From: Micromonospora andamanensis
GTDB taxonomy: Bacteria > Actinomycetota > Actinomycetes > Mycobacteriales > Micromonosporaceae
Assembly: GCF_016863495.1 (NCBI RefSeq)
Contig: NZ_BOOZ01000035.1
Location: 1-64,000 of the forward strand
Direction: 5' to 3'
Length of the DNA stretch: 64,000 nucleotides
Part shown: in pieces, positions 1 to 64,000 of the stretch
Layout: every line of letters starts with the position of its first letter
Position numbering within the stretch: position 1 is the stretch's first letter
Translations under genes and position numbers: made by a program
The notes under the pieces: generated by a model
What the model was told of the DNA's origin: nothing
Databases searched by the model: none
Seen by the model: the letters and a program-made list of their open reading frames with translations, nothing else

Positions 1-1046
1 CTCCCTCGGCCTACGACCAGGAGCGCAACCCTCACCGTAACGGTCGTGCCTGGGCGAAGAGCGCCGTCCGCGTGATCCTCACGAACCCCCGCTACACCGG
101 CAGGCAGGTCTGGAACAAGCAGCGCACCGACGAGGTGCTCGTAGACGTGGATGATGTGGCACTGGGGCACATGCCGGTCATGCGGTGGAACCCGCGAGAC
201 AAGTGGATCACCTCACAGGAGGTCGTCCACGAACCTCTCGTCACTGACGAGGTCTTCAACGCCGCTCGCGAACTACTCGGGTCTCGAGCGCACAAGCCCG
301 CCACCCACAAGCCACACCGCACACGGCATCCGTATGTCTTGAAGAGCCTCATCTACTGCTCGGTGTGCCAGCGCCGCATGCAGGGCCAGCACTCCCACGG
401 CGTCGCCTACTACCGGTGCCGCTACCCCTCCGACTACGCCCTGGCCAACCGTGTCGATCACCCCAAGAACGTGATCATGCGCGAAGACCGGGTGATCGGC
501 CCGATCGACCACTGGATCGCCTCCGCTTTCGACCCCTCACGACGCGATCAGACGATCGAGCTGCTGGCTCGCCAACTCGGCGCAGAGGTCCGGCCGGCGA
601 TTCCACGGCAACCGGCCGCTGGCGACATCACCGCGGAGTTCGACAAGAAGATCGCCCGCTACAGACAGGCTCTCGACGAGGGAGCCAGCCCGGCGGTCGT
701 GGCGGGCTGGATCGCCGAAGCTGAACAGCAGCGCGACAAGGCGCTGACAAGCCGCCCCGCTGCACGCGAGTCCGACGCCATCGACTCGATGACCGCCGAG
801 GACATCGCCTCGCTGATCGCCAAGCTGGGCAACATCGCTGCGGCGCTGAAGGAGGCAGACCCCGAAGACAACCTCGACCTGTACCGAAGCCTACGGCTGA
901 GGCTGACATACTCCGCAGAAACACAAACGGTGCACGCTGAGATTGATCTCGGCGAACACCGTTGGGATTTGGATCGTGTCCGAGGGCTGATCGATACCGC
1001 GGCCCCACCGTCGGCGCCCGCGGACATTGATGTGATGGTCGATTAA
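1..1046 (+). CDS. Large serine recombinase, C-terminal part (5' end outside window)
   Basis: The reading frame is open from the first bases (frame starting at position 3) and lacks the catalytic N-terminal resolvase domain, which must lie upstream of the window. What remains is the 'recombinase' DNA-binding region with the family motif NPRYTGRQVWN, then a zinc-ribbon domain with CSVC and a later YYRCRY, then a helical region that is probably the coiled-coil tail. These proteins catalyse site-specific integration and excision of mobile elements. The internal GTG at 72 is not a real start because the family signature continues upstream of it (WAKSAVRVILTNPRYTG). It shares the NPRYTGRQVWN block with the recombinase at 27376-28785, so the two are related and bracket the defence island. 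It is followed by a strong palindrome at 1080-1111. Confidence 0.85.
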   Translation, partial: PSAYDQERNPHRNGRAWAKSAVRVILTNPRYTGRQVWNKQRTDEVLVDVDDVALGHMPVMRWNPRDKWITSQEVVHEPLVTDEVFNAARELLGSRAHKPATHKPHRTRHPYVLKSLIYCSVCQRRMQGQHSHGVAYYRCRYPSDYALANRVDHPKNVIMREDRVIGPIDHWIASAFDPSRRDQTIELLARQLGAEVRPAIPRQPAAGDITAEFDKKIARYRQALDEGASPAVVAGWIAEAEQQRDKALTSRPAARESDAIDSMTAEDIASLIAKLGNIAAALKEADPEDNLDLYRSLRLRLTYSAETQTVHAEIDLGEHRWDLDRVRGLIDTAAPPSAPADIDVMVD

Positions 1047-1079
1047 CGTCGGAAGCTGCCCGGCCTCACCGAGGTTGCT

Positions 1080-1111
1080 GGGTGCCGTATTCGATCGCGA
1101 ATATGGCACCC
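1080..1111. terminator. 14-bp stem palindrome between convergent genes (terminator or recombinase site)
   Basis: Arms 1080-1093 and 1098-1111 (gggtgccgtattcg / cgaatatggcaccc) pair over 14 bp with a single G-T position and a 4-nt atcg loop. It sits between the stop of the recombinase and the stop of the leftward DUF262 gene, so a bidirectional terminator is the simplest reading. There is no T-tract, which is common in actinobacteria. Its position just after a serine recombinase gene also allows an attachment-site role. Confidence 0.6.
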
Positions 1112-1130
1112 GGCGGGACGCCCGATGCGT

Positions 1131-3467
1131 TCACTTGAACCATCGGTTGTGCTGGTAGGCGTAAGCCTCGGGCCCAGCGACCTCCTGCGTCGTGTTGTTG
1201 AGGCGTACGAGGAAGACCGCCCCCTTCATCCCGGTCTTCGTGCGAAGTGTGTACACCGGCTCCGAGGCGGGCGCGACATCGATCCGGGCGACCGTCCGGT
1301 CCTCGATGGTGCCGAACCTGACGGTCACGTTGGCCGTCGGGGCCTTGCCGAAGTCTTGGATGAGCAGATGAGTGAGCCACTGCTCCCAGGCGTCAGTGTT
1401 CTTCTTCGCGAAGATCGTCAGGTCTTCCTCCAAACCGATGACCTTTCCGTCGTCCTCAACGCCGACCAGCAGCGTCCCGCCGTGACCGTTCATGAAGCCG
1501 GCGATCGTCTTGGTGACCGCCCACTCGATCTCGCGGTCCTTCTGGCCGGTGGACAGGTTCTTCCGCCCGGTCGACTTGAACTCGACGATCTTGCTCTCGC
1601 CGGCCCTGATGAGCGCCTGGATGCTACGGGCCAGCGCGGCTCCGCCCTGATGCGTGGCGAAGGGACTGCCGTGACTGTCTCCTCGGTTCACCGGCCGGCC
1701 CGTCGCGTCCTCGATCTGTCGGATCAAGCGCTCGTAGCGGGCGTCGAAGACGGCACGGAAGTCGTCCTGCCGCAGTGCGACGGGGTCGATGTCGTGACTG
1801 GCGATGATCGCGTCCAGGTCCTGCGAGCTCACCGGCAGGTCACTTTCGATCGCGGCCAGGTACTGGCTTGGCGCGTTGTTGCTGATGTATCCCCCGGTCT
1901 GCCCGTCGATGGCTGTCTTGTTCACGATGCAGTTGGCGTAGTTGCTGTCGATGCCGTGCGCCGCGCACCATTTCTGCGGGAAGACGTGGCGGATGTCGAT
2001 GGAGTCGGCCGCGTAGGCCTTGGCGTCGATTGTGTCGCCGGTTCGGAAATCTCGACCGCCACGCTTCATGGCGAGCGCGTACAGGCCCTTGTAGGCGGCA
2101 CTGTTCCGGGTCCGGAGACCCAGCAGGCGTTCGGCCTGGAACTGAGACTCCCGGACGGTGCGGGGTTCCTCGCCGTCGTTCAGGATCCAGGCGAGCACGT
2201 CTTGCAGGTCGTTGGCGAACCGGGTGTCGGTGGTGCCGCCATACAGCTCTCCGAACACCCCGCACCAGTACCACCGACGCAGCTTCGCACGGGGCCCTGG
2301 CGTGAAGGCGTCCTCCCCGAGCAGCGTGAGAATCGCGGTCAACGGAACCAGTTGCGTGCTGTACGGGAGATCACGGCCTCGGAAGATCCGCTCGCCGTGC
2401 AGGAAACGCACCGCACGCTGCAGCGTGTCGGTAACAGCATCCGCCCAGCTCCGGTATCCGCTCAATGGCAGCGACAGCATCTCCCGCCGTTTGGCGGAGA
2501 CCGCCGGGACACGGTCACCACGTACGCGTTCCCGCGTACGTTCCTCCCAGCGGCTTCGTGTCCAGAGCAGTGTCACGATCTGCTGGAAGGTCGTGGCGTC
2601 CAGCTCGGCGAGCAACGGCTCATCAGACCAGGTCGCCTTCCGACGTTCCCAGTCGTCACGCAATCGGAAGTTCTCCGCCGCGAACGTCGCCGTCAGCAGC
2701 TCGAAGACTGTCAGCTCGACGCCACCGGTGTTCACCTTCTCGAAGACCTGACAAACGGCCTCCTTGGAAGTCTTCTGGTCGAGGGCGATCCGAGGAACGC
2801 TGTAGTGCAGGAAGGGCGAGATCAGCGTCTCCTGAAACTGCTTCCAGATCTGGAGCTGCTGATCCATCGACGGGCCCGCCTGCAGGTAGGCGTATTGCCA
2901 GTCAAGGGTGGCATTCTGATCGAGGACGATGTCGAGCGGGAAGAGACCTGCCTTGCCGGCTCGCACCTGCGCCTCGGTCGTGGAGGCGTCGAGCAGCACC
3001 TCGCCTCGGGAGCTCAGCCGCCGCTTGTCAGCCGGGAGCGACAGGATGGCCTCGGTCCGGTCGGCGTCCGGGTCGATGCAGGCGTCGATGTCGGCGAAGT
3101 ACCAACGCTCCACCTCCTTCTTCCTGGTGTCCCGGGTACGGACCGGTGCCCCAGAGCGGAGCGCCAGGTAGAGCGAGGTGGTCCGTTGCTGGCCATCGAG
3201 CAGCAGGTACTTCGGGTTGGTAGCCGCTGTGCCGCTCGGGACTCCCTCCAACGGTCGGGGCCGAAAGCGGACCTCAGCGTTGCCGGTCTCCAGCGTCATC
3301 ACCGCACCGATGGGAAACGAACGGGAGACCGAGGCGAGCAGGCTCACGATGTGGTCGTCGTCCCACACCCATCCCCGTTGGAAGTCAGGAAGCTGCAGCA
3401 CACCCTGGCGTGCCTGATTCAGCAGGTCTGCGAGCGGAACATCGCCGCTCTCAAACGTCTTTGCCAT
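1131..3467 (-). CDS. DUF262 / HNH (GmrSD-like) protein with C-terminal AlbA_2 (Schlafen-type) domain
   Basis: A 778-aa protein, last gene of the leftward defence operon. Residues about 10-200 are a DUF262 (ParB/GmrS-like) domain with the signature DGQQR, which in GmrSD-type enzymes couples NTP use to nuclease action. Around residues 490-530 is an HNH-like DUF1524 segment (IRHVFPQKW followed by NCIVNKTAI). Residues about 620-770 form an AlbA_2 domain (KIVEFKST, GGTLLVGVEDDG). The start at 3467 (MAKTFESGDV) is chosen over an ATG 30 nt upstream because ggaggact lies 7-9 nt before it. The gap to the upstream UvrD gene is about 30 nt, so it is co-transcribed. A role as a modification-dependent nuclease or sensor is inferred from the families. 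Confidence 0.8.
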   Translation of the reverse strand: MAKTFESGDVPLADLLNQARQGVLQLPDFQRGWVWDDDHIVSLLASVSRSFPIGAVMTLETGNAEVRFRPRPLEGVPSGTAATNPKYLLLDGQQRTTSLYLALRSGAPVRTRDTRKKEVERWYFADIDACIDPDADRTEAILSLPADKRRLSSRGEVLLDASTTEAQVRAGKAGLFPLDIVLDQNATLDWQYAYLQAGPSMDQQLQIWKQFQETLISPFLHYSVPRIALDQKTSKEAVCQVFEKVNTGGVELTVFELLTATFAAENFRLRDDWERRKATWSDEPLLAELDATTFQQIVTLLWTRSRWEERTRERVRGDRVPAVSAKRREMLSLPLSGYRSWADAVTDTLQRAVRFLHGERIFRGRDLPYSTQLVPLTAILTLLGEDAFTPGPRAKLRRWYWCGVFGELYGGTTDTRFANDLQDVLAWILNDGEEPRTVRESQFQAERLLGLRTRNSAAYKGLYALAMKRGGRDFRTGDTIDAKAYAADSIDIRHVFPQKWCAAHGIDSNYANCIVNKTAIDGQTGGYISNNAPSQYLAAIESDLPVSSQDLDAIIASHDIDPVALRQDDFRAVFDARYERLIRQIEDATGRPVNRGDSHGSPFATHQGGAALARSIQALIRAGESKIVEFKSTGRKNLSTGQKDREIEWAVTKTIAGFMNGHGGTLLVGVEDDGKVIGLEEDLTIFAKKNTDAWEQWLTHLLIQDFGKAPTANVTVRFGTIEDRTVARIDVAPASEPVYTLRTKTGMKGAVFLVRLNNTTQEVAGPEAYAYQHNRWFK

Positions 3468-3499
3468 TCCAGTCCTCCAGACACGCCTTCGCGCCACAA

Positions 3500-5653
3500 T
3501 TATGGGCGCTGGACTACCAAGAGCTCGTCGCGAGCACGGGTTGCGGCGACGTACACCAACGACCGGGCCCGCAGCTCAGCGTCGTGCCGCTCGACGGCAT
3601 CCAGGTCGTTGAGTCTGGACCTCTCGGCGGCCGTTCGGAACCCGACGTCGGCGAGAACGACGTTGGCGAACTCCATGCCCTTCGCCCTGTGCATGGTCAT
3701 CACCAGCACCCGGCCTTCCCCCGGGCGGTCACGGTCGACTGCACGCGCCGGTACGCCGCGCTCATTGAGCGCGTTGACGACCCGTTCGCGCTGGAACTTG
3801 TCGGGCACGAGGACGGCGATCGTCTCGGGGGTAGCCCCGGCCTCGCGCCAGGAGCGGATGCGGTCGGCGATCGTGTCGAGCTCAGACACGAGCGATTGCA
3901 CCGTCTCCACCACTGGTGTCGGCCCGGACCGCGCCGATCGGTAGCCGGTGAACTCCGTCTGCTCTTCGAGGTCGACGTAGTCGCCGCCGTCGAGCACCGT
4001 CATCGCGTAGCGAAGATTCTGCGCGGTGGTGCGGTAGTTGAGGCTGAGTCGCTGCGACCGGCCGACAATCTTGATGCCGTACCGGCCCAAAACGATCCGG
4101 CTGCCGTAGATGCGTTGGTGGGAGTCCTCCGCGATGAACAGGTCGTCCTCGCCCTCGGCGACCAGGGCACGCAGCATCTGCCAGTGCGTCGGCGACAGAT
4201 CCTGACCTTCGTCGACGAGTACGTGGTCGGCTTGGTCACCGCTGGCCGTCAGGTGGGCGGCGGCGACAGCGGCTGCCTCGACGAAGTCGAGCGTGCCATC
4301 GATGCGACACTGCGCCCGGTAGGCGGCGATCAGCGCCCAGACGCTGTCCCGCTTGGCGCGGTCGAGGGCTACCCCGCGGCCGGGCCGGCGTACTCGGCGG
4401 TACTCGTGTTCGTTCTTGACCTTGTTGGGCAGGACGATAAGCGCGTACTCCGCACTAAGGAAGGTCTCGTTGGCGATCTCCGGTGGCAGCGAGGTCGCCG
4501 ACGCTTCGATGACGTCCCGCCAGCGGCCGGTCGGGGTCCGGCCGGTCGGGGTCGATCGGGCTTCGCCCAGGACGGTTTGGACGGCGTCGGCGACGCTGGC
4601 GCCGGCGGAGCGAATGACAGTGGCGGCCAGCGCGTCGACGCCCGTGACGTGCACGCCGGGCACGTTGAGCGCGGTGGCCTGCGGAACCGTCGGGTCGAGT
4701 TGCCCGAGACCGTCACGCAAAGCGTCTGCCAGGTTTGTGGTGAAGGTCGTCAGTACGATCCGCGCGTCGGGCCGTTCGCGAGCCAGCGCGCGAGCCCGGT
4801 GAAGAAGAACGACCGTCTTGCCGGTGCCGGCGCCCCCGGAGAGCCGGAAGGGACCCCGGTAACGGCGCACGGCGTAGTGACGCTGCTCGGGGTGCAGGAA
4901 CACCCGCCACGAACCAAAGTCGCCGTTCTCGATGACCCGGCGGAGTTCCTCCTGGCCGTCGATGAAGGCGAATTGCGCCTGAGCGGCGGGTCGCTGCAGC
5001 GACCGCAGCAGGTCGACGTCGTCGTCACCTGTCTGTTCGGGCGCTTCGAGGTGTAGCCGACCGGCGATGATGTCGATCGAGTCCTGGGTGGCAAGGTCCA
5101 CCAGGAGCAGTCCCAGCCAGCCTTCGTGGCGTTGGGCGAGTTCCAGGACGGCGTCCACGTCCGATGCGGCCAGCGCCCGGTCGGCGACGTCGGCGGGAAC
5201 GCCGAGCCGGTCGACAAGATCCTCGCGGGTCCGTCCGAGCTGGACCAGGAGCGGCTCCGCCGGCACAGGATCAGATTCCGCTGGCCGGGACGGAGTGGGA
5301 GGGCCGCTGGGCGGCGGTGCGACGGGTTCGGCCTCCTCGATTTGGGGCAGGCCGTTGATCGGGTTGACCTTCAGGCGGACTCGGGCGGCGACGGCGATGG
5401 CGTCGTCATGGGGCCAGACGCCGTGGATGACGTAGTGGCACTCCCCCGCGCCGTCGAGCCGGAACATCACGGCCCGCCAGAACTGGTCGACGCGGCCGGT
5501 GCGGACGCGGGAGTCCGCCGCTCCGGCGATCGGTTCGACGTGCAGGCCGGGGTTGGTGTCATCGGCGGAGAGCTTCTGCAGGAAGGTCATGGCCTTGGCC
5601 TTGACCGAGCCGTCGATCTTGACGGGCCACTTGGTCATGATGATTGTCGGCAT
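3500..5653 (-). CDS. UvrD/Rep-type SF1A helicase with an unusual N-terminal domain
   Basis: A 717-aa protein. The helicase core has Walker A GGAGTGKT at residues 273-280, Walker B DEGQD near 480, a QRLSLNYRTT segment, motif V MHRAKGMEFANVVLADV and motif VI YVAATRARDELLV, so all ATPase motifs are intact. Residues 1-105 form a small separate domain (VDQFWRAVMFRL, YVIHGVWPHDDAIAVA) that resembles the RelE/ParE-like fold seen in front of some UvrD-family proteins; this is a low-confidence fold guess. Residues about 130-230 are linker-like. The start codon overlaps the stop of the upstream 2125-aa gene in a TGATG arrangement at 5651-5655, indicating translational coupling. UvrD-type helicases are not standard DISARM components, so this looks like an accessory subunit. 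Confidence 0.85.
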   Translation of the reverse strand: MPTIIMTKWPVKIDGSVKAKAMTFLQKLSADDTNPGLHVEPIAGAADSRVRTGRVDQFWRAVMFRLDGAGECHYVIHGVWPHDDAIAVAARVRLKVNPINGLPQIEEAEPVAPPPSGPPTPSRPAESDPVPAEPLLVQLGRTREDLVDRLGVPADVADRALAASDVDAVLELAQRHEGWLGLLLVDLATQDSIDIIAGRLHLEAPEQTGDDDVDLLRSLQRPAAQAQFAFIDGQEELRRVIENGDFGSWRVFLHPEQRHYAVRRYRGPFRLSGGAGTGKTVVLLHRARALARERPDARIVLTTFTTNLADALRDGLGQLDPTVPQATALNVPGVHVTGVDALAATVIRSAGASVADAVQTVLGEARSTPTGRTPTGRWRDVIEASATSLPPEIANETFLSAEYALIVLPNKVKNEHEYRRVRRPGRGVALDRAKRDSVWALIAAYRAQCRIDGTLDFVEAAAVAAAHLTASGDQADHVLVDEGQDLSPTHWQMLRALVAEGEDDLFIAEDSHQRIYGSRIVLGRYGIKIVGRSQRLSLNYRTTAQNLRYAMTVLDGGDYVDLEEQTEFTGYRSARSGPTPVVETVQSLVSELDTIADRIRSWREAGATPETIAVLVPDKFQRERVVNALNERGVPARAVDRDRPGEGRVLVMTMHRAKGMEFANVVLADVGFRTAAERSRLNDLDAVERHDAELRARSLVYVAATRARDELLVVQRP

Positions 5654-8600
5654 CAGCGCTCCCCGCGGTCAGTGGTATCGGTCAGTGCCGCGACGATGAC
5701 TTCCGGGTCCGGTTGCACGACTCGCCAGCCGGCAGAGCTGAGGTCGGCGCGGTCCTCGTCGGGCATGTCATAGAGGTCCACGGCGAGGTGCCGATGCGGC
5801 CAGCTGATGTCCATGGGGATGCCCTGCGGGCCTTCCGCCCCGATCAGTGGGGCTTCGAGGCCGCCGCGGACGGCGAGAAGTCGGATCAGGTCGCGTTCGG
5901 CGCCCGGTGCGGCCGACTCGTACGCGGTCACCCAGCTCTCGTCCACGCCGTCGGGAAGCCGGTCGGAGCTGGCCGGTTCGGGCTTGGCAGTCGCGGTGGT
6001 GGGGCGGCTTACCCGGCTGGTGGTCGTGATGACGGTGGGCCAGTCGCGCAGGGACATCGCGTTGGACAGTTGCAGCCACAGCCGCCAGGCGTCGGCGTGT
6101 GCGGCATCGAGGGCCTGCTCCCGGTCGTCGAGCACGAGCGCGGCGTGCACTGCCGACTTCGTCGGTTCGACGACGACGGCCAGCGCCCCGAACTGCTGTA
6201 CCAGGATGGTCCGCTCGCCGGGTGGCAGCTCCTCGGCGAGCAACGCGGCCCGTCCGACCGAGGCGAGGCTGACGCCGTCGCCGCAGGTGCGGCGGGACCG
6301 ACCGTCGACGAGGAACATCGGTACGGCCCGCGCGACGATCCCCAGGTCCGCGGGTTTGGGCGCGGACACCCAGGCGAGCAGCCAGGAGATCGGGCCGGAA
6401 CGCAGTCCTTCGTACGCGCTCGGCGCCGCCTGGAACGGGGCCTGCTTGATCAGTTTGGCCACCGTCGCCTCGGCGAACCAGGCAGGCGTGGTGCTGGTTT
6501 CCTGCTCGGCGGCGGCGAGGTCAGCTGCGGTGACGGCGAGGACGATCCGGCCGGTGTCGCGCAGGATCTGTCGTTTCTCGGCGTCCTCGGCGAGCCGGTT
6601 GCGGGACGCGACGGCGTGGTAGGCGTGGCCGTCGGTGAAGACGGCGACCGCCGGTACGGAGGTGTCGTTGGATTCCAGCAGGAAGTCGGGGCGGGAGTTC
6701 TCGACGTTGACCTGTGGGGTGAGGGTCCACTGCCGGTGGTCACCGGGCAGGGTGAAGCGCAGGGCGTTGCCCCAGGGTTTCGGCACCTCGGTGGTAGCGG
6801 CCCCGATCGCCTTCAACCGCCGCACGATCAGTTGGCGGAAGCGTTGTTCCAGGTGCGACTCGGGGCTGTCCTGCGGCGGGGTTTGCACGATCGTCCACGG
6901 CGGGCCGTCGGCGGTGTCGGCGTGCTCGCGCAGGCCCAGCAGGTGGGCGAGATGCCGTTCGGCGGCGGCACGGGACGTACGGCGCAGCGCGGCGGGCGGG
7001 GTGAACGGCAGCAGACAGCGATGGCAGGCGAGGCGTTCCTCGTGGCGGCATTCGCAGTCGTGGACTCGCTGCCAGGCTCGTGCCAGCAGGTCGCGCAGCT
7101 GCTGCGGATCGGCCAGGTCGGCCAGATATCCGGTGCCGCCGGGAACCACGTCGTGCAGTAGCAGCGCGTCGTGGTTGTCGGTGCCGTCGCTGAGGGTCGG
7201 ATCGACGACGTGCTCGACCCGCAGGTGGTCGGGGTGCCCGCCGATCTGTTCGCGCAGCCCGAGCAGGACCGCCGCTGCCAAGCTCGGCACGGCGAAGTCG
7301 TCGCCGAGGGTGACCGCGTACGGCAGGCGCAGCAGTAGCCCCTGGGTACGCAGGGTGCGGGAGAGGGCAACAGCTGTAGTGTTCTCCACCGCTGATCTCC
7401 GGTACGGGCACCAGGCGCGGTGCTCGTGCGGGCGGTTGCGGCCGGAGTCGGTGTCGAGCTTGCCGCATCCGCTGCACACCCGGAACAACGCTCCCGTGCG
7501 TTCGTCGGCCGAGATGATCCGCGATGTGCCGTGACCAGGGACGCCGACGTTCAACCAGCGCAGGTCCATGGTGCGCAGGTAGGTGCAGCCCAACCCGGTG
7601 TTCTCGGCGAACCACTTCGCCGCGATACCGGCCGGGTCGATGTCGGCGGCCGTGATGAGCTGGAAGGGGATGCGCTCGCGCTGGTCGCGCCGGTCGGAGA
7701 TCTTCACTTCATCCCGGCGCACCTCCGCGGAGACGTGGGACAGTTCGACGACGTCGAGGCGCTGGCCGGTGTCCGCGATGCCCGTGCTGCCGCACCTCGG
7801 ACACTTCGCGACCTGCTGTTCCTGTCCGGTGGCGGCGATGTCGGCGGCGTAGCCGCAGGCCGGGCAGAACACCCAGGGGCGGATGGATTCGCCGTCGATG
7901 CCGAGGTCGATGGCGTCGACGGCGATCTCCCAGCCGCGGGCGTAGAAGGTGGCGCCGGGTGCGAACTCGCGGATCGCCTGTGCCGAACCGCGCTGGAACT
8001 GGGCGCTGTCACTTTCGAACTCGCCGGAGTCGGGGTTGGTCCAGCTGATCCCGACAGCGAGGGTGACAGTGTCGTCGAGCAGCGTGTAGTTGGGCAGCAG
8101 GCCGTGTTCCTCCAGCACGCTGATCCAGTATTCGCCGCGCAGGTGTCCGAGTTGCCCGCCGATCAGCTTGCGGGTGGTCCGGGCCGACCGTAGGGCACGC
8201 TTGTCGTCGTCGGTGACGGCTGGGGACGCGGCCTTCGCCTCAAGTTCCGGCAACACCTTGTTGATCTCGGCCTGGCGCCGTTTGAGGGTCTCCACGGTCT
8301 GCTGCCAACGCCGGCTGGCCGCGTGCACGTGCCCGGCGAACAGACTGGTGCCGACCCCGGCCACCGGGTTGACCCAGTCGGTGAGCGCAGCGACCGTGGC
8401 ATCGGGCAGTGACCCGACGGTGTCGGTGAAACGACGCACTGCGTCGGCGCCGCCCGTCTCGGCCACGGCGATGAGTTCGCCGAGGAACGAGCCCGGATCG
8501 GTGGATCCGATGGCCTGCTGTGCGCTGTTCGGGTGGGTGTGCCGGTCGTCGCGGGCCATGCCGTCGACGAGGCAGGCGGTGAACTGCCGGCGCAGAATCT

Positions 8601-11600
8601 CCTCGGCGCTCAGGTAGGTGGCGGGCGGTCGGACCTCGCCGTTGATGACCGACAGCGGGTCACCCAGCTTGGGCAGTTGGTCGCCGCGCCCGGTCAGATA
8701 GGCCAGGTTGAGGGCGTTGCCGGTGACGCGCCCGGCTCGCCCGATCCGCTGCAGATAGGACGCCACGGTACGGGGCAGCGACGAGAGCAGAACCGTCGAC
8801 AGGTCGCCGATGTCGATGCCCATTTCCAGGGTGGGAGTGGCGACCAGCACGTTTGGCGCGTTCGGCTCGGTCGAGGAGTTCTTGAAGCCGTCCTCGTAGC
8901 TCAACCGGGTGGCGTCGTCGAGCAGGCTGGTGTGTTCCCGGGCAACAATCCGGCGCATGTCCGGCGAGGCGTACAGCCGGCGATAGAAGTTGTCGGCCAG
9001 GGCCTCCCTGGCCAGCCGACCGTGACAGCGCACCAGCATGCACGGTGCCCCGTCGAGCTGATCGACGGTGGTGCGGCTGCCCGGCACCAGAGCCCGACAG
9101 GTGTCGCAGGCCAGCAGGTGACGTCCGGCGGTGAGGTCGTCGAGCCGGGCCGGTCCGACCGCCACGCCGGCTGGTGGGATCGCATAGACGGTGGCACCGC
9201 TCTTACTGGTGACGGTGGTGAGGACACCATCGCGGGCGAGCCGGTCGAGCAGCAGGCGAACGAGTCGCCCCCCGTCGGCAGGGCTGACCGACAATGCCCG
9301 CGAGGTCCAGCGTGCGTACCAGGACTGCGCCGCCGTGACGGCGTCCAGTTCACTGTCACGAACTGGGTTGGCGGAGCCACCGACACGGGGATAGCTCGGC
9401 GCCGGCCGGGTGTTGGGAAAGGCCGGCATTCCCTCACCCCGGGGCCGCCCGCCCCAGATGGACCAGCGGTTCCCGTCCTCCTGACGGAAGGTGACGAACC
9501 ACGGATGGTCGATGGCGCCCTGCACCCGCATCCGGTCCAGGACGCCGCGCACCCACCGCACGAGCGTCTCGTCGGTCGGCTCGGCGTCGTCCGCGCCGAG
9601 TGGACTCTGGGCGGCGAACCCGGTCAGGACGGTTCGGGCGGCGGCGGCCATCCTGTTCGGTGGGCCGGCGTCCACCTCGACGGTGGTGGCACCGGTCAGT
9701 TCGAGGGTCCGGCCGGTGCGCGAGTTCAGCCCGAACTCCATGGCCACGTCGAGGGCGAGCCGTTTCCGGATTCGGGACATCACCCGGGCGGGTACACCGC
9801 GCAGCGTCTTCGACGTCCAGAACGGGGCGAACGACTCCCGGTCGACGCAGTCGGGGCCGAGCAGGCGGTAGCGCTGGAAGTTATCCTCGCCGGTGCGGCG
9901 GATCGCATCCTCGACGAGTGCGTCCAGGGTGAGGGTGCCGGGGGCGATCGCGGCGTTGAGCGCGGCCCGCAGGGTCAAGGTGTGCGAGCGGGCCTCCACG
10001 AAGCCCGCCCGGTGCGCGGCGTCCTGCACCGAGTCGGTGAAGACGAGGGCTTTCTTCTCCTGTACGTCCAGGGCCGCCGACCCGAACAGGGTGGACAGGG
10101 ACACCGACAACAGGGTGGCGATGGCGCTGCCGAGGAACCGGATACCGTCCGGCTGGGCGCAGGAGGGGCAGGTGTCGTCGCGTGCGTGCTCGTCGGCGTC
10201 CCGGCCGGCGGTGGTGAGCACCGGCAGGATCCACCCGTCACGCAGGTCGGAGTCATCGTCGGGCGGGGGTGTGGCGAGCAGTTCCCGGCCGCGTACCGAG
10301 AACCAGGCCAACCCCTCGGGCTGCGGGGCCCCGTCGTAGGCGGCGTTGGCTTCGACCGGCGCGTACAACAGGGCCCGGAAGCGCCCTTCACGGGTGGCGT
10401 GGTCACGCCGGATGGCCTCGTCGTCGGCGGCGAGGCCGGTGCCGACCGGGGCGAGCGCGACACCCCAGCCGGACCTGCCGCAGAACCGGCAGTACACCGC
10501 CGGGAACGACGGCCGGGCGTCCTCGGAGTCGCCGCCGGCCATGGGCGGTCCGTCGTCGCCCCAGTGGAACCGGGCGCTGGTGTCGGCGGCCCGGTCGATG
10601 CGGGTGAGTTCACGCACCCACAGGTGCACGTCGACGGCGAGCGCGTCCCGTCCGGCGACCGCCCGGATGTGCCCGAGGGCCGCCACCACCGCCGATATCG
10701 CCTGGGACCAGTCGGTGTCGTAGCCGCCCGCCGCGAGGCGGGAGGTGCGCCGGTCGGCCTGTCCCGCGATTCGGCGTACCAGGTCGTCGACGCTGACCGC
10801 GTCGACGGTCTCATAGGTGAGTTCCTGCACCAGCGGGTGCGCCTTCGCCAGGGCGAGCAGCAACTCCGGCCCGGCCGCAGCGAGCCGGTCACGGTCGCCG
10901 GACCAGAGCAGACCCAGGATGGTACGGGCGAGAGCGGCGCCATCCGGGTCGGCGCCGAGCGCTTCGACGGCCGCGCGTACCTCATCGGCTCGGAACGCAT
11001 CCGCGACGCCGAACCCGGCCTCGGCGACGACGGTCTCCGCGCCATCGACCCATTCGGCGAGGGCCTTGCGGGACTCGGTCACCACCGCGTCGGCGGGGAA
11101 CGGCTCACCGAACACGGTCTCGGCGAAGCCGAGCATGGTGCCCGGATCTCCCTTGTCGCCCAGGGTCGCCGACGTCGCCACCGGGGTGATCAGCCCCAGC
11201 GGGCGGGACCGGGCGGCCTCGGTGACGGCCGGATCGTCGGCCCGCCAATGACTCTTCAGTGCCAGGCCGAGACGGCGCAGCAGCATGGCGACGTCGGTGC
11301 CCTGCGCGCCGTCGTAGGTGTGGAACTCGTCGAGCACCAGGTAGCGCAGGCTGGTCGCGGACTGCCGCCACAGGCTCTGGTCCTCGTGGCGCAGCAGCAA
11401 CTGGTCGAGCATCTTGTAGTTGGTGAGCAGAATGTCGGGCGCGGTGTCCCGGATGATCCCCCGATCGGTGATCAGCCCGTCGGCGGTGACCATCGTCCGC
11501 GGGCGGCCCTTCTCGCCGGTGTAGAGCGCCGCCGTGATCGACGCCAGCTCCGGGTGGCCGGTCAGCAGCCCGGCGAGGCGGCCGGCCTGGTCGTTGGCGA

Positions 11601-12030
11601 GCGCGTTCATCGGGTACAAGATCAGCGCCTTGATCCCGGTGACGCCCTCCAGCCGAGCCCGGCGCGCATGATTCAGGATGGGGTACAGGAACGCCTCGGT
11701 CTTGCCCGAGCCGGTGCCGGTGGTGACAAGTGTCGGCTGCGGGCGCCGCCCACCCAGAGAACTCAGCCGGGCGAACGCGGCGGCCTGATGACCGTACGGG
11801 TCGGGGCCCGCGTACCAGTCGAGGTGCTGCCGCCAGCCCTGCTCCGCCGGCCGGAACGGCAACCGCAGGCGCACGTACGGACCCTTGAACATGCCGGTGA
11901 CCGGGTCGGACAGGAACGTGTCGAGGCCATCGCGGGCATCCTCGTCGGTCAGTGCGAACGTCGTGGTCAGATAGTCGACGAGGCTGTCCCGGACGTTTGC
12001 CGCCTGGACGGTGGGCAGCAGCTCGGTCAC
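5653..12030 (-). CDS. Giant DEAD/DEAH helicase with DUF1998 and C-terminal nuclease-like region (DrmA-DrmB fusion-like)
   Basis: A 2125-aa protein. The N-terminal SF2 helicase has Walker A TGTGSGKT at 104-111, a YPMNALANDQ segment at 139-148, box DEFH at 234-237 and SAT at 287-289. The second RecA domain lies around 1050-1110 (ATPTLEMGIDIGDL, YLQRIGRAGR). Zinc-finger-like cysteine pairs occur near 510, 617, 973, 1390-1415 and 1515-1545. A DUF1998 region ends in the CECRHEERLACHRC cluster near 1657-1670. Beyond it, SRPDFLLE followed by AVAVFTDGHAYH near 1780-1810 looks like a PD-(D/E)XK nuclease core, which is an inference. In described DISARM loci the helicase (DrmA) and the DUF1998 protein (DrmB) are separate genes; here they are one chain of COG1205-like layout. 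The start overlaps the methyltransferase stop (ATGA, 12027-12030). Confidence 0.85.
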   Translation of the reverse strand: MTELLPTVQAANVRDSLVDYLTTTFALTDEDARDGLDTFLSDPVTGMFKGPYVRLRLPFRPAEQGWRQHLDWYAGPDPYGHQAAAFARLSSLGGRRPQPTLVTTGTGSGKTEAFLYPILNHARRARLEGVTGIKALILYPMNALANDQAGRLAGLLTGHPELASITAALYTGEKGRPRTMVTADGLITDRGIIRDTAPDILLTNYKMLDQLLLRHEDQSLWRQSATSLRYLVLDEFHTYDGAQGTDVAMLLRRLGLALKSHWRADDPAVTEAARSRPLGLITPVATSATLGDKGDPGTMLGFAETVFGEPFPADAVVTESRKALAEWVDGAETVVAEAGFGVADAFRADEVRAAVEALGADPDGAALARTILGLLWSGDRDRLAAAGPELLLALAKAHPLVQELTYETVDAVSVDDLVRRIAGQADRRTSRLAAGGYDTDWSQAISAVVAALGHIRAVAGRDALAVDVHLWVRELTRIDRAADTSARFHWGDDGPPMAGGDSEDARPSFPAVYCRFCGRSGWGVALAPVGTGLAADDEAIRRDHATREGRFRALLYAPVEANAAYDGAPQPEGLAWFSVRGRELLATPPPDDDSDLRDGWILPVLTTAGRDADEHARDDTCPSCAQPDGIRFLGSAIATLLSVSLSTLFGSAALDVQEKKALVFTDSVQDAAHRAGFVEARSHTLTLRAALNAAIAPGTLTLDALVEDAIRRTGEDNFQRYRLLGPDCVDRESFAPFWTSKTLRGVPARVMSRIRKRLALDVAMEFGLNSRTGRTLELTGATTVEVDAGPPNRMAAAARTVLTGFAAQSPLGADDAEPTDETLVRWVRGVLDRMRVQGAIDHPWFVTFRQEDGNRWSIWGGRPRGEGMPAFPNTRPAPSYPRVGGSANPVRDSELDAVTAAQSWYARWTSRALSVSPADGGRLVRLLLDRLARDGVLTTVTSKSGATVYAIPPAGVAVGPARLDDLTAGRHLLACDTCRALVPGSRTTVDQLDGAPCMLVRCHGRLAREALADNFYRRLYASPDMRRIVAREHTSLLDDATRLSYEDGFKNSSTEPNAPNVLVATPTLEMGIDIGDLSTVLLSSLPRTVASYLQRIGRAGRVTGNALNLAYLTGRGDQLPKLGDPLSVINGEVRPPATYLSAEEILRRQFTACLVDGMARDDRHTHPNSAQQAIGSTDPGSFLGELIAVAETGGADAVRRFTDTVGSLPDATVAALTDWVNPVAGVGTSLFAGHVHAASRRWQQTVETLKRRQAEINKVLPELEAKAASPAVTDDDKRALRSARTTRKLIGGQLGHLRGEYWISVLEEHGLLPNYTLLDDTVTLAVGISWTNPDSGEFESDSAQFQRGSAQAIREFAPGATFYARGWEIAVDAIDLGIDGESIRPWVFCPACGYAADIAATGQEQQVAKCPRCGSTGIADTGQRLDVVELSHVSAEVRRDEVKISDRRDQRERIPFQLITAADIDPAGIAAKWFAENTGLGCTYLRTMDLRWLNVGVPGHGTSRIISADERTGALFRVCSGCGKLDTDSGRNRPHEHRAWCPYRRSAVENTTAVALSRTLRTQGLLLRLPYAVTLGDDFAVPSLAAAVLLGLREQIGGHPDHLRVEHVVDPTLSDGTDNHDALLLHDVVPGGTGYLADLADPQQLRDLLARAWQRVHDCECRHEERLACHRCLLPFTPPAALRRTSRAAAERHLAHLLGLREHADTADGPPWTIVQTPPQDSPESHLEQRFRQLIVRRLKAIGAATTEVPKPWGNALRFTLPGDHRQWTLTPQVNVENSRPDFLLESNDTSVPAVAVFTDGHAYHAVASRNRLAEDAEKRQILRDTGRIVLAVTAADLAAAEQETSTTPAWFAEATVAKLIKQAPFQAAPSAYEGLRSGPISWLLAWVSAPKPADLGIVARAVPMFLVDGRSRRTCGDGVSLASVGRAALLAEELPPGERTILVQQFGALAVVVEPTKSAVHAALVLDDREQALDAAHADAWRLWLQLSNAMSLRDWPTVITTTSRVSRPTTATAKPEPASSDRLPDGVDESWVTAYESAAPGAERDLIRLLAVRGGLEAPLIGAEGPQGIPMDISWPHRHLAVDLYDMPDEDRADLSSAGWRVVQPDPEVIVAALTDTTDRGER

Positions 12031-15000
12031 GAACGCTCCCGCAGGCGCTGCTCGAAGACCGCGTACGCCTGGCGCATGTCCGCCTCCCGGTCCAGGGTGA
12101 CGAACGGCAGCTCATAGGTGTAGGTGTTGCCGGCCTGGTTGGTGGCGGTGCGCTCCTCGGCGGTGATCCGGTCGTCGCCCTTCCGGCGCCAGACCGTGAG
12201 CACCGAGTTGGGCACCAGCCGACCGTTCGCGTCGTAGAAGTAGATGTTGCGGTCGTAGCCGCGCAGCACCGCGAACTGTGTCCGGTAGATCGAACACAAC
12301 TCGTCGGCGGTCAGCCCGAGCGCCAGCGCGACAAGCGCGTCGATCTCCACAAGCGCCTGCCGCCGATCCGCGGCGATCCGCAACGGCGTCTCCGGCGTCC
12401 ACTCCGCCCCGACGTCGCCGATAGGAGACCTTCGGTGACGGGTCCCGATCCCAACCGCCCAGGCGTCTTCGGCGAACTCATCCTGATAGCACTCCCGCCA
12501 TACGTCGGCGTAGACCTCCACCACAGCATTGAGCCGCAACGTCCGCAATATCAGCTCCGAGCTCAGGGGTGAGTCGGCAAATGCTAAGCGTCGAAATGTC
12601 GATGACGAAATAGTCGACTTAGGAGCAACGCGAACGGAATAGTCGTGTGTGAGCGAGGATGCGAACCCCAGCAACTGAACCAGCTTATTGAGCCCATCCC
12701 CCGGCAGTCCGGCCGACGAGACGCCATGAATGTGTGCGCACCCAGGGGGAATCAACGCTGGGATGAATGTCCGCTCTCCCTGATTCGCGGCCATGTTTCG
12801 CCAGGCGATGCGGTAGTGGTCGCGGGCGGGGTCGGGGTGGTCCTCGTCGCCCCAGTCGGTGTAGGCACAGTCGTAGTCATAGCGGTCACCGCGGGGTTGG
12901 TAGGCAATGGCCGGGATCGCGTCGGCCGCCAACGCCTCGAAGTCCGTACCCGACCAGTCCTGGTTGTTGCGCAGCGACTCGTTCGGTTCCTTGTAGAGCG
13001 GCGTCGACACGAACAGGTGCGGTCCTTGAAGGATCACGTCGTCCCAGGAGTCCGGCACGCTCCACTCCGACTCGAAATACCCCTTGGTCCGGTCGTTCTT
13101 CTCATGCCAACCCGCCGAGAAGCGCAGGCCGAGGTCGCCGATTCGGCCGGCGCGGGACAGCTTTTCCAGTACCCCCGCGCTGGACTGGTTCACCGCGTAC
13201 ACCATCCGGGTCTGCCGGATGGGCACGTCGTTGCTCTCCATGGTGGCGTGCCAGGCGCGCAGCGTCTCCTCGGTGACCGTGGTGATCCGCGAGCGGTGCG
13301 GGCGCACGTCCCAGCGACCCTCGTCGTCCTTGAGCCCGGGTTCCGGGCCGGAGCCGTCGTGCACCAGGGAGCGGATCGCCGTGTCGGGGTGGTAGAGCCA
13401 ACTCGCCTGGATGAAGGCCGGCAGGCTCTGCCGTGACCCGTGCACCGTGATGCCGTAGTGCTTGTGGTCCTCAATCTCGAAGAGCAGCAACTCGTTGACA
13501 AAGTGCCAGTGGCGGCGGAGGCGTAGGTACAGCTCGGAGCGGAGGATGCCTGCTTTCTCGTCGGTGAAGTGTGAGTTCAGGTGGATCATGCCGATGGTGC
13601 CGCGGGCCGACCCGTGCCGCCACATCACCTCCATGAAGCAGCGGTACAAATCTGGCTGAAGGCCCTGCAGATGTGGATACTGGCCGACCGAGCCGACGAA
13701 CGCCGCGATCGAGAGCATTTCCGCCGTGCCGTCGACGACCAGCTCGGTCATGCCCGGCAATGACAGGGTCGCCTCCCGCCTGGCAGCGACCTGTGCCTGG
13801 GTCGGCTTCAGCGCCAACTGCCACCACGGATCGCCCTCGGCCAGCAGGGCGTCCACGTCCGAGCGGGGTCGCACCCAGGGCGGGTTGCCGACCTGGAGGT
13901 CGAAGCCGCCCCGGGCGAACACGGTGGCGAAGTCCAGTTGCCAGTGGAAAAAGCCCTGCCGCCCGGCGATACGCTCGCACACCACCAGCCACGGGTGCTC
14001 CCGCAACACCGTCCCGATGGGCTTCGCGCCAGCAAAGCCGATCTCCACCTGTTCGGCCTCGTTGAGTTCGCTCCAGCTCATCCCAGCGGTCAGGGTCGGC
14101 CCGGACGCCCTGCGTTTGCGCAACTCCGGGTTGCGACCCAGCAACGCCTGCAACCCGGCCACCCACTGCGCGACGCTCGGCGGGGCGATCACCTCGCCAT
14201 CCACGGTGGCGGGCTCGTCGGTGAGCGGCCAGAACCACAGCGCCGTCCAGGCGTCCATCGCCCGGCGTAACCGCCGGTAGGCGCCGTCCTCGTCGTTGAG
14301 CGCCTTCTCGATCTCCTCGCGCTGCACCGCCCCACCGGCGGGCAGCTCACCCGCCTCCCACACCGGGATGCGTCGGCGGATCTGCTGCTCGGCGAGGTCC
14401 AGGCGGCGGTAGGCGATCTGCCACAGTGACTCGACCCGGTGCGCCAGTTCGGCGTACGCGTCGATGGTTTGTCTGGTGGGTTTGGTCTTGGTGCTTCCCC
14501 GCCAGGTCTTGAGCTGCTTCGCAGCGTCGGGGGCGAGCGCGGCGGCCTCCTTGGCGTCGGCGGCCGAACCCCAGCCGTCGGCGGGCAGCAGGAAGTGGTG
14601 GATACCGTCGGTGCCGACCCGGCCGGCGGCCATGTCGTCGACAAGCGAGGTCAGCGGCATCTCCGTCGGTACCGCGCCCAGCCACGACTTGTCGGCGACC
14701 TGGCTGCGGCGGTAGACGGCCCGGCGGGCACCGATCAAAGAGTTTCCGCGCTTGAGGTGCAGGCCGAACCAGGGCGCCGGCAGGCCCGGGACCATCGTGT
14801 CCAGCCACAGGGTGATCTCGGCGAGCTCGACGGCGGTGGCGTTCAGGTCGACGCCGTAGACGTTGTGCAGGGCGAGGTACGCCTTCACCTCTTGCAGGCG
14901 TTTCGGGTAGTCGTCCGGGTCGATGGTCTTGCCCTCGTCGGCCAGCTCCTCCTTGCGGCGCTTGAGATACTGCTCGGCGAGCTGCCGCACCGCCTCGATG

Positions 15001-16748
15001 GCGAACGCTCCCGAGCCGAGCGCCGGTTCGCAGATCGTCATGCCGAGGATGTCGGCGGCCGGTGTGCGTTCGCCGTTCTGGTCGAGCAGTTCCTCCAGGG
15101 CCTGCCCGACTGTGAACTTCGTCAGCACCTCGCGGGTGTAGTAGGACGCCGACTGCTGGCGTTCCCGACCGGCCAGCCGGAACACGAACGAGCCCTGGTG
15201 GTGCAGCACCGGTTGCAGCTCGCCGGTCGTCTGGTGGGCCTGCTTGACGAAGTCTCCGGCCGCGATGCCACCCGCCCGGTTCACCGGCACCACCCAGGAG
15301 CCCTTGCTGCCGTCACCACCCTTCGCGACCTCGTACAGGTCGGTGTCGGCGAAGAAACCGGTGTACGACATCAGCCCCTCGTAGACCGCGCCGAGCTGGT
15401 TGATGCCCAGCTCCGCGTACGAGATGAAGCCTCGGTCCCGGCCGCGCCGCTCCTTGCTCAGCAGCAGATGGGTGAGGACCTCCTGAAGTGCGGCGTTGCC
15501 GAGCCCTACCGCGTCGATGTGCGCGGTGGCGCTCGGCCGGAACAGGTCGGCGCGCAGCGGGTTGAACGTGAGCCCCGGCGCGGACAGCGATTCCTCGTCG
15601 TCCGGCTCGATGCTCTGGTGGCCCTTGTCGACGAGCCGGAACAGCACGCCCAGCGACTCGTAGAGGTGGGTGCCGGTTCGGGCGCGGGGGGTGGCCAGTT
15701 CGACCTGGACGAGTTCCCGCAGCCGGTCCAGGCTGTAACCCCGGTCGTACTCGGGGGCGCCGACCGGCAGGACGCCCAGCTCGGGCGACGCCTCCGCGTA
15801 GAGCAGGAAGAGGATGCGGTAGAGGAAGCGCAGCGCCTGCTTGGCCAGCGGCTGCGCCTCCGCCGCGGGCAGCGGGTCGAGGCCCTGGTCGCGGCGGCGG
15901 GCCACCACCTCGTTGGCGATGATCTCGATGGAGAGGCGTACGCCCTCGCGGAGGTCCTTGGAGACGCCGACGGTGTGTTTGATCGACTCGTCGAGGACGC
16001 CGCTCCACCACAGGTTGCCGTCCGCGTCCGGAGCGATCGAGGCGGCAGCCAGGCAGGTCAGGGCGCGGTCGATCTCACCGCCGCGTCTGGTGTCGTTGCG
16101 TTCGCAGATCAGCTGCAGGTCGACGGCGAGATAACGGCCTTCGGCCCAGCGTTCCCGCTCGGCCAGCACCGCCCAGCGACCCGCCAGGATGAGGATCAGA
16201 TCCGGGGCGTCGTCCTCGCCGAACAGGGCGGAGGCAAGCCGCGCGGCCGAGGTGAGTTCGTCGCTGTCGTCGTGCAGGCGCACCGGCTCGGCCAGCGTCC
16301 GGCCGTCCTTGGCCAGCACATCCTCGACCGTGGCTACCGGCTGGGCGAACACGACGACCAGTGGTGCCCGTTCAGTGATGCCGGGTGCCGAGACGCGCAG
16401 GAACGGCCCGTCGCCGCCGACGACGAGACCGTGCTCGCGTAATTCCAGGATGCCGACGAGGCGCTGCTGGATCGACGCGACCGCGTCGGCGATGGTCTGC
16501 GGATCGGTGGCACCGAGGTCTGCCTCCACATCGGTCAGCTCGGCGAGCTTGGCAAGGTCGGCTTCCAGCTCCTGCCGGGCCTCGATGAACCGGCTGCGCG
16601 GGGTGGGCCGGCGCTCGTCGGCCTCTGCGTCCCATTCCTTGCGACGCTCCAGCACCCGGGCGCGGAACGACTCCTTTGTCGCGTCGGTGGTGAAGTAGTG
16701 CTCCGAGATCCAGCCCTCACCGACCAGGATCGCGTCCGACACGCTCAT
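12027..16748 (-). CDS. drmMI: Large N6-adenine DNA methyltransferase, Eco57I-like (DISARM DrmMI-like)
   Basis: A 1573-aa protein. The SAM-binding motif I is CEPALGSGAFAIEAV near residue 563, and the catalytic motif IV GNPPWVRP near 953 marks an N6-adenine (gamma-class) methyltransferase. The two motifs are almost 400 residues apart, with helical inserts, as in Eco57I-type enzymes. The start at 16748 (MSVSDAILVGEGW) forms an ATGA overlap with the stop of the SNF2 gene; the frame stays open for 198 more codons upstream, but that stretch is an Arg/Ala-rich shadow of the SNF2 gene. In DISARM the methylase marks host DNA so that the system restricts unmodified phage DNA. Its position between the SNF2 helicase and the helicase-DUF1998 gene matches class 1 DISARM order. 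Target sequence unknown. Confidence 0.85.
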   Translation of the reverse strand: MSVSDAILVGEGWISEHYFTTDATKESFRARVLERRKEWDAEADERRPTPRSRFIEARQELEADLAKLAELTDVEADLGATDPQTIADAVASIQQRLVGILELREHGLVVGGDGPFLRVSAPGITERAPLVVVFAQPVATVEDVLAKDGRTLAEPVRLHDDSDELTSAARLASALFGEDDAPDLILILAGRWAVLAERERWAEGRYLAVDLQLICERNDTRRGGEIDRALTCLAAASIAPDADGNLWWSGVLDESIKHTVGVSKDLREGVRLSIEIIANEVVARRRDQGLDPLPAAEAQPLAKQALRFLYRILFLLYAEASPELGVLPVGAPEYDRGYSLDRLRELVQVELATPRARTGTHLYESLGVLFRLVDKGHQSIEPDDEESLSAPGLTFNPLRADLFRPSATAHIDAVGLGNAALQEVLTHLLLSKERRGRDRGFISYAELGINQLGAVYEGLMSYTGFFADTDLYEVAKGGDGSKGSWVVPVNRAGGIAAGDFVKQAHQTTGELQPVLHHQGSFVFRLAGRERQQSASYYTREVLTKFTVGQALEELLDQNGERTPAADILGMTICEPALGSGAFAIEAVRQLAEQYLKRRKEELADEGKTIDPDDYPKRLQEVKAYLALHNVYGVDLNATAVELAEITLWLDTMVPGLPAPWFGLHLKRGNSLIGARRAVYRRSQVADKSWLGAVPTEMPLTSLVDDMAAGRVGTDGIHHFLLPADGWGSAADAKEAAALAPDAAKQLKTWRGSTKTKPTRQTIDAYAELAHRVESLWQIAYRRLDLAEQQIRRRIPVWEAGELPAGGAVQREEIEKALNDEDGAYRRLRRAMDAWTALWFWPLTDEPATVDGEVIAPPSVAQWVAGLQALLGRNPELRKRRASGPTLTAGMSWSELNEAEQVEIGFAGAKPIGTVLREHPWLVVCERIAGRQGFFHWQLDFATVFARGGFDLQVGNPPWVRPRSDVDALLAEGDPWWQLALKPTQAQVAARREATLSLPGMTELVVDGTAEMLSIAAFVGSVGQYPHLQGLQPDLYRCFMEVMWRHGSARGTIGMIHLNSHFTDEKAGILRSELYLRLRRHWHFVNELLLFEIEDHKHYGITVHGSRQSLPAFIQASWLYHPDTAIRSLVHDGSGPEPGLKDDEGRWDVRPHRSRITTVTEETLRAWHATMESNDVPIRQTRMVYAVNQSSAGVLEKLSRAGRIGDLGLRFSAGWHEKNDRTKGYFESEWSVPDSWDDVILQGPHLFVSTPLYKEPNESLRNNQDWSGTDFEALAADAIPAIAYQPRGDRYDYDCAYTDWGDEDHPDPARDHYRIAWRNMAANQGERTFIPALIPPGCAHIHGVSSAGLPGDGLNKLVQLLGFASSLTHDYSVRVAPKSTISSSTFRRLAFADSPLSSELILRTLRLNAVVEVYADVWRECYQDEFAEDAWAVGIGTRHRRSPIGDVGAEWTPETPLRIAADRRQALVEIDALVALALGLTADELCSIYRTQFAVLRGYDRNIYFYDANGRLVPNSVLTVWRRKGDDRITAEERTATNQAGNTYTYELPFVTLDREADMRQAYAVFEQRLRERS

Positions 16749-19615
16749 GCGGTGGCTCCGATCTCCGGCACGACGACCAGCAGTGGGCGGACCAGTTGCC
16801 GATCCGGGTTCATGTCGGCCACCAGCCGCTGCTCCTGCGCGATGCTGACCCGGCGCTGCTTCAGATCGCGGCGCTGGATGAGCGCGTCCGCCTCGTCCTG
16901 CCATTGGGCCAGCCGGTGCGACCACTGCTCGACCCGGTGCGCGACGTCTTTCTCGGCCGCCGCGAACAGGTCGCGCATCTGCGCGCGGGCGTGCTGAACG
17001 GCTGGGGCGATGAACCGGTCCAAGGCCTCGGCGTCCGGCACCGGACCGGGGTTGGCCCGCGCGGTGTCGAAGCCCAGCGCAGCCAGTGCCGCGGCGGCCG
17101 ACGGGTGCGGGGTCACCGGGGCGAACGACAGGGTGTCGGGCATCGGGAACTCGACGGTCAACCACGCCGCCGAGACGACCTGCCCGCGCCGGTTGGTGAG
17201 CGTGCCCAGCAGCAGCACGGTCGGGTCGTGGACACCACCGCGGACCGCGAAGACCTGGTTGCGGCCGAGCCCGGCCAGAGCGCGGTCCGAGGCCCAGTCC
17301 AGCACCGGATGCAGTGGACCCAGATAGTGCGCGTCCGGCCAACTGGAGCCGGTCTCATCGCACAGCGCCTGCTCCATACGGTCCTTGCCCCGGGCGAGGG
17401 TGGTGGCCAGGACGAGCCGGTCGGTGACCCGCCGGTCGGCGAGATAGCTCTGCGGCAGGACCTCAAGGCGTTGCACCAGGTCCGGCGGCGGGGTCAGCTC
17501 GGCGGTGCCGAAGGCGGCGTCGCGGCGCCAGGCGACGCCGTTGTTGCTCGGCGGGCCGGTCGGGTCGACGAAGGCGGCGTGCAACGCCTCTTCGAGGTAG
17601 GAGACCTCGTCGGGGTAGAGCCCGGAGCCCGGGGTTACGGTCGTCTCGGGCAGCGGCGCAGTTTCCGCGTCGTCGTCGGCATCGACGATGCCGAAGAACA
17701 TCGCCGACAGGTCATCACCGGCCAGCACCTCTTCCGGCGTACGCACCACGTCGTCCAGGTCGCGCTGCCCGGACAGGACGGCACGGATGGTGTCCTCCTC
17801 GCCCTTGACGTCGTACTGGCCCATCAGCGAGGCGACGTCGCCGAGCGCACGGTGCGCCTCGTTCTCCTTGTCGACGAGTTTCGCCAGGATGCGGATGTCG
17901 CCAGCGAACCGGCCACTGGCCGGGTCCAGCAGCAGGGCGATGATCCGGGGCGGGTGTCGCTGGCGGTAGCGGTCGATGCGGCCGTTGCGTTGCTCGATCC
18001 GGATGAGGCTCCATGGGATGTCGTAGTGGATCAGGTGGTGGCACTGGGCGTGCAGGTTGACTCCTTCGGAGGCGACGTCGCCGGTGACCAGGACGCGAAT
18101 CGCGGCGTGTTCCTGCTTGAAGGCGTCGACGATCTGCTGCTGCTCGTCGTCGGGCAGACCACCGTGCATGATGGCGACGGCTCCGGCGGGCAGGCCGAGG
18201 TCGGCCGGCAGGTTCTTGTGCAGCCAGGTGAGGGTGGCTACCCGTTCGGCGAACACCACCGCCCGCGTCGGTGAGCCTGCCGCGACGCCGATCTCCTGGA
18301 GGCGGCGGACCAGCTCGGCGTACTTGGCCGAGCCCTGCGCCAGCGTTGCCGCGTTGAGGTCGGCCATCCGATCCAGCGCCGCGCGTTCCCTGTTCGCGGC
18401 GGCGTCGTGCCCGAGGCGACCCAGCCGCTGCCGGATGGTTTCCGCCAGCGCAGCCGGCGACGACAGGAATGCCTTGGCCAGCGTCCACGGGAACAGCGAC
18501 GCGTTCTGCCCGGAGTAGGGGGTGCGTCGGTCCGGCGGCCACAACCAGACGTCCTCAAGTTCCCGGGCGACCGCATTCTCCGCCCGGCTCGCGGCGACGA
18601 GCACGTTCTCCGGCTCCTGTCGTTCCGCCCAGTCGGCGCCGACGGCGCTAGCCACCTCGTCGCTGTGCCGGTGGCGGCGGATCACCAGCCGTTCGATCTC
18701 GGCGGCCACCAGGTCGCCACCGGGTGGGATCGCGGACGGGTCGAGCAGCCGGACCAACTCGGCGAAGGACTCCTTGCGCCCGTTGTGCGGGGTCGCCGAC
18801 GCCAGGATCAGGGTTTCGGTATTGCGGGCCAGCGTGCGGGCCAGCCGGTTGTTCTGCGTGGCCGCGTTGGCGAGGTTGTGCGACTCGTCAATGACCACCG
18901 CGTCCCAACGCTGCTTCTTCAGGCTGGCCGCGTACCGCTCCGACTTGAGGGTGTCTATCGAGATGATCGCCCGCCGGAAATACGTGAACGGGTTACGGTT
19001 CGCCGGGAGCTTCTGGCGGACCCGTTGGATGCCGGCCGAGTCGAGGCGGACGAACGGCAGCGCGAAGCGCGACCACAATTCCTGCTGCGTCTGTTCGAGC
19101 ACGTGGCGCGGGGTCACGATGAGGATCCGCTCGCCACGGCCCCGGCGTACCAACTCCGACAGGATCATGCCGATTTCCAGGGTCTTGCCGAGCCCGACAG
19201 CGTCGGCCAGGAGGATCCGGGGACGCAGGTTGTCCGGGTCGAGCGCCTTGCGCACGGCGGTCTGTTGGTATCTCAGGGGTGTCGCGAGGGCCTGGGTGGC
19301 AACGGTGAGCGAGCGATCGGCGAGCGGAACGGCGGTCTTTCGGTAGGTGGATTCCAGCCAGAGGCGGGCCTTGCGGTAGCGCGGGCTGTCGTCCGCCACG
19401 ACGCTCGCGGCCGCCGGGTCGAGCGGTGCGATGTGGTCGAGGGAGGCGTAGAAGCTGGCGGTCACGTCACGAACCAGTTCACCCAGTCCGCGGACGTGCA
19501 CGAGGAGCCCGTCCGCGGTTTCTTCCGCGGTCTGCACCAGCCATTCCTCGTCGCGGATGACCACCACCGACCCTGGCGCCACGTCGAGTGCCGACTCAGA
19601 ACGGACATCGTTCAC
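16745..19615 (-). CDS. drmD: SNF2-family helicase, DISARM DrmD-like
   Basis: A 956-aa SNF2/Rad54-type ATPase. Walker A is DAVGLGKT at about 138-145, Walker B is IDESHN at about 242-247, and ATPHNGRKESF follows. The C-terminal helicase half (VTGDVASEGVNLHAQ, IEQRNGRIDRYRQ) lies near residues 507-545, so both RecA lobes are complete. A GTG start at 19615 is preferred because a run of purines (ggggaggggag) sits 6 nt upstream; an in-frame ATG at 19714 lacks such a site. It directly precedes the methyltransferase (ATGA overlap), the drmD-drmMI order of class 1 DISARM. A 146-bp gap separates it from the upstream unknown gene, so an internal promoter is possible there. Likely role: DNA translocation or remodelling in phage restriction. 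Confidence 0.8.
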   Translation of the reverse strand: MNDVRSESALDVAPGSVVVIRDEEWLVQTAEETADGLLVHVRGLGELVRDVTASFYASLDHIAPLDPAAASVVADDSPRYRKARLWLESTYRKTAVPLADRSLTVATQALATPLRYQQTAVRKALDPDNLRPRILLADAVGLGKTLEIGMILSELVRRGRGERILIVTPRHVLEQTQQELWSRFALPFVRLDSAGIQRVRQKLPANRNPFTYFRRAIISIDTLKSERYAASLKKQRWDAVVIDESHNLANAATQNNRLARTLARNTETLILASATPHNGRKESFAELVRLLDPSAIPPGGDLVAAEIERLVIRRHRHSDEVASAVGADWAERQEPENVLVAASRAENAVARELEDVWLWPPDRRTPYSGQNASLFPWTLAKAFLSSPAALAETIRQRLGRLGHDAAANRERAALDRMADLNAATLAQGSAKYAELVRRLQEIGVAAGSPTRAVVFAERVATLTWLHKNLPADLGLPAGAVAIMHGGLPDDEQQQIVDAFKQEHAAIRVLVTGDVASEGVNLHAQCHHLIHYDIPWSLIRIEQRNGRIDRYRQRHPPRIIALLLDPASGRFAGDIRILAKLVDKENEAHRALGDVASLMGQYDVKGEEDTIRAVLSGQRDLDDVVRTPEEVLAGDDLSAMFFGIVDADDDAETAPLPETTVTPGSGLYPDEVSYLEEALHAAFVDPTGPPSNNGVAWRRDAAFGTAELTPPPDLVQRLEVLPQSYLADRRVTDRLVLATTLARGKDRMEQALCDETGSSWPDAHYLGPLHPVLDWASDRALAGLGRNQVFAVRGGVHDPTVLLLGTLTNRRGQVVSAAWLTVEFPMPDTLSFAPVTPHPSAAAALAALGFDTARANPGPVPDAEALDRFIAPAVQHARAQMRDLFAAAEKDVAHRVEQWSHRLAQWQDEADALIQRRDLKQRRVSIAQEQRLVADMNPDRQLVRPLLVVVPEIGATA

Positions 19616-19761
19616 TGTCGTCTCCCCTCCCCCATCGAGCCGCTGCGGTCCGAAGATCCTATGTAGAAACGCGGTGGCCGGAGACCCGTCATCCGTTCCT
19701 GCTAGCCGGATCAAAAGTGCTGGCGGTCGTACGAGCGGCGGATTTGCCGCAGGTGTATCGG

Positions 19762-20886
19762 TCAGGATGCGGTGGTGTTGCCGAGAACCTCGACGCGGGA
19801 AACCCGCTCGATTCGCCCACGTATCGCGATTCCCACGACCCGTACGTGTTGCCGGCGCCCGTGCGCGTCGACGAGCCGCTGGTAGAGCACATCCGGCAGG
19901 AACACCCGGACGGACCGTTCCGACGAGCCGTACACAGTGGAAATCGGGCCCCGCACAGTCGCCTGGCCGCCCTCGCCGATGTCCCGCCGCAGCCTGCTGA
20001 CCTGGCCCTCGACCGTGACCTCGCCGTCCGGAACGGCCACCTTGAGCTGTTCCGCCGCCGTGTGCAGCACCTCGATTCGGCGGGTGCTGAAACGGAACGA
20101 TCGAGCCGGCACGGAGGACGGGCGTTGCACAGCCCAGTTGAACCTGACGTCGTAGGGAACACCGTCGCGGCCGAGCTTGGCCAGTGCGTCACAGACGTTC
20201 GCCGACACGCCCTCACCGGTACGGCGGAGAAAGAGCTCAAGACTGAAGTCGCGCTGCGCCTCGCCCGAGGCGGCGAAGCATGCCCTCACCGCGCGGTGCA
20301 TCTGTAGGGATACCTGCCGGGCGAGTGGTGGAGCGGCGTTAGCGTCGGCGCGTGGAATGGCGAGCTGCGCCGCGATCGCCCAGCTTCCGGCACGTGGCGT
20401 GCCCAGTCGAACGGTGCGCGCGAAGTCGAACACACTTTCCGGTCGCCGGCCTTGCACCAGCATCGGCTGCTCATTCATCAGGGCGTAGGTCGAGGAGACG
20501 ACCAGCTCCCGTACTCCCGCCAACGCATCCACCGCGTTGAACAGGGGGATCGTCCCGGAGGGGCCGCTGGGTAGGAGCCGGAAGGAGAGCGTGTCCGCGC
20601 CGGTGGTGGCCAGATCGTCGAGGAGGAGCCGGATCGGGCGCTCCTCGACGGCCGCCACGGTGGTGAGGAGGTCGGTGACGCGACTCGGGTAGTCGCGCAG
20701 GTCCTGGTCACCGGGGACGAGCACCTGGAAGTCCCCGTCGGCCTCGTGCCGCGACCACAGGGTCGCCCGTTCGAGGCGCTGCTCTGGCGCCCAACCGGTC
20801 GACGACAGATAGCGGCTCAATGTTTCGGGTGTCAGGCTCGACGCGGTGTGCAGCTCGTCAGCGCTCAGGGCGACAGAGGGCATCAT
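19762..20886 (-). CDS. Uncharacterised protein of the DISARM-like operon
   Basis: A 374-aa protein I do not recognise. It has no signal peptide, membrane segment or obvious catalytic motif. The N-terminal third is acidic and helical with a segment RPIRLLLDDLATTGADTLSFRLLP; the middle (PLARQVSLQMHRAVRACFAASGE) may be a helical bundle; the C-terminal about 100 residues are beta-rich (GEVTVEGQVSRLRRD, VRVFLPDVLYQRLVD) and could be an OB- or SH3-like barrel. It starts at an ATGATG overlapping the stop of the DUF4365 gene, so the two are translated together and probably act as a pair. It may be a nucleic-acid-binding partner, but that is only a guess. The next gene downstream is the SNF2 helicase. 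Confidence 0.65.
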   Translation of the reverse strand: MMPSVALSADELHTASSLTPETLSRYLSSTGWAPEQRLERATLWSRHEADGDFQVLVPGDQDLRDYPSRVTDLLTTVAAVEERPIRLLLDDLATTGADTLSFRLLPSGPSGTIPLFNAVDALAGVRELVVSSTYALMNEQPMLVQGRRPESVFDFARTVRLGTPRAGSWAIAAQLAIPRADANAAPPLARQVSLQMHRAVRACFAASGEAQRDFSLELFLRRTGEGVSANVCDALAKLGRDGVPYDVRFNWAVQRPSSVPARSFRFSTRRIEVLHTAAEQLKVAVPDGEVTVEGQVSRLRRDIGEGGQATVRGPISTVYGSSERSVRVFLPDVLYQRLVDAHGRRQHVRVVGIAIRGRIERVSRVEVLGNTTAS

Positions 20887-21446
20887 GACGCAGGCACCCG
20901 TTGCGCCGGACGGGGTTCGAGAAGCGATTGCAGGCCCTTGACGGTCAGCAGGTTGCGCTTCGGCACCGGCACCGTGACGTGGCGCTGCGCGGCGTGGTCG
21001 AGCAACGGCGACTTCCGCAGCGACGCCCAGTATCCGCAGTGACTGAGTCGTAGGGATGTCTCGTCCGCCTGGGCATACTGACCGACGTCCGAAGGAACGA
21101 TGATCAGGAAGAGGTAGCGCGACACGGCGAACCCCTCACCTGCAAGATTGTTGTAGTGGCGCACATCCATGGGGTAGAGCCAGTCACTGTCTGTCCCTTT
21201 GGGACTGGACCAGGACTTGACCTGCGCCTCGATCTTCGGAAAGCGGACCGTGCCACGCGTGCCCGGGAAGTCGATGGAGAAGTCCACCCCGGTGTGGTCG
21301 ACGTCCTGCTGACCGGCGATCAGGCCGGCGGCGCTGGCCAGGACACGCACGAAGCTCTCGCCAAAATAACCTTGATGGTTGTACTTCCCGTAACTCATCC
21401 ACCTTGCCCCAGGCCCACACTGGACGCGCTCCGTGGGCGTAAACAT
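20883..21446 (-). CDS. DUF4365-type nuclease-like protein
   Basis: First gene of the leftward operon. The core NHQGYFGESFVRVLASAAGL, then VDHTGVDFSID and RFPKIEAQVKSWS, fits DUF4365, a domain proposed to have a PD-(D/E)XK nuclease fold: the Asp of GVD and the EAQVK give a D...ExK-type active site. The product is 187 aa from the ATG at 21446 (MFTPTERVQ). Other in-frame starts are 21398 (MSYGKYNHQ, just before the domain) and 21554 (MTGDNGKTK); Shine-Dalgarno support is weak for all of them, so the start is uncertain. The stop overlaps the next gene (ATGA). It is transcribed divergently from the nuclease-pseudokinase gene. Confidence 0.65.
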   Translation of the reverse strand: MFTPTERVQCGPGARWMSYGKYNHQGYFGESFVRVLASAAGLIAGQQDVDHTGVDFSIDFPGTRGTVRFPKIEAQVKSWSSPKGTDSDWLYPMDVRHYNNLAGEGFAVSRYLFLIIVPSDVGQYAQADETSLRLSHCGYWASLRKSPLLDHAAQRHVTVPVPKRNLLTVKGLQSLLEPRPAQRVPAS

Positions 21447-21506
21447 ACTTGCGGTCACCGTTGCTGAAAACCCCTCAGCTCGCCGAGATCGATCATCGTC
21501 CTCGCG

Positions 21507-21518
21507 GGTGACGTCACC
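21507..21518. promoter_or_regulatory. 12-bp perfect palindrome in the divergent promoter region
   Basis: ggtgacgtcacc is a perfect 12-bp dyad between the two divergent defence modules. If the DUF4365 gene starts at 21446 or 21398, it lies in non-coding DNA and could be an operator controlling both modules. If that gene starts at 21554, it would lie inside its 5' end. Confidence 0.35.
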
Positions 21519-21613
21519 ACGCCGGGGTTTTGTCTTGCCGTTGTCGCCGGTCATTTGGGATGCTCGCTGCCGTAGGCATCGACACCTGGCGACGACAGGG
21601 ACGTGATGGCGCG

Positions 21614-23047
21614 GTGACGCGGGCGGCATCGGGGGAACCGCCGATCCACTTCTTCGCGCATCAGGCACGGGCAGGAGCGACAGGTGCCCGCGAGGACTTC
21701 GAACAGATGATCGCGCTCCTGGTCGAGGCGGTACGCGGTGACGCCCGGCTCGTGTTCGCCAACGGTGGCGACTGGGGCATCGACGCGTTGGTCGGCGACC
21801 TCAACGGTCAGATCACGATCTGGCAGGCGAAGTACTTCCCGCACGGGGTCACACGGAACCATCGCCGGCAGATCGAGGATTCGTTCGCTTCGGCGGTACG
21901 CAACGCGCGTCAGCATGGTTACCAGATTCAGGAGTGGGTGCTCTGCGTACCGTCGAGCTTCGATCCGCAGATGGCCCAGTGGTGGGACAGCTGGGGCCCG
22001 ACACGGACGCGGCTCACCGGAGTGCGGCTGTTCCTGTGGGACGAGACGGCCTTGCGGAGTCAGCTCATGCAGCCCGCCGCACGATATGTTCGGCGCGCCT
22101 ATTACCACCCCTATCAGGACAGTGGCGATACAGACGAGCCGGAGCGCTCGCAGCCTGTCATGATCAGGACCGAGAGGCCCCGGCAGTACCGGGACCACGC
22201 TCAGGACTCCTGGCGTGGTGGTGACGAGCGCAGGATCGGCACGCACAGTTACCTACTGCACGGCGACGCCGTCGAACAGATCAGCAACGACCACTCGTGG
22301 AGTTGGCGGGAGGCGACCGCCGACCGGGTCCAGCACGACCCGCTCCGAGTCCGGATCCGCCAACTCCGCCTCATCCGGGACACTCCGGTGGCCCAGCGGC
22401 GCCGTGAGGAGATGCGCGCGCAGGGCCGCCTCCTACGCAAGCTGAACGGTGCAGCAGGGCTACCGTCGTTCGACAACCTGACCGAGGATGCTGCCTCCAC
22501 CACGCTGGTCACGGTGCTGCCGTCCGGGCCCACCTGGCGGCAGGCATTCGGCCCCACAGGTGCGCCGCTGGCCCGGTTCGCCGCTGCCGGCGTGCTCGGT
22601 GCCGCCGCCGATGTCTGTGCCGCCTTGACGGTGCTGCACGGGGAAGGGGCAAGTCACCGGGCGCTCGGTCCCGACAGCATCGTGCTCTGCGGGCGTACGA
22701 GGCGCGCGACGCTGGTTGACGGCGGTCTGGCCGCTCTCACGCCCCAGCCAGGCGAGGGCGTTCCCGGCTACCGCGCACCGGAGCAGCACCGGGGCAACGG
22801 ATCCGCCGCTCCAGTCGACGTCTACCAGCTGGCGGCGCTGGTCTATCACACGATGACCGGCCATCCGCCATCGCCGCACGCAACGCCGCCGATCCGGACC
22901 ACTCTGCCCGAGCTGCCCGATCACATCGACGATCTGCTATTGCGCTGCCTAGATCCGGACCCGTCCCGCCGTTCCACCGAGACACGTGCCCTCGCGGGTG
23001 CCTTCCGCGAGGGACGTCGGCTGCTGTCCCAGGGAGGCACGCCCTGA
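21614..23047 (+). CDS. Mrr-like nuclease domain fused to a degenerate Ser/Thr kinase
   Basis: A 477-aa protein from a GTG at 21614 (VTRAASGEPPIHFF), with aggga about 11 nt upstream; an ATG at 21560 is an alternative. Residues about 10-110 look like a PD-(D/E)XK restriction fold: EDFEQM, then GDWGIDALVGDLNGQ and IWQAKYF, giving D...QxK. Residues about 210-470 have protein-kinase layout but with lost catalysis: the VAIK lysine strand reads RVRIRQL, the HRD loop is HRALGPDSIVL (Asp to Ala) near 347, and DFG is DGG near 368, while YRAPEQ and DVYQLAALVYHTMTG are conserved. This predicts a pseudokinase, perhaps a sensor or scaffold controlling the nuclease. Its stop overlaps the probable start of the helicase gene (CTGA), so it is the first gene of a rightward operon. 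Confidence 0.75.
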   Translation: MTRAASGEPPIHFFAHQARAGATGAREDFEQMIALLVEAVRGDARLVFANGGDWGIDALVGDLNGQITIWQAKYFPHGVTRNHRRQIEDSFASAVRNARQHGYQIQEWVLCVPSSFDPQMAQWWDSWGPTRTRLTGVRLFLWDETALRSQLMQPAARYVRRAYYHPYQDSGDTDEPERSQPVMIRTERPRQYRDHAQDSWRGGDERRIGTHSYLLHGDAVEQISNDHSWSWREATADRVQHDPLRVRIRQLRLIRDTPVAQRRREEMRAQGRLLRKLNGAAGLPSFDNLTEDAASTTLVTVLPSGPTWRQAFGPTGAPLARFAAAGVLGAAADVCAALTVLHGEGASHRALGPDSIVLCGRTRRATLVDGGLAALTPQPGEGVPGYRAPEQHRGNGSAAPVDVYQLAALVYHTMTGHPPSPHATPPIRTTLPELPDHIDDLLLRCLDPDPSRRSTETRALAGAFREGRRLLSQGGTP

Positions 23048-25968
23048 CCGTCGCGTCCCTGATCCTGCCTGGCCCGGTCGCGGTCGTACCATCCGGCAAG
23101 GCCATCGATCAACTGGCCCAGGGTGGCTTGCGGGACCCCTCGGTGCTGATCAACGAGTTCGGCAGGTTGGCGTCGTCGAACGCGCTGCCGGCCCGGGTCG
23201 AGCCGGACCGCTCCCGACTGGTCGTCTACGGCGAGCGCTGGGCAGCCTGGCTCTACCCCACCAACCACGGTGACGCGTACCAGCTCGGACACGTCGCACC
23301 GCTCTCCTTCAAGGACCAGGAACGCCTTCTCAAGGCGGCGCTGGTCCTCAGCGGTACGAGGGGCTGGTGGGCCTACCACCACGTCCGGGACGTGCCGCAG
23401 CGGTCGTCGTCACACTGGCCGCTGCTCTGCCGGGCCTGGGCTGATCTCGCCGTCCCCCGTCCGGGCGTGACACCACCGATGCCAGCACATCATGTCGAGT
23501 ATCTCGACCTGCTCACCGAGGTCATTGAGGCAACCCGGGATATCGAGATCGCGCGGCAACGCCGGGAGCCGGCCCTGCCGTACCGGAAGCTGGCCAGCAC
23601 CCGTGAGGAGCGGTACTCCGCCCGCGGCGTCTACGCCTTCCACCTGCTCCGTGACGCCACCGTAGGCCGAGGTGCGCTGGTCTTCGTCACCGATCAACCC
23701 GACTTGCGCGGCCGGGTGCTGCGGATCAAGGACCGGGAGATCACCGTAAGATTCGACGACACCGTCGACTACGCCCGCATCCCCCAGCAAGGTGCGTTGC
23801 AGGTGCTGCCCAGCGACCGGGTCTACCGCGCGCAGCTCGACGCGGTGGAGACTCTCCGGGAACAACGTGGCACCCAGCCCCACCTGCTCACCCAGTTGGT
23901 CGACCAGCGTCTCGCGCCGTACCGGCCGGACTCCGATGCGCAGCCACGCGAGACGCTCGACCCGGCGCAGCTGCATGCCTTCCGCACTGCCCTGACCGTG
24001 CCCGATCTGCTGTTGGTGCTTGGACCGCCCGGCACCGGGAAGACCCGCACCATCACCGAAATCGCCGCCGGGTGCGCCGAACGTGGGCAGCGGGTATTGG
24101 TCACCTCCCACACCAACCGCGCCGTCGACAACGTGCTCGAACGACTACCGCCGGATGTCCGGGCGGTCCGGGTCGGTAACGAGGACACAATGACCGCGCA
24201 AGCACGCGGGTTCATGGTGGAGACGCAGGTCGAAGCATTACGGCAGGAGATTCTCGCGGCAACCGCAGGTACGGCTTCCCGCCTGGCTACCTTCACCGGC
24301 ACCGATGACCAGGCTGGGCGGTGGCTCGGGTACCTGGCCGCGCGGCTAGCGGAGGCCCAGGGCGCGAACCGGGACGTCCAGTTCCGCACCGCCGAGCTGG
24401 CAGCCGCGGTCGAGCGGGCGATCGCACCCTTCGCCGCACAGCTCGCTGCCGCCGACCAGCGAGCACGGGAGTCACGTGAGAGTGTGGTACCGCTCGCCGA
24501 AAGGCACCGCCACCATGAACGGCAGGCCGAGACGGCACGGCGGCGAGCCGCCTCAGGAGTGCCGGCCTTCTTCTTCCGCTGGCTCGCCGACCGCCGAGAA
24601 CGGCATCTCGCCGCGATCTCCGAGCAGCTCAACGCCGCGCGGACGGCAATGCGACTGGCCGAGGAGTCGTATGCTGCGGTTCGTGCCCGAGCCGACGCGC
24701 TGGTCGCCGCCGACCCGGGAGTTCGGGCAATCACCAGTGCCCGCGACGGTGCTTCCAAGATGTATGAGAAGGCGCTCGGCGAGGCCACTCGGGCAGTGGA
24801 AGCAGCGCGCGAGGTGCTGCGCCCAGCGGTCGCAGTGCCCGGTGGGGTGCCTGACGATCTGGCCGGCTGGACGCGGTTATACGAGGAGCTGATGTCGGCG
24901 GCAGCCCTGGCCCGCAATCGGGCCGGGCTACTCGCGCAGTGGCGTGAGCAGGTGGCCGTCGCCGAGCAGGACCTGCATCGAGAGCTGGTCCGGTACGCGG
25001 ATGTGGTGGCGGCCACCTGCATTGGCACCGCCACCACCACCCTGCTGGCCGAGTTGGAATTCGATGTGGCGATCGTCGACGAGGCCGGGCAGATCTCGAC
25101 GCCGAACCTGTTGGTGCCGCTGGTACGGGCCCGCCGAGCGGTGCTGGTCGGCGACCACAATCAACTGCCACCCTTCCTCGACGACGAGGTACGCAGCTGG
25201 GCCGACAGCATCGCCTCCGATAGGCCCCCTGAGGTCGCGACACTGGTCGCTGACGTGCTGCGGCGCAGCGCCTTCGAACGGCTGTATCCCCGGTTGGCAG
25301 ACACCAACCGGGTCATGTTGCGGGTGCAGCGACGCATGCCGGCGGAGCTGGCCCAGTTCGTGTCGAACACCTTCTACCGCGGACTATTGGAGACCGATCA
25401 TCCCGGCGGTCCGCCCGACCCTGTGTTCAGCGCGCCACTGGCGATGATCGACACGTCGGACCAGCCAGCGACGCGGCGGAGGGAGCAGCCCGACCGCTCG
25501 GTGGATGGGCTGGGACGGCCCGGCTACGTCAACGAGCTGGAGGCCCGGCTGATCGTCCAGCTGTTGGGCCGGAACGCCACACGATACGCCGACTGGGCGG
25601 TCATCGTCCCGTATCGGGCACAGGCGGAGCTGATCACTCAGCTACTCAGAAGGGAGCTTGGTGACGCCGGGGTGGCCGACAACGTGGGCACCGTCGACTC
25701 GTTCCAAGGCGGTGAACGGGATCTGATCGTCTACGGGTTCACCCGCAGCAACCACGGAGGCCAGATCGGCTTTCTCACCGAACTCCGACGCCTCAACGTG
25801 GCAATCACCCGACCCCGGCGTCAACTCGTCCTGGTGGGCGATACGACTACCTTGCGTGCCGCACGGGACCCGGGATTCGCCGCGTTGATCCAATCGTTGA
25901 TCGCCCATCTCGACGCGGTGGGTGACCGCCGACCCTCCCGGGAGATCGAGGGGGTGCTCAATGACTGA
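23044..25968 (+). CDS. SF1 helicase, UPF1/DNA2-like (AAA_11/AAA_12), probable CTG start
   Basis: A SF1B helicase of about 974 aa. Walker A is LGPPGTGKTRT, followed by TSHTNRAVDNVLERL; Walker B is DVAIVDEAGQ, then VGDHNQLPPF; the C-terminal lobe has NVGTVDSFQGGERD and LNVAITRPRRQ. A long helical, probably coiled-coil insert lies between the two Walker motifs. The N-terminal 250 residues are an unassigned domain. The first conventional start in frame is a TTG at 23128 with no good ribosome site, whereas a CTG at 23044 has aggaggg-like agggagg 6 nt upstream and overlaps the preceding stop (CTGA). That makes CTG the better start. Such helicases act on RNA or DNA; here the partner is the nuclease-pseudokinase encoded just upstream. 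Confidence 0.8.
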   Translation: MTVASLILPGPVAVVPSGKAIDQLAQGGLRDPSVLINEFGRLASSNALPARVEPDRSRLVVYGERWAAWLYPTNHGDAYQLGHVAPLSFKDQERLLKAALVLSGTRGWWAYHHVRDVPQRSSSHWPLLCRAWADLAVPRPGVTPPMPAHHVEYLDLLTEVIEATRDIEIARQRREPALPYRKLASTREERYSARGVYAFHLLRDATVGRGALVFVTDQPDLRGRVLRIKDREITVRFDDTVDYARIPQQGALQVLPSDRVYRAQLDAVETLREQRGTQPHLLTQLVDQRLAPYRPDSDAQPRETLDPAQLHAFRTALTVPDLLLVLGPPGTGKTRTITEIAAGCAERGQRVLVTSHTNRAVDNVLERLPPDVRAVRVGNEDTMTAQARGFMVETQVEALRQEILAATAGTASRLATFTGTDDQAGRWLGYLAARLAEAQGANRDVQFRTAELAAAVERAIAPFAAQLAAADQRARESRESVVPLAERHRHHERQAETARRRAASGVPAFFFRWLADRRERHLAAISEQLNAARTAMRLAEESYAAVRARADALVAADPGVRAITSARDGASKMYEKALGEATRAVEAAREVLRPAVAVPGGVPDDLAGWTRLYEELMSAAALARNRAGLLAQWREQVAVAEQDLHRELVRYADVVAATCIGTATTTLLAELEFDVAIVDEAGQISTPNLLVPLVRARRAVLVGDHNQLPPFLDDEVRSWADSIASDRPPEVATLVADVLRRSAFERLYPRLADTNRVMLRVQRRMPAELAQFVSNTFYRGLLETDHPGGPPDPVFSAPLAMIDTSDQPATRRREQPDRSVDGLGRPGYVNELEARLIVQLLGRNATRYADWAVIVPYRAQAELITQLLRRELGDAGVADNVGTVDSFQGGERDLIVYGFTRSNHGGQIGFLTELRRLNVAITRPRRQLVLVGDTTTLRAARDPGFAALIQSLIAHLDAVGDRRPSREIEGVLND

Positions 25969-26020
25969 CGGAGCAGCATCCACGCTGACGATCAGCACGG
26001 TAAGCGGGACGTTCTCGTGA
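25961..26020 (+). CDS. 19-codon micro-ORF bridging two defence genes (candidate)
   Basis: ATG at 25961 to TGA at 26018-26020 would encode MTDGAASTLTISTVSGTFS. The start lies inside the last codons of the helicase, with gaggggg 6 nt upstream, and the stop overlaps the GTG start of the next gene as GTGA. It may be a small protein, a coupling peptide that carries ribosomes across the 48-nt gap, or the remnant of a frameshifted N-terminus of the downstream gene. Only its position and ribosome site support it. Confidence 0.4.
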   Translation: MTDGAASTLTISTVSGTFS

Positions 26021-27180
26021 CCCGGGTCATTTACCCCGCCCAACGAGCCATCGAGCACGCAGTCACCGTGCCAGGGGTGCGCCCGGCGCGGCTCTTCCCC
26101 GTGCTCTGGCCGCTCTGGCAGGTCGAGACAGCTGCACAGGTATACGACGAGCAGGCATACGAGGTGATCGATCGCTTCCTGGTGCGGGGCATCCTGGAAG
26201 CCGGGCTGCACCGATCGGCGGACCTGGCAGCCTTCTACGGTCTACCCACCTCACTCGTGGAACGCTGCCTGGCATTCCTCACTCTCATCGGCCACGTCCG
26301 CAACACCGAGGGGCTGGTAACGCTTACCCCGCTCGGGGAAAGCTCCGCCCGGGCCGACGTCCGCTACGTTCCGAAGGAAAGCCGCCAGCAGCTTCTCGTC
26401 GAACGCTTCACCGCCCGCCCGCTCCCCCGCAGCCACTACCAAGGTTCGCTGAGCCTGCTGCCCACACCCCACGTGCCCGCTGAACGGGTCAGCGACGGAT
26501 CACGTTTCGCTCCGCTCTTCTCGTCCTCGACCTTCCGGCCTGAGATCGTCACGCAGCTCGGAGAGCGACCGGACCGATTCGACTTCAACCTGCCGAAGCA
26601 ACTGCGGAATCTGCGCGTGCTCGGGCACCAGGACGCCTACCTGCCGGCCTACCTCATCGAGGACGCCGACGGTCGGCTGCTGGCCTACAGCGGGGTGCAC
26701 GGCGAACGAGACACCTTCCTGGAGTCACTGTGTGACCGGGTCCCGCTAATCAGGACGCTGATCGCAGCCGAGCCGTCGCAGGACCCGCGAGAGATCTGGA
26801 CCAATTGGCTCGCGGACGGCAAACGAAAGGGCACCCTACGGCAGCTGCCCAGCGGTGTCTGGCGCGCAACCCTCGTTGCGGACAGCTTCGGTGGCACACC
26901 AAAGATGCCACTCAGTCGAATCGGGTCGTACCAGCTACGCAAGCGGCACTTCGTGCAGATCTGGACCGACGACGCAAAGCTACGACGGCAGGCAGCACTG
27001 CGACGGGCTCTGGCCATGACGCAACTCCGCGATGTCCGTACCAGAGCCGACCTCACCGGCCGGCTGAGGACGGTGGCCGAACAACTCGAGGTGACCACAC
27101 CCACCCTCGACGAGCTGCACCGGTACGCAAAGAAGGAGCAGTTGCACCGGTACCTCGTCCACTTCGATGCACTGGAGTAG
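26017..27180 (+). CDS. Winged-helix protein of unknown function, third gene of the nuclease-pseudokinase module
   Basis: A 387-aa soluble protein from a GTG at 26017. Residues about 20-110 (ARLFPVLWPLWQVETAAQVYDEQAYEVIDRFL in outline, then LAAFYGLPTSLVERCLAFLTLIGHV and LVTLTPLGESSA) have the helix pattern and wing of a winged-helix DNA-binding domain. A short block VPKESRQQLLVERFTARPL follows, and the rest is a mixed alpha/beta region ending in a basic helical tail (LRRQAALRRALAMTQLRD, YAKKEQLHRYLVHF). I do not recognise the family. It may be the DNA-binding or sensing subunit of the module. It is co-transcribed with the helicase through the micro-ORF at 25961-26020 and is followed by the recombinase gene. 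Confidence 0.7.
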   Translation: MTRVIYPAQRAIEHAVTVPGVRPARLFPVLWPLWQVETAAQVYDEQAYEVIDRFLVRGILEAGLHRSADLAAFYGLPTSLVERCLAFLTLIGHVRNTEGLVTLTPLGESSARADVRYVPKESRQQLLVERFTARPLPRSHYQGSLSLLPTPHVPAERVSDGSRFAPLFSSSTFRPEIVTQLGERPDRFDFNLPKQLRNLRVLGHQDAYLPAYLIEDADGRLLAYSGVHGERDTFLESLCDRVPLIRTLIAAEPSQDPREIWTNWLADGKRKGTLRQLPSGVWRATLVADSFGGTPKMPLSRIGSYQLRKRHFVQIWTDDAKLRRQAALRRALAMTQLRDVRTRADLTGRLRTVAEQLEVTTPTLDELHRYAKKEQLHRYLVHFDALE

Positions 27181-27375
27181 CTGCGGCTCTGGTTGGCGCA
27201 TGTGCGACGAAGATGCCGCAGTCCCCCGCTCCCGTGTGGCGAAGCCTGCCAGGCTCCGGTTCACGCCGGTTTGGCTCCGACAGGCCGATCAATGCCGCTG
27301 CCACCCAACCGGCCGGAAGTTGGGGCCTGGTGGAGACGGACCTCCTGTGCGGCTCCACCACGAGGAATCTTCGGT

Positions 27376-28785
27376 ATGAAGGGCGACGTGTCAGATGACC
27401 AAGGTGTAAAGGATCCCCTGGCCCAATGGCTGAACGAGCAGTCGGAGGCGCGTACAAAGCCACGGGTCCGTCGGCGGGGCAATCTGCGCTTCGCGTTCTA
27501 CGGTCGGATGTCGACGGTTGAGCACCAGGACCGAGCGACGTCCCGAAACTGGCAGCTGGATTGCGCGACCGACCTCGTGTCCGGTCACGGGGCGATCGTC
27601 ACCGAGTACTTTGACGTCGGCTGCTCCCGTCGCCGCAGCTGGCGGCACCGCCCGCAATCGACAGCTCTGTTGGCCAGGCTCGGCGACCCTCTTCGCGGGT
27701 TCGACGCGATCGTGGTCGGCGAGTACGAGAGAGCCTTCTCCGGAAACCAACTGCTGAACCTGATGCCGCTGCTCGAACAGCACGATGTGCAACTGTGGCT
27801 ACCCGAAACGGATGGGCCCGTCGACTGTCGCAAACCAACCCACCAGGCGCTGATCATGTTGCTGGGTGTCCAGTCCAAGCGCGAGGTGCAGCGTTCCCGG
27901 CACCGAGTCATCACCGCGATGCGCACTCAGGCGCGGGAGCAGGGCCGCTACCTCGGCGGCAGGCCACCCTACGGATACCAACTTGTCGACGCGGGTCCCC
28001 ACCCCAATGCCGCACACGCTCGATGGGGTCGTCGACTTCAGCGACTCGAACCCGACCCGGCCACGGCCGCACACGTGCGGCGAATGTTCGCCCAACGACT
28101 CGCCGGTCACAGCCTCGCCAGCATCGCTCGCGCCTTGAACGACGACGCCGTCGCCTGCCCCTCAACCGTCGACCCCGGCCGCAACCACCACCGCACCAAC
28201 GATAGATGGACCCTCCGAACAGTCTCGGCGATCCTCGCCAACCCCCGCTACACCGGCCGGCAGGTATGGAACCGGCAACGCACCGACATCGACACCGCCG
28301 ACGGCACCCGCGACGCACACGGAACCGTCCGATGGAACAACACCAAGGACTGGGTGATCTCCAAACAACAAGCCCACACCGCCCTTGTCACCGAGCAGGA
28401 GTTCATCGCCACCCAGGCCATCCGCTCCCGCCGAAGCGCCCACGACGGCACCACCCGCAGCTACCTACTCACCGGCCTGCTGCGATGCGGATCATGCGGC
28501 CGGAGGATGGACGCCCACTGGGTCAACCAACGCCCCGGCTACCGATGCCGCCACGGGCACACCAGCACCCAACACCCCGCCAACCAACGCCGCAAGATCC
28601 TCTACCTGCGGGAGGACCACGTCATCGCCAGACTGGCCGGCCATCCCAGCATCGCCAGAGACACTCACAGCCCGCACACGCTGGCCGCCTTCCTACGCGT
28701 GAATAAGATCCACGTCGTGTGCGATCAGACGCACTGCACACCAATCACGGCCAGATTCGTGCAGGTAGACCCAGCACAATCATGA
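27376..28785 (+). CDS. Large serine recombinase (complete)
   Basis: A 469-aa protein. The N-terminal resolvase domain contains FYGRMSTVEHQDRATS, with the catalytic serine in the GRMST context, and EYERAFSG; then GRYLGGRPPYGY, a 'recombinase' domain with NPRYTGRQVWNRQRTD, and a zinc ribbon LRCGSCGRRMD...YRCRHGH. The C-terminal coiled-coil tail is shorter than in many phage integrases. ATG at 27376 has gagga 9 nt upstream; GTG at 27388 is an alternative. The frame stays open upstream but that stretch is not family-like. The gene ends 20 bp from the 3' end of tRNA-Leu, so it marks the right border of the accessory island and is the likely integrase for it or for a nested element. Confidence 0.9.
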   Translation: MKGDVSDDQGVKDPLAQWLNEQSEARTKPRVRRRGNLRFAFYGRMSTVEHQDRATSRNWQLDCATDLVSGHGAIVTEYFDVGCSRRRSWRHRPQSTALLARLGDPLRGFDAIVVGEYERAFSGNQLLNLMPLLEQHDVQLWLPETDGPVDCRKPTHQALIMLLGVQSKREVQRSRHRVITAMRTQAREQGRYLGGRPPYGYQLVDAGPHPNAAHARWGRRLQRLEPDPATAAHVRRMFAQRLAGHSLASIARALNDDAVACPSTVDPGRNHHRTNDRWTLRTVSAILANPRYTGRQVWNRQRTDIDTADGTRDAHGTVRWNNTKDWVISKQQAHTALVTEQEFIATQAIRSRRSAHDGTTRSYLLTGLLRCGSCGRRMDAHWVNQRPGYRCRHGHTSTQHPANQRRKILYLREDHVIARLAGHPSIARDTHSPHTLAAFLRVNKIHVVCDQTHCTPITARFVQVDPAQS

Positions 28786-28804
28786 TCGGCATGTGGTAAT
28801 GATG

Positions 28805-28888
28805 TGTCCGAGGGGGGACTTGAACCCCCACGCCCTATACGGGCACTAGCACCTCAAGCTAGCGCGTCTGCCATTCCGCCACCCGGAC
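28805..28888 (-). tRNA. tRNA-Leu (anticodon GAG)
   Basis: Read on the minus strand, the acceptor stem gtccggg (28888-28882) pairs with ctcggac (28812-28806). The anticodon stem ctagc/gctag encloses ttgaggt, giving anticodon GAG, which reads CUC and CUU. There is a long variable arm typical of class II tRNA and a T arm ggggg-ttcaagt-ccccc. The 3' CCA is not encoded. It is the boundary between the accessory island and the chromosome. Confidence 0.93.
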
Positions 28889-29080
28889 CTACTTGCCCAG
28901 CCTACCGTGTCAGCCTCGGTGACCTCATCACCGGTGGGCCGCCCGGTGGGCTGCACGGGGAGTTACTGTACACGCCGCAGATGGATCATGCACATCGGCA
29001 TCGGGCTTGTCCGGCTGTCGTTGCGAGGGGGTCGCGGCGGGCCGTCGCCGGGTAGCGTCGAGGTGCCCGTACCCGGCAGC

Positions 29081-31627
29081 ATGGGCCTCGTGCCCCATGC
29101 CTCTCCCCTGGCCGTCGCTCAACAACGGGCCCTCGCGCTGCGTGGTGCCGGTAACCTCGCCGCTGCCCGTGACCTGTTGATCGATGCGGTCGAGTCCACC
29201 CGGCCGCCGTTCAGCAAGGATCATCCGGACGTGCTCAGCACCGCTCACCTGCTGGCCAGGCTGCATCGGGAGGCGGACGATCCGAGCGCGGCCCGGCGGG
29301 TGTTGGAGGAGGCGTTCGCCGCCGGGGAGCGCCGTTGGCCGCATGCCGATCCGCTGATGCTGGCGTTGGCCTTCGAGCTGGGGTCCGTCGCGGACGAACT
29401 GGGCAACCGCCACGAGGCGCGCCGGAACTACACCCGTGTGGCCGCCGCCGGCCCCGCCGTGCTCGGCGCCGACCATCCGGCGGTACGCACGGCACGGGAG
29501 TACCTCGGCGACGCCGCTCCCGCTCCCCAGCCCGTGGTCCTGGCCGCCCCTCATTCCGGCCCGGCCAGCCGGACCGGCCACGGGGCGCTTGACGCACCTA
29601 CGGTGTCCCTGGCTGCCCTCTCCACGCTGTGGAAGCCGCACGACGCGTCAACCGCAGCACCGGTACGTTCCACCTCTTCGTCGGCATCCGCGCCGGCCGT
29701 CGATCGACCCGTTACCGGCGGCCCTGCCTCGGCGACGGCCCCTCCCCAGCACGGCTCACCACAGGGGTCCGCCGCACCGCCGCCACCTGTCGTGCCGCTG
29801 GCGCCGCCGACCTCGGTCGAGTCGGGACCACCCGCCCCGTCACAGGTTGCGCCGCCGCCCACCGTGCCGCCAGCGGCGCCGCCGCAGATCCCGCCACCGC
29901 CCGTCGTGCCAGCTTCCGTGGTGCCGCAGATCCCGCGTCAGGTCTCCTCCGCACCCGCAACGCCGCCCGGGCCTCGGCTACCGCCGCCATCAGTTTCGGT
30001 GCCGCCGCCGCCCACGGTGCCGCCGCCGGTCGTGCCACAGACGCGGGCGGCACCTCATGATCGGTCGACCCGCCCGGTCGTGCCTCCTGTCGACCAGGCC
30101 CGCTCGGCTGCGGTGCCACCCGCGCCGGTGGTACCGCCGGTTTCGGGTGCTGCCGTGTCCAGGTCTGCCGGCGAGGTGCCGGCTCCGTCGTACACCGCCC
30201 CGTCGCCCACCGCGGCGTCGCGCACGACACCGGGCCCGCCGTCGTCCGGAACGGCTCCCCGTCAGCGGATCGAGGACGACGAGCAGACGGGCGTGCTGGG
30301 GCCCTTGCCGACCGCCGACGGGTCGACGTCGGCGGGCAGCGAGGCCGCCTCGATCGGGCATCCGGAGTGGGCCCGGCCCACGATCCGCGTCCAGCAGATC
30401 GGGCCGCTGCTGGAAGAGGAAGCCGCCCGGGCCGGCGGTACGCCCCAACCGCCCGAACCGGATGGCGTGCCCTCGCCGGTGAGCACGTCACCGGCCTGGT
30501 CATCGGCGGTCACCGGGCCGCCGGCCGGGGGGCAGCCGGTAAGCGGACCGCCCGTCAGCGCATCGCCGGTCAGCGCACCGCCCGGCTGGGCACCGTCGGT
30601 AAGTGCGCCACCCGTAAGCGGACCACCAGTCAGCGCGCCACCGGGCTCGTCCGTGCCGCCGCACAGCACCTCGCTGGTCAGCCCGACGGCCGGCCCGCAC
30701 GAGATGACCGCACCACTGCCCCAGCCCGGCCCGACCAGCGGACCGCCGGGTCATGCAGCGACTCCCGGAGCGCCCGGCCACCCACAACCGACAAGCGGAC
30801 CATCCGGGTATGCACCACCTACCAGCGGAGCACCCGTCAGCGGGCCGACCAACTACCCACCTACCGGCGGAGCCGCCCAACCTGCGCCGTACGGACCGGT
30901 CAGCGGTGCCTCGCACGGACAGGGCGGCGGACCCAGCCCGTACGGGCCGGTGAGCGGGGCCGGAGCCTACGGGCCGGGGGGCGGGGCGCAGCAGGGTGAT
31001 CCCCGGTTGCCGGGCCTTGGTGGCCAGCCGCACGGCTCTCCGACCTATCCGCAGCCCGCCGTTCACGGCGCGCCGCCGCCCTATCCGGGACCTGTTGCGC
31101 CGCCGGCCTGGAATCAGTCCGGTGCTCAGCTTCCGGGGATCGCCGCGTCGTACCAGGGGCCGCTGGCGATGCCGACCGCGGAGCCGGCGCCGGGTCGCAA
31201 CCGGGTGGCGATCGTGGTGGCGGTGGTGGCGGTGCTGGTGGCCCTGGCCGCGGTGATCGGGGTGGGGCTGTTGGTCCTGGACCGGCGGGCCGAACCTCCG
31301 GTGGAACCTTCATCGGCGCCGACGTCACCGCCGGGTTCGGTCGGGCCGCCGCCCGGGAACCTGACGATGCGCGATGACACCACCACGATCACGTTGACCT
31401 GGACGGACCCGTCGGACGGACTGGTGCCGTTCATGGTGGCCGGTGGGCGGAACGGGCAGTCGCTGGGCATGATGGCCACGGTGGACCCGGGTCGGACCAG
31501 CTACACCGTCAACGGGTTGAGCACCCGGGTGAACTACTGCTTCGCGGTGCTGGCCGTCTATGACACCGACCAGTTCGCCACCTCCGACCAGGTGTGCACG
31601 TCGCGGCAGGTCGACACGACCGACTGA
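29081..31627 (+). CDS. TPR, proline-rich, single-span membrane protein with C-terminal FN3 domain
   Basis: About 848 aa from ATG 29081; the ribosome site is poor, so a GTG at 29063 is possible. Residues about 5-140 are tetratricopeptide-like helices (ALALRGAGNLAAARDLLIDAV, ARLHREADDPSAARRVLEEAF). The next roughly 550 residues are Pro/Ser/Gly-rich and disordered, including tandem degenerate SGPPVSAPPV-type units. A transmembrane helix (VAIVVAVVAVLVALAAVIGV) follows, then a short linker and one fibronectin type III domain (LTMRDDTTTITLTWTDP, SYTVNGLSTRVNYCFAVLAV). The topology suggests a cytoplasmic TPR head and an extracytoplasmic FN3 domain. Another FN3 protein and a MoxR-type ATPase follow. 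Function unknown; possibly an envelope sensor or scaffold. Confidence 0.75.
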   Translation: MGLVPHASPLAVAQQRALALRGAGNLAAARDLLIDAVESTRPPFSKDHPDVLSTAHLLARLHREADDPSAARRVLEEAFAAGERRWPHADPLMLALAFELGSVADELGNRHEARRNYTRVAAAGPAVLGADHPAVRTAREYLGDAAPAPQPVVLAAPHSGPASRTGHGALDAPTVSLAALSTLWKPHDASTAAPVRSTSSSASAPAVDRPVTGGPASATAPPQHGSPQGSAAPPPPVVPLAPPTSVESGPPAPSQVAPPPTVPPAAPPQIPPPPVVPASVVPQIPRQVSSAPATPPGPRLPPPSVSVPPPPTVPPPVVPQTRAAPHDRSTRPVVPPVDQARSAAVPPAPVVPPVSGAAVSRSAGEVPAPSYTAPSPTAASRTTPGPPSSGTAPRQRIEDDEQTGVLGPLPTADGSTSAGSEAASIGHPEWARPTIRVQQIGPLLEEEAARAGGTPQPPEPDGVPSPVSTSPAWSSAVTGPPAGGQPVSGPPVSASPVSAPPGWAPSVSAPPVSGPPVSAPPGSSVPPHSTSLVSPTAGPHEMTAPLPQPGPTSGPPGHAATPGAPGHPQPTSGPSGYAPPTSGAPVSGPTNYPPTGGAAQPAPYGPVSGASHGQGGGPSPYGPVSGAGAYGPGGGAQQGDPRLPGLGGQPHGSPTYPQPAVHGAPPPYPGPVAPPAWNQSGAQLPGIAASYQGPLAMPTAEPAPGRNRVAIVVAVVAVLVALAAVIGVGLLVLDRRAEPPVEPSSAPTSPPGSVGPPPGNLTMRDDTTTITLTWTDPSDGLVPFMVAGGRNGQSLGMMATVDPGRTSYTVNGLSTRVNYCFAVLAVYDTDQFATSDQVCTSRQVDTTD

Positions 31628-31740
31628 TCGGCGGTGGGACGGGTCCCGGTCGGACTGTCGTGGCGGGACACGCCGACGACACGCCACGCTGGGTGTCCAC
31701 AGCCGGACGGTGCGGGTTCCCGGGGTCCGCAGCGTGACCA

Positions 31741-31746
31741 TATGAT
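31741..31746 (+). promoter_or_regulatory. Putative -10 element TATGAT
   Basis: A near-consensus tatgat lies about 74 nt before the start of the FN3 protein gene at 31820. A weak -35-like ttcccg sits 18 bp upstream (31717-31722). This would give a 5' leader of about 65 nt and make 31820 the first gene of the FN3-MoxR-DUF58-transglutaminase operon. Confidence 0.45.
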
Positions 31747-31819
31747 GGCTCCCGGCTCAGGGGAGGGGTCGCCGTAACGGGGGCGCCACCTGCCGAGACG
31801 ACACGGGAGGCTGCCGGCT

Positions 31820-34438
31820 GTGGCGAGCATCGACGAGGCCGTTGCGACCCGAACCCCACGATCCCGGTCCCGGGTACGCGGTGGTCTCGTCACCGTGGGT
31901 ACGGTGCTGGCGTTGCTGGCGGCGATGGGGCTGACCGTGCTCGGCCTGGGTTCGGCGGACAACGCGGTGGCCAACTACGACGCGAGTTCGTGGTTGTGGA
32001 GCGCGGCGCGCAGTGAGTTGGCGCGGGTCAACGGGGTCACCGCGCGGGTGGACACGCGCATGGAGGTGCCGGCGGCGCGGCAGCATCCGATGCAGGTGAC
32101 GCAGACCGATCGGCTGCTGGTGCTGCGGGATCTGAACACGGGTCAGATCAGCGCGCTGGACCTGGCGACGTTGCAGATCACCGCGACCACGCCCACCACT
32201 CCCGGGCTCGGGGTGAGTGTGGCGTTGCATGAGGACGCGGCGTTCGTGGTGGACGCGGTTCAGGGTGTGGTGCGGCAGTTGAATCCGCGGTCGCTGGCCC
32301 CGGTGGGCGAGCCGGTGCGCTATCCGCCGGGGATCACCGGTGGCGCGTTCGACGGTGAGGGTCGCCTGTGGGTGGCGGTGCCGGCGGAGGGCACGGTCTC
32401 GGCGATCACTCCGGCGGTGCTGCCGTCGGAGGCGGCGGACTCGGCTGTGGGTTCGCCTCGGGTGGAGTCGTACGACGTGGCGGAGGCGAGCCACGAGTTG
32501 GTGGTCTCCACGTTGGACGACGGGGTGGCGGTGCTGGACCGCACGGCCGGGGCGTTGGTGACAGTCGTGGGCGGTACGACCCGACGCACGGCGTTGGCGT
32601 CGACGTTGACCGGGCCCGGCATCCTGCCGGTACGGACCAGCGGGCCGGTGGTGCCGGTGACGGTGCCCGGGCAGCGGCAGGTGCACGCGATCGGTGACGG
32701 TGGCGAGGTGCGGTCGTTCACGGTGCCGGGTGACGGTGACCGGCTCGGTCCGGCGGTGGCCTGGGCGGGCCGGTTCTACTGCGCGGACGAGGCGGTGGGC
32801 GCGGTGTACGCGTTCGACGCGACGGGTCAGCTGACCGACACGATCCGGGGCCGCTGGGGTGGCCCGCTGGAGCTGGAGGTACGGGAGAACTACCTGTTCA
32901 TCAACGCGCCGGACGCGGCGACCGCGCGGGTGGTCGACGACTCGCACCAGGTGCGGGAGGTCGACAAGTACGCAAACGACGTGCTCGGTGGCGATCCGCC
33001 GCCGGAGCCCCCGCCACCGCCTCCGCCGCCGAAGAAGCCTCAGGTGAGCAAGCCGGGTGCGCCGCGCAACGTGACGGCGGCGGCTGGTGACGCGCAGGCC
33101 CGGGTGAGTTGGCGGCCGGCGGCGGCCAACGGCGCGGAGATCATCCGGTATGTGGTGGAGGGTGCCGGGCAGCGCCTGGAGGTGGGCGCGAACCAGCGGT
33201 CGGTGGAGGTCAACGAGCTGACAAACGGTGAGACGTACCGGTTCTCGGTGCACGCGGTGAACGCGAAGGGCGCCGGGCCGACCCGGACCAGCAACCCGGT
33301 GACGCCCACCGCTGACGTGCCGGACGCGCCGACCGAGGTGACCGCCGAGGCGCGGGCGGACGGCACGGTGGTGGTGACGTGGCCGGAGGCGAATGGTCAG
33401 GGCAACACGATCGCCAGGTACGCGGTGTCGGCGACCTCGGCGGGCACGAACGCCCCGGTGGGTGAGGCAACCGGCACCGAGCTGGTGGTGAAGGCCGGTG
33501 AGCTGGAGTACGGCACGCAGTACGCGTTCACGGTGGTCTCGGTCAACGACAAGGGCGCGGCGTCGGAGGCGTCGCCGGTGAGCAACACGGTGGTGCCGTT
33601 CACGGTTCCCGGTGAGCCTGTGGAGTTGCGGGCGAGCACGGTGGCCGACCAGCCGGGAACGGTGGCGGTGCAGTGGTCGCCGGCGGTGGCCAACGGCCGG
33701 CCGGTGACCGGGTACGTGGTGCAGGTGGGTGACAAGCGCAGCGAGGTCACCGACACCCGGGCGACGGTGGGCGGTCTCGGTGACGGGCAGAATGTCACGG
33801 TGCGGGTCCGGGCGGTGAACGAGGCCGGCGAGGGTGCTGAGGCGACGACGACGGCGCGTACGGTGGCCGCGCCCCGGGTGACGGTGACCGGGTCGTCGGC
33901 GACCGCGACGGCGGCGACCGTGACGTTCACCGTGGACGCCGGTGGCGGTCAGGCCAGTTGTACGCTGTCCCGGTCGGGTCAGCCGGCGAAGAGTGGCCCG
34001 TGTTCCAGCATCACGATGAGCGGGTTGGCCCCCGGCACCAGTTACACGTTCACGGTGACGGCGACGAATGCCGCCGGCAGTGGCACCGCCACCAGGGCTC
34101 AGCAGACCGACGCCCTGTTCGGCGTCGCGACCTGCAACAACGGTGACTCCGGCGCGGAGGCCACCTACTGCGACCGGGACCGTGACGGCCGCAACGGCAA
34201 CGAGATCTTCTCGGTCGCCCGGCAGGACAACGATCGACAGGTCGGCTGGGCGAAGCCGGGCACCCGGTTGAAGGCGTACTGCAAGCAGCGGGGCGAAGAG
34301 GTGTACGCGTACATCTACAACAGTGAGAAGCGCAGCACCTGGTGGGTGCAGGTCGAGTACAGCGGACGTAACTACATCCCCTGGGCCTGGCTCAACCTGG
34401 AGGGCGGCGACGACATAAACGTCCTGCCCACCTGCTGA
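31820..34438 (+). CDS. Membrane-anchored extracellular protein with beta-propeller-like and three FN3 domains
   Basis: 872 aa from a GTG with gggagg 9 nt upstream. An N-terminal signal anchor (GGLVTVGTVLALLAAMGLTVLGL) is followed by about 320 residues with repeated beta-strand units (LVLRDLNTGQISALDLATLQI, VVDAVQGVVRQLNPRSL, GRLWVAVPAEGTVSAITP) that suggest a beta-propeller. A proline linker (PPEPPPPPPPPKKP) leads to three fibronectin type III domains (starting KPGAPRNVTAAAGDAQARVSW) and a partial fourth. The cysteine-containing C-terminus (GVATCNNGDSG, WWVQVEYSGRNYIPWAWL) resembles an SH3-like module. It is the first gene of a tight run with MoxR, DUF58 and the transglutaminase-like protein, which commonly work together on cell-envelope proteins. 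Substrate unknown. Confidence 0.75.
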   Translation: MASIDEAVATRTPRSRSRVRGGLVTVGTVLALLAAMGLTVLGLGSADNAVANYDASSWLWSAARSELARVNGVTARVDTRMEVPAARQHPMQVTQTDRLLVLRDLNTGQISALDLATLQITATTPTTPGLGVSVALHEDAAFVVDAVQGVVRQLNPRSLAPVGEPVRYPPGITGGAFDGEGRLWVAVPAEGTVSAITPAVLPSEAADSAVGSPRVESYDVAEASHELVVSTLDDGVAVLDRTAGALVTVVGGTTRRTALASTLTGPGILPVRTSGPVVPVTVPGQRQVHAIGDGGEVRSFTVPGDGDRLGPAVAWAGRFYCADEAVGAVYAFDATGQLTDTIRGRWGGPLELEVRENYLFINAPDAATARVVDDSHQVREVDKYANDVLGGDPPPEPPPPPPPPKKPQVSKPGAPRNVTAAAGDAQARVSWRPAAANGAEIIRYVVEGAGQRLEVGANQRSVEVNELTNGETYRFSVHAVNAKGAGPTRTSNPVTPTADVPDAPTEVTAEARADGTVVVTWPEANGQGNTIARYAVSATSAGTNAPVGEATGTELVVKAGELEYGTQYAFTVVSVNDKGAASEASPVSNTVVPFTVPGEPVELRASTVADQPGTVAVQWSPAVANGRPVTGYVVQVGDKRSEVTDTRATVGGLGDGQNVTVRVRAVNEAGEGAEATTTARTVAAPRVTVTGSSATATAATVTFTVDAGGGQASCTLSRSGQPAKSGPCSSITMSGLAPGTSYTFTVTATNAAGSGTATRAQQTDALFGVATCNNGDSGAEATYCDRDRDGRNGNEIFSVARQDNDRQVGWAKPGTRLKAYCKQRGEEVYAYIYNSEKRSTWWVQVEYSGRNYIPWAWLNLEGGDDINVLPTC

Positions 34439-34463
34439 TCCAGCCCAGGCGAGGAGCACCACC

Positions 34464-35459
34464 GTGAACAGCCAGGAACCGCTCACCCAGCAGGAGGTGC
34501 AGGGCTTCGCCGCCCTGGCCGCCCGGCTGGCCGAGAACGTCAACACGGTGGTGCTCGGCAAACCGCAGGTGGTGCGGCTGGCGTTGACCGCGTTGTTCGC
34601 CCAGGGGCACGTGCTGCTGGAGGACGTGCCCGGGGTGGGCAAGACGACCCTGGCCCGGGCGATCGCGGCGACGGTGAAGGGGCAGTGGCGGCGCATCCAG
34701 TTCACACCGGACCTGCTGCCCTCCGACGTGTCCGGGGTGACCATCTTCAACCAGGCCACCCGGGGCTTCGAGTTCCACCCCGGCCCGGTGTTCGCCAACA
34801 TCGTGATCGCCGACGAGATCAACCGGGCGTCGCCGAAGACGCAGTCGGCGCTGCTGGAGGTGATGGAGGAGCGGACGGTCACGGTGGACGGGGTGCGGCA
34901 TCCGGTGCCGCAGCCGTTCCTCGTGGTGGCCACCCAGAACCCGGTGGAGATGGACGGTACGTACCGGCTGCCCGAGGCGCAGTTGGACCGGTTCCTGGTG
35001 AAGTTGTCGGTGGGGTATCCGGACGAGTCGGTGGAGGTGGAGGTGCTGCGCGGGGCGACGGTCCGCTCCCCCGAGGCGCTCGCGGCGGTGACCGACACCG
35101 CCACCGTCGGCGAGATGGTGCGGATGGCCCGGCGGGTGCACATCGCCGAGCCGTTGTACGCGTACGCGGTGCGGCTGGCGGCGGCCACGCGTACCCATCC
35201 GCAGGTCCGCGTCGGGGTCAGTCCTCGTGGGGTGATCGCGTTGACCAGGGCGGCGTGCGCGTACGCGTTGATCGACGGCCGGGGCTGGATCATGCCGGAG
35301 GATCTGAAGGTGCTCACCGAGCCGGTCTTCGCGCACCGGCTGCTGCTCACGCCGGACGCCCAGGTGCGTGGGGTGACCGCCGCGGACGTGTTGCGGCAGG
35401 CGGTCGCCTCGGTGCCGGTGCCGCTGCCGTCGGGCCAGCCGGCCCCGGCGCACCACTGA
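34464..35459 (+). CDS. moxR: MoxR-family AAA+ ATPase
   Basis: 331 aa from a GTG with gaggag upstream. The protein has Walker A EDVPGVGKTT near residues 53-62, the family block FTPDLLPSDVSGV, Walker B NIVIADEINRASPKTQSALLEVMEE, sensor 1 VVATQNPVEMDGTYRLPEAQLDRF, and a helical lid with the sensor 2 region VRVGVSPRGVIALTRAA. MoxR ATPases act as chaperones in the assembly or activation of partner complexes, usually together with DUF58 and vWA proteins. The DUF58 gene follows 14 nt downstream and the transglutaminase-like gene after it, the usual gene set. All nucleotide-binding motifs are intact. Confidence 0.93.
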   Translation: MNSQEPLTQQEVQGFAALAARLAENVNTVVLGKPQVVRLALTALFAQGHVLLEDVPGVGKTTLARAIAATVKGQWRRIQFTPDLLPSDVSGVTIFNQATRGFEFHPGPVFANIVIADEINRASPKTQSALLEVMEERTVTVDGVRHPVPQPFLVVATQNPVEMDGTYRLPEAQLDRFLVKLSVGYPDESVEVEVLRGATVRSPEALAAVTDTATVGEMVRMARRVHIAEPLYAYAVRLAAATRTHPQVRVGVSPRGVIALTRAACAYALIDGRGWIMPEDLKVLTEPVFAHRLLLTPDAQVRGVTAADVLRQAVASVPVPLPSGQPAPAHH

Positions 35460-35472
35460 CCGGCGGTCTGGC

Positions 35473-36633
35473 GTGGGGATCACCGCCCGGGGCATCGGTC
35501 TGCTCGTCGCGGCTGTGCTGCTGCTGGCGGCGGGTTTCCGGTTCGGGTACCCGGAGTTGACGCTGCTCGGGGCGGCGGCCGGCACCGCCCTGGCGGTCGC
35601 CCTGGTCGCTGCGGCCCGCCGTCCCCGGCTGCTGGTGTCCCGGCAGGCCGACCCGGACCGGGTGGCCCGGGGCGAGCCGGCGGCCATGACGTTGACCGTC
35701 CGCAACGCGGGCCGGGTAGGTGCGGCGAGCATGCTGGCCACCGACCGCTGCGGTGACCGGTTGGTGCCGGTGCCGGTGCTGCGGCTGCGGGCCGGCTCGG
35801 ACACCACTGTCAGCTACCCGGTGCCGACGAGTCGGCGCGGCGTGGTTCCGGTCGGGCCGCTGCGGGTGACCCGCCGCGACCCGCTCGGCCTGGTGGTGCT
35901 GGCCCGCTCCTACGGAGACGTCGTGCCGGTGTGGGTGCATCCGCGGATCCATCCGTTGCGGGCGGTGCCCACCGGGGCGGGGCGCAGTCTCGACGGACGG
36001 GTCGACGCGGTGCCGCACGGCTCGATCACCTTCGACTCGCTGCGGGAGTACGTCGTCGGTGACGAGTTGCGGCGGGTGCACTGGCGTACCAGCGCCCGGG
36101 TGGGTGAGCTGATGGTGCGGGAGAACGTGGACACCAGCCTGCCCCGGATCGTGGTGCTGCTGGACAACCGGTCGGTCGCGCATCCGGACCGGGTCGGCGG
36201 GGTGGCGGAGTCGTTCGAGTCGGCCTGTGAGGCGGCGGCGTCGGTGGTCACCGCCGCGGTCCATGAGGACCTGCCGGTGGTGCTGCTCTTCGTCACCGCC
36301 GACGACGCCTCCGTCGATTCGATAGGTACCGGTCCGAGTGGGCCACTGGACCGGTTGGCGGCGGTGACGCTGACCAACGAGGGCACGCTGGAGGCTGCGA
36401 CGGCGCGGCTGCGCCGCGACCGGCTCGGTGACACCCTTGTCGTCCTCACCGGGCCGGGGGCGACCGAGGATCTGGGGCACGTCGGCGCGCTGCGCGGCGC
36501 GTACCCGTCGGTGGTTGCCGGGATCTTCGGGGCGGCGGAGCCGACGCCGCCGGGCGCGGCCGGCCTGGTCGTCGTCGACGCGGCCGACGGGGCGGCCTTC
36601 GCCGCCGAGTGGGACGGGGTACGCCGGTGGTGA
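35473..36633 (+). CDS. DUF58 domain membrane protein
   Basis: 386 aa from a GTG at 35473. Two N-terminal membrane helices (GIGLLVAAVLLLAAGFRF and LGAAAGTALAVALVAAA) are followed by a beta-rich extracytoplasmic-type region and the DUF58 signature FDSLREYVVGDELRRVHWRTSARVGELMVRE, then a vWA-like fold (RIVVLLDNRSV). DUF58 proteins are regular partners of MoxR ATPases. The stop overlaps the next gene's start as GTGA at 36630-36633, so the two are translationally coupled. Confidence 0.9.
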   Translation: MGITARGIGLLVAAVLLLAAGFRFGYPELTLLGAAAGTALAVALVAAARRPRLLVSRQADPDRVARGEPAAMTLTVRNAGRVGAASMLATDRCGDRLVPVPVLRLRAGSDTTVSYPVPTSRRGVVPVGPLRVTRRDPLGLVVLARSYGDVVPVWVHPRIHPLRAVPTGAGRSLDGRVDAVPHGSITFDSLREYVVGDELRRVHWRTSARVGELMVRENVDTSLPRIVVLLDNRSVAHPDRVGGVAESFESACEAAASVVTAAVHEDLPVVLLFVTADDASVDSIGTGPSGPLDRLAAVTLTNEGTLEAATARLRRDRLGDTLVVLTGPGATEDLGHVGALRGAYPSVVAGIFGAAEPTPPGAAGLVVVDAADGAAFAAEWDGVRRW

Positions 36634-38870
36634 GGCTGCTGCGGGCGGCGGCGGTGCCGGTGACGCTCGTCGTGCTGGTCACGCTGGCCGGTGTGGTGCT
36701 CGGCCGGGTGTATGCGGGGTCGCTGCTGACGATGCTGGTGGCCGGCTCGGCTGTCGGGTCGGTGCTGGTCAGCATGGTGACCCGGCGGTTGGCGTCCTGG
36801 CTGGTCGCGCCGGTGTCGGTGCTGGCCATGCTCGGGTGGACGGCGGTCTGCCTGCGGTTGGCCGCCGCCGACGCGCAGCTGCCGGGTGGGTTCGTCGAGG
36901 TGGCCGGCGACGCCGCCCGTAACGCGATTCCCCGGCTGCTGACCGCGATGATCCCGGTGGAGGCGACGCCGGACACGATCCTGCTGCCGGTGGTGGCCGC
37001 CTGGCTGGCCGGGCTGGCCGGCGCGGAGGTGGCGCTGCGGGCCGGGCGGGTGCTGCTGGGCTACCTGCCGCCGGTGCTGCTGCACGCCGGCGCGGTGTAC
37101 GTGGTCGGGCCGAACGCGGAGCCGGCGATCGGCGCGACTGCGGCGTTTGTGGTGGCGGCGGCGCTCGGGTTGGCGGTGTCGTCCCGGAGGCCCGACGAGG
37201 ATCCGCTCGACGGGCTCGCCCCGACGGTGCGGTCCGGGGTACAGGTACGGCTGGCGGTGGCCTCGGCCGCCGGAACGGCGGTGGTGGTGGCGCTGGCGGC
37301 GCTGCTCGGCCCGGCGGTGGCCGCCCTGGTGGACGCCCGACCTGTCGATCCCCGCCGCTATGTGGAGCCGCCGCAGGTGGAGACGCTTGACGAGAATCCG
37401 CTGATCCGGATCTCGGGTTGGGCATTGAACCCGGAGCAGGAACTGTTCCAGGTGGCGACCGACTCCCCCGGCCCGACAGACCCGACCGAGGGTGCGGCGA
37501 CGGGCGGTGCCGCGGTGCGGATCCGGCTGGCCGTGCTCAGCGACTACGACGGGGTCACCTGGCGGGTTGGCGCGACCTACCGCAACGCCGGCCGCATCCT
37601 GCCGACCACGGAACCGGCCCCGCACGCCACAGTCGACACCGTGCGGCAGGAGATCACCGTGGGTGACCTCAGTGGACGGCTGCTGCCTGCGGTACCAACC
37701 CCGCGCGAGGTCAGTGGTGCCCGGGTCGCCTACGACCCGGGCACCGGCACGCTGATCCGTCCCGACGGTCTCGCCCCCGGCCTGCGCTACACGGTGACCT
37801 CCGCCCGGGAACGCCCCGATGCCAACCTGCTGGCCACCGCGAACACCCCGGCCGGCGACGGGGTGGCCCGGGTGCTGCACGTCCCCGACGGCGCGCCTGA
37901 GCAGTTGCGGCGGCTGGCCACCCAGCTGGCCGAGGAGAACGGCGCGCCGTACGCGCGGGCGGCGGCGATCGAGCAGTGGCTGTCCGAGCACTACCGGCTG
38001 GTCGCCGACGCACCGAGCGGCCACGCCTACCCGAATCTGGCGTTCTTCCTGTTCGGGCCGCGCAACGGTGGCGGGCAGCGCGGCACGTCCGAACAGTTCG
38101 CGGCGTCGTTCGCGGTGCTGGGACGGCTCGCCGGGCTGCCGACCCGGGTGGTGGTCGGGTTCGCCGCCCCCGGGTCCGGTCCGGTGCGGGCCGCCGACGC
38201 GTACGCCTGGCCGGAGGTGCTCTTCGACGGTCTCGGCTGGGTGGCGTTCGATCCGCTGCCCCGACCGGACGAGGAACCCCGGCCGGTGGAGGAGGACTTC
38301 CGCCCCCAGCCGGAGGACCCGCCACCGTCGGAGCAGCCGGAACCCACCCTGGAGCCGACCGCCTCGCCACCGGCGGCTGCCGCCCCCGGTGGCCCCACGG
38401 ACAGCGGCGTACCGACGCCGGTGCTTGTCGGTGGCACCGGCGGTGGTCTGCTGCTCGTCGTCGTGGCGCTGCTGGTCACCCTGGCAGGGCTGCGCCGGGC
38501 CCAGACCCGGGCCCGACTGCACCGGGGCGACCCCCAGCACCGCATAGCCGGCGCCTGGCGGGAGCTGACCGACACGCTGCGGCTGGCCGGGCAGCCGGTC
38601 GCCGCCGACCTCTCCGCCACCGAGGTCGCCGCGCAGGCCCGACAGGCCTTTGCCGACGTTCGGCCGCCGGCAGCGGCGTACGGGGCCGCCGAGGAGCTGG
38701 CCCGGCTGGTCAATCAGGTCAGCTTCGCGCCCGGCACGGCCGACGAGGAGCAGGCCGGTGCCGCCGCCGCGGCGGTCACCGTCTACACCGCGGCGGTGCG
38801 GGCGGCGCGTCCCCGCTGGCGGCGACTGCTCTGGTCGGTGCACCCGGGCCCGCTGCGCTGGCGCCGCTGA
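36630..38870 (+). CDS. TgpA-like (DUF3488) transglutaminase-domain membrane protein, catalytic residues lost
   Basis: 746 aa from the GTG at 36630 that overlaps the DUF58 stop. Five or six N-terminal membrane helices (LRAAAVPVTLVVLVTLAGVV onward) correspond to DUF3488. A large extracytoplasmic region contains the transglutaminase core, then a Pro-rich linker, another helix (VLVGGTGGGLLLVVVALLVTLAGL) and a DUF4129-like C-terminal tail. In active members the core reads G-x-C-x-QFA and DAHAWPE; here it reads GTSEQFAASFAVL (Cys to Ser) and ADAYAWPEVLF (His to Tyr), while the Asp of VAFDPLP remains. The enzyme is therefore probably catalytically inactive and may act as a binding scaffold for the MoxR/DUF58 complex. 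Codons at both positions are unambiguous (tcc, tac). Confidence 0.88.
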   Translation: MRLLRAAAVPVTLVVLVTLAGVVLGRVYAGSLLTMLVAGSAVGSVLVSMVTRRLASWLVAPVSVLAMLGWTAVCLRLAAADAQLPGGFVEVAGDAARNAIPRLLTAMIPVEATPDTILLPVVAAWLAGLAGAEVALRAGRVLLGYLPPVLLHAGAVYVVGPNAEPAIGATAAFVVAAALGLAVSSRRPDEDPLDGLAPTVRSGVQVRLAVASAAGTAVVVALAALLGPAVAALVDARPVDPRRYVEPPQVETLDENPLIRISGWALNPEQELFQVATDSPGPTDPTEGAATGGAAVRIRLAVLSDYDGVTWRVGATYRNAGRILPTTEPAPHATVDTVRQEITVGDLSGRLLPAVPTPREVSGARVAYDPGTGTLIRPDGLAPGLRYTVTSARERPDANLLATANTPAGDGVARVLHVPDGAPEQLRRLATQLAEENGAPYARAAAIEQWLSEHYRLVADAPSGHAYPNLAFFLFGPRNGGGQRGTSEQFAASFAVLGRLAGLPTRVVVGFAAPGSGPVRAADAYAWPEVLFDGLGWVAFDPLPRPDEEPRPVEEDFRPQPEDPPPSEQPEPTLEPTASPPAAAAPGGPTDSGVPTPVLVGGTGGGLLLVVVALLVTLAGLRRAQTRARLHRGDPQHRIAGAWRELTDTLRLAGQPVAADLSATEVAAQARQAFADVRPPAAAYGAAEELARLVNQVSFAPGTADEEQAGAAAAAVTVYTAAVRAARPRWRRLLWSVHPGPLRWRR

Positions 38871-38886
38871 GCTTGCCCTGGGTGCC

Positions 38887-38892
38887 TACCGT
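38887..38892 (+). promoter_or_regulatory. -10 element of a leaderless gene (TACCGT)
   Basis: taccgt ends 7 nt before the G of the GTG at 38899, the normal distance from a -10 hexamer to the transcription start. The following small membrane protein gene therefore seems to be transcribed without a 5' leader. Confidence 0.5.
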
Positions 38893-38898
38893 CGAACC

Positions 38899-39183
38899 GT
38901 GACCACGTGGCTGGCTCTCCTCATTGCGCTTGTCGCGGTGGTGTCCGTCACCGCCGCGACGCTCCTCGTCGTCCGTCGCCGACGTGTCCCCCGGCCGATG
39001 ACTCGTCAGCAGCGACTTGCCGCTGCCGCTAAGGCCACCCGGGAGCTGCGTCGCTCCGCACCCCGCCGACGCCGTGGTTCCGGCGTCGGACCGAGCGGCG
39101 TGCCCGACCGCCACTCGGCCGCCATCGCCGAGAACGCCACCTACGGTGATGCTGCCGGCTTCGGTGGTGGCGGCGCGCCCTGA
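38899..39183 (+). CDS. Small single-span membrane protein
   Basis: 94 aa from a GTG at 38899, predicted leaderless. The N-terminus is one membrane helix (TTWLALLIALVAVVSVTAATLLVV) followed by a basic cytoplasmic tail (RRRRVPRPMTRQQRL) and a Gly-rich end. It has no recognised domain. Its last 43 nt overlap the 3' end of the convergent SDR gene. Confidence 0.6.
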   Translation: MTTWLALLIALVAVVSVTAATLLVVRRRRVPRPMTRQQRLAAAAKATRELRRSAPRRRRGSGVGPSGVPDRHSAAIAENATYGDAAGFGGGGAP

Positions 39184-39977
39184 TCGGCGGCACCCAACCG
39201 GCGGACGAGTTTACGCAGGCCGGACTGCCAGCCGTCGGGGTCCTCGGCGCGGCGGCGGGCGTAGTCGGCGACATCGGGGTGCGGCAGGATCAGGAACCGT
39301 TCCTCAGCCATCCCGGCCACCGCCGCCGCAGCCACGTCGTCCGGGCTGAGCACCGCACCGGAGGCCGCGATGACCCGGGCACCCAGATGTCCGGCGGCCA
39401 GTCCGTCGGCCAGCATCGCCGTGTCGACGCCCTGCGGGCACAGTGCGCTGACCCGGATGCCCTGGTCGCGGTAGGTCACCGACAGCCATTCGGCGAACCC
39501 CACGGCGGCGTGCTTGGTGGTGGTGTACGCGGCGTCGCCGACGGCGGTCAGCACCCCCGCCGCCGAGCAGGTGTGCAGCAGGTAGCCGCTGCCCCGGGCG
39601 AGCATCGCCGGCAGAGCCGCCCGGGCGGCGTAGACGTGGGCGAGGACGTTGACCCGCCAGGACCGTTCCCAGCCGGCGTCGTCGACCTCCACTCCCCCGC
39701 CGGTGCTCACCCCGGCGTTGGCGCAGAACACGTCGATGCGGCCGTAGCGGCGTTCGGTGTCGGCGACCAGGGCGCGTACCTGCTCCTCGTCGGTGACGTC
39801 GACCGCAACGCCCCGGGCCAGCGGGCCCACGGCGTCGGCGACCGCCTCGACGGCGGCGCCGTCCAGGTCGGCCAGGACCAGCGCGGCGGCTCCCTCGGCG
39901 GCGAACCGCCGGGCCAGCGCCGCCCCGATTCCCCCGGCCCCGCCGGTGATCACCGCTACCCGGTCGGTGAGGTTCAC
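39141..39977 (-). CDS. Short-chain dehydrogenase/reductase (SDR)
   Basis: 278 aa. The classical SDR motifs are present: cofactor-binding TGGAGGIG near residue 12, NAG in VFCANAGVS, catalytic Ser in HTCSAAG, and YTTTK supplying Tyr and Lys. The GTG start at 39977 has aaggag 5 nt upstream and overlaps the stop of the monooxygenase gene (GTGA), so the two form an operon. The Asp after the second strand (LADLD) suggests NAD(H) preference. The physiological substrate is not evident. Confidence 0.9.
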   Translation of the reverse strand: MNLTDRVAVITGGAGGIGAALARRFAAEGAAALVLADLDGAAVEAVADAVGPLARGVAVDVTDEEQVRALVADTERRYGRIDVFCANAGVSTGGGVEVDDAGWERSWRVNVLAHVYAARAALPAMLARGSGYLLHTCSAAGVLTAVGDAAYTTTKHAAVGFAEWLSVTYRDQGIRVSALCPQGVDTAMLADGLAAGHLGARVIAASGAVLSPDDVAAAAVAGMAEERFLILPHPDVADYARRRAEDPDGWQSGLRKLVRRLGAADQGAPPPPKPAASP

Positions 39978-40972
39978 GCCGACTCCTTCGCGTCGAGCCC
40001 GAGCCGGGCGACAAGCGTGGCCAGCGCCACCGGGTCGGTGGCGGTGACCTCCGGGGTGGGCAGCAACGCCAGCACCGGTACGTCCACCCCGGCGGCCACG
40101 TACCTGTTGACCTGTGCCCGGCACTGCTCGGGTGAGCCGTGCAGGATCAGCGCGTCGACCACCTCGTCCGGGATCGCGGCCAGGGCGCCGCGCCGGTCGC
40201 CGGCCGCCCACGCCGCCCACATGCCGGCAAGCGCCTCCTGCCGGCCGAGCCACCTGTGGAACTCCGCGTACGCGGGCACGGTCAGGTAGCTGGTGATCAT
40301 CCGCCGGCCGAGGGTGCGGGCGTACCCGGCGTCCTCGGTGGGACAGACGAAGATCCGGGCGGCCACCTCGAACTGCGGACGCCGCTGCCCCAGCTCGGCC
40401 ACCGCGCGGGGCACGTCGGTGGCGGCGAGCCAGTTGAGGATGACTCCGTCGGCCTCGGCGGCGGCCAGCCGCAGCATGCCGGGACGCAACGCGGCCAGCA
40501 GCAGCGGCGGCGGCACCATCGGCGCCCGGTCCAGGGTGAACCGGCGTACGGCGAAGGTGTCGAACGCGCCGTCGACGGTCTCCCCGCGCAGTGCCGCCCG
40601 CAGGAAGCGCAGCACGTCACGGGTACGCCGGAACGGTTCGGTGAACTCCACGGCGTTCCAGTCGGAGACCACCACAGGCGACGACGCGCCGATGCCGAGG
40701 GCGAACCGGCCGGGTGCGGCGTCGGCGAGCGCGGCGGCGCTCATCGCCAGCAGGCCGGGGCCACGGGTGAACGCCGGCGTGATCGCGGTGCCCAGCCGCA
40801 GCCCGGGCTGCCAGGCGGCGGCCAGCGCCAACGGGGTGAACGCGTCGGCCCCGTTGACCTCCGAGGACCACACGTCGGTGTAGCCGGCGTCGGCCAGCGC
40901 CGCGTACACCGCGGCGTGGTCGGCGAGCGGGATTCCGCCCAACGGCACCGTCATTGCCCATCGCGTCGTCAT
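39974..40972 (-). CDS. Luciferase-like (F420- or FMN-dependent) monooxygenase family protein
   Basis: 332 aa from ATG 40972 (MTTRWAMTVPLGG). It has a TIM-barrel of the bacterial luciferase/F420-reductase superfamily, with DVWSSEVNGADAFTPLALAA, LGTAITPAFTRGP, ALGIGASSPVVV and a C-terminal LHGSPEQCRAQVNRYVAAGVD. In actinomycetes such proteins usually use coenzyme F420. It is coupled to the downstream SDR gene by a GTGA overlap, so both may act on the same substrate. The frame extends upstream of 40972 only as a shadow of the divergent DUF1028 gene. Confidence 0.85.
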   Translation of the reverse strand: MTTRWAMTVPLGGIPLADHAAVYAALADAGYTDVWSSEVNGADAFTPLALAAAWQPGLRLGTAITPAFTRGPGLLAMSAAALADAAPGRFALGIGASSPVVVSDWNAVEFTEPFRRTRDVLRFLRAALRGETVDGAFDTFAVRRFTLDRAPMVPPPLLLAALRPGMLRLAAAEADGVILNWLAATDVPRAVAELGQRRPQFEVAARIFVCPTEDAGYARTLGRRMITSYLTVPAYAEFHRWLGRQEALAGMWAAWAAGDRRGALAAIPDEVVDALILHGSPEQCRAQVNRYVAAGVDVPVLALLPTPEVTATDPVALATLVARLGLDAKESA

Positions 40973-41043
40973 CGGTCGATGGTGCCCGTCCCGGCGTCGT
41001 CGGGCAAGGTCGTCGCGGCGCGGCCGTAGCACGCCAGCAGCGC

Positions 41044-41049
41044 TAACCT
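41044..41049 (+). promoter_or_regulatory. -10 element of a leaderless gene (TAACCT)
   Basis: taacct lies 8 nt before the GTG at 41057. There is no Shine-Dalgarno sequence in between, consistent with leaderless expression of the DUF1028 gene. Confidence 0.45.
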
Positions 41050-41056
41050 TCCCAGC

Positions 41057-41920
41057 GTGACATTCTCCCTCGTGGCCCGCTCGGACGACGGCCGGCTGCA
41101 CGGCATCGTCGTGGCCAGTCGTTTCCTGGCTGCCGGGGCCCTCGTGCCGGGCGCCGCGGCCGAGGTCGGCGCGATCGCCACCCAGGCGCACGTGAACCTG
41201 GCCTACCGGCCGCAGGGCCTGGCGCTGCTGCGTACCGGTGTGTCGGCCGCCGGGGTGGTCGCCGGCCTGGTCGCCGCCGACCCGGAACGTGACCACCGGC
41301 AGCTCGGTGTGGTCGCCGCCACCGGGCCGGGTGCCACCTGGACCGGTCCGCACTGCCGGGGCTGGGCCGGTGGGCAGGCCGGCGACGGCTGGGCGGCGCA
41401 GGGGAACATCCTCACCGGCCCGCAGGTCGTCGACGCGCTACGGGACACCTGGCTGGCCGGTGCCGAACTGCCGTTCCCGCAGCGGCTGCTCGCGGCGCTG
41501 CGGGCCGGCGAGGCGGCCGGCGGCGACCGGCGCGGTCGGCAGAGCGCGGGGCTGCTGGTGGTGCGCCGTTGCGGCGGGTACGGCGGCACCGGCGACGTCA
41601 TGATCGACCTGCGGGTCGACGACCACCCCGACCCGGTCACCGAACTCGACAGGCTGCTCGGGGTGCACATGCTGCTGTTCAGCCGGCCCGACCCGGCCAC
41701 CCTGCTGGACCTGACAGGCGCGCTGGCCGTCGAGGTCGCCGGTCTGCTGACTGCGCTCGGGTATCCGGCCGACCCGGCGGAGCCCGAGGACGCGCTTGTC
41801 GACTGGGCCGGGCTGGAAAACCTGGAGGAGCGGTTGGCGCCCGGCCGGATCGACCCGGTGGTCCTGGCGCACCTGCGCGCCGCCGCCCCGCACGTGCCGG
41901 CACCCCGGACCGCCGCCTGA
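41057..41920 (+). CDS. DUF1028 family protein (Ntn-hydrolase-like)
   Basis: 287 aa from a GTG. The N-terminal sequence TFSLVARSDDGRLHGIVVASRFLAAGALVPGA, then IATQAHVNLAYRPQGLALL and WTGPHCRGWAGGQAGDGWAAQGNIL, matches DUF1028, a family with an Ntn-hydrolase fold and unknown substrate. The C-terminal about 90 residues are an acidic helical addition. It is divergent from the monooxygenase-SDR pair and predicted to be leaderless. Confidence 0.85.
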   Translation: MTFSLVARSDDGRLHGIVVASRFLAAGALVPGAAAEVGAIATQAHVNLAYRPQGLALLRTGVSAAGVVAGLVAADPERDHRQLGVVAATGPGATWTGPHCRGWAGGQAGDGWAAQGNILTGPQVVDALRDTWLAGAELPFPQRLLAALRAGEAAGGDRRGRQSAGLLVVRRCGGYGGTGDVMIDLRVDDHPDPVTELDRLLGVHMLLFSRPDPATLLDLTGALAVEVAGLLTALGYPADPAEPEDALVDWAGLENLEERLAPGRIDPVVLAHLRAAAPHVPAPRTAA

Positions 41921-41999
41921 CCCACCACCCGCCGGCCGCGTTCCGGCTACCGCGCCGGTGGCGACTCGCGCGGGCGGGTGCGCGGCGGTCGGGCGCCGG

Positions 42000-42680
42000 T
42001 CAGCCGCCGAAGGCGAGCAGTCGGATGCCGGCGGCGTCGAGGGCGTCCTGCTCGGCTCGGCTGCGCGGGCTGCGGCCGGTGGCTTTGAAGATCAGGGTCA
42101 GCCGGTCCCAGCCGAGGTCCGCCGGCAGGGGCTGCCCGCCGGTGAGCAGGTCGGCGATGACCCGGGCGGCCGTCGGGGTCAGCCACGGCGGCCGGTCCAG
42201 CGCCTCGGCCAGATCGAGGCCGTGCACGCCGACCTCCACCACCCGGGTACGCAGAAACTCGGTAACGGTCATCGGGTCGCCGTGCCGGGTGCGTACCACC
42301 CGGTCGGCGGGGTGGGCGTCGACGGCGGCGAGGGTGGCCCGCCAGGCCCTGTCGAAGCCGGTGCCGGGCCCGGCCGCCAGTTCCTGGCTGCGGTGTCGGG
42401 TCGCTTCGGACCGCGCGGACTCGACCCGGTCGGCGTCCACCTGCGGGAGGAACTTCGCCGCTCCGAAGTAGCCGGCGGCGTCGACCCGGGCGGGGCCGGG
42501 CACCGTGGTGGCCAGCATGTCGGCCAGCCGGCCGGCTCCGGTGCGTACGTGGGCCAGCAGATCGGCCACCGTCCACGGCGTGCAGCGGGTCGGGCGGTCG
42601 AGGTCCGACCGGTCGAGGGTACGCAGTACCGCGCCGAGCCGGTCGCACTCGTCGTGGAACGCCGACCTGACCGGGTGCAC
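42000..42680 (-). CDS. Maleylpyruvate isomerase-type (MDMPI/DinB-like) protein
   Basis: 226 aa from a GTG at 42680. The pattern RCTPWTVADLLAHVRTGAGRLADML, then RTRVVEVGVHGLDLAEAL, fits the mycothiol-dependent maleylpyruvate isomerase N-domain family (DinB_2-like four-helix bundle), where the His of LLAHV, the Glu of VVEVGVH and its His can bind a metal. In mycothiol-producing actinobacteria these act as thiol transferases, mostly with unknown substrates. It starts 4 nt after the PAP2 stop and is in the same operon. Confidence 0.82.
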   Translation of the reverse strand: MHPVRSAFHDECDRLGAVLRTLDRSDLDRPTRCTPWTVADLLAHVRTGAGRLADMLATTVPGPARVDAAGYFGAAKFLPQVDADRVESARSEATRHRSQELAAGPGTGFDRAWRATLAAVDAHPADRVVRTRHGDPMTVTEFLRTRVVEVGVHGLDLAEALDRPPWLTPTAARVIADLLTGGQPLPADLGWDRLTLIFKATGRSPRSRAEQDALDAAGIRLLAFGG

Positions 42681-42684
42681 CCGG

Positions 42685-43572
42685 TCAGCCCTTGTAGCGG
42701 GGAACGAGACGGTGCACGGCGGTCAGCACCAGCGCCATCACCACCGCCATGGAGCCGGCGATGCCGGCGGCGCTGCCCGCGTAGCCGACGAACAGGGGAC
42801 GACGGGACAGTTCCACAGCGGGGGTGGACCGCAGACCCACCAGCCACCACAGGGCCAGCACGCACCCGGTGATCGCGAGCACCCCGGCCACGCCCAGCAG
42901 CAGGGCGGTGAGCCGGTGTGCGTCACCTGGGGCCACCTCGGCCCGTTCCCGCTGGGTGATCAGCAGCAGCAGCCCGGCCAGCGCCGCCCAGACCCCGACG
43001 ACCAGGAACGCGGCGACCGCGTCGCTGGGTCGGTGCCAGCCCGCCGACAGGGTCGCCACCCCGGCGGTCGCGGCGTAGCCGGCACCGATCACGGCACCGA
43101 CGGCCCGCACCTTCGGCGGCAGCACGAGCACCAGGGCCACCGCCACCGAGCCGGCGACCGTGGTGTGCCCGCTGGGCAGGCTGTTACCGACGTACGCCCG
43201 TTCCAGGTCGATGCCGTAGTCGGGGCGGCTCAGTCCGTACTTGAGCAGTTGGGTGGTGACGTTGGCGCCGGCGATCAGCAGGGTCGCCGCGACGGCCAGG
43301 GCGACCCGACCTCGGATCAGCGCGATGAACCCGATCATCACGGTGACCGCCAGCAGCGACACCACGGACATGGCGTTGAGGATCCGGTCGACAGGTTCCT
43401 CGATGTGGTCGCGGCCGATCCGGTTACCGGTGAGGGCCACCGTGTCGATCCACTGGCCGATCTCCGTGTGGAGGGCGAATCGCCAGACGGCGATGAAGGC
43501 CGCCGCCTGGATCAGGGCCAGCACGACCAGCCATACCGCAGTACCACCCCTGGGCGTCACGCGCACCCGCAC
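42685..43572 (-). CDS. PAP2-family membrane phosphatase
   Basis: 295 aa with six predicted membrane helices. The three phosphatase motifs are present: KYGLSRPDYG (KxxxxxxRP-type), NSLPSGHTTVAGS (PSGH) and SAGWHRPSDAVAAF (SRxxxxxHxxxD-type, here with GWHRPSD). These enzymes dephosphorylate lipid phosphates such as undecaprenyl pyrophosphate or phosphatidate at the membrane. A -10-like taagtt on the minus strand (43578-43573) directly abuts the first GTG, so a leaderless start at the GTG at 43566 is also plausible. The MDMPI gene follows in the same operon. Confidence 0.85.
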   Translation of the reverse strand: MRVRVTPRGGTAVWLVVLALIQAAAFIAVWRFALHTEIGQWIDTVALTGNRIGRDHIEEPVDRILNAMSVVSLLAVTVMIGFIALIRGRVALAVAATLLIAGANVTTQLLKYGLSRPDYGIDLERAYVGNSLPSGHTTVAGSVAVALVLVLPPKVRAVGAVIGAGYAATAGVATLSAGWHRPSDAVAAFLVVGVWAALAGLLLLITQRERAEVAPGDAHRLTALLLGVAGVLAITGCVLALWWLVGLRSTPAVELSRRPLFVGYAGSAAGIAGSMAVVMALVLTAVHRLVPRYKG

Positions 43573-43655
43573 AACTTAGCGGCACGCCCCCGGCGTCCGG
43601 CCGGTGGCCCGCCCGTGGCGTGGAGATAGGTTGGGCCGCGGGTGAAGGAGGGCAC

Positions 43656-44381
43656 GTGACCGATACCTCGGAGCGGGACGCCGCCGCGGTCGGGCGACCC
43701 GAGTCACTTGCCGATCTGCTCGGCGGGCGTCGGGGGGCCGTGGACGCCACAGTGCCGCCTGTGGCGTTCACGGTGGGCTGGCTGGCCGGCGGCCGTTCGG
43801 TGCTGGTCGGGGTGGTGGCGGCCCTGGTCGCCGGGGCGGTGGTGGCCGGCTGGCGGCTCCGCCGCGGTGACCGGCCCCGGTCGGTGCTCGTCGGGTTGCT
43901 CGCGGTCTGCGTGGCCGCACTGGTGGTGGTACGCACCGGGCGGGCCGAGGACTTCTTCCTCGTGCAACTGCTGGCCAACGCCGCCAGCGCGCTGGCGTGG
44001 GCGGCCAGCATCGTGGTGCGCTGGCCGCTGCTCGGGGTGGTCGTCGGCACGGCGCTTGGACAGCGCGGGCGCTGGCGGCGTGATCCGGCGCTGCTTCGGG
44101 CGTACGGCCGGGCCAGTTGGGTGTGGACGGGGACCTACCTGCTGCGGGTGGCGGTGTTCCTGCCGCTGTATCTCGGTGGTCACGTCCTCGCCCTGACCGC
44201 GGCCCGGGTGACGCTGACCTGGCCGCTTGTCGCGGCGGCGCTGGCGCTCAGTTGGGCGGTGCTGCGCCGGTCGTTGCCGGCCGGTCATCCGGGGCTGCGG
44301 CACCCGGTGACGCCGCAGTCCGAGCCGGCCGCGAAGGTGCGGAACGACGGCGGGCCGGAGACACCCGGGCCGGCACAATAA
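43656..44381 (+). CDS. DUF3159 membrane protein
   Basis: 241 aa from a GTG at 43656 with aaggaggg 5 nt upstream. After a hydrophilic N-terminus (SLADLLGGRRGAVDATVPPVAF) come six membrane helices, with the family block FFLVQLLANAASALAWAASIVVRWPLLGVVVG in outline and RAYGRASWVWTGTYLLRV. DUF3159 is an actinobacterial family of unknown function, often next to dUTPase/OB-fold genes, which are not present here. A strong hairpin terminator begins 2 nt after the stop. Confidence 0.88.
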   Translation: MTDTSERDAAAVGRPESLADLLGGRRGAVDATVPPVAFTVGWLAGGRSVLVGVVAALVAGAVVAGWRLRRGDRPRSVLVGLLAVCVAALVVVRTGRAEDFFLVQLLANAASALAWAASIVVRWPLLGVVVGTALGQRGRWRRDPALLRAYGRASWVWTGTYLLRVAVFLPLYLGGHVLALTAARVTLTWPLVAAALALSWAVLRRSLPAGHPGLRHPVTPQSEPAAKVRNDGGPETPGPAQ

Positions 44382-44382
44382 G

Positions 44383-44414
44383 GGAGAGGCCGCCACGGGG
44401 GGAGCGGCCTCTCC
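44383..44414 (+). terminator. Hairpin terminator of the DUF3159 gene
   Basis: Perfect 11-bp arms ggagaggccgc (44383-44393) and gcggcctctcc (44404-44414) with a 10-nt loop, starting right after the taa stop of the DUF3159 gene. Confidence 0.8.
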
Positions 44415-44622
44415 GGTGATGTACGTTACTCCGTCCCGGGCCGGGTTGTGATCCCGGGGCGGTCACTTTTTTTCGCGATGTGCGCGCCGTGCCCGGCGGG
44501 TCGGGGTGGTGGGGTGGGCCGACCGCTCCGCTGCGTCGGCCAGAGGGCCGACCCACCCCGGCCTGACCGTGGGTGTCAGGCCGTCAACCGGACCTGCCTC
44601 TACCCCCGAGGCCCGGCCGGTG

Positions 44623-44652
44623 CCTCCGGGTGGGTCACCGCCCACCCGGAGG
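44623..44652 (-). terminator. Hairpin terminator of the GH48 cellulase gene
   Basis: Perfect 12-bp arms cctccgggtggg (44623-44634) and cccacccggagg (44641-44652) with loop tcaccg, 8 nt beyond the stop of the leftward cellulase gene. With 44383-44414 it insulates two convergent genes. The stretch between (44415-44622) has further GC-rich dyads but no gene. Confidence 0.8.
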
Positions 44653-44659
44653 AGTCCGT

Positions 44660-47560
44660 TCAGCCGTTGGGGAACAACTTCCCGTAGTCGGCGTAGGCCA
44701 TGGCGACGTCCGCCTGGGCCCAGAAGCGGTGGTAACGGAACTCGGGCTCCGGCCCACCGTCGAGGTACGCCTGCACCTTCGGCCACGCCGGGTCGTTCTT
44801 GTAGAACGACCGGATGTCGAGGAAGCTCTTCCCCGGCGCGATGGCGTCACCGTTGGGCATCTCGCCGCTCCAGCCCGGCGGGATGTACAGGCCCTGCCCC
44901 GTGGAGGCGTCGTAGACGTCGTCGAAGCGCCGGTAGTCGCCACGCTTCTCCACAGTCGAGACACCCTGGGCGTCGCTGTGGCTGTGCAGCGCGTCCAGCA
45001 GACCCTTGGCGGTGGTCTTCGCCGCCTCGTTGCCCGACTTCGCCGCGTACGCGATGAGCGTGCGGGCGTAGGCGGCGGCGACGCCGACGTCCTGGCCCTT
45101 GACCGTCACCTCGACGTGCAGGTTGGTGTTGGGCTGCGGGTTGGTCGGGTTCCAGTTGGCGGGCTGACCGGTCCACTTCATGTCCGACGGGATGGACCAG
45201 TTCTCGCCAAGCGTGGTGTTGGCGATCGCCCACGGCACCCACTTGTCGAGCAGCGCCTTGGCCCGAGCGTTGCCGGAGACCAGGTACAGCTCGGCGATGC
45301 GCTGCATCGACCAGGCCTGCATGCCGAACCACTGGTTCGACGGCGGGTCGTTGTAGACCGGGTCCTCGTCGTAGAACATGCCGTAGAAGGTGGCCGTGCC
45401 GGCCGGCGGCGTGCCGTAGTGCCCGCCCCAGCTGTTTGTCGCGCCACCGGCGATGCCGCCCTCGGCCGACTGGAGCCAGGTGTAGAGCTCCAGCTGCCGG
45501 TTGAGGCTGTTGGTCCAGTCCGCCGCCGCGGTCGGCGAGCGCGGCTTGAGCTCGTCGACGTTCGTCAGCGCCCAGGCCGCGAACGGGTTCTGGTAGCCGA
45601 AGTGGCTGTGGCTGGAACCGATCCGCCAGGACCAGTTCTGGCTGGTGTCGGTCGCGCCGCCCCAGGCGTAGTACCAGGACAGCAGGTAGTGGGCGGCCTC
45701 TCGGTTGTTGCCCGCCGGGCAGGCGCTGGCCCCGACGCAGTTGCCGACCCGCTTGAAGTACTTGTCGAACAGGGCGTACCGCAGGTAGTCACCCATCTTG
45801 GCGGCCTTGGCCACGGTGGCCGACACGTCGGCCGCCTTGTTCTGCTCCTTGGCCCAGGTCAGCGCCCAGTACGCGGCCTGCACTGCGCGGGCGTCGGCGT
45901 CCGGAGCGTTCGTGTACTTCCACTGCTTGGCGGGAGCCTGCGACTCCTTGATGAACAGGTCCAGGAAGCCGTACTGGCCGCCGTGGGCGAAGGTGTCGCA
46001 GGACGGGTGTGGCACGGTCTCCCACACCGACTCCTGGGTGCCCCGCTGGAAGGTGTTGATGTAGGCGGGGCGGGTGGTGCCGTCGCCGCAGCGGCCGTAG
46101 CCGTAGACGTTGTCGACGTCCAGCAGCCAGTGCATGCCGTAGATGGAGCCGGTGTTGTATGTCGACTGCAGCTCCGAGCGCAGCGGGTCCCGGCCGACCG
46201 GCACGTTCGAGTCCAGCTGGGACGGGTACTGGCTGGGCAGGTCGTGCTCGGCGGCGTAGGTGGCGTCACCTGCGGCGCCGGCGGTCGGCTGGTCGGCGTT
46301 GGACGGGATGATGTACTTCTCCATCACCGTCCAGGCGTTGTTGAACGGCGCCCAGTTCTGGGTCACCCGACCGTAGTAGGCCTCCAGCCACAGCCAGAAG
46401 CTGAACGCCTCGGAGGTGGTCTCGTGGCCGTGGTCCGGCGCCTCGACGATGAGCGTCTCGATGGAGTGGTACGGCACGCCCTCGGGGCTGAAGTAGCCCG
46501 AGTTCTTGATCTTGTTGTACTGGGTGAGGAAGCGCTGCACGTACTCGCCGTCGCCGCCGGGCACATCGTTGTCGATCTCGGTGACGGTGACCGTCGCCGG
46601 GGTGTGGCCGGTGGCCGAGGCGGTGATGGTGGCGGTGCCGCTTGTGGTGTCGGCGTCCTCCGCCGCCCGGACGGTGACGTCGACGCCGGTGTTCCAGTTC
46701 GACGTGGTGAGCGTCGCCGAGGTCGGGCTGACTGTGACGTCGGTGTCGCCGGTGCGCGCCAGGCTCACCGCGACGTTGGCGGTGGGCGCCCGGTTCAACT
46801 TGAGGTTGAACGTCGAGCTGCCGCCCTCGGGGACGGTCAACGCGGTGGGAGCGGCGACGAGCGCCGGCGAGGTGGTGCCGCCGACGGTGAACGAGCGCTC
46901 GGCGATCGCGGACAGACCGCTGTTGTCGTACGCCCTGGCCTGCACCGTGTAGTCACCGGCCGGCAGGCTCTCCAGGGTGTACGCGTACGGCGCGGTGGTG
47001 TCGGTGTTGACCAGCAGGCCGTTGCGGTAGAACTCGACCCGGGCGACGGTGCCGTCCGGGTCGCTGGCGGTGGCGGTCAGCGGCACCGTCGCCGGGGCCG
47101 TGAACGGGCCGGCGGGCACCGACAGGCTGACCGTCGGGGGCTGCTGCGCGGTACCACCGCAGGTAACCCCGTTCACCGAGAACGAGGTCGGCTTCGCGTT
47201 GGTGCCGGAGTATGAGCCGTTGAAGCCGATGCTGGTGCTGCCGCCGGCCGCGATGTTGCCGTTCCAGGATTCGTTGACGGCGGTGACCTCGTTGCCGCTC
47301 TGGCTCCACCGGGCCGACCAGCCCTGGGTGACCCGCTGGTTGCCGGGGAAGGCGAACCGCAGGGTCCAGCCGTTGATCGCGTCGCCGGTGTTCCTGATGG
47401 TGACGTTGGCGGTGAAGCCGTTGCTCCAGTCGTTAGTCGTATAGACCACGTCGCAGGCCGGTGCGGCCTGTGCGGCGGCGGCGGGAACTGTCGCCCCACC
47501 GATCGCCAGCGCCGCGGCGGCGAGCCACGCCAGGCGCCGACGTCTAGCCAGGTTTCTCAT
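44660..47560 (-). CDS. Secreted GH48 cellulase with CBM2, Ig-like and Calx-beta domains
   Basis: 966 aa. Signal peptide: [18 protein letters not shown] with cleavage near AQAAPA. Domain order: CBM2 cellulose-binding module (about 35-135; [23 protein letters not shown], closing Cys in VNGVTC), an Ig-like domain (about 140-230; [20 protein letters not shown]), a Calx-beta-like domain (about 235-330; [15 protein letters not shown]), then a full GH48 catalytic domain (about 340-966). GH48 enzymes are processive reducing-end cellobiohydrolases with inversion; the conserved [14 protein letters not shown] segment contains the expected acid Glu. The ATG at 47560 has gaggaga about 10 nt upstream. Two CebR-like operators lie upstream at 47813 and 47925, and a strong terminator follows. 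Confidence 0.95.
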
Positions 47561-47812
47561 CTGCGCGGTGTCTCCTCGGACCAGGCCGGTGGCGGTGGCG
47601 CCCCGGCGGTGACGCCTCGGGACGACGGGGTCCATCGAGGTGCCAGTGGATGGTGGTCGCTGCGGCCCGGGTAGGGCCGGCGCGGCGGGGCGCCGTATGG
47701 GACGGCAGCTGCTCCCGCTGCTGGCAGGACGCCGTACCGGACGAGCCGGAAGCCCTCGGCGACCCACGCTCACGCGTACCTTGGCTCCGCGCGGTCGATC
47801 GACAGTGTGCCA

Positions 47813-47826
47813 TGGAAGCGCTCCCA
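47813..47826. promoter_or_regulatory. CebR-like operator upstream of the GH48 gene
   Basis: tggaagcgctccca matches the palindrome TGGGAGCGCTCCCA, bound by the LacI-family repressor CebR in Streptomyces cellulose and cello-oligosaccharide regulons, at 13 of 14 positions. It lies about 250 nt upstream of the cellulase start. The regulator gene is not in this window. Confidence 0.8.
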
Positions 47827-47924
47827 ATGCCAGCAAGGGAACTTCCGGAAACACTGAGTTGTTTCGATCTCGTTTTGGGGCTTTCACAAAGCCGTGACGG
47901 GCGTTACAGTCGCAGCAACGTCGA

Positions 47925-47938
47925 TGGGAGCGCTTCCA
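47925..47938. promoter_or_regulatory. CebR-like operator, second copy
   Basis: tgggagcgcttcca is a one-mismatch copy of the 14-bp palindrome, 112 bp from the first. The spacing could allow looping, or it may control a separate rightward transcript that would run into the hairpin at 48151-48183. Confidence 0.75.
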
Positions 47939-48150
47939 TCGACAGAGTTCCACCCGGAATATCGCCCGGTGTCGTGCCCACGGCTCCGGGGAACAGACCA
48001 CAGGCCGACGGCGGGCCAGCCCGGACACCGCCGTCAGCCATCACCCCACCACAGTGGAGGGAGGTGGATCCTCAGCCACTCGCGTGGCCCGGCTCCCGCG
48101 CGACACGCACAACTGGGACGCCAATCCGAACGTGCGTGTACCGCAACACG

Positions 48151-48183
48151 GTGGGGACGGGGGTTGCCCTCCCCCGTCCCCAC
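48151..48183. terminator. Perfect 13-bp hairpin inside the GH48-GH1 intergenic region
   Basis: gtggggacggggg and cccccgtccccac pair without mismatch around a ttgccct loop. No gene ends nearby, so it may terminate a short non-coding transcript started near 47940, or be a leftover from a lost gene. Confidence 0.6.
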
Positions 48184-48474
48184 ACTAAACCCCCGTTCAC
48201 GATGGGAAAAGAGGCCGACGGGTCAGACGCGCATCACCCGCGCGCCCCGCACGGCAGTCGACCCGCCCGCCGACCGCCATCCGCGACGCCCCGCCGACCG
48301 CCCGGGCGCGCACCGCCGGTCCGCCCGCGGTACTCGGCGCACCCGGTCCCGCCGCACCGCTGCCCGACCGGCACAGCGCCCTTCCCCACCCCACGTCACC
48401 CCGCCACCGAGGCCGTCCGCCCCACCCCTCGCGACGACTCGGCCCTGCGGGACCGCCTACCCTCTACCCTTTGT

Positions 48475-48488
48475 TGGGAGCGCTCCCG
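48475..48488. promoter_or_regulatory. CebR-like operator in front of the GH1 gene
   Basis: tgggagcgctcccg matches the CebR palindrome at 13 of 14 positions. It lies 37 nt upstream of the beta-glucosidase ATG and just after the -10-like taccct motifs, a position where a bound repressor would block transcription start. Confidence 0.8.
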
Positions 48489-48524
48489 GGCTCAGGCGGT
48501 CATCCCCATCCACGAGGAGAACCC

Positions 48525-50018
48525 ATGTCGATACTCACCAGGCGGCACCTGCTGCGCCGCGCGGCGCTCTCGGCCACCGCCGCCACCCCGGTCAGCGCCG
48601 TCCTCGGCACCGCTGCTGTGGCCACCACGGCCACCGGTCTGGCCGGCTGCCGGCCCGGCGACCCGGTCGAGAACACAGCCACCGCGTCGAACCCGGCCGC
48701 CCGACGGTCCTTCCCGCCCGACTTCGGGTGGGGCGCCGCGACCTCCGCCTACCAGATCGAGGGCGCCGCCAAGGAGGACGGCCGCGGCGAATCGATCTGG
48801 GACACGTTCAGCCGCACACCCGGGCGCACCCGCAACGGCGACACCGGGGACGTGGCGGCCGACCACTACCACCGCTATGCCGAAGACCTCGATCTGATGC
48901 GTGACCTGGGGCTGCGCAGCTACCGGTTCTCCATCTCCTGGCCGCGCATCCAGCCCGACGGAACCGGCGCCGCAAACCAACGCGGCCTCGACTTCTACCG
49001 CCGCCTCGTCGACGGCCTGCACGAACGCGGGATCGCCCCGATGGCCACGCTGTTCCACTGGGATCTGCCTCAGGCCCTGCAGGACACCGGCGGCTGGGAG
49101 TCCCGTGACGTCGCCCACCGCTTCGCCGACTACGCCGACATCGTCTTCGAGGCGCTCGGCGACCGGGTGCCGGTCTGGCTGACCATCAACGAGCCGAAGA
49201 CCGTGGTGCAGAACGGCTACCTGATCGGCCACCACGCCCCCGGCCGGCGAGACCCCGACGCGGCGTACCTGGTCGCCCACCATCTCCAGCTCGCCCACGG
49301 CCTCGCCGTACGCGCCCTGCGCGCCCGAGGCGGCAGCAGCCGTATCGGCCCCGCCTTCAACCTGCACCCCTGCTACCCGGCCGACGACTCCACCGCCGCC
49401 GCCGAGGCCACCCGCCTCTACGACGGCTACGAGAACCGCCTCTACCTCGACTCCGCGTTGACCGGCAGCTATCCCGAGGACGTCCTGGCCGACCTCGGCC
49501 CGGACAGCCGGATGGTCCGTGGCATCCGTGACGGCGACCTGAAGATCATCTCCAGCCCGGTCGACCTGGTCGCCGTGCAGTACTACACCCCGATCTACGT
49601 CACCGCCTCCGGCGGCATGGAACGCCGCTGGCCCACCTCGGAGGCGGAGTGGCAGCAGATCTACCCGGACGGGATGTACGACATCCTGACCCGGGTCACC
49701 CGCGACTACGGGCCGATACCGATCACGGTCACCGAGAACGGCCTGCCCACTCCCGACGAGCTCAACGCGGACGGCACCGTCGAGGACGACGGCCGCGTCA
49801 CGTTCCTGCGCGACCACCTGGCCGCCGCCCAGCGGGCCATCGCCGATGGCGTGCCGCTGGAGAGCTTCCACGTCTGGTCCCTGCTCGACAACTTCGAGTG
49901 GGCCGAGGGCTACGAGCAGCGCTGGGGGTTGATCTACGTCGACTACCCGACCCAGCGCCGGGTGCTCAAGCGCAGCGCCCACTGGTACCGCCAGGTCATC
50001 GCGGACAACGCGGTCTGA
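48525..50018 (+). CDS. GH1 beta-glucosidase, Tat-exported lipoprotein
   Basis: 497 aa from ATG 48525 with gaggaga upstream. The N-terminus carries a twin-arginine motif (TRRHLLRRAAL) and a lipobox LAGC with Cys at residue 42, so it should be Tat-exported and lipid-anchored outside the membrane, unlike the cytoplasmic BglC of Streptomyces. The GH1 barrel begins FPPDFGWGAATSAYQIEGAA; the acid/base Glu is in LTINEPKTV and the nucleophile Glu in ITVTENGLP, followed by SLLDNFEWAEGYEQRWGLIYVDY, all intact. It hydrolyses cellobiose or other beta-glucosides released by the divergent GH48 cellulase, and both share CebR-like operators. Confidence 0.93.
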   Translation: MSILTRRHLLRRAALSATAATPVSAVLGTAAVATTATGLAGCRPGDPVENTATASNPAARRSFPPDFGWGAATSAYQIEGAAKEDGRGESIWDTFSRTPGRTRNGDTGDVAADHYHRYAEDLDLMRDLGLRSYRFSISWPRIQPDGTGAANQRGLDFYRRLVDGLHERGIAPMATLFHWDLPQALQDTGGWESRDVAHRFADYADIVFEALGDRVPVWLTINEPKTVVQNGYLIGHHAPGRRDPDAAYLVAHHLQLAHGLAVRALRARGGSSRIGPAFNLHPCYPADDSTAAAEATRLYDGYENRLYLDSALTGSYPEDVLADLGPDSRMVRGIRDGDLKIISSPVDLVAVQYYTPIYVTASGGMERRWPTSEAEWQQIYPDGMYDILTRVTRDYGPIPITVTENGLPTPDELNADGTVEDDGRVTFLRDHLAAAQRAIADGVPLESFHVWSLLDNFEWAEGYEQRWGLIYVDYPTQRRVLKRSAHWYRQVIADNAV

Positions 50019-50064
50019 CCGGCAGCTCGGCGGCGGCCCGGTCCCGGGTCGCCGCCGAGGCACG

Positions 50065-50070
50065 TACGAT
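50065..50070 (+). promoter_or_regulatory. -10 element of a leaderless gene (TACGAT)
   Basis: tacgat ends 7 nt before the A of the ATG at 50077, with no Shine-Dalgarno sequence, so the MFS gene is predicted to be leaderless. Confidence 0.55.
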
Positions 50071-50076
50071 CCCCGC

Positions 50077-51312
50077 ATGCGTGATCGCAACAGCCTGGGC
50101 CGGCCGTTCTGGACCTTCTGGAGCGCTGCCGCGCTGGCCAACCTCGGCGACGGCATCAGGGTGGCCGCCTTCCCCCTGCTGGCCGCCGCACTCACCGACG
50201 ATCCGTTGGCGGTCGGTGCCGTCGCCGCCGCCCAGTTCCTGCCGTGGCTCGTCGCCGGGCTGCTCGCCGGCGCCCTGGCCGACCGCCGAGGTGCCCGTAC
50301 GCTGCTCGCCGCCGCCGACACCTGCCGCGTCGTCGTGCTGGCCGCGCTGGCCACCACTGTCGCCCTGGGCTGGGCCACCATCGCGCTCGTCGTCGCCGCC
50401 GCGTTCCTGCTCGGCGTCGGCGAGACCATCCGGGACACCGCCGCACAGACCGCCGTGCCCCGGCTCGTCCACGACGACCAACTGGAGAAGGCGAACGGGC
50501 GCCTCGTGGCCGGCGAGATCGTCGGCAACGAGTTCGTCGGACCACCCGTCGGTGCACTGCTGTTCGTGATGGGTGCCGCCATCCCGTTCGCCGTCAACGG
50601 GGCCACCCTGGCGCTGGCGGTGATGCTCGTTCTCTCCCTGCCACTGACCCTGGCCCACCGGGCGGTCCCGGACACCAGCGACGCCCCGCCGGTCACCGAC
50701 GGCGACGGCGCGCTGGCCGGCCTGCGCTGGCTCATCCGCCAGCCGATGCTGCGCACCCTGGTGCTCGTCACCGCCGCGGTGGCCGCCGCCGACACCGCCT
50801 GGTTCGCGATCTTCGTGCTCTACGCCCGCGACGCACTCGGACTCGGCGCGTTCGGTTTCGGCCTGCTGCTGGCCACCGGCGCGGCCGGTGGACTTGTCGG
50901 CTCGTTCGCCGCCGACCGTCTGGTCGCCCGCTTCCACCACCGGACCGTGCTGACCTGGTCCATGGCCGTCACCGCGGGCGTACCGGCCCTGCTGGCCGTC
51001 GCCGGGCACCGTGCCGTAGCGGTGGTCGTGGTGGTCACCACAAGTGCGGCGTTCGCCGTACTCAACGTCGCCGCGTTGTCGGTACGCCAACGACTCGTGC
51101 CGGGCGGGCTGCTCGGTCGGGTCGTGGCCGCCGCCCGCCTGGTCACCTACAGCTGCACCGCGCTGGGCGCGCTGGCCGGCGGCGCCCTGGCCGCCGGAGC
51201 CGGCATCGAGGCACCGTTCGTGTTCAGCGGCATCGTCGCCGTGACCGCCGCGGTCGCCTGGTGGATCGCCTCCCGCCCGACCAACCCCGGCAGCGCACTC
51301 GCCCTTCAGTAG
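50077..51312 (+). CDS. MFS transporter (EntS-like exporter family)
   Basis: 411 aa with about 12 membrane helices. The N-terminus FWTFWSAAALANLGDGIRVAAFPLLAAAL, then AGLLAGALADRRGARTLLAAAD (motif A-like loop DRRGAR), and ETIRDTAAQTAVPRLVHDDQLEKANGRLVAGE are typical of the EntS/MFS_3 drug- or siderophore-export branch. No linked biosynthetic genes reveal the substrate. The 3' end overlaps the convergent MerR gene by 7 nt. Confidence 0.88.
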   Translation: MRDRNSLGRPFWTFWSAAALANLGDGIRVAAFPLLAAALTDDPLAVGAVAAAQFLPWLVAGLLAGALADRRGARTLLAAADTCRVVVLAALATTVALGWATIALVVAAAFLLGVGETIRDTAAQTAVPRLVHDDQLEKANGRLVAGEIVGNEFVGPPVGALLFVMGAAIPFAVNGATLALAVMLVLSLPLTLAHRAVPDTSDAPPVTDGDGALAGLRWLIRQPMLRTLVLVTAAVAAADTAWFAIFVLYARDALGLGAFGFGLLLATGAAGGLVGSFAADRLVARFHHRTVLTWSMAVTAGVPALLAVAGHRAVAVVVVVTTSAAFAVLNVAALSVRQRLVPGGLLGRVVAAARLVTYSCTALGALAGGALAAGAGIEAPFVFSGIVAVTAAVAWWIASRPTNPGSALALQ

Positions 51313-51749
51313 GCCGACGCCGGCCGGGCACCTCCGTCGGGGCGTAACCCGGCCGGCAGGCGGGCGGCCACCTTCTCCCGCAGCCGGGGACAGACGGTGA
51401 TGTCGTCGGCGTCGCACGCCGCCGCGTGCTCGATGATGGCCAACGACTCCTGAGCTGCTGCGATCCGCCCGCGCAGCAGCTCACCGTGTTGCTGGTACAG
51501 AGCCGCCCGGGCCTGCTTGTCGGCCGCCTCGGTGAGCAGGTAACGGGTCTGCTCCAGGGTCAGCCCCGCCTCCTTCGCCAGCAGGATGAGCGCGATCCGG
51601 GTCGCGTCGACCGCGCCGTACACCCGCCGACCACCGGGGGCCCTGGCCGGGGCCAACAGACCCATCTGTTCCCAGTGCCGCAACACGTGTGGCGCCAACC
51701 CGTACAACGCCGCCAGCTCACCGATGGCCATCTGCCGCCTTGACTTCAT
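51306..51749 (-). CDS. MerR-family transcriptional regulator
   Basis: About 147 aa from ATG 51749 (MKSRRQMAIGEL) or, more typically for MerR proteins, 141 aa from the internal ATG at 51731 (MAIGELAALYG) with aaggcgg just upstream. The winged helix-turn-helix (IGELAALYGLAPHVLRHWEQMGLLAPARAPGGRRVY) is followed by the dimerisation coiled coil (LTLEQTRYLLTEAADKQARAALYQQHGELLRGRI) and a C-terminal C(8)C effector segment (AACDADDITVCPRL), which may bind a metal or redox ligand. It is divergent from a methyltransferase gene and probably controls it through the operator at 51740-51770; that operator overlaps the upstream start codon. Confidence 0.88.
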   Translation of the reverse strand: MKSRRQMAIGELAALYGLAPHVLRHWEQMGLLAPARAPGGRRVYGAVDATRIALILLAKEAGLTLEQTRYLLTEAADKQARAALYQQHGELLRGRIAAAQESLAIIEHAAACDADDITVCPRLREKVAARLPAGLRPDGGARPASAY

Positions 51750-51770
51750 GTGGACATGAAGATGCACCGT
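51740..51770 (+). promoter_or_regulatory. MerR-type promoter with operator in a 19-bp spacer
   Basis: For the rightward methyltransferase gene, a -35 ttgact (51740-51745) and a -10-like caccgt (51765-51770) are 19 bp apart, the over-long spacing typical of MerR-activated promoters. A perfect dyad cttcatgt-gg-acatgaag (51744-51761) fills the spacer. The MerR protein encoded on the other side is the obvious regulator. Confidence 0.7.
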
Positions 51771-51828
51771 CACCGGTGATGTCAAGCATCCGGGATCCGA
51801 CCGGACCGAACCTGCCGCAGGAGAGACC

Positions 51829-52452
51829 ATGTCACTCGCCAAACGGCTGCACGCCGTCGTACACCCCGCCCACGACACCGGTTTCGACAGGCGTCGCAGC
51901 GTCTCCTACGACCGGATGTCCCGCTGGGCGCTACGCGGCCTCTACCGGCGGGTCGCCGAAGATGTCGCGGCTGTCGCACCGGAGTCGGCGACGATCCTGG
52001 ACGTCGGCACCGGCCCGGGGCGGCTGCTGCACGAACTCGCCGACCGCCGCCCCGACGTCACGCTGACCGGTGTCGACCCGTCCCCGCACATGATCCAGGT
52101 TGCCGAACGGACCGCGACGAGCCGCTCGCTGGGCCACCGCGTACGGTTCCAGATCGCCGACGTGGCGAACCTGCCCCATCCCGACGGCAGCGTCGATGTG
52201 CTCGTCTCGACGCTGAGCCTGCACCACTGGCCGGATCTTCCGGCGGCAGCCACGCAACTGGCCCGGGTCCTCCGACCCGGCGGCCATCTCATGATCTACG
52301 ACTTCCGGTTGGCGCCCCTCGGCGCGGCGCTCGTCGCCCTGCGGTCCCAGGACGTCTTCGCGGCCACGGAGGTCACCAGGACACCGGTACGCGCCGGCTG
52401 GTATCCGGTGACGCCGTTCGCCAGAGTGAGCGCGTCGAGCGCGCAGGCGTGA
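51829..52452 (+). CDS. SAM-dependent methyltransferase (class I)
   Basis: 207 aa from ATG 51829 with aggaga upstream. The Rossmann motif I is ATILDVGTGPGRLLHELA, the acidic second strand is TGVDPSPHMI, and motif IV-V is VDVLVSTLSLHHWPDLPAA, followed by RVLRPGGHLMIYDFR. This is a Methyltransf_11/UbiE-like small-molecule methyltransferase. Its promoter carries a MerR-type operator, so it is probably induced by the ligand sensed by the neighbouring MerR protein; detoxification of a drug or metabolite is plausible but unproven. Confidence 0.88.
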   Translation: MSLAKRLHAVVHPAHDTGFDRRRSVSYDRMSRWALRGLYRRVAEDVAAVAPESATILDVGTGPGRLLHELADRRPDVTLTGVDPSPHMIQVAERTATSRSLGHRVRFQIADVANLPHPDGSVDVLVSTLSLHHWPDLPAAATQLARVLRPGGHLMIYDFRLAPLGAALVALRSQDVFAATEVTRTPVRAGWYPVTPFARVSASSAQA

Positions 52453-52477
52453 CGGGCACCGGCGACCGGCAGTCCCC

Positions 52478-52498
52478 GCCCCGCCTGTTCAGCGGGGC
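52478..52498. terminator. Short hairpin between convergent genes
   Basis: gccccgc / gcggggc arms (7 bp) with a 7-nt loop. The stop codon of the leftward roadblock gene lies in the loop. It probably serves as a terminator for the methyltransferase gene. Confidence 0.45.
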
Positions 52499-52911
52499 AG
52501 CGCCTGCTGGAGTTCGGCGCGCAGGGCGGGGGTGAGCATCTCGCCCGCCTGCTTGGCCAGCCGGGCCATCTCGTAGCCCACCACGCCGATGTCGGCGTCC
52601 GCCGCCGCCAGGGTGGCCAGGATCGAGCCGTCGCGTACCTGCATCACCAGGAAGTAGCCGCGACCCATCTCGACCACCGTCTGCTTGACCACGTCACCGT
52701 CGAACATCTGGGCGGCACCGGCGGTGATGCTCATCAGCCCCGAGGTCACCGCCGCGAGCTTGTCGGCGTGGTCCCGGGGCAGGTGGTCGGATATCGCCAC
52801 CAGCAGCCCGTCGGAGGAGACCACCACCGCGTGCGCCACCCCGGGCACCCGCTCCGCGAACGCGCTGACCAGCCAGCTCAGGTCGCGAGCCTCCTGCGAC
52901 AACGTCGTCAC
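52489..52911 (-). CDS. cvnB: Roadblock/LC7 domain protein (conservon CvnB-like)
   Basis: 140 aa from a GTG that overlaps the stop of the sensor kinase gene (GTGA). The single roadblock/LC7 domain reads [31 protein letters not shown], then [22 protein letters not shown] and [31 protein letters not shown]. In Streptomyces conservons CvnA (kinase), CvnB (this type), CvnC (DUF742) and CvnD (Ras-like GTPase) form a membrane G-protein-like complex. Here the operon stops after this gene, with no cvnC or cvnD. Confidence 0.88.
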
Positions 52912-55421
52912 CTACGTCCTCCTTCGCTCCACGCCCCGAGCGGCGGCACGGGTATCTCGGTGGTCTCCTCAGCCTCGGCCCGCCGCACACCGCTGTACAA
53001 CCTGGACAACATCCCGCCGACGGCGTCCGGGTCCGGATCGTTGCGACTCGCCGGCTGATCCGGGCGGGCCGGCTGGGTCACCGCACTGAGCTGCGCCATC
53101 GGCACCCGCACCGGGAGACCCCGCTCGTTCGTCCCGGCGGTCACCGGCACGGCCGGCGGTGCCGGCGCGCCGGCACCGACAGTGGGTACGGCCGTCGAGG
53201 GCCCCTCCCGCGACCACCAGCCGCTGCCCCCGGTCGCCGGTGCCGCCGCCGGGGCGAGCACGTCCTCGGCGCGTACCGGCACCGGGTGGGCCTGGCGGGG
53301 CACGGTGGTCGGGCGCCGCCCGGCCACCGGCAGATCCGCTGGTCCCGGGTTGGCCGGTGCGACCGGCCGGGGCGTCGCGGCGGGCAGCCCGCGCGGCGAC
53401 GGCACCGGGTCCAGGCTCGGCGGCGGCGCCGGGGCGAGCAGCGGATGCGGCAGCCGTACCCGGGCCACCAGCCCTCCGGCGCCGCCATGCAACCGCACCT
53501 CGATGCCGTGCCGGGCGGCGAGGTGACTGACCACGAACAGACCCATCCGCTCGACCGTCGCCACGTCCGCGGCCGGCGGCGCGGCCAGCACCGCGTTCGC
53601 CTCGGCCAGCGCCGTCGGGCTCATCCCGAGACCCTGGTCGGCGATCTCGATCACCGCACCGGGCCCCTCGACCCGGGCCATCACCTGCACGATGGTGTCC
53701 GGTCGGGAGAAGGCTGTCGCATTTTCCAGCAGCTCGGCCAGCAGGTGCACCAGCTCGCCCACCGCGTGCCCGACCACGTGCAGGTCCGCCACCGCCTCGT
53801 GCCGGATCCGCTGGTACTGCTCGATCTCGGCGCTGGCCGCCAGCAGCACCGCGCTCAACCCGATCGGTCGGTTCCACCGGCGGGTCGACTCGGTACCGGC
53901 CAGCACCAGCAGGCTCTCGTCGTTACGGCGCATCCGGGCGGCGAGGTGATCCAGCTTGAACAGGTTCTCCAGCTGCTCGGGGTCGCCCTCCTCGCGCTCC
54001 AGGTCGTCGAGCAGCTCCAACTGCCGCTCCACGAGCACCTGGCTCCGCCGGGCGAGATTGACGAACATCGCGTTGACGTTGCGGCGCATGGTCGCCTGCT
54101 CGACCGCCACCCCGACGGCGCTGCGGTGCACCGCGACGAACGCCTCGGCCAGTTCACCGATCTCGTCGAGCGAACGCACGACCGCCGGTGAGACCTCGAT
54201 CGGTGGGACGCCACCGGAGACCGACCGCAGCCGGGCCAGCGCCTCGGGCAGCTCGATCTGCGCGATCCGCAGCGCCTGTGACCGCAGCAGCCGGATCGAC
54301 CTGGCCAACGACCTACCGATCAGTACCGAGATCAGCACCGCCACCAGCAGGACCGTGATGATCACGCCGACGACCAGCAGCGTCTCCCGCAGCTGGGTTT
54401 CGCTCGCGTCGTCGGCCTGAGCCGAGGAGTCCGCCAGCACGTCCGCCTCGAAACCCCGCAACAGCTCGTGCCGGGCTTCGCTGGCGGTCCACCACTGCTC
54501 CCCGTCCAGCACCGTCGCCCCGGACGTGCCCTGCGACAGCGCCTGCTCCTCCATCCGGGAGGCGGCGACGAAAGCCGGATCCAGGCTCATCTCGTCGTAG
54601 CGGGTCACCTGTGCGTTCGTCGCGGCGACCCGGAACGCGCCGAGCGCGGTCAGCTGCCGGGCCCGCAGGTCGGGCAGTTGGGCCGCGTCCTCGGAGTCAT
54701 AGCTGCCGAAGCGAGCCGCAGCGTACAGCTCCGCCCGGACCCGCGAGGACAGCTCCTTCGCCCGGGCGAACTGCACGTACCGCAGGACCGCGTCGGCCAA
54801 CTCCGGGCGGTCGGCGCCCGGCGTCGGCTGGGCGAGCAGGTTCAGCAACGCGTCGATCGCGCGGTGGTAGTTGCCGATGATGGTGTCGTCGCTGAGCACC
54901 ACTGTGGTAAGCGTGTTACGGATGTAGCCGACCTGCTGGTACGCCTGGGAGGCCACCACGTAGACGTCCCGCCACGAGGCGTCCGCCTCGGCCAGCGGTT
55001 CGGCCGCCGCGCGCAGTTGCGCCGCCGCCTGGTCGGCGGCGTCGCGGTAGGGCTGCAACACGGCCAGCCGCTCCTCGCTGGCCTCCTCGTCGACGGCGCT
55101 GCGCAGGGCCGGCAGCTCGCCGGCCGTCCGGTCGCGTTCCAACTGCAACCTGTGGGTCAGCGCGGTGATCTCGCGCCCGATGCCGACCTGCGCGGCGAAG
55201 TCACCAAGGGTGTCGGCCCGGGTGACCAGGCTCTGGGTCTGCACCCCCGCCAGGACCAGGAAGGCGACCGACGGGATGACGAGCACCGTGGCCAGCTTCG
55301 TCCGCATCCGCCAGTCCTGCAGCCGCAGGGGGGAGCGACGCCTGTGGGGTACGACCCGGACGTCGAACCGACGCCGGCGGTGCTGCGACACCCCGTGCGC
55401 CTGCTCCGGTCCTACACCCAC
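52908..55421 (-). CDS. cvnA: Nitrate/nitrite-sensing-type histidine kinase-like protein (conservon CvnA-like)
   Basis: 837 aa from a GTG at 55421 with an excellent purine-rich site (ggggaggaggag) 4-5 nt upstream; an ATG at 55472 would overlap the promoter -10. Two membrane helices ([17 protein letters not shown] and [20 protein letters not shown]) flank a NIT-type sensor domain of about 280 residues. HAMP follows, then a dimerisation segment ([27 protein letters not shown]) without a clear phospho-His, and an HATPase_c domain ([38 protein letters not shown]). The C-terminal 200 residues are Pro/Ala-rich and disordered. It is coupled to the roadblock gene. Confidence 0.88.
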
Positions 55422-55470
55422 CCGCTCCTCCTCCCCCCACGCGTCCGCCGCGATCCGGGGAGCGCCGTCC

Positions 55471-55498
55471 ATCCAACCAGGCCCGAGAGCAGTGTCAA
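55471..55498 (-). promoter_or_regulatory. Putative promoter of the conservon kinase gene
   Basis: On the minus strand a consensus -35 ttgaca (55498-55493) is followed after 16 bp by ttggat (55476-55471). Transcription would start near 55464, ahead of the GTG start at 55421. Confidence 0.45.
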
Positions 55499-55546
55499 CG
55501 CCCTGCCCTTATGAATGGTTAAGGAAGGGTACTGCTGGTCGCCAGC

Positions 55547-56929
55547 CTATGCCGAGGTCGCCGACTCTTGATCATCCGTCCGGCCGATGTCGGCCACCAC
55601 CACGGCGTCGGCGAGCCGGCCGGTGGCCACCAGCGCCGCCCCGGTGGCCCCGATCTCCGGGTGCCGCCCGAAGCCGACCGTCCGGGGTGCCAGCACCGCC
55701 GCGAACGCCTGCCGCCACCAGGCCGAGGCGGCAATCGCCCCGCCGCCGAGGACCACCTCCACCGGCCGACCCACGGTGGACTCCAGCTCCACCAGGTCGT
55801 CGACGACCTGCTCACAGACCCCGTACATCAGGTCGGCCAGCATCTCCACAGCCGTGGTGTTGAAGCCCAGCCCCCGCAGCTCACCCAACCCGGCCGGTCG
55901 CCGACCCGGCGGACGGTCCCCGCCGAACCGGACGTTCGCCGGCCGACCCCCGCCGGGCGGCAGCAGCGCCAGCGCCTCCTCCAACGCCCGGCCGGTCGGC
56001 AGCCGCAGCTCCCGCTCGGCCCAGGCGAACAGGTTCCCGCCGGAGGAGTACGCGGCCCCGGTCACCACGTGGTCGTGGTCGACGCGGTAGCGCCACAGCC
56101 GGTGCGGCAGAACTGTCGCCTCGGCCGACGTCGACATCCGCTGCAACAACCGCACCGCCGACGACGTACCCACCGTCACCGCCGCCCGGGTCGGGTCCAC
56201 GCAGCCGGAGCCGACGTTGGACGCGGCACCGTCGCCCAGCGGCGGTGCCCACCGCGCCGCGGCCAGGGCCGGCCACCGCCGGCCGAACTCGGCGCGCAGC
56301 CCACCGCGCCAGTCCCGGGCGACCAGGTCAGGCAGGTCCGAACCGTCGCTGCCGGCCAGGGCGCAGGCCTCCGGATCCCAGTCCAGGGTGTGCAGGTCCA
56401 GCAGGCCGGTGCCGGAAGCCTGCGACATCGACATCGGCGCTTCGCGCAGCAACCGGCCGAGCACGTACTCCACCAGGCCGGTGAAACGGGCCACCCGGCC
56501 ACCGGTGTGGGCCCGCAGCCAAGGCAGCCGCACCGACCAGTAGCAACGGTGCCACCAGGTGCCGGTGCGTTGGTGGAAGGCGTCGGGGTCGGCCGGGCCG
56601 ACCGCCGTGGCCGGTGGCTCGGGCCGGGTGTCCAACCAGGTCAGGACCGGGCCGAGCGGCTCACCGTCGGCGCCCAGCGGCAGCACCGAGTGCCACTGGC
56701 CACTGATCGCCACCAGCTCCACCCCGTCCAACCAGCCCTGGCCGTGCAGCTCGTCGAGGCACTCGATCAGGCAGGCCAGGTAGTGGCGGGCGTCGAGGGT
56801 CCCGGCGCCCTCGTCGTCGACGCTGAGCACCACGCGGCGACGGGCCAACGCCCCCGGCAGCGGTTGGGCGTCGTCCAGCACGAGCCCACGCACCGACGAG
56901 GTGCCCAGGTCCAGCGCGAGAATCTTCAT
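55547..56929 (-). CDS. FGGY-family carbohydrate kinase (gluconokinase-like)
   Basis: 460 aa from ATG 56929. The phosphate-1 motif LALDLGTSSVRGLVLDD opens the protein; ISGQWHSVLPL, WLDTRPE, the second-domain nucleotide motif TVGTSSAVRLL, the FGGY-type GGGAIAASAWWRQ and GATGAALVA follow. The family phosphorylates sugars and polyols; the QWHS pattern and overall spacing are closest to gluconate/xylulose-type kinases. No transporter or dehydrogenase is linked. A tacgtt -10-like element lies 8 nt upstream, so the mRNA may have almost no leader. Confidence 0.85.
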   Translation of the reverse strand: MKILALDLGTSSVRGLVLDDAQPLPGALARRRVVLSVDDEGAGTLDARHYLACLIECLDELHGQGWLDGVELVAISGQWHSVLPLGADGEPLGPVLTWLDTRPEPPATAVGPADPDAFHQRTGTWWHRCYWSVRLPWLRAHTGGRVARFTGLVEYVLGRLLREAPMSMSQASGTGLLDLHTLDWDPEACALAGSDGSDLPDLVARDWRGGLRAEFGRRWPALAAARWAPPLGDGAASNVGSGCVDPTRAAVTVGTSSAVRLLQRMSTSAEATVLPHRLWRYRVDHDHVVTGAAYSSGGNLFAWAERELRLPTGRALEEALALLPPGGGRPANVRFGGDRPPGRRPAGLGELRGLGFNTTAVEMLADLMYGVCEQVVDDLVELESTVGRPVEVVLGGGAIAASAWWRQAFAAVLAPRTVGFGRHPEIGATGAALVATGRLADAVVVADIGRTDDQESATSA

Positions 56930-56937
56930 CGCGGGTC

Positions 56938-56943
56938 AACGTA
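56938..56943 (-). promoter_or_regulatory. -10-like element of the FGGY kinase gene (TACGTT)
   Basis: On the minus strand tacgtt sits 8 nt before the ATG at 56929, close to the leaderless spacing seen for other genes in this window. Confidence 0.4.
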
Positions 56944-57019
56944 CCCGGTGATCGCGACGCCACCACGTTTCCGCGCGCCAGGTCCGCCGATCGGCTTCCG
57001 CACCGACCACCCCGACGCG

Positions 57020-57025
57020 TAGAGT
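57020..57025 (+). promoter_or_regulatory. -10 element for the leaderless trp leader peptide (TAGAGT)
   Basis: tagagt ends 7 nt before the A of the leader-peptide ATG at 57032, so transcription should begin at the start codon itself. Confidence 0.6.
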
Positions 57026-57031
57026 GTCCGC

Positions 57032-57091
57032 ATGCTCGCGCGATTGACCTGCTGGTGGCCCGCCGACCCGGCGGCCCTCCCCCGCGCGTAG
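57032..57091 (+). CDS. trpL: Trp-Trp leader peptide (attenuator) for anthranilate synthase
   Basis: ATG 57032 to TAG 57089-57091 encodes MLARLTCWWPADPAALPRA, 19 residues with two adjacent Trp codons. It lies 95 nt before the TrpE-TrpG fusion gene and is followed by stable hairpins. This matches tryptophan attenuation leaders, as described for trpE(G) of Streptomyces venezuelae: ribosome stalling at the Trp codons when charged tRNA-Trp is scarce would favour read-through. The -10 position predicts a leaderless start. Confidence 0.85.
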   Translation: MLARLTCWWPADPAALPRA

Positions 57092-57101
57092 CTTCATCCA
57101 C

Positions 57102-57180
57102 GCGGCCGCCCGACGAGGCGGCCGCCGGTCATGTCTCCGGCCCCGGGCCGCCCCCGACGGCGGTCGCCCGGCCCGAGGAG
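57102..57180 (+). promoter_or_regulatory. Attenuator hairpins between leader peptide and trpEG
   Basis: A perfect 9-bp hairpin (57102-57110 with 57117-57125, gcggccgcc / ggcggccgc) starts 10 nt after the leader stop. A second GC-rich dyad spans about 57133-57180, where gtctcc (57133-57138) can pair with ggagac around the Shine-Dalgarno gaggag of trpEG. There is no T-tract, so control may act on transcription termination or on ribosome access. Confidence 0.6.
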
Positions 57181-57185
57181 ACCCG

Positions 57186-59096
57186 ATGCACCAGCTCACC
57201 GACCTGCTCACCACGCTCGCCGCCGGCCTCGACCCCGGCCCGTTCGCCCTGTTACGCCGCGACGACGCCGACCATCTCGACCTGTTCACCGGTACCGTGA
57301 CGACAGTCGACCGGCTCGCCGACGTGCCCCTGCCCGCCGCCCCGGCCGGCCCCGCGACGCTGGCCCTGGTGCCGTACCGGCAGGTCGTCGAGCGAGGCTT
57401 CGAGTGTGTCGACGACGGGGCGCCCCTGGAATGCCTGCGCATCGACAGCCGCCACCGGCTGCCGCTGGACGGCGTGCTCGACGCGCTGCCCAGCGCTGCG
57501 GTCCGCACCACCGGTGCCGCCTTCGACATCAGCGACGACGAGTACGCCGCAATCGTGGCCCGGGTGCTGGCCGACGAGATCGGTCACGGTGAGGGCGCCA
57601 ACTTCGTCATCCACCGCACCCTGCGCGCCCAGGTGCAGGGTGCCCCGCTGACCGCCGCGCTGGCCGCGCTGCGCTCACTGCTGACCCGGGAACGTGGCGC
57701 GTACTGGACGTTCGTGGTGCACACCGGCACCCGCACCCTGGTCGGCGCCAGCCCGGAGCGGCACGTCAGCGTCGACGACGGTCTGGTGATGATGAACCCG
57801 ATCAGCGGCACCTTCCGGCACACCGGCGCCGCCGCCGACCGGGCGGCGCTGCTGCGCTTCCTCGCCGACACCAAGGAGACCGAGGAGCTGTACATGGTCC
57901 TCGACGAGGAGTTGAAGATGATGGCCACCGTCGCCGAGCACGGTGGGCAGGTGGTCGGGCCGTACCTGAAGGAGATGTCACACCTGGCGCACACGGAGTA
58001 CCTGCTGGCCGGACGGGGCTCGAAGGACGTCCGCGAGGTGCTACGGGAGACCATGTTCGCGCCGACGGTGACCGGCAGCCCGATGGAGAACGCCTGCCGG
58101 GTCATCGCCCGCCACGAACGCACCGGACGCCGCTACTACTCGGGGGTCCTCGCCCTGCTCGGCCACGACGAGACGGGCCGGCAGACCCTCGACGCCCCCA
58201 TCCTGATCCGGACCGCCGAGATCTCCCCCACCGGTGAGCTGCGGGTACCTGTCGGCGCGACCCTGGTCCGCCACTCCACCCCCGCCGCCGAGGTCGCGGA
58301 GACCCACGCCAAGGCCGCCGGCGTGCTGGCCGCCCTCGGCCTCGGCCCGCAGGCACCGGCCGGGCCGCACCCGGCCCGGCGGCTGGCCGACGATCCGCAG
58401 GTGCGTGCCGCCCTCGCCGCCCGCAACGCCCCGCTGGCCCGGTTCTGGCTCGACCAGCGGCCACCGGGCACCCTGGCCCTGCCCGCCCTGGCCGGACGCC
58501 GGGCCCTCATCGTCGACGGGGAGGACACCTTCACCGGGATGCTGGCCCATCAGCTCGGCGCGCTCGGGCTGTCGGTGACCGTCCGGCCGTGGCAGGACGA
58601 GCAGCCGGTCCGGGCGTACGACCTGGTGGTGGTCGGCCCGGGCCCGGGTGACCCGACCGGTGACACGGAGAAGATGACGAGGCTGCGGGCCCTGCTCACC
58701 GAGCTGCTGGACGCCGGGCACCCGACGCTCACCGTCTGCCTCGGCCACCAGCTCCTCGCCGGCCTGCTCGGGCTGCCCGTGCACCGGCGGGACGCGCCCT
58801 ACCAGGGGTTGCAGCGCACCGTCACCCTCTTCGGCACGCCCCGCCGGGTCGGCTTCTACGCCACCTTCACCGCCCGCGCCGCCACCAACCACCACGACGG
58901 CCCGTACGGCCCTGTGGAACTGGCCCGCGACGAGGCCGACGGCGCGGTGCACGCCCTGCGCGGACGCGGTTTCGCCGGGGTGCAGTTCCATCCCGAGTCG
59001 GTGCTCAGCCCGGACGGGGTGGCGGTCCTGGCCGAGCTGCTGCCCGACCTGCTGCCCACGCCGGCCGGCGAGTTGTCCCCGGCGGCGCAGGCATAG
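57186..59096 (+). CDS. trpEG: Fused anthranilate synthase TrpE-TrpG (PhzE-like family)
   Basis: 636 aa from ATG 57186 with gaggag upstream. The N-terminal chorismate-binding domain (about 1-430) contains GEGANFVIHRTL, GASPERHVSV, NPISGTFRHTG, ETEELYMVLDEELKMM and TGSPMENACRVI. The C-terminal glutamine amidotransferase (about 440-625) has VVGPGPGDPTGD, the nucleophile Cys in TVCLGHQLLAG, and FHPESVLSPDG supplying His and Glu. The fusion belongs to the group that includes both TrpE(G) and phenazine PhzE. The Trp-Trp leader peptide in front favours anthranilate synthesis for tryptophan, and no phenazine genes are nearby. A strong bidirectional hairpin follows. Confidence 0.9.
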   Translation: MHQLTDLLTTLAAGLDPGPFALLRRDDADHLDLFTGTVTTVDRLADVPLPAAPAGPATLALVPYRQVVERGFECVDDGAPLECLRIDSRHRLPLDGVLDALPSAAVRTTGAAFDISDDEYAAIVARVLADEIGHGEGANFVIHRTLRAQVQGAPLTAALAALRSLLTRERGAYWTFVVHTGTRTLVGASPERHVSVDDGLVMMNPISGTFRHTGAAADRAALLRFLADTKETEELYMVLDEELKMMATVAEHGGQVVGPYLKEMSHLAHTEYLLAGRGSKDVREVLRETMFAPTVTGSPMENACRVIARHERTGRRYYSGVLALLGHDETGRQTLDAPILIRTAEISPTGELRVPVGATLVRHSTPAAEVAETHAKAAGVLAALGLGPQAPAGPHPARRLADDPQVRAALAARNAPLARFWLDQRPPGTLALPALAGRRALIVDGEDTFTGMLAHQLGALGLSVTVRPWQDEQPVRAYDLVVVGPGPGDPTGDTEKMTRLRALLTELLDAGHPTLTVCLGHQLLAGLLGLPVHRRDAPYQGLQRTVTLFGTPRRVGFYATFTARAATNHHDGPYGPVELARDEADGAVHALRGRGFAGVQFHPESVLSPDGVAVLAELLPDLLPTPAGELSPAAQA

Positions 59097-59127
59097 CCGG
59101 GCCGATCCGGGGTAGCGCTGTGAACGG

Positions 59128-59171
59128 CCGGCGGTCCGGACGGGACTGAGAGCCCCCGCCCGGACCGCCGG
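59128..59171. terminator. Bidirectional hairpin terminator between trpEG and wrbA
   Basis: Perfect 12-bp arms ccggcggtccgg (59128-59139) and ccggaccgccgg (59160-59171), extended inward by about 4 more pairs after one mismatch, lie between two convergent genes. Confidence 0.8.
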
Positions 59172-59193
59172 TCCCACAGCAGTGGTGGACCGC

Positions 59194-59811
59194 TCAGCCG
59201 GCCAGGCCCTGCTTGAGCGCGGCACCGATGCGCACCGCACGCTTGGCGGTCAGCGCGGTCGCCCCCAACGCGACATGGTCGGGCGGCACTTCACCGTTGT
59301 TGCTTGTGTGCGAGGCACCGTACGGGTTGCCGGCGGTGAACTGGCTCGGATCGGTGTACCCGGGAGCGACCACGACCCCGCCCCAGTGGTAGAAGACGTT
59401 GAACAGCGACAGCAGGGTCGACTCCTGCCCACCGTGCTCGGTGGCGGTGGAGGTGAAGGCCGAGTAGACCTTGTCGGCCAGCGCCCCCTGGGCCCACAGC
59501 GGGCCGGTGGTGTCGATGAACTGCTTGAGCTGGGCGGCGATCATGCCGTAACGCGTCGGCGCACCGAAGATCACCACGTCCGCCCAGCTGAGATCGTCCG
59601 GCTGCGCCTCGTCCACGTCCTGGGTCTCCAACCGGTGCGCCTGCCATCCCGAGTTGGAGCGGATCGCCTCGTCCGGTGCCAGCTCACGGACCTTGCGCAG
59701 CCGGACCTCCGCACCCGCCTCGCCGGCCGCCTCCGCTGCCGCCAGCGCCATCTGGTAGGTGATGCCTGTCGCGCTGTAGTAGATCACCGCCACCTTGACC
59801 TGTGCCGCCAT
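59194..59811 (-). CDS. wrbA: NAD(P)H:quinone oxidoreductase, WrbA family flavodoxin-like
   Basis: 205 aa. The flavodoxin-like FMN loop is YYSATGITYQMALAAAE; DVVIFGAPTRYGMIAAQLKQFIDTTG and STATEHGGQESTLLSLFNVFYHWGGVVVAPGY are WrbA signatures, followed by NPYGAS. These enzymes reduce quinones by two electrons and protect against redox stress. The ATG at 59811 has ggaagga 7 nt upstream on the minus strand; upstream in-frame codons are not conserved-looking. It is divergent from the ABC exporter operon. Confidence 0.93.
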   Translation of the reverse strand: MAAQVKVAVIYYSATGITYQMALAAAEAAGEAGAEVRLRKVRELAPDEAIRSNSGWQAHRLETQDVDEAQPDDLSWADVVIFGAPTRYGMIAAQLKQFIDTTGPLWAQGALADKVYSAFTSTATEHGGQESTLLSLFNVFYHWGGVVVAPGYTDPSQFTAGNPYGASHTSNNGEVPPDHVALGATALTAKRAVRIGAALKQGLAG

Positions 59812-59957
59812 CGCTCGTCCTTCCGTCTCGGGATCAGCTTCCGCGACTACCCGATGCTTGCGCCGACAAACACCTGTGGTGTCCACCTGTCGACGGACAC
59901 CGCGGTTCCGTCCACCGGTCGTCCCGTACCGCGCCCCGGCCGGCAGACCATCGGGAC

Positions 59958-60797
59958 ATGACCGAAACCCCCGCCATCCGCGTACGCGGATTACGCAGGA
60001 CGTACGGCGACACAGTCGCCGTCGCCGGCCTGGACCTTGACGTCGGTGCCGGCGAGGTGGTGGCCCTGCTCGGCCCCAACGGAGCGGGCAAGACCACCAC
60101 CATCGAGATCCTGGAGGGTCACCGTCACCGCGACGCCGGTGCGGTGAACGTGCTTGGCCACGACCCGGCCCACGCCGACCTGGACTGGCGCGCCCGCATC
60201 GGCATCGTCACCCAGGACAGCGGCGACCTCGGCGAGCTGACCGTCCACGAGTCGGTCAGCCACTTCGCCCACTACTACCCCCGCCCCCATGACCCGGAGC
60301 AGGTCATCGAACTGGTCGGCCTCACCGCGAAGGCCACTGCCCGGGTACGGACCCTCTCCGGCGGCCAGCGCCGTCGTCTGGATGTCGCCCTCGGCATCGT
60401 CGGCCGTCCCCGGCTGCTCTTCCTCGACGAGCCGACCACCGGCTTCGACCCGCAGGCCCGCCGCCGGTTCTGGGACCTGATCCGGCAGTTGGCCGGCGCC
60501 GGGGGTTGCACCATCCTGCTGAGCACCCACTACCTGCAGGAGGCCGAGGCGCTGGCCGACCGGGTAGCCGTCATCGTCGGCGGCCGGATCGTCGCCGACG
60601 CCACCCCGGCCGCCCTCGTCGGGCGGGCCACCGCACGCACCGTGGTGCGCTGGTCCGACGGCCGGCAGGAGACCGACGACCCGGCCGCGCTCATCGCGAC
60701 GCTCACCACCCGGTACGGCGGCGCCGTACCGGAACTGACAGTCAGTCGCCCGAGCCTGGAAGACGTCTACCTCGACCTGATCGGAGACGGCTCATGA
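59958..60797 (+). CDS. ABC transporter ATP-binding protein (ABC-2 exporter type)
   Basis: 279 aa from ATG 59958. Walker A is LLGPNGAGKTTTIE near residues 37-50, the signature is TLSGGQRRRLDVAL, Walker B is RLLFLDEPTTGFD, and the switch His is LLSTHYLQEAE. This is the DrrA/CcmA-like exporter ATPase type. The stop overlaps the permease start (ATGA, 60794-60797), and a two-component system is encoded further down in the same operon, suggesting inducible export of a drug or lipid. Confidence 0.93.
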   Translation: MTETPAIRVRGLRRTYGDTVAVAGLDLDVGAGEVVALLGPNGAGKTTTIEILEGHRHRDAGAVNVLGHDPAHADLDWRARIGIVTQDSGDLGELTVHESVSHFAHYYPRPHDPEQVIELVGLTAKATARVRTLSGGQRRRLDVALGIVGRPRLLFLDEPTTGFDPQARRRFWDLIRQLAGAGGCTILLSTHYLQEAEALADRVAVIVGGRIVADATPAALVGRATARTVVRWSDGRQETDDPAALIATLTTRYGGAVPELTVSRPSLEDVYLDLIGDGS

Positions 60798-61627
60798 CCA
60801 CCACCGTCCGCCCCGGCACGCCGCAGCGCCCCTCGGCGGTCCGGCTCGGCCTGCACCGCGCGACGATCGAACTGAAAGGCTTCTTCCGGGAACGTGACGC
60901 GGTGGCGTTCACCTTCGCCATGCCGGCGGTGATCCTCGCCCTGCTCGGCTCGATCTTCGACGGCGTCTACCCCGGCAGCGACGTGACCTCCGCGCAGTAC
61001 CTGGCACCGAGCATGATCGCCGCCGGGGTTGCCTCGACGACCTTCATCAACCTCGGCACCGGCATCGCCGCCGACCGTGACGACGGCACCCTGCGCCGGC
61101 TGCGTGGCGCGCCGATGCCGCCGTCGGCGTACTTCATCGGCAAGATCCTGATGGCCCTGGTGGTCACCGTCGGCGAGACGGTTCTGCTGCTCGGCATCGC
61201 GGTGCTCGCCTTCGACCTGTCCCTGCCCACCGACCCGGTCCGCTGGCTCACCTTCGGCTGGGTCTTCCTGCTCGGGGCGACCGCCTGCGCCCTGACCGGC
61301 ATCGCCGCGAGCAGCCTCGCCGGCTCGGCCCGCAGCGCCGGCGCCGTGATGAACCTGCCCTACCTGGTGCTGGCCTTCATCTCGGGGGTCTTCTACACAC
61401 CAGTCGGTCAACTGCCAGAGCCGCTGCTCACGGTCGGCTCACTGTTCCCACTCAAGTGGATGGCGCAGGGCTTCCGATCGGTGTTCCTGCCCGACAGCAT
61501 CCTCCCGCAGGAGGTCGTACCCTCCTGGGAACCCGGCCGGATCGCGCTGGTACTGGCCGCCTGGTGCATCGGAGGAATGGTGCTGTGTCTGACCACCTTC
61601 CGCTGGCGGGGTCGACGCTCCCGGTGA
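60794..61627 (+). CDS. ABC-2 type transporter permease
   Basis: 277 aa with six membrane helices. The N-terminal RATIELKGFFRERDAVAFTFAMPAVILALLGSIF, then GIAADRDDGTLRRLRGAPMPPSAYFIGK (the ABC-2 amphipathic coupling region) and FISGVFYTPVGQLPEPLLTVGSLFPLKWMAQGF fit ABC2_membrane permeases. It pairs with the ATPase at 59958. Its last 43 nt overlap the start of the histidine kinase gene. Confidence 0.92.
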   Translation: MTTTVRPGTPQRPSAVRLGLHRATIELKGFFRERDAVAFTFAMPAVILALLGSIFDGVYPGSDVTSAQYLAPSMIAAGVASTTFINLGTGIAADRDDGTLRRLRGAPMPPSAYFIGKILMALVVTVGETVLLLGIAVLAFDLSLPTDPVRWLTFGWVFLLGATACALTGIAASSLAGSARSAGAVMNLPYLVLAFISGVFYTPVGQLPEPLLTVGSLFPLKWMAQGFRSVFLPDSILPQEVVPSWEPGRIALVLAAWCIGGMVLCLTTFRWRGRRSR

Positions 61628-62808
61628 CCTCGTCGGTGGCCGCCACAGACTCGTGGAGCGGACGTTTCCGGCTCTGGGACAGCTATTTCGCGCTGGCGGG
61701 TGCCGGGGTCGCTCTGGTCGTGGCCGCCGACACGTGGTGGTCGCCGGTCGCCCGCGTCGGTTGCCTCGCGCTGTTCCTCGCCCTGGCCGGCTGGTACCTC
61801 GGCTTCGGCCGCAGGCTGATGCGCGAATCCATCGAGGACTGGCGGGGCTACCTCTACCTCGCCGGAGTGGCGCTGCTCTACGTGCCTGCGGTGCTGCTCA
61901 ACGGCAACGCCTCGTTCCTGTTGTTCGTGCTCTGTCCGCAGATGTTCATGGTGCTGCCGGGCCTGCCGGCGGTGCTCGCGGTGGTGCTGTTCAACTCGGT
62001 GCACATCGTCGTGCTGGCCACCCGTCTGCCGGACCTGGGCGACCTCGTCGCGCCGCTGCTGGTCGCGGTGATGATCGTGTTCGTCGTCTGCGTCCTGGGG
62101 GTCTGGTCGCAACGCACAGTCGACGAGAGCGCCCGACGAGCCGACCTGATCGCCCAACTGGAGCGGACCAGGGCCGAGCTGGCCGAACTGTCCCGCCAGG
62201 CGGGGATCGCCGCCGAACGCCAACGGCTCGCCGCCGACATCCACGACACCGTCGCACAGGGCCTGTCCAGCGTGGTGATGCTCGTCCAGGCCGCCGAGGC
62301 CGACCTGGACGGTGCGCCGGACCGGGCCCGTCAGCACCTGGCGCTGGCCCGGCAGACGGCCCGGGACAACCTGGTCGACGTGCGGACGCTTGTCGCCGCG
62401 TTGACGCCCGCGCAGCTCACCGGTTCCCCGCTGGAGCAGGCGCTGCGTCGGCTGACGGAGCGGTTCAGCCAGGAAACCGGAGTGCCGACGACCTGTGTCG
62501 TCTCCGGCACCGGCCCGGCGCTACGCACCGACCTGGAGGTGGTGCTGCTCCGCGCGGCACAGGAGGCGCTGGCCAACGTCCGACGGCACGCCGACGCCCG
62601 GGCGGTGGCCGTCCTGCTCCGCCACGACGACAGGCAAATCGCCCTGGAGGTCGCCGACGACGGGACCGGTTTCGACGCCGACGCCGCCACCGACGGCTTC
62701 GGTCTGGCCGGGCTGCGAGCCCGCGTCGAGCAGGCCGACGGCTCGCTCGTCGTACGCTCCACACCCGGCGTGGGCACGACCATCCGGGTGGAGGTGCCCT
62801 ACCAATGA
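61585..62808 (+). CDS. NarL-type sensor histidine kinase
   Basis: 407 aa from a GTG at 61585, chosen because ggagga lies 8 nt upstream inside the permease gene. Five or six membrane helices occupy residues about 25-175 without a large extracellular sensor, as in intramembrane-sensing DesK-like kinases. The HisKA_3 dimerisation domain has the phospho-acceptor in RLAADIHDTVAQGLSSVV, and HATPase_c has ALANVRRHADAR, VADDGTGFD and GLAGLRARVEQADGSL. The cognate response regulator overlaps by ATGA. It probably senses the exported compound or membrane stress and controls this exporter operon. Confidence 0.9.
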   Translation: MSDHLPLAGSTLPVTSSVAATDSWSGRFRLWDSYFALAGAGVALVVAADTWWSPVARVGCLALFLALAGWYLGFGRRLMRESIEDWRGYLYLAGVALLYVPAVLLNGNASFLLFVLCPQMFMVLPGLPAVLAVVLFNSVHIVVLATRLPDLGDLVAPLLVAVMIVFVVCVLGVWSQRTVDESARRADLIAQLERTRAELAELSRQAGIAAERQRLAADIHDTVAQGLSSVVMLVQAAEADLDGAPDRARQHLALARQTARDNLVDVRTLVAALTPAQLTGSPLEQALRRLTERFSQETGVPTTCVVSGTGPALRTDLEVVLLRAAQEALANVRRHADARAVAVLLRHDDRQIALEVADDGTGFDADAATDGFGLAGLRARVEQADGSLVVRSTPGVGTTIRVEVPYQ

Positions 62809-63422
62809 TCACTGTGCTGCTGGTGGACGACCATCCCGTGGTCCGGGCCGGTGTGGCCGGCATGCTCGCCGGCGCCGACGACATCACGATCGTCGGTGAG
62901 GCAGGTGACGCATCGGAGGCGGTGCTCCTCGTCCGCCACCGACGCCCTGACGTCGTGCTCATGGATCTACGGCTTTCCGGCGGTGACGGGGTCGACGCGA
63001 CCATCCGGGTCCTCGCCGAGTCACCGCGTACCCGGGTGGTGGTGCTCACCACCTACGAAACCGACGCCGACATCCTGCGCGCCGTCGAGGCCGGTGCCAC
63101 CGGCTACCTGCTCAAGGATGTCGCACGACACGACCTGATCACCGCCGTACGCACTGCGGCGCGCGGCGGCACGGTGCTCGCTCCGTCGGTGGCCACCCGG
63201 CTGCTGCGCCAGGTCCGTCGGCCGGCCCGGGGCACGCTGTCCGCCCGGGAGGTGCAGGTGCTGCGTCTCGTGGGCCAAGGGCTGTCCAACGCCGAGATCG
63301 GCCGCGAACTGCACATCAGCGAGGCGACAGTGAAGACCCACCTGTTGCGTACCTTCAACAAGCTCGACGTCTCCGACCGCACCGCAGCAGTCACCACCGC
63401 GATGGCTGCGGGCCTGCTGTGA
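62805..63422 (+). CDS. NarL/LuxR-family response regulator
   Basis: 205 aa from ATG 62805. The receiver domain has the acidic pair VDDHP, the phospho-acceptor Asp in VVLMDLRLSGGDG, Thr in VLTTY and Lys in YLLKD. The C-terminal GerE helix-turn-helix (LSAREVQVLRLVGQGLSNAEIGRELHISEATVKTHL in outline) is complete. It is the partner of the histidine kinase at 61585 and the last gene of the exporter operon. Confidence 0.94.
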   Translation: MITVLLVDDHPVVRAGVAGMLAGADDITIVGEAGDASEAVLLVRHRRPDVVLMDLRLSGGDGVDATIRVLAESPRTRVVVLTTYETDADILRAVEAGATGYLLKDVARHDLITAVRTAARGGTVLAPSVATRLLRQVRRPARGTLSAREVQVLRLVGQGLSNAEIGRELHISEATVKTHLLRTFNKLDVSDRTAAVTTAMAAGLL

Positions 63423-63483
63423 ACCGGGTCCGGACGGTGAATTTCCGGTGGCCGGCACCGGCGGCGAGGTGGCACGCTGACCG

Positions 63484-63975
63484 GTGATGGAGATCAGGAT
63501 CGCGACCGCCGACGACTGGCCCGGCATCTGGCCCTTCCTACGGGAGATCGTCGCCGCGGGTGAGACGTACACCTGGCCCCGGGACGTCGACCTGGCGCGG
63601 GCCCGGCAGATGTGGATGGTGCCTGCGCCCGGCCGGACCGTGGTCGCCGTCGACCGGGACGGCACGGTCCTCGGTTCGGCGAAGCTGACAGCCAACCAGC
63701 TCGGTCCCGGGGCGCACGTCGCCAATGCCAGTTTCATTGTCGCGTCGACGGCGGCCGGGCGCGGTATCGGGCGGGCCCTCGGTGAACACGTGCTGGAGCT
63801 GGCCCGCGCCGACGGCTACCGGGCGATGCAGTTCAACGCGGTGGTGGCCGTGAACACCCGGGCGGTCGCGCTGTGGCGCTCCCTCGGCTTCGAGGTGGTG
63901 GGTCGGATCCCGGACGGCTTCCGGCACGCCACGAATGGCTACGTCGACCTGCTGGTGATGTACCGGCGGCTCTGA
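63484..63975 (+). CDS. GNAT-family N-acetyltransferase
   Basis: 163 aa from the GTG at 63484 (or the adjacent ATG at 63487). IRIATADDWPGIWPFLREIVAAGETY, then the acetyl-CoA loop VASTAAGRGIGRALGEHVLELARADG and FNAVVAVNTRAVALWRSLGFEVVGRIPDGF, matches the phosphinothricin-acetyltransferase-like GNAT branch. The substrate is not known. It is 61 nt beyond the response regulator and may be transcribed separately. Confidence 0.9.
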   Translation: MMEIRIATADDWPGIWPFLREIVAAGETYTWPRDVDLARARQMWMVPAPGRTVVAVDRDGTVLGSAKLTANQLGPGAHVANASFIVASTAAGRGIGRALGEHVLELARADGYRAMQFNAVVAVNTRAVALWRSLGFEVVGRIPDGFRHATNGYVDLLVMYRRL

Positions 63976-64000
63976 GCCGGCGCACCGGCTGTCTCGGGCC

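What the first reader, a model, noticed from the sequence alone, without database searches (positions are those of the whole stretch)
21614..27180. Candidate new defence module: nuclease-pseudokinase fusion, UPF1-like helicase and winged-helix protein
Three tightly coupled genes inside a defence island encode an Mrr-like nuclease domain fused to a catalytically dead kinase, an SF1 UPF1/DNA2-type helicase, and an unknown winged-helix protein. The described Mokosh system also combines a COG1112-type helicase with a kinase domain, but there the nuclease is PLD-type and the kinase is fused to the helicase. I know no named system with this composition. A pseudokinase gating a nuclease would be a new sensing idea.
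Basis: partly seen in the sequence, partly recalled or inferred. Interest (0 to 1): 0.88.

Follow-up and report, generated by a model that had tools for sequence, protein, structure and literature searches.

The report
Helicase-pseudokinase module with swappable effectors
Three neighbouring genes form a movable bacterial cassette in which a dead kinase seems to connect a virus-sensing helicase to one of many interchangeable weapons, here a DNA-cutting enzyme; relatives carry the same core with quite different weapons.

Summary
The three genes are real and tightly linked (21614-27180). P1 is a PD-(D/E)xK (Mrr/LmuA-type) nuclease fused to a kinase fold, P2 a UPF1/IGHMBP2-like helicase, P3 a winged-helix protein. 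The kinase is dead across the family: 0 of 69 aligned rows keep the beta3 lysine, 4 of 69 the HRD aspartate. A helicase-only search kept 70 loci, all in actinomycete genera; 65 of 70 hold all three genes in the same order. Against one relative, homology runs from 21534 to the P3 stop, so the trio is a unit of its own. Pseudokinase, helicase and P3 are co-inherited, whereas the N-terminus of P1 is exchanged: Mrr, Cap4 or HNH nuclease, nucleoside phosphorylase, TIR, SEFIR, DUF4145, a hydrophobic segment, or a RHIM-like motif. In one RHIM-type locus a SEFIR protein with a matching C-terminal motif lies about 0.9 kb from P3. P2 and the N-terminal half of P3 are related to Mokosh, but the kinase is split off and dead, and no PLD nuclease was found. 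I read it as a sensor - pseudokinase adaptor - exchangeable effector system. Defence function is inferred; the sampled relatives are not in obvious defence islands.

The parts
21614..23047 (+). P1: nuclease - pseudokinase fusion, 477 aa (GTG start)
21656..22108 (+). P1 N-terminal effector: PD-(D/E)xK (Mrr/LmuA-type) nuclease domain, about residues 15-165; catalytic set D57, Q71, K73
   Evidence: PADLOC LmuA E 9e-42; invariant in 16 of 16 rows; order of helices and strands in the model fits a PD-(D/E)xK core (my reading)
22223..23044 (+). P1 C-terminal pseudokinase (constant adaptor): Arg at the beta3 Lys position, HRA in place of HRD, DGG in place of DFG
23044..25968 (+). P2: UPF1/IGHMBP2-like SF1 helicase; listed ORF 23128-25968 (TTG, 946 aa); conserved N-terminus begins at CTG 23044, overlapping the P1 stop (974 codons)
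24022..24042 (+). P2 Walker A (GPPGTGK); motif II DEAG at 25078-25089
   Evidence: alignment A3: G299, P300, P301, G302, G304, K305, D651, E652, A653 invariant in 14 rows
26017..27180 (+). P3: winged-helix protein, 387 aa; N-terminal part homologous to the N-terminal part of MkoB; no PLD match
26146..26361 (+). P3 winged helix (residues 44-115), MarR-like fold
21534..27180 (+). Extent of the trio cassette, from homology with the fetched stretch of L030, which otherwise matches the window only in two short recombinase pieces
27193..28785 (+). Large serine recombinase next to the cassette (context, mobility)
28804..28888 (-). tRNA-Leu (gag) beyond the recombinase (context)
3500..19714 (-). Context: ARMADA type II-like operon: UvrD helicase 3500-5653, YprA/DruE-like helicase 5653-12030, large type IIG-like methyltransferase 12027-17342, SNF2 helicase 16745-19714
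   Evidence: compared by me with ArmA-ArmD as described in one passage of PMC12458937
19762..21668 (-). Context: PADLOC candidate pair PDC-M02B (19762-20886) and PDC-M02A/DUF4365 (20883-21668), divergent from the trio

Best explanation
The trio is one sensor - adaptor - effector immune module. Sensor: P2 (an SF1 helicase with intact ATPase motifs) together with the winged-helix protein P3 engages foreign or aberrant nucleic acid. Adaptor: the catalytically dead kinase of P1 does not phosphorylate; it passes the change of state of P2/P3 on by conformational change or by clustering. Effector: whatever is attached to the N-terminus of the pseudokinase is switched on, in this window a PD-(D/E)xK nuclease that would cut DNA and stop the infection, probably at the cost of the cell. 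Shown here: composition, order, cassette boundary, family-wide loss of kinase catalytic residues, co-inheritance of the three constant parts, exchange of the effector, and the relation of P2/P3 to Mokosh. Inferred: what is sensed, physical complex formation, activation by clustering, and the antiphage function itself.
For: Order and linkage: 65 of 70 loci from a helicase-only query. Cassette boundary 21534-27180 against L030. Co-inheritance: Mantel r 0.906-0.939, p 0.001, between P1 kinase, helicase parts and P3 over 65 loci. Effector exchange: N-terminal clusters with Pfam matches to PNP_UDP_1, HNH, SEFIR, TIR_2, DUF4145 and Cap4 in tested members; on a quick P2 tree of 68 rows (65 labelled) ten labels need 11 changes, shuffled mean 43.8, with DUF4145 and one TIR nested in the Mrr clade. 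Effectors such as a nucleoside phosphorylase, TIR or SEFIR do not restrict DNA (general knowledge), so the conserved core must sense and signal, not cut. Dead kinase family-wide. RHIM-like N-termini in 10 P1 proteins in place of an effector; a SEFIR protein ending in a matching motif about 0.9 kb beyond P3 in Actinophytocola, while SEFIR is directly fused in 5 other P1 proteins. Sporadic in the genus: 0 of 80 other genomes at E up to 1e-60, yet P3 is 86-89% identical in two other genera.
Against: No experiment and no complex model. The nearest predicted genes of 34 sampled loci (128 proteins) match PADLOC only here and there: 74 models at E up to 1e-15, the 25 listed matched by 1 or 2 members each; the 25 Pfam families listed are mainly metabolic, transport and regulatory. 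So the sampled relatives are not in evident defence islands; no control set was run. The eight genomes with RHIM-like motifs hold 5-33 matches each at E up to 1, so the SEFIR protein near the Actinophytocola trio need not be its partner. Four rows keep HRD. Most effector classes are each confined to one lineage, so exchanges are about ten in number, not rampant; the tree is a quick one with long branches. No relative was found in viral contigs or plasmids. A second group of Mokosh-like kinases is degenerate too, so deadness alone does not set this family apart.
Confidence: 0.62

Rival explanations
1. It is a divergent Mokosh type I system in which the MkoA kinase has become a separate gene and the nuclease changed; it works as Mokosh does.
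For: P2 matches MkoA (E 4e-112 over the helicase part), P3 matches MkoB (E 1e-10 over the N-terminal third of the model), and the P1 kinase matches the MkoA kinase part weakly (E 8e-13); hhalign of P3 against the N-terminal part of MkoB 95.8%.
Against: In three Mokosh loci of the same bacterial family with canonical layout (L083-L085) the kinase is fused to the helicase and keeps HRDxKPxN; a PLDc_2 match, below the curated cut-off, was seen in the MkoB of one of the two scanned (L083 yes, L084 no). Here the kinase is separate and dead in the whole family, no PLD was matched, and the effector varies. But L077, L078, L079 and L081 have a degenerate kinase fused to the helicase, so the border is not sharp.
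Confidence: 0.2
2. A restriction-like machine: helicase and winged-helix protein bind and unwind phage DNA and the P1 nuclease cuts it directly; the pseudokinase is only a structural tether.
For: In the window the effector is a DNA nuclease with an invariant active site, next to restriction-type systems.
Against: Relatives with the same pseudokinase, helicase and P3 carry TIR, SEFIR, nucleoside phosphorylase, hydrophobic or RHIM-like N-termini, which do not restrict DNA.
Confidence: 0.12
3. A stress or cell-death programme of multicellular actinomycetes that is not aimed at phages.
For: All 70 loci kept are from actinomycete genera by their record titles; sampled neighbours are mostly not defence genes; the effector set overlaps that of the conflict/apoptosis-like systems of multicellular bacteria (passages of PMC7159879 and PMC8195603).
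Against: The window copy sits with ARMADA-like and PDC-type defence genes, part of which L029 shares; sporadic presence; exchange of effectors is typical of immune systems (general knowledge).
Confidence: 0.14

Closest known systems
Mokosh type I (MkoA/MkoB)
   Same: UPF1-like (COG1112-type) helicase, a kinase fold in the same system, and a protein with the MkoB N-terminal winged-helix part
   Different: kinase on a separate gene and catalytically dead; no PLD match; exchangeable N-terminal effectors on the kinase
Lamassu effector LmuA
   Same: the N-terminal nuclease of the window P1 matches PADLOC LmuA
   Different: no Lamassu ATPase among the window proteins scanned; here the nuclease is fused to a pseudokinase and coupled to an SF1 helicase
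Avs/STAND (NLR-like) and EAD conflict systems with exchangeable effectors and amyloid or death-like adaptors
   Same: overlapping effector repertoire and modular logic, including RHIM-like motifs that can recruit effectors in trans
   Different: no STAND NTPase in the trio; sensing core is a helicase plus a winged-helix protein; adaptor is a pseudokinase
Hachiman (HamA nuclease, HamB helicase)
   Same: nuclease paired with a sensor helicase (abstract in search listing)
   Different: different helicase superfamily, no kinase fold, no effector exchange (recalled)
RIPK/MLKL necroptosis of animals (analogy only, recalled)
   Same: RHIM motif joined to a kinase fold; pseudokinase used as a switch
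   Different: no homology claimed; bacterial, coupled to a helicase

Membership tests
Mokosh type I | UPF1-like (COG1112-type) SF1 helicase matching MkoA | tested here: met
   PADLOC PDLC03920 E 4e-112, residues 197-921
Mokosh type I | kinase domain fused to the N-terminus of the helicase | tested here: not met
   separate gene in the window and in 65 of 70 and 15 of 27 fetched loci, 69 unique; fused in L083-L085 (Pkinase Pfam match in L083 and L084)
Mokosh type I | catalytically intact kinase (as in L083-L085) | tested here: not met
   0 of 69 rows have the beta3 Lys, 4 of 69 the HRD Asp; L083-L085 keep HRDxKPxN; L077, L078, L079 and L081, also fused, are degenerate
Mokosh type I | MkoB with a PLD nuclease domain | tested here: not met
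   P3 matches only positions 8-211 of the 610-position MkoB model and has no Pfam match. In local MkoB proteins PLDc_2 is above cut-off in L077, below it in L083 and not detected in L084 or L078, so Pfam is not a sensitive test
Mokosh type I | MkoB N-terminal part | tested here: met
   PDLC03922 E 1e-10; hhalign 95.8%, E 8e-9; against this, the P3 sequence and P3 HMM alone gave no hit in five MkoB-type proteins
Lamassu | LmuA effector nuclease | tested here: met
   PDLC03851 E 9e-42 for the window P1; not run on the relatives
Lamassu | LmuB ATPase encoded with LmuA | tested here: not met
   no LmuB in the rows shown for the 11 window proteins scanned with PADLOC, 72-27177 (lists cut at 25 rows); ORFs beyond 28785 were not scanned
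Active Ser/Thr protein kinase | beta3 Lys, HRD Asp, loop Asn, DFG Asp | tested here: not met
   only the DxG Asp is kept (69 of 69)
PD-(D/E)xK (Mrr-type) nuclease | D ... (E/Q)xK active site in an alpha-beta core | tested here: met
   GIDxx...WQxKY invariant in 16 of 16 rows; order of helices and strands in the model. Pfam Mrr_cat was only a sub-threshold match in L031; no PDB relative by sequence
BASS3/RHIM-like amyloid signalling motif (10 relatives) | paired motif at the N-terminus of a receptor and the C-terminus of an effector | tested here: inconclusive
   motif in 8 of 8 genomes searched; of 8 regions fetched, two, from two genomes, hold SEFIR proteins with a C-terminal motif, one near the trio; amyloid formation not tested; the label rests on resemblance, no BASS3 profile was run

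The most novel reading that the evidence does not exclude
Bacteria use a dead kinase as a universal immune adaptor: a UPF1-like helicase plus a winged-helix protein senses infection, and the pseudokinase switches on, by assembly and not by phosphorylation, any of several fused effectors, or recruits an effector in trans through a RHIM-like amyloid motif (RHIM plus pseudokinase, as in animal necroptosis). This would be a new class of modular immunity, not a Mokosh subtype.
Probability: 0.42. Interest if true: 0.9.

Novelty: new variant of a known kind. Interest (0 to 1): 0.76.

Why it matters
If right, the pseudokinase is a plug-and-play adaptor that couples nucleic-acid sensing to unrelated killing mechanisms, a role so far given mainly to STAND ATPases and second messengers (general knowledge). 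It offers direct tests (swap effectors between relatives; kinase-dead is the natural state), links Mokosh-type helicases to the NLR-type effector world, and gives a bacterial RHIM-plus-pseudokinase arrangement to compare with necroptosis.

Tried and rejected
Plain Mokosh membership: rejected as a filing because three defining features were tested and not met, but kept as a relative. A link with phages or plasmids: P3 by tblastn in the plasmid collection gave no match, and the helicase alignment in viral contigs gave none. The P3 alignment could not be used for a collection scan, so a helicase alignment was used; that scan kept the best 80 of 217 relatives, 70 loci, so more distant ones were not seen. 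The phylum search with P3 found 9 of 396 genomes, only the own genome strongly; the rest are short winged-helix matches and I do not count them. In it only 4 candidates per genome were scored, so it is not a measure of absence. I looked for a matching short motif beside 13 loci with short or RHIM-like N-termini; a regular expression over the fetched flanks found one other protein (beside L153; NB-ARC-type by my reading), and the whole-genome search then gave the SEFIR candidates. Defence-island enrichment of relatives was looked for and not seen; no control was run. att sites: no 16-base repeat of the tRNA-Leu region elsewhere in the window. Foldseek gave no match at E below 0.001 for P3; the second look covered mainly residues 44-115, so I make no claim about the rest of its fold. 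Printed work: seven library searches aimed at the trio or its parts (listings only: titles and starts of abstracts) and passages of seven papers (in one search only the reference list matched) showed no description of this trio; three more searches were on amyloid motifs, PLuB and start codons. Subscription journals and most preprints are not held, and the original Mokosh paper was not read (recalled), so a prior description cannot be excluded. CTG as the P2 start is inferred from homology only. The kinship of DUF4145 with HEPN domains is recalled, not tested.
Full report
What is there. Three genes on the plus strand, 21614-27180, encode P1 (477 aa), P2 (946 aa as listed, probably 974 codons from a CTG at 23044 that overlaps the P1 stop) and P3 (387 aa). 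They lie between a divergent minus-strand block of defence genes and a large serine recombinase next to a tRNA-Leu. The minus-strand block reads as UvrD, YprA/DruE-like helicase, large type IIG-like methyltransferase and SNF2 helicase, which I compare with ArmA-ArmD of ARMADA type II as described in PMC12458937 (one passage read), plus the PADLOC candidate pair PDC-M02A/B.

Domains. The N-terminal part of P1 matches PADLOC LmuA at E 9e-42. In 16 of 16 rows of this type the residues G52, D53, G55, I56, D57, W70, Q71, K73 and Y74 are invariant, which is the D...QxK pattern of Mrr-type nucleases; the AlphaFold model (mean pLDDT 88.4, pTM 0.67) has an order of helices and strands in this part that fits the PD-(D/E)xK core (my reading). 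Its C-terminal part is a kinase fold: the 50 Foldseek rows shown are kinases or AMPK chains, among them PknI and PknE of M. tuberculosis with TM-score by target 0.66-0.74. P2 is closest among solved structures to SMUBP-2/IGHMBP2, DNA2 and UPF1/NAM7, with Walker A and DEA conserved in 14 of 14 rows of A3. P3 (model pLDDT 94.6) has a MarR-like winged helix at residues 44-115.

The kinase is dead, and so in the whole family. In an alignment of 69 rows (window and 68 loci; L094 with a broken frame dropped), the beta3 lysine position is R in 63, V in 3, A, T and H in one each, and K in none; the HRD aspartate is present in 4 (L040, L043-L045); asparagine is not among the eight commonest letters at the catalytic-loop position (these cover 66 of 69); the DxG aspartate is kept in 69 of 69. 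By contrast L083, L084 and L085, Mokosh loci of canonical layout in the same bacterial family, keep VA(V/L)K and HRDxKPxN. A second group of helicase-fused kinases (L077, L078, L079, L081) is degenerate too.

The trio is a unit. P3 searched in 200 genomes of the family gave 27 genomes; of 27 regions fetched around the matches, 15 hold the trio, two (L035, L041) hold P2 and P3 without a recognised P1, and ten are a different short pair or fragments. A scan of genome contigs with the helicase alignment kept the best 80 of 217 relatives, 70 distinct loci, all from actinomycete genera by their record titles; 65 of 70 have P1 kinase, P2 and P3 in order; of the other five, L134, L152 and L154 are cut by contig ends, L124 has no P1 and L155 is another helicase (causes read and, for L124). 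Eleven loci are in both sets (recognised by contig and range), so 69 unique loci plus the window. The pairwise distances of P1 kinase, helicase and P3 agree (Mantel r 0.91-0.94, p 0.001, 65 loci). The window matches the fetched stretch of L030 from 21534 to 27180, the P3 stop codon, plus two short recombinase pieces; it matches L029 from 16758 to 27443, which includes SNF2 and PDC-M02. None of 80 other genomes of the genus has the helicase at E <= 1e-60, whereas P3 of L029 and L030, from other genera, is 89% and 86% identical.

The N-terminus of P1 is an exchangeable effector slot. Of 70 P1 proteins (window included): Mrr/LmuA-type 16, nucleoside phosphorylase 14, RHIM-like motif 10, HNH 5, SEFIR 5, Cap4-type 5 (one of them, L037, in an adjoining frame), DUF4145 4, hydrophobic 4, TIR 3, a second short motif 3, unassigned 1 (L094). 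These are clusters, with L116, L131, L104 and L037 assigned by reading and. Pfam was run on a part only. Matches: phosphorylase 3 of 3 tested, HNH 2 of 2, SEFIR 2 of 2, TIR 3 of 3, DUF4145 3 of 4 (L091 none), Cap4 3 of 4 below E 0.01, of which only L040 is above the cut-off (L038 none); of Mrr-type rows, one weak sub-threshold Mrr_cat match (L031), with L036 and the window giving none. PADLOC LmuA was run on the window P1 alone. On a quick tree of 68 helicases (L038 and L123 left out as short, three rows unlabelled) ten labels need 11 changes, against 43.8 in shuffles; Mrr needs 3 changes because DUF4145 and the TIR of L104 lie inside its clade. The program warns of long branches (L135, L140). 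Most classes are thus each one clade: on this tree the effector has been replaced about ten times on a constant core, not continuously shuffled.

A relay by amyloid-like motif. Ten P1 proteins, nine of them one clade, have instead of an effector a short N-terminal motif (roughly N-x-V-x-G-x-V-x-G-x-V-x-Q-A-G-x-I-x-G-D-V-H) that resembles the RHIM-like BASS3 motif of bacterial NLRs (named in passages of PMC8086366; the match is by my reading, no BASS3 profile was run). A profile of ten such segments finds 5-33 matches at E up to 1 in each of eight genomes. I fetched eight regions. In the genome of L118 (Actinophytocola) a 201-residue SEFIR protein ends in the motif and is encoded about 0.9 kb beyond P3, convergent with the trio; a second SEFIR protein of the same build is in the genome of L143. 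Since SEFIR is fused directly in five other P1 proteins, this is what one expects if the motif replaces the covalent link. It is not proof: these genomes have many such motifs, among them NB-ARC-type proteins (my reading).

How it most likely works. P2/P3 sense nucleic acid of the invader, the pseudokinase carries the signal, and the attached effector is released or clustered. Clustering is my preference because TIR, SEFIR and RHIM-type domains are known to work by assembly (general knowledge) and because the adaptor lacks the residues to phosphorylate. In the window the output would be DNA cleavage. None of these steps has been tested.

Comparison. PADLOC gives MkoA for P2 (E 4e-112) and MkoB for P3 (E 1e-10, N-terminal third of the model), and hhalign supports the latter, though P3 and its HMM alone missed five MkoB-type proteins. 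But the fusion and the intact kinase of L083-L085 are absent here, and no PLD was matched; in local MkoB proteins PLDc_2 is above cut-off in L077, below it in L083 and not detected in L084 or L078. I call it a Mokosh-related new family, not a Mokosh. NCBIfam finds the MADS kinase MAD6 as the nearest named model for P1 (E 3e-16, far below its cut-off) and nothing for P3.

Against. The nearest predicted genes of 34 loci (128 proteins, chosen by a simple GC-frame gene finder of mine) give scattered PADLOC matches (74 models at E up to 1e-15; the 25 listed matched by 1 or 2 members each), and the 25 Pfam families listed are mainly metabolic, transport and regulatory, with GmrSD restriction enzymes in two. 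So the sampled family members are not tied to defence islands. The defence role rests on the context of the window (partly shared by L029), on the effector repertoire and on kinship with Mokosh.

Noticed in passing
window 3500-19714, minus strand: An ARMADA type II-like operon (UvrD, YprA/DruE-like, type IIG-like methyltransferase, SNF2) next to PDC-M02A/B; L029 shares the SNF2 + PDC-M02 + trio stretch.
   Followed up: partly
L046-L054 (genus g29 of the family): A recurring two-gene relic: a shortened SF1 helicase that has lost Walker A and DEAG (seen in L046, L051, L053, L054) with a protein like the N-terminal half of P3 (237-246 aa in L048, L051, L054), without P1; perhaps domesticated.
   Followed up: partly
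L041, L035 and L124: P2-P3 pairs without a recognised P1; in L041 the helicase motifs are degenerate (GTGKI, VDAGR), which looks like decay.
   Followed up: partly
L077, L078, L079, L081: A further Mokosh-like group in which a degenerate kinase is fused to the helicase; in L077 the neighbouring MkoB-type ORF is about 2000 aa with PLD and HATPase domains.
   Followed up: partly
L153:17194-18279, L168, L169, L172: An NB-ARC-type protein beside L153, another in L169, and small proteins with hydrophobic segments in L168 and L172 carry the same RHIM-like motif (my reading), suggesting a shared amyloid signalling network.
   Followed up: partly
window 23044: The conserved N-terminus of P2 starts at a CTG that overlaps the P1 stop (CTGA, also in L029); L030 has TTGA and L031 ATGA there: possible use of CTG as a start codon. 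CTGA is common at P1 stops (36 of 61), so it is no proof.
   Followed up: partly
L142:5809-8145: P1 preceded in the same ORF by a BTAD (SARP-type) regulator domain, then the second short motif.
   Followed up: no
window 72-1046: A second recombinase remnant near the left end of the window, which is the end of its contig; possibly the other end of the integrated element.
   Followed up: no
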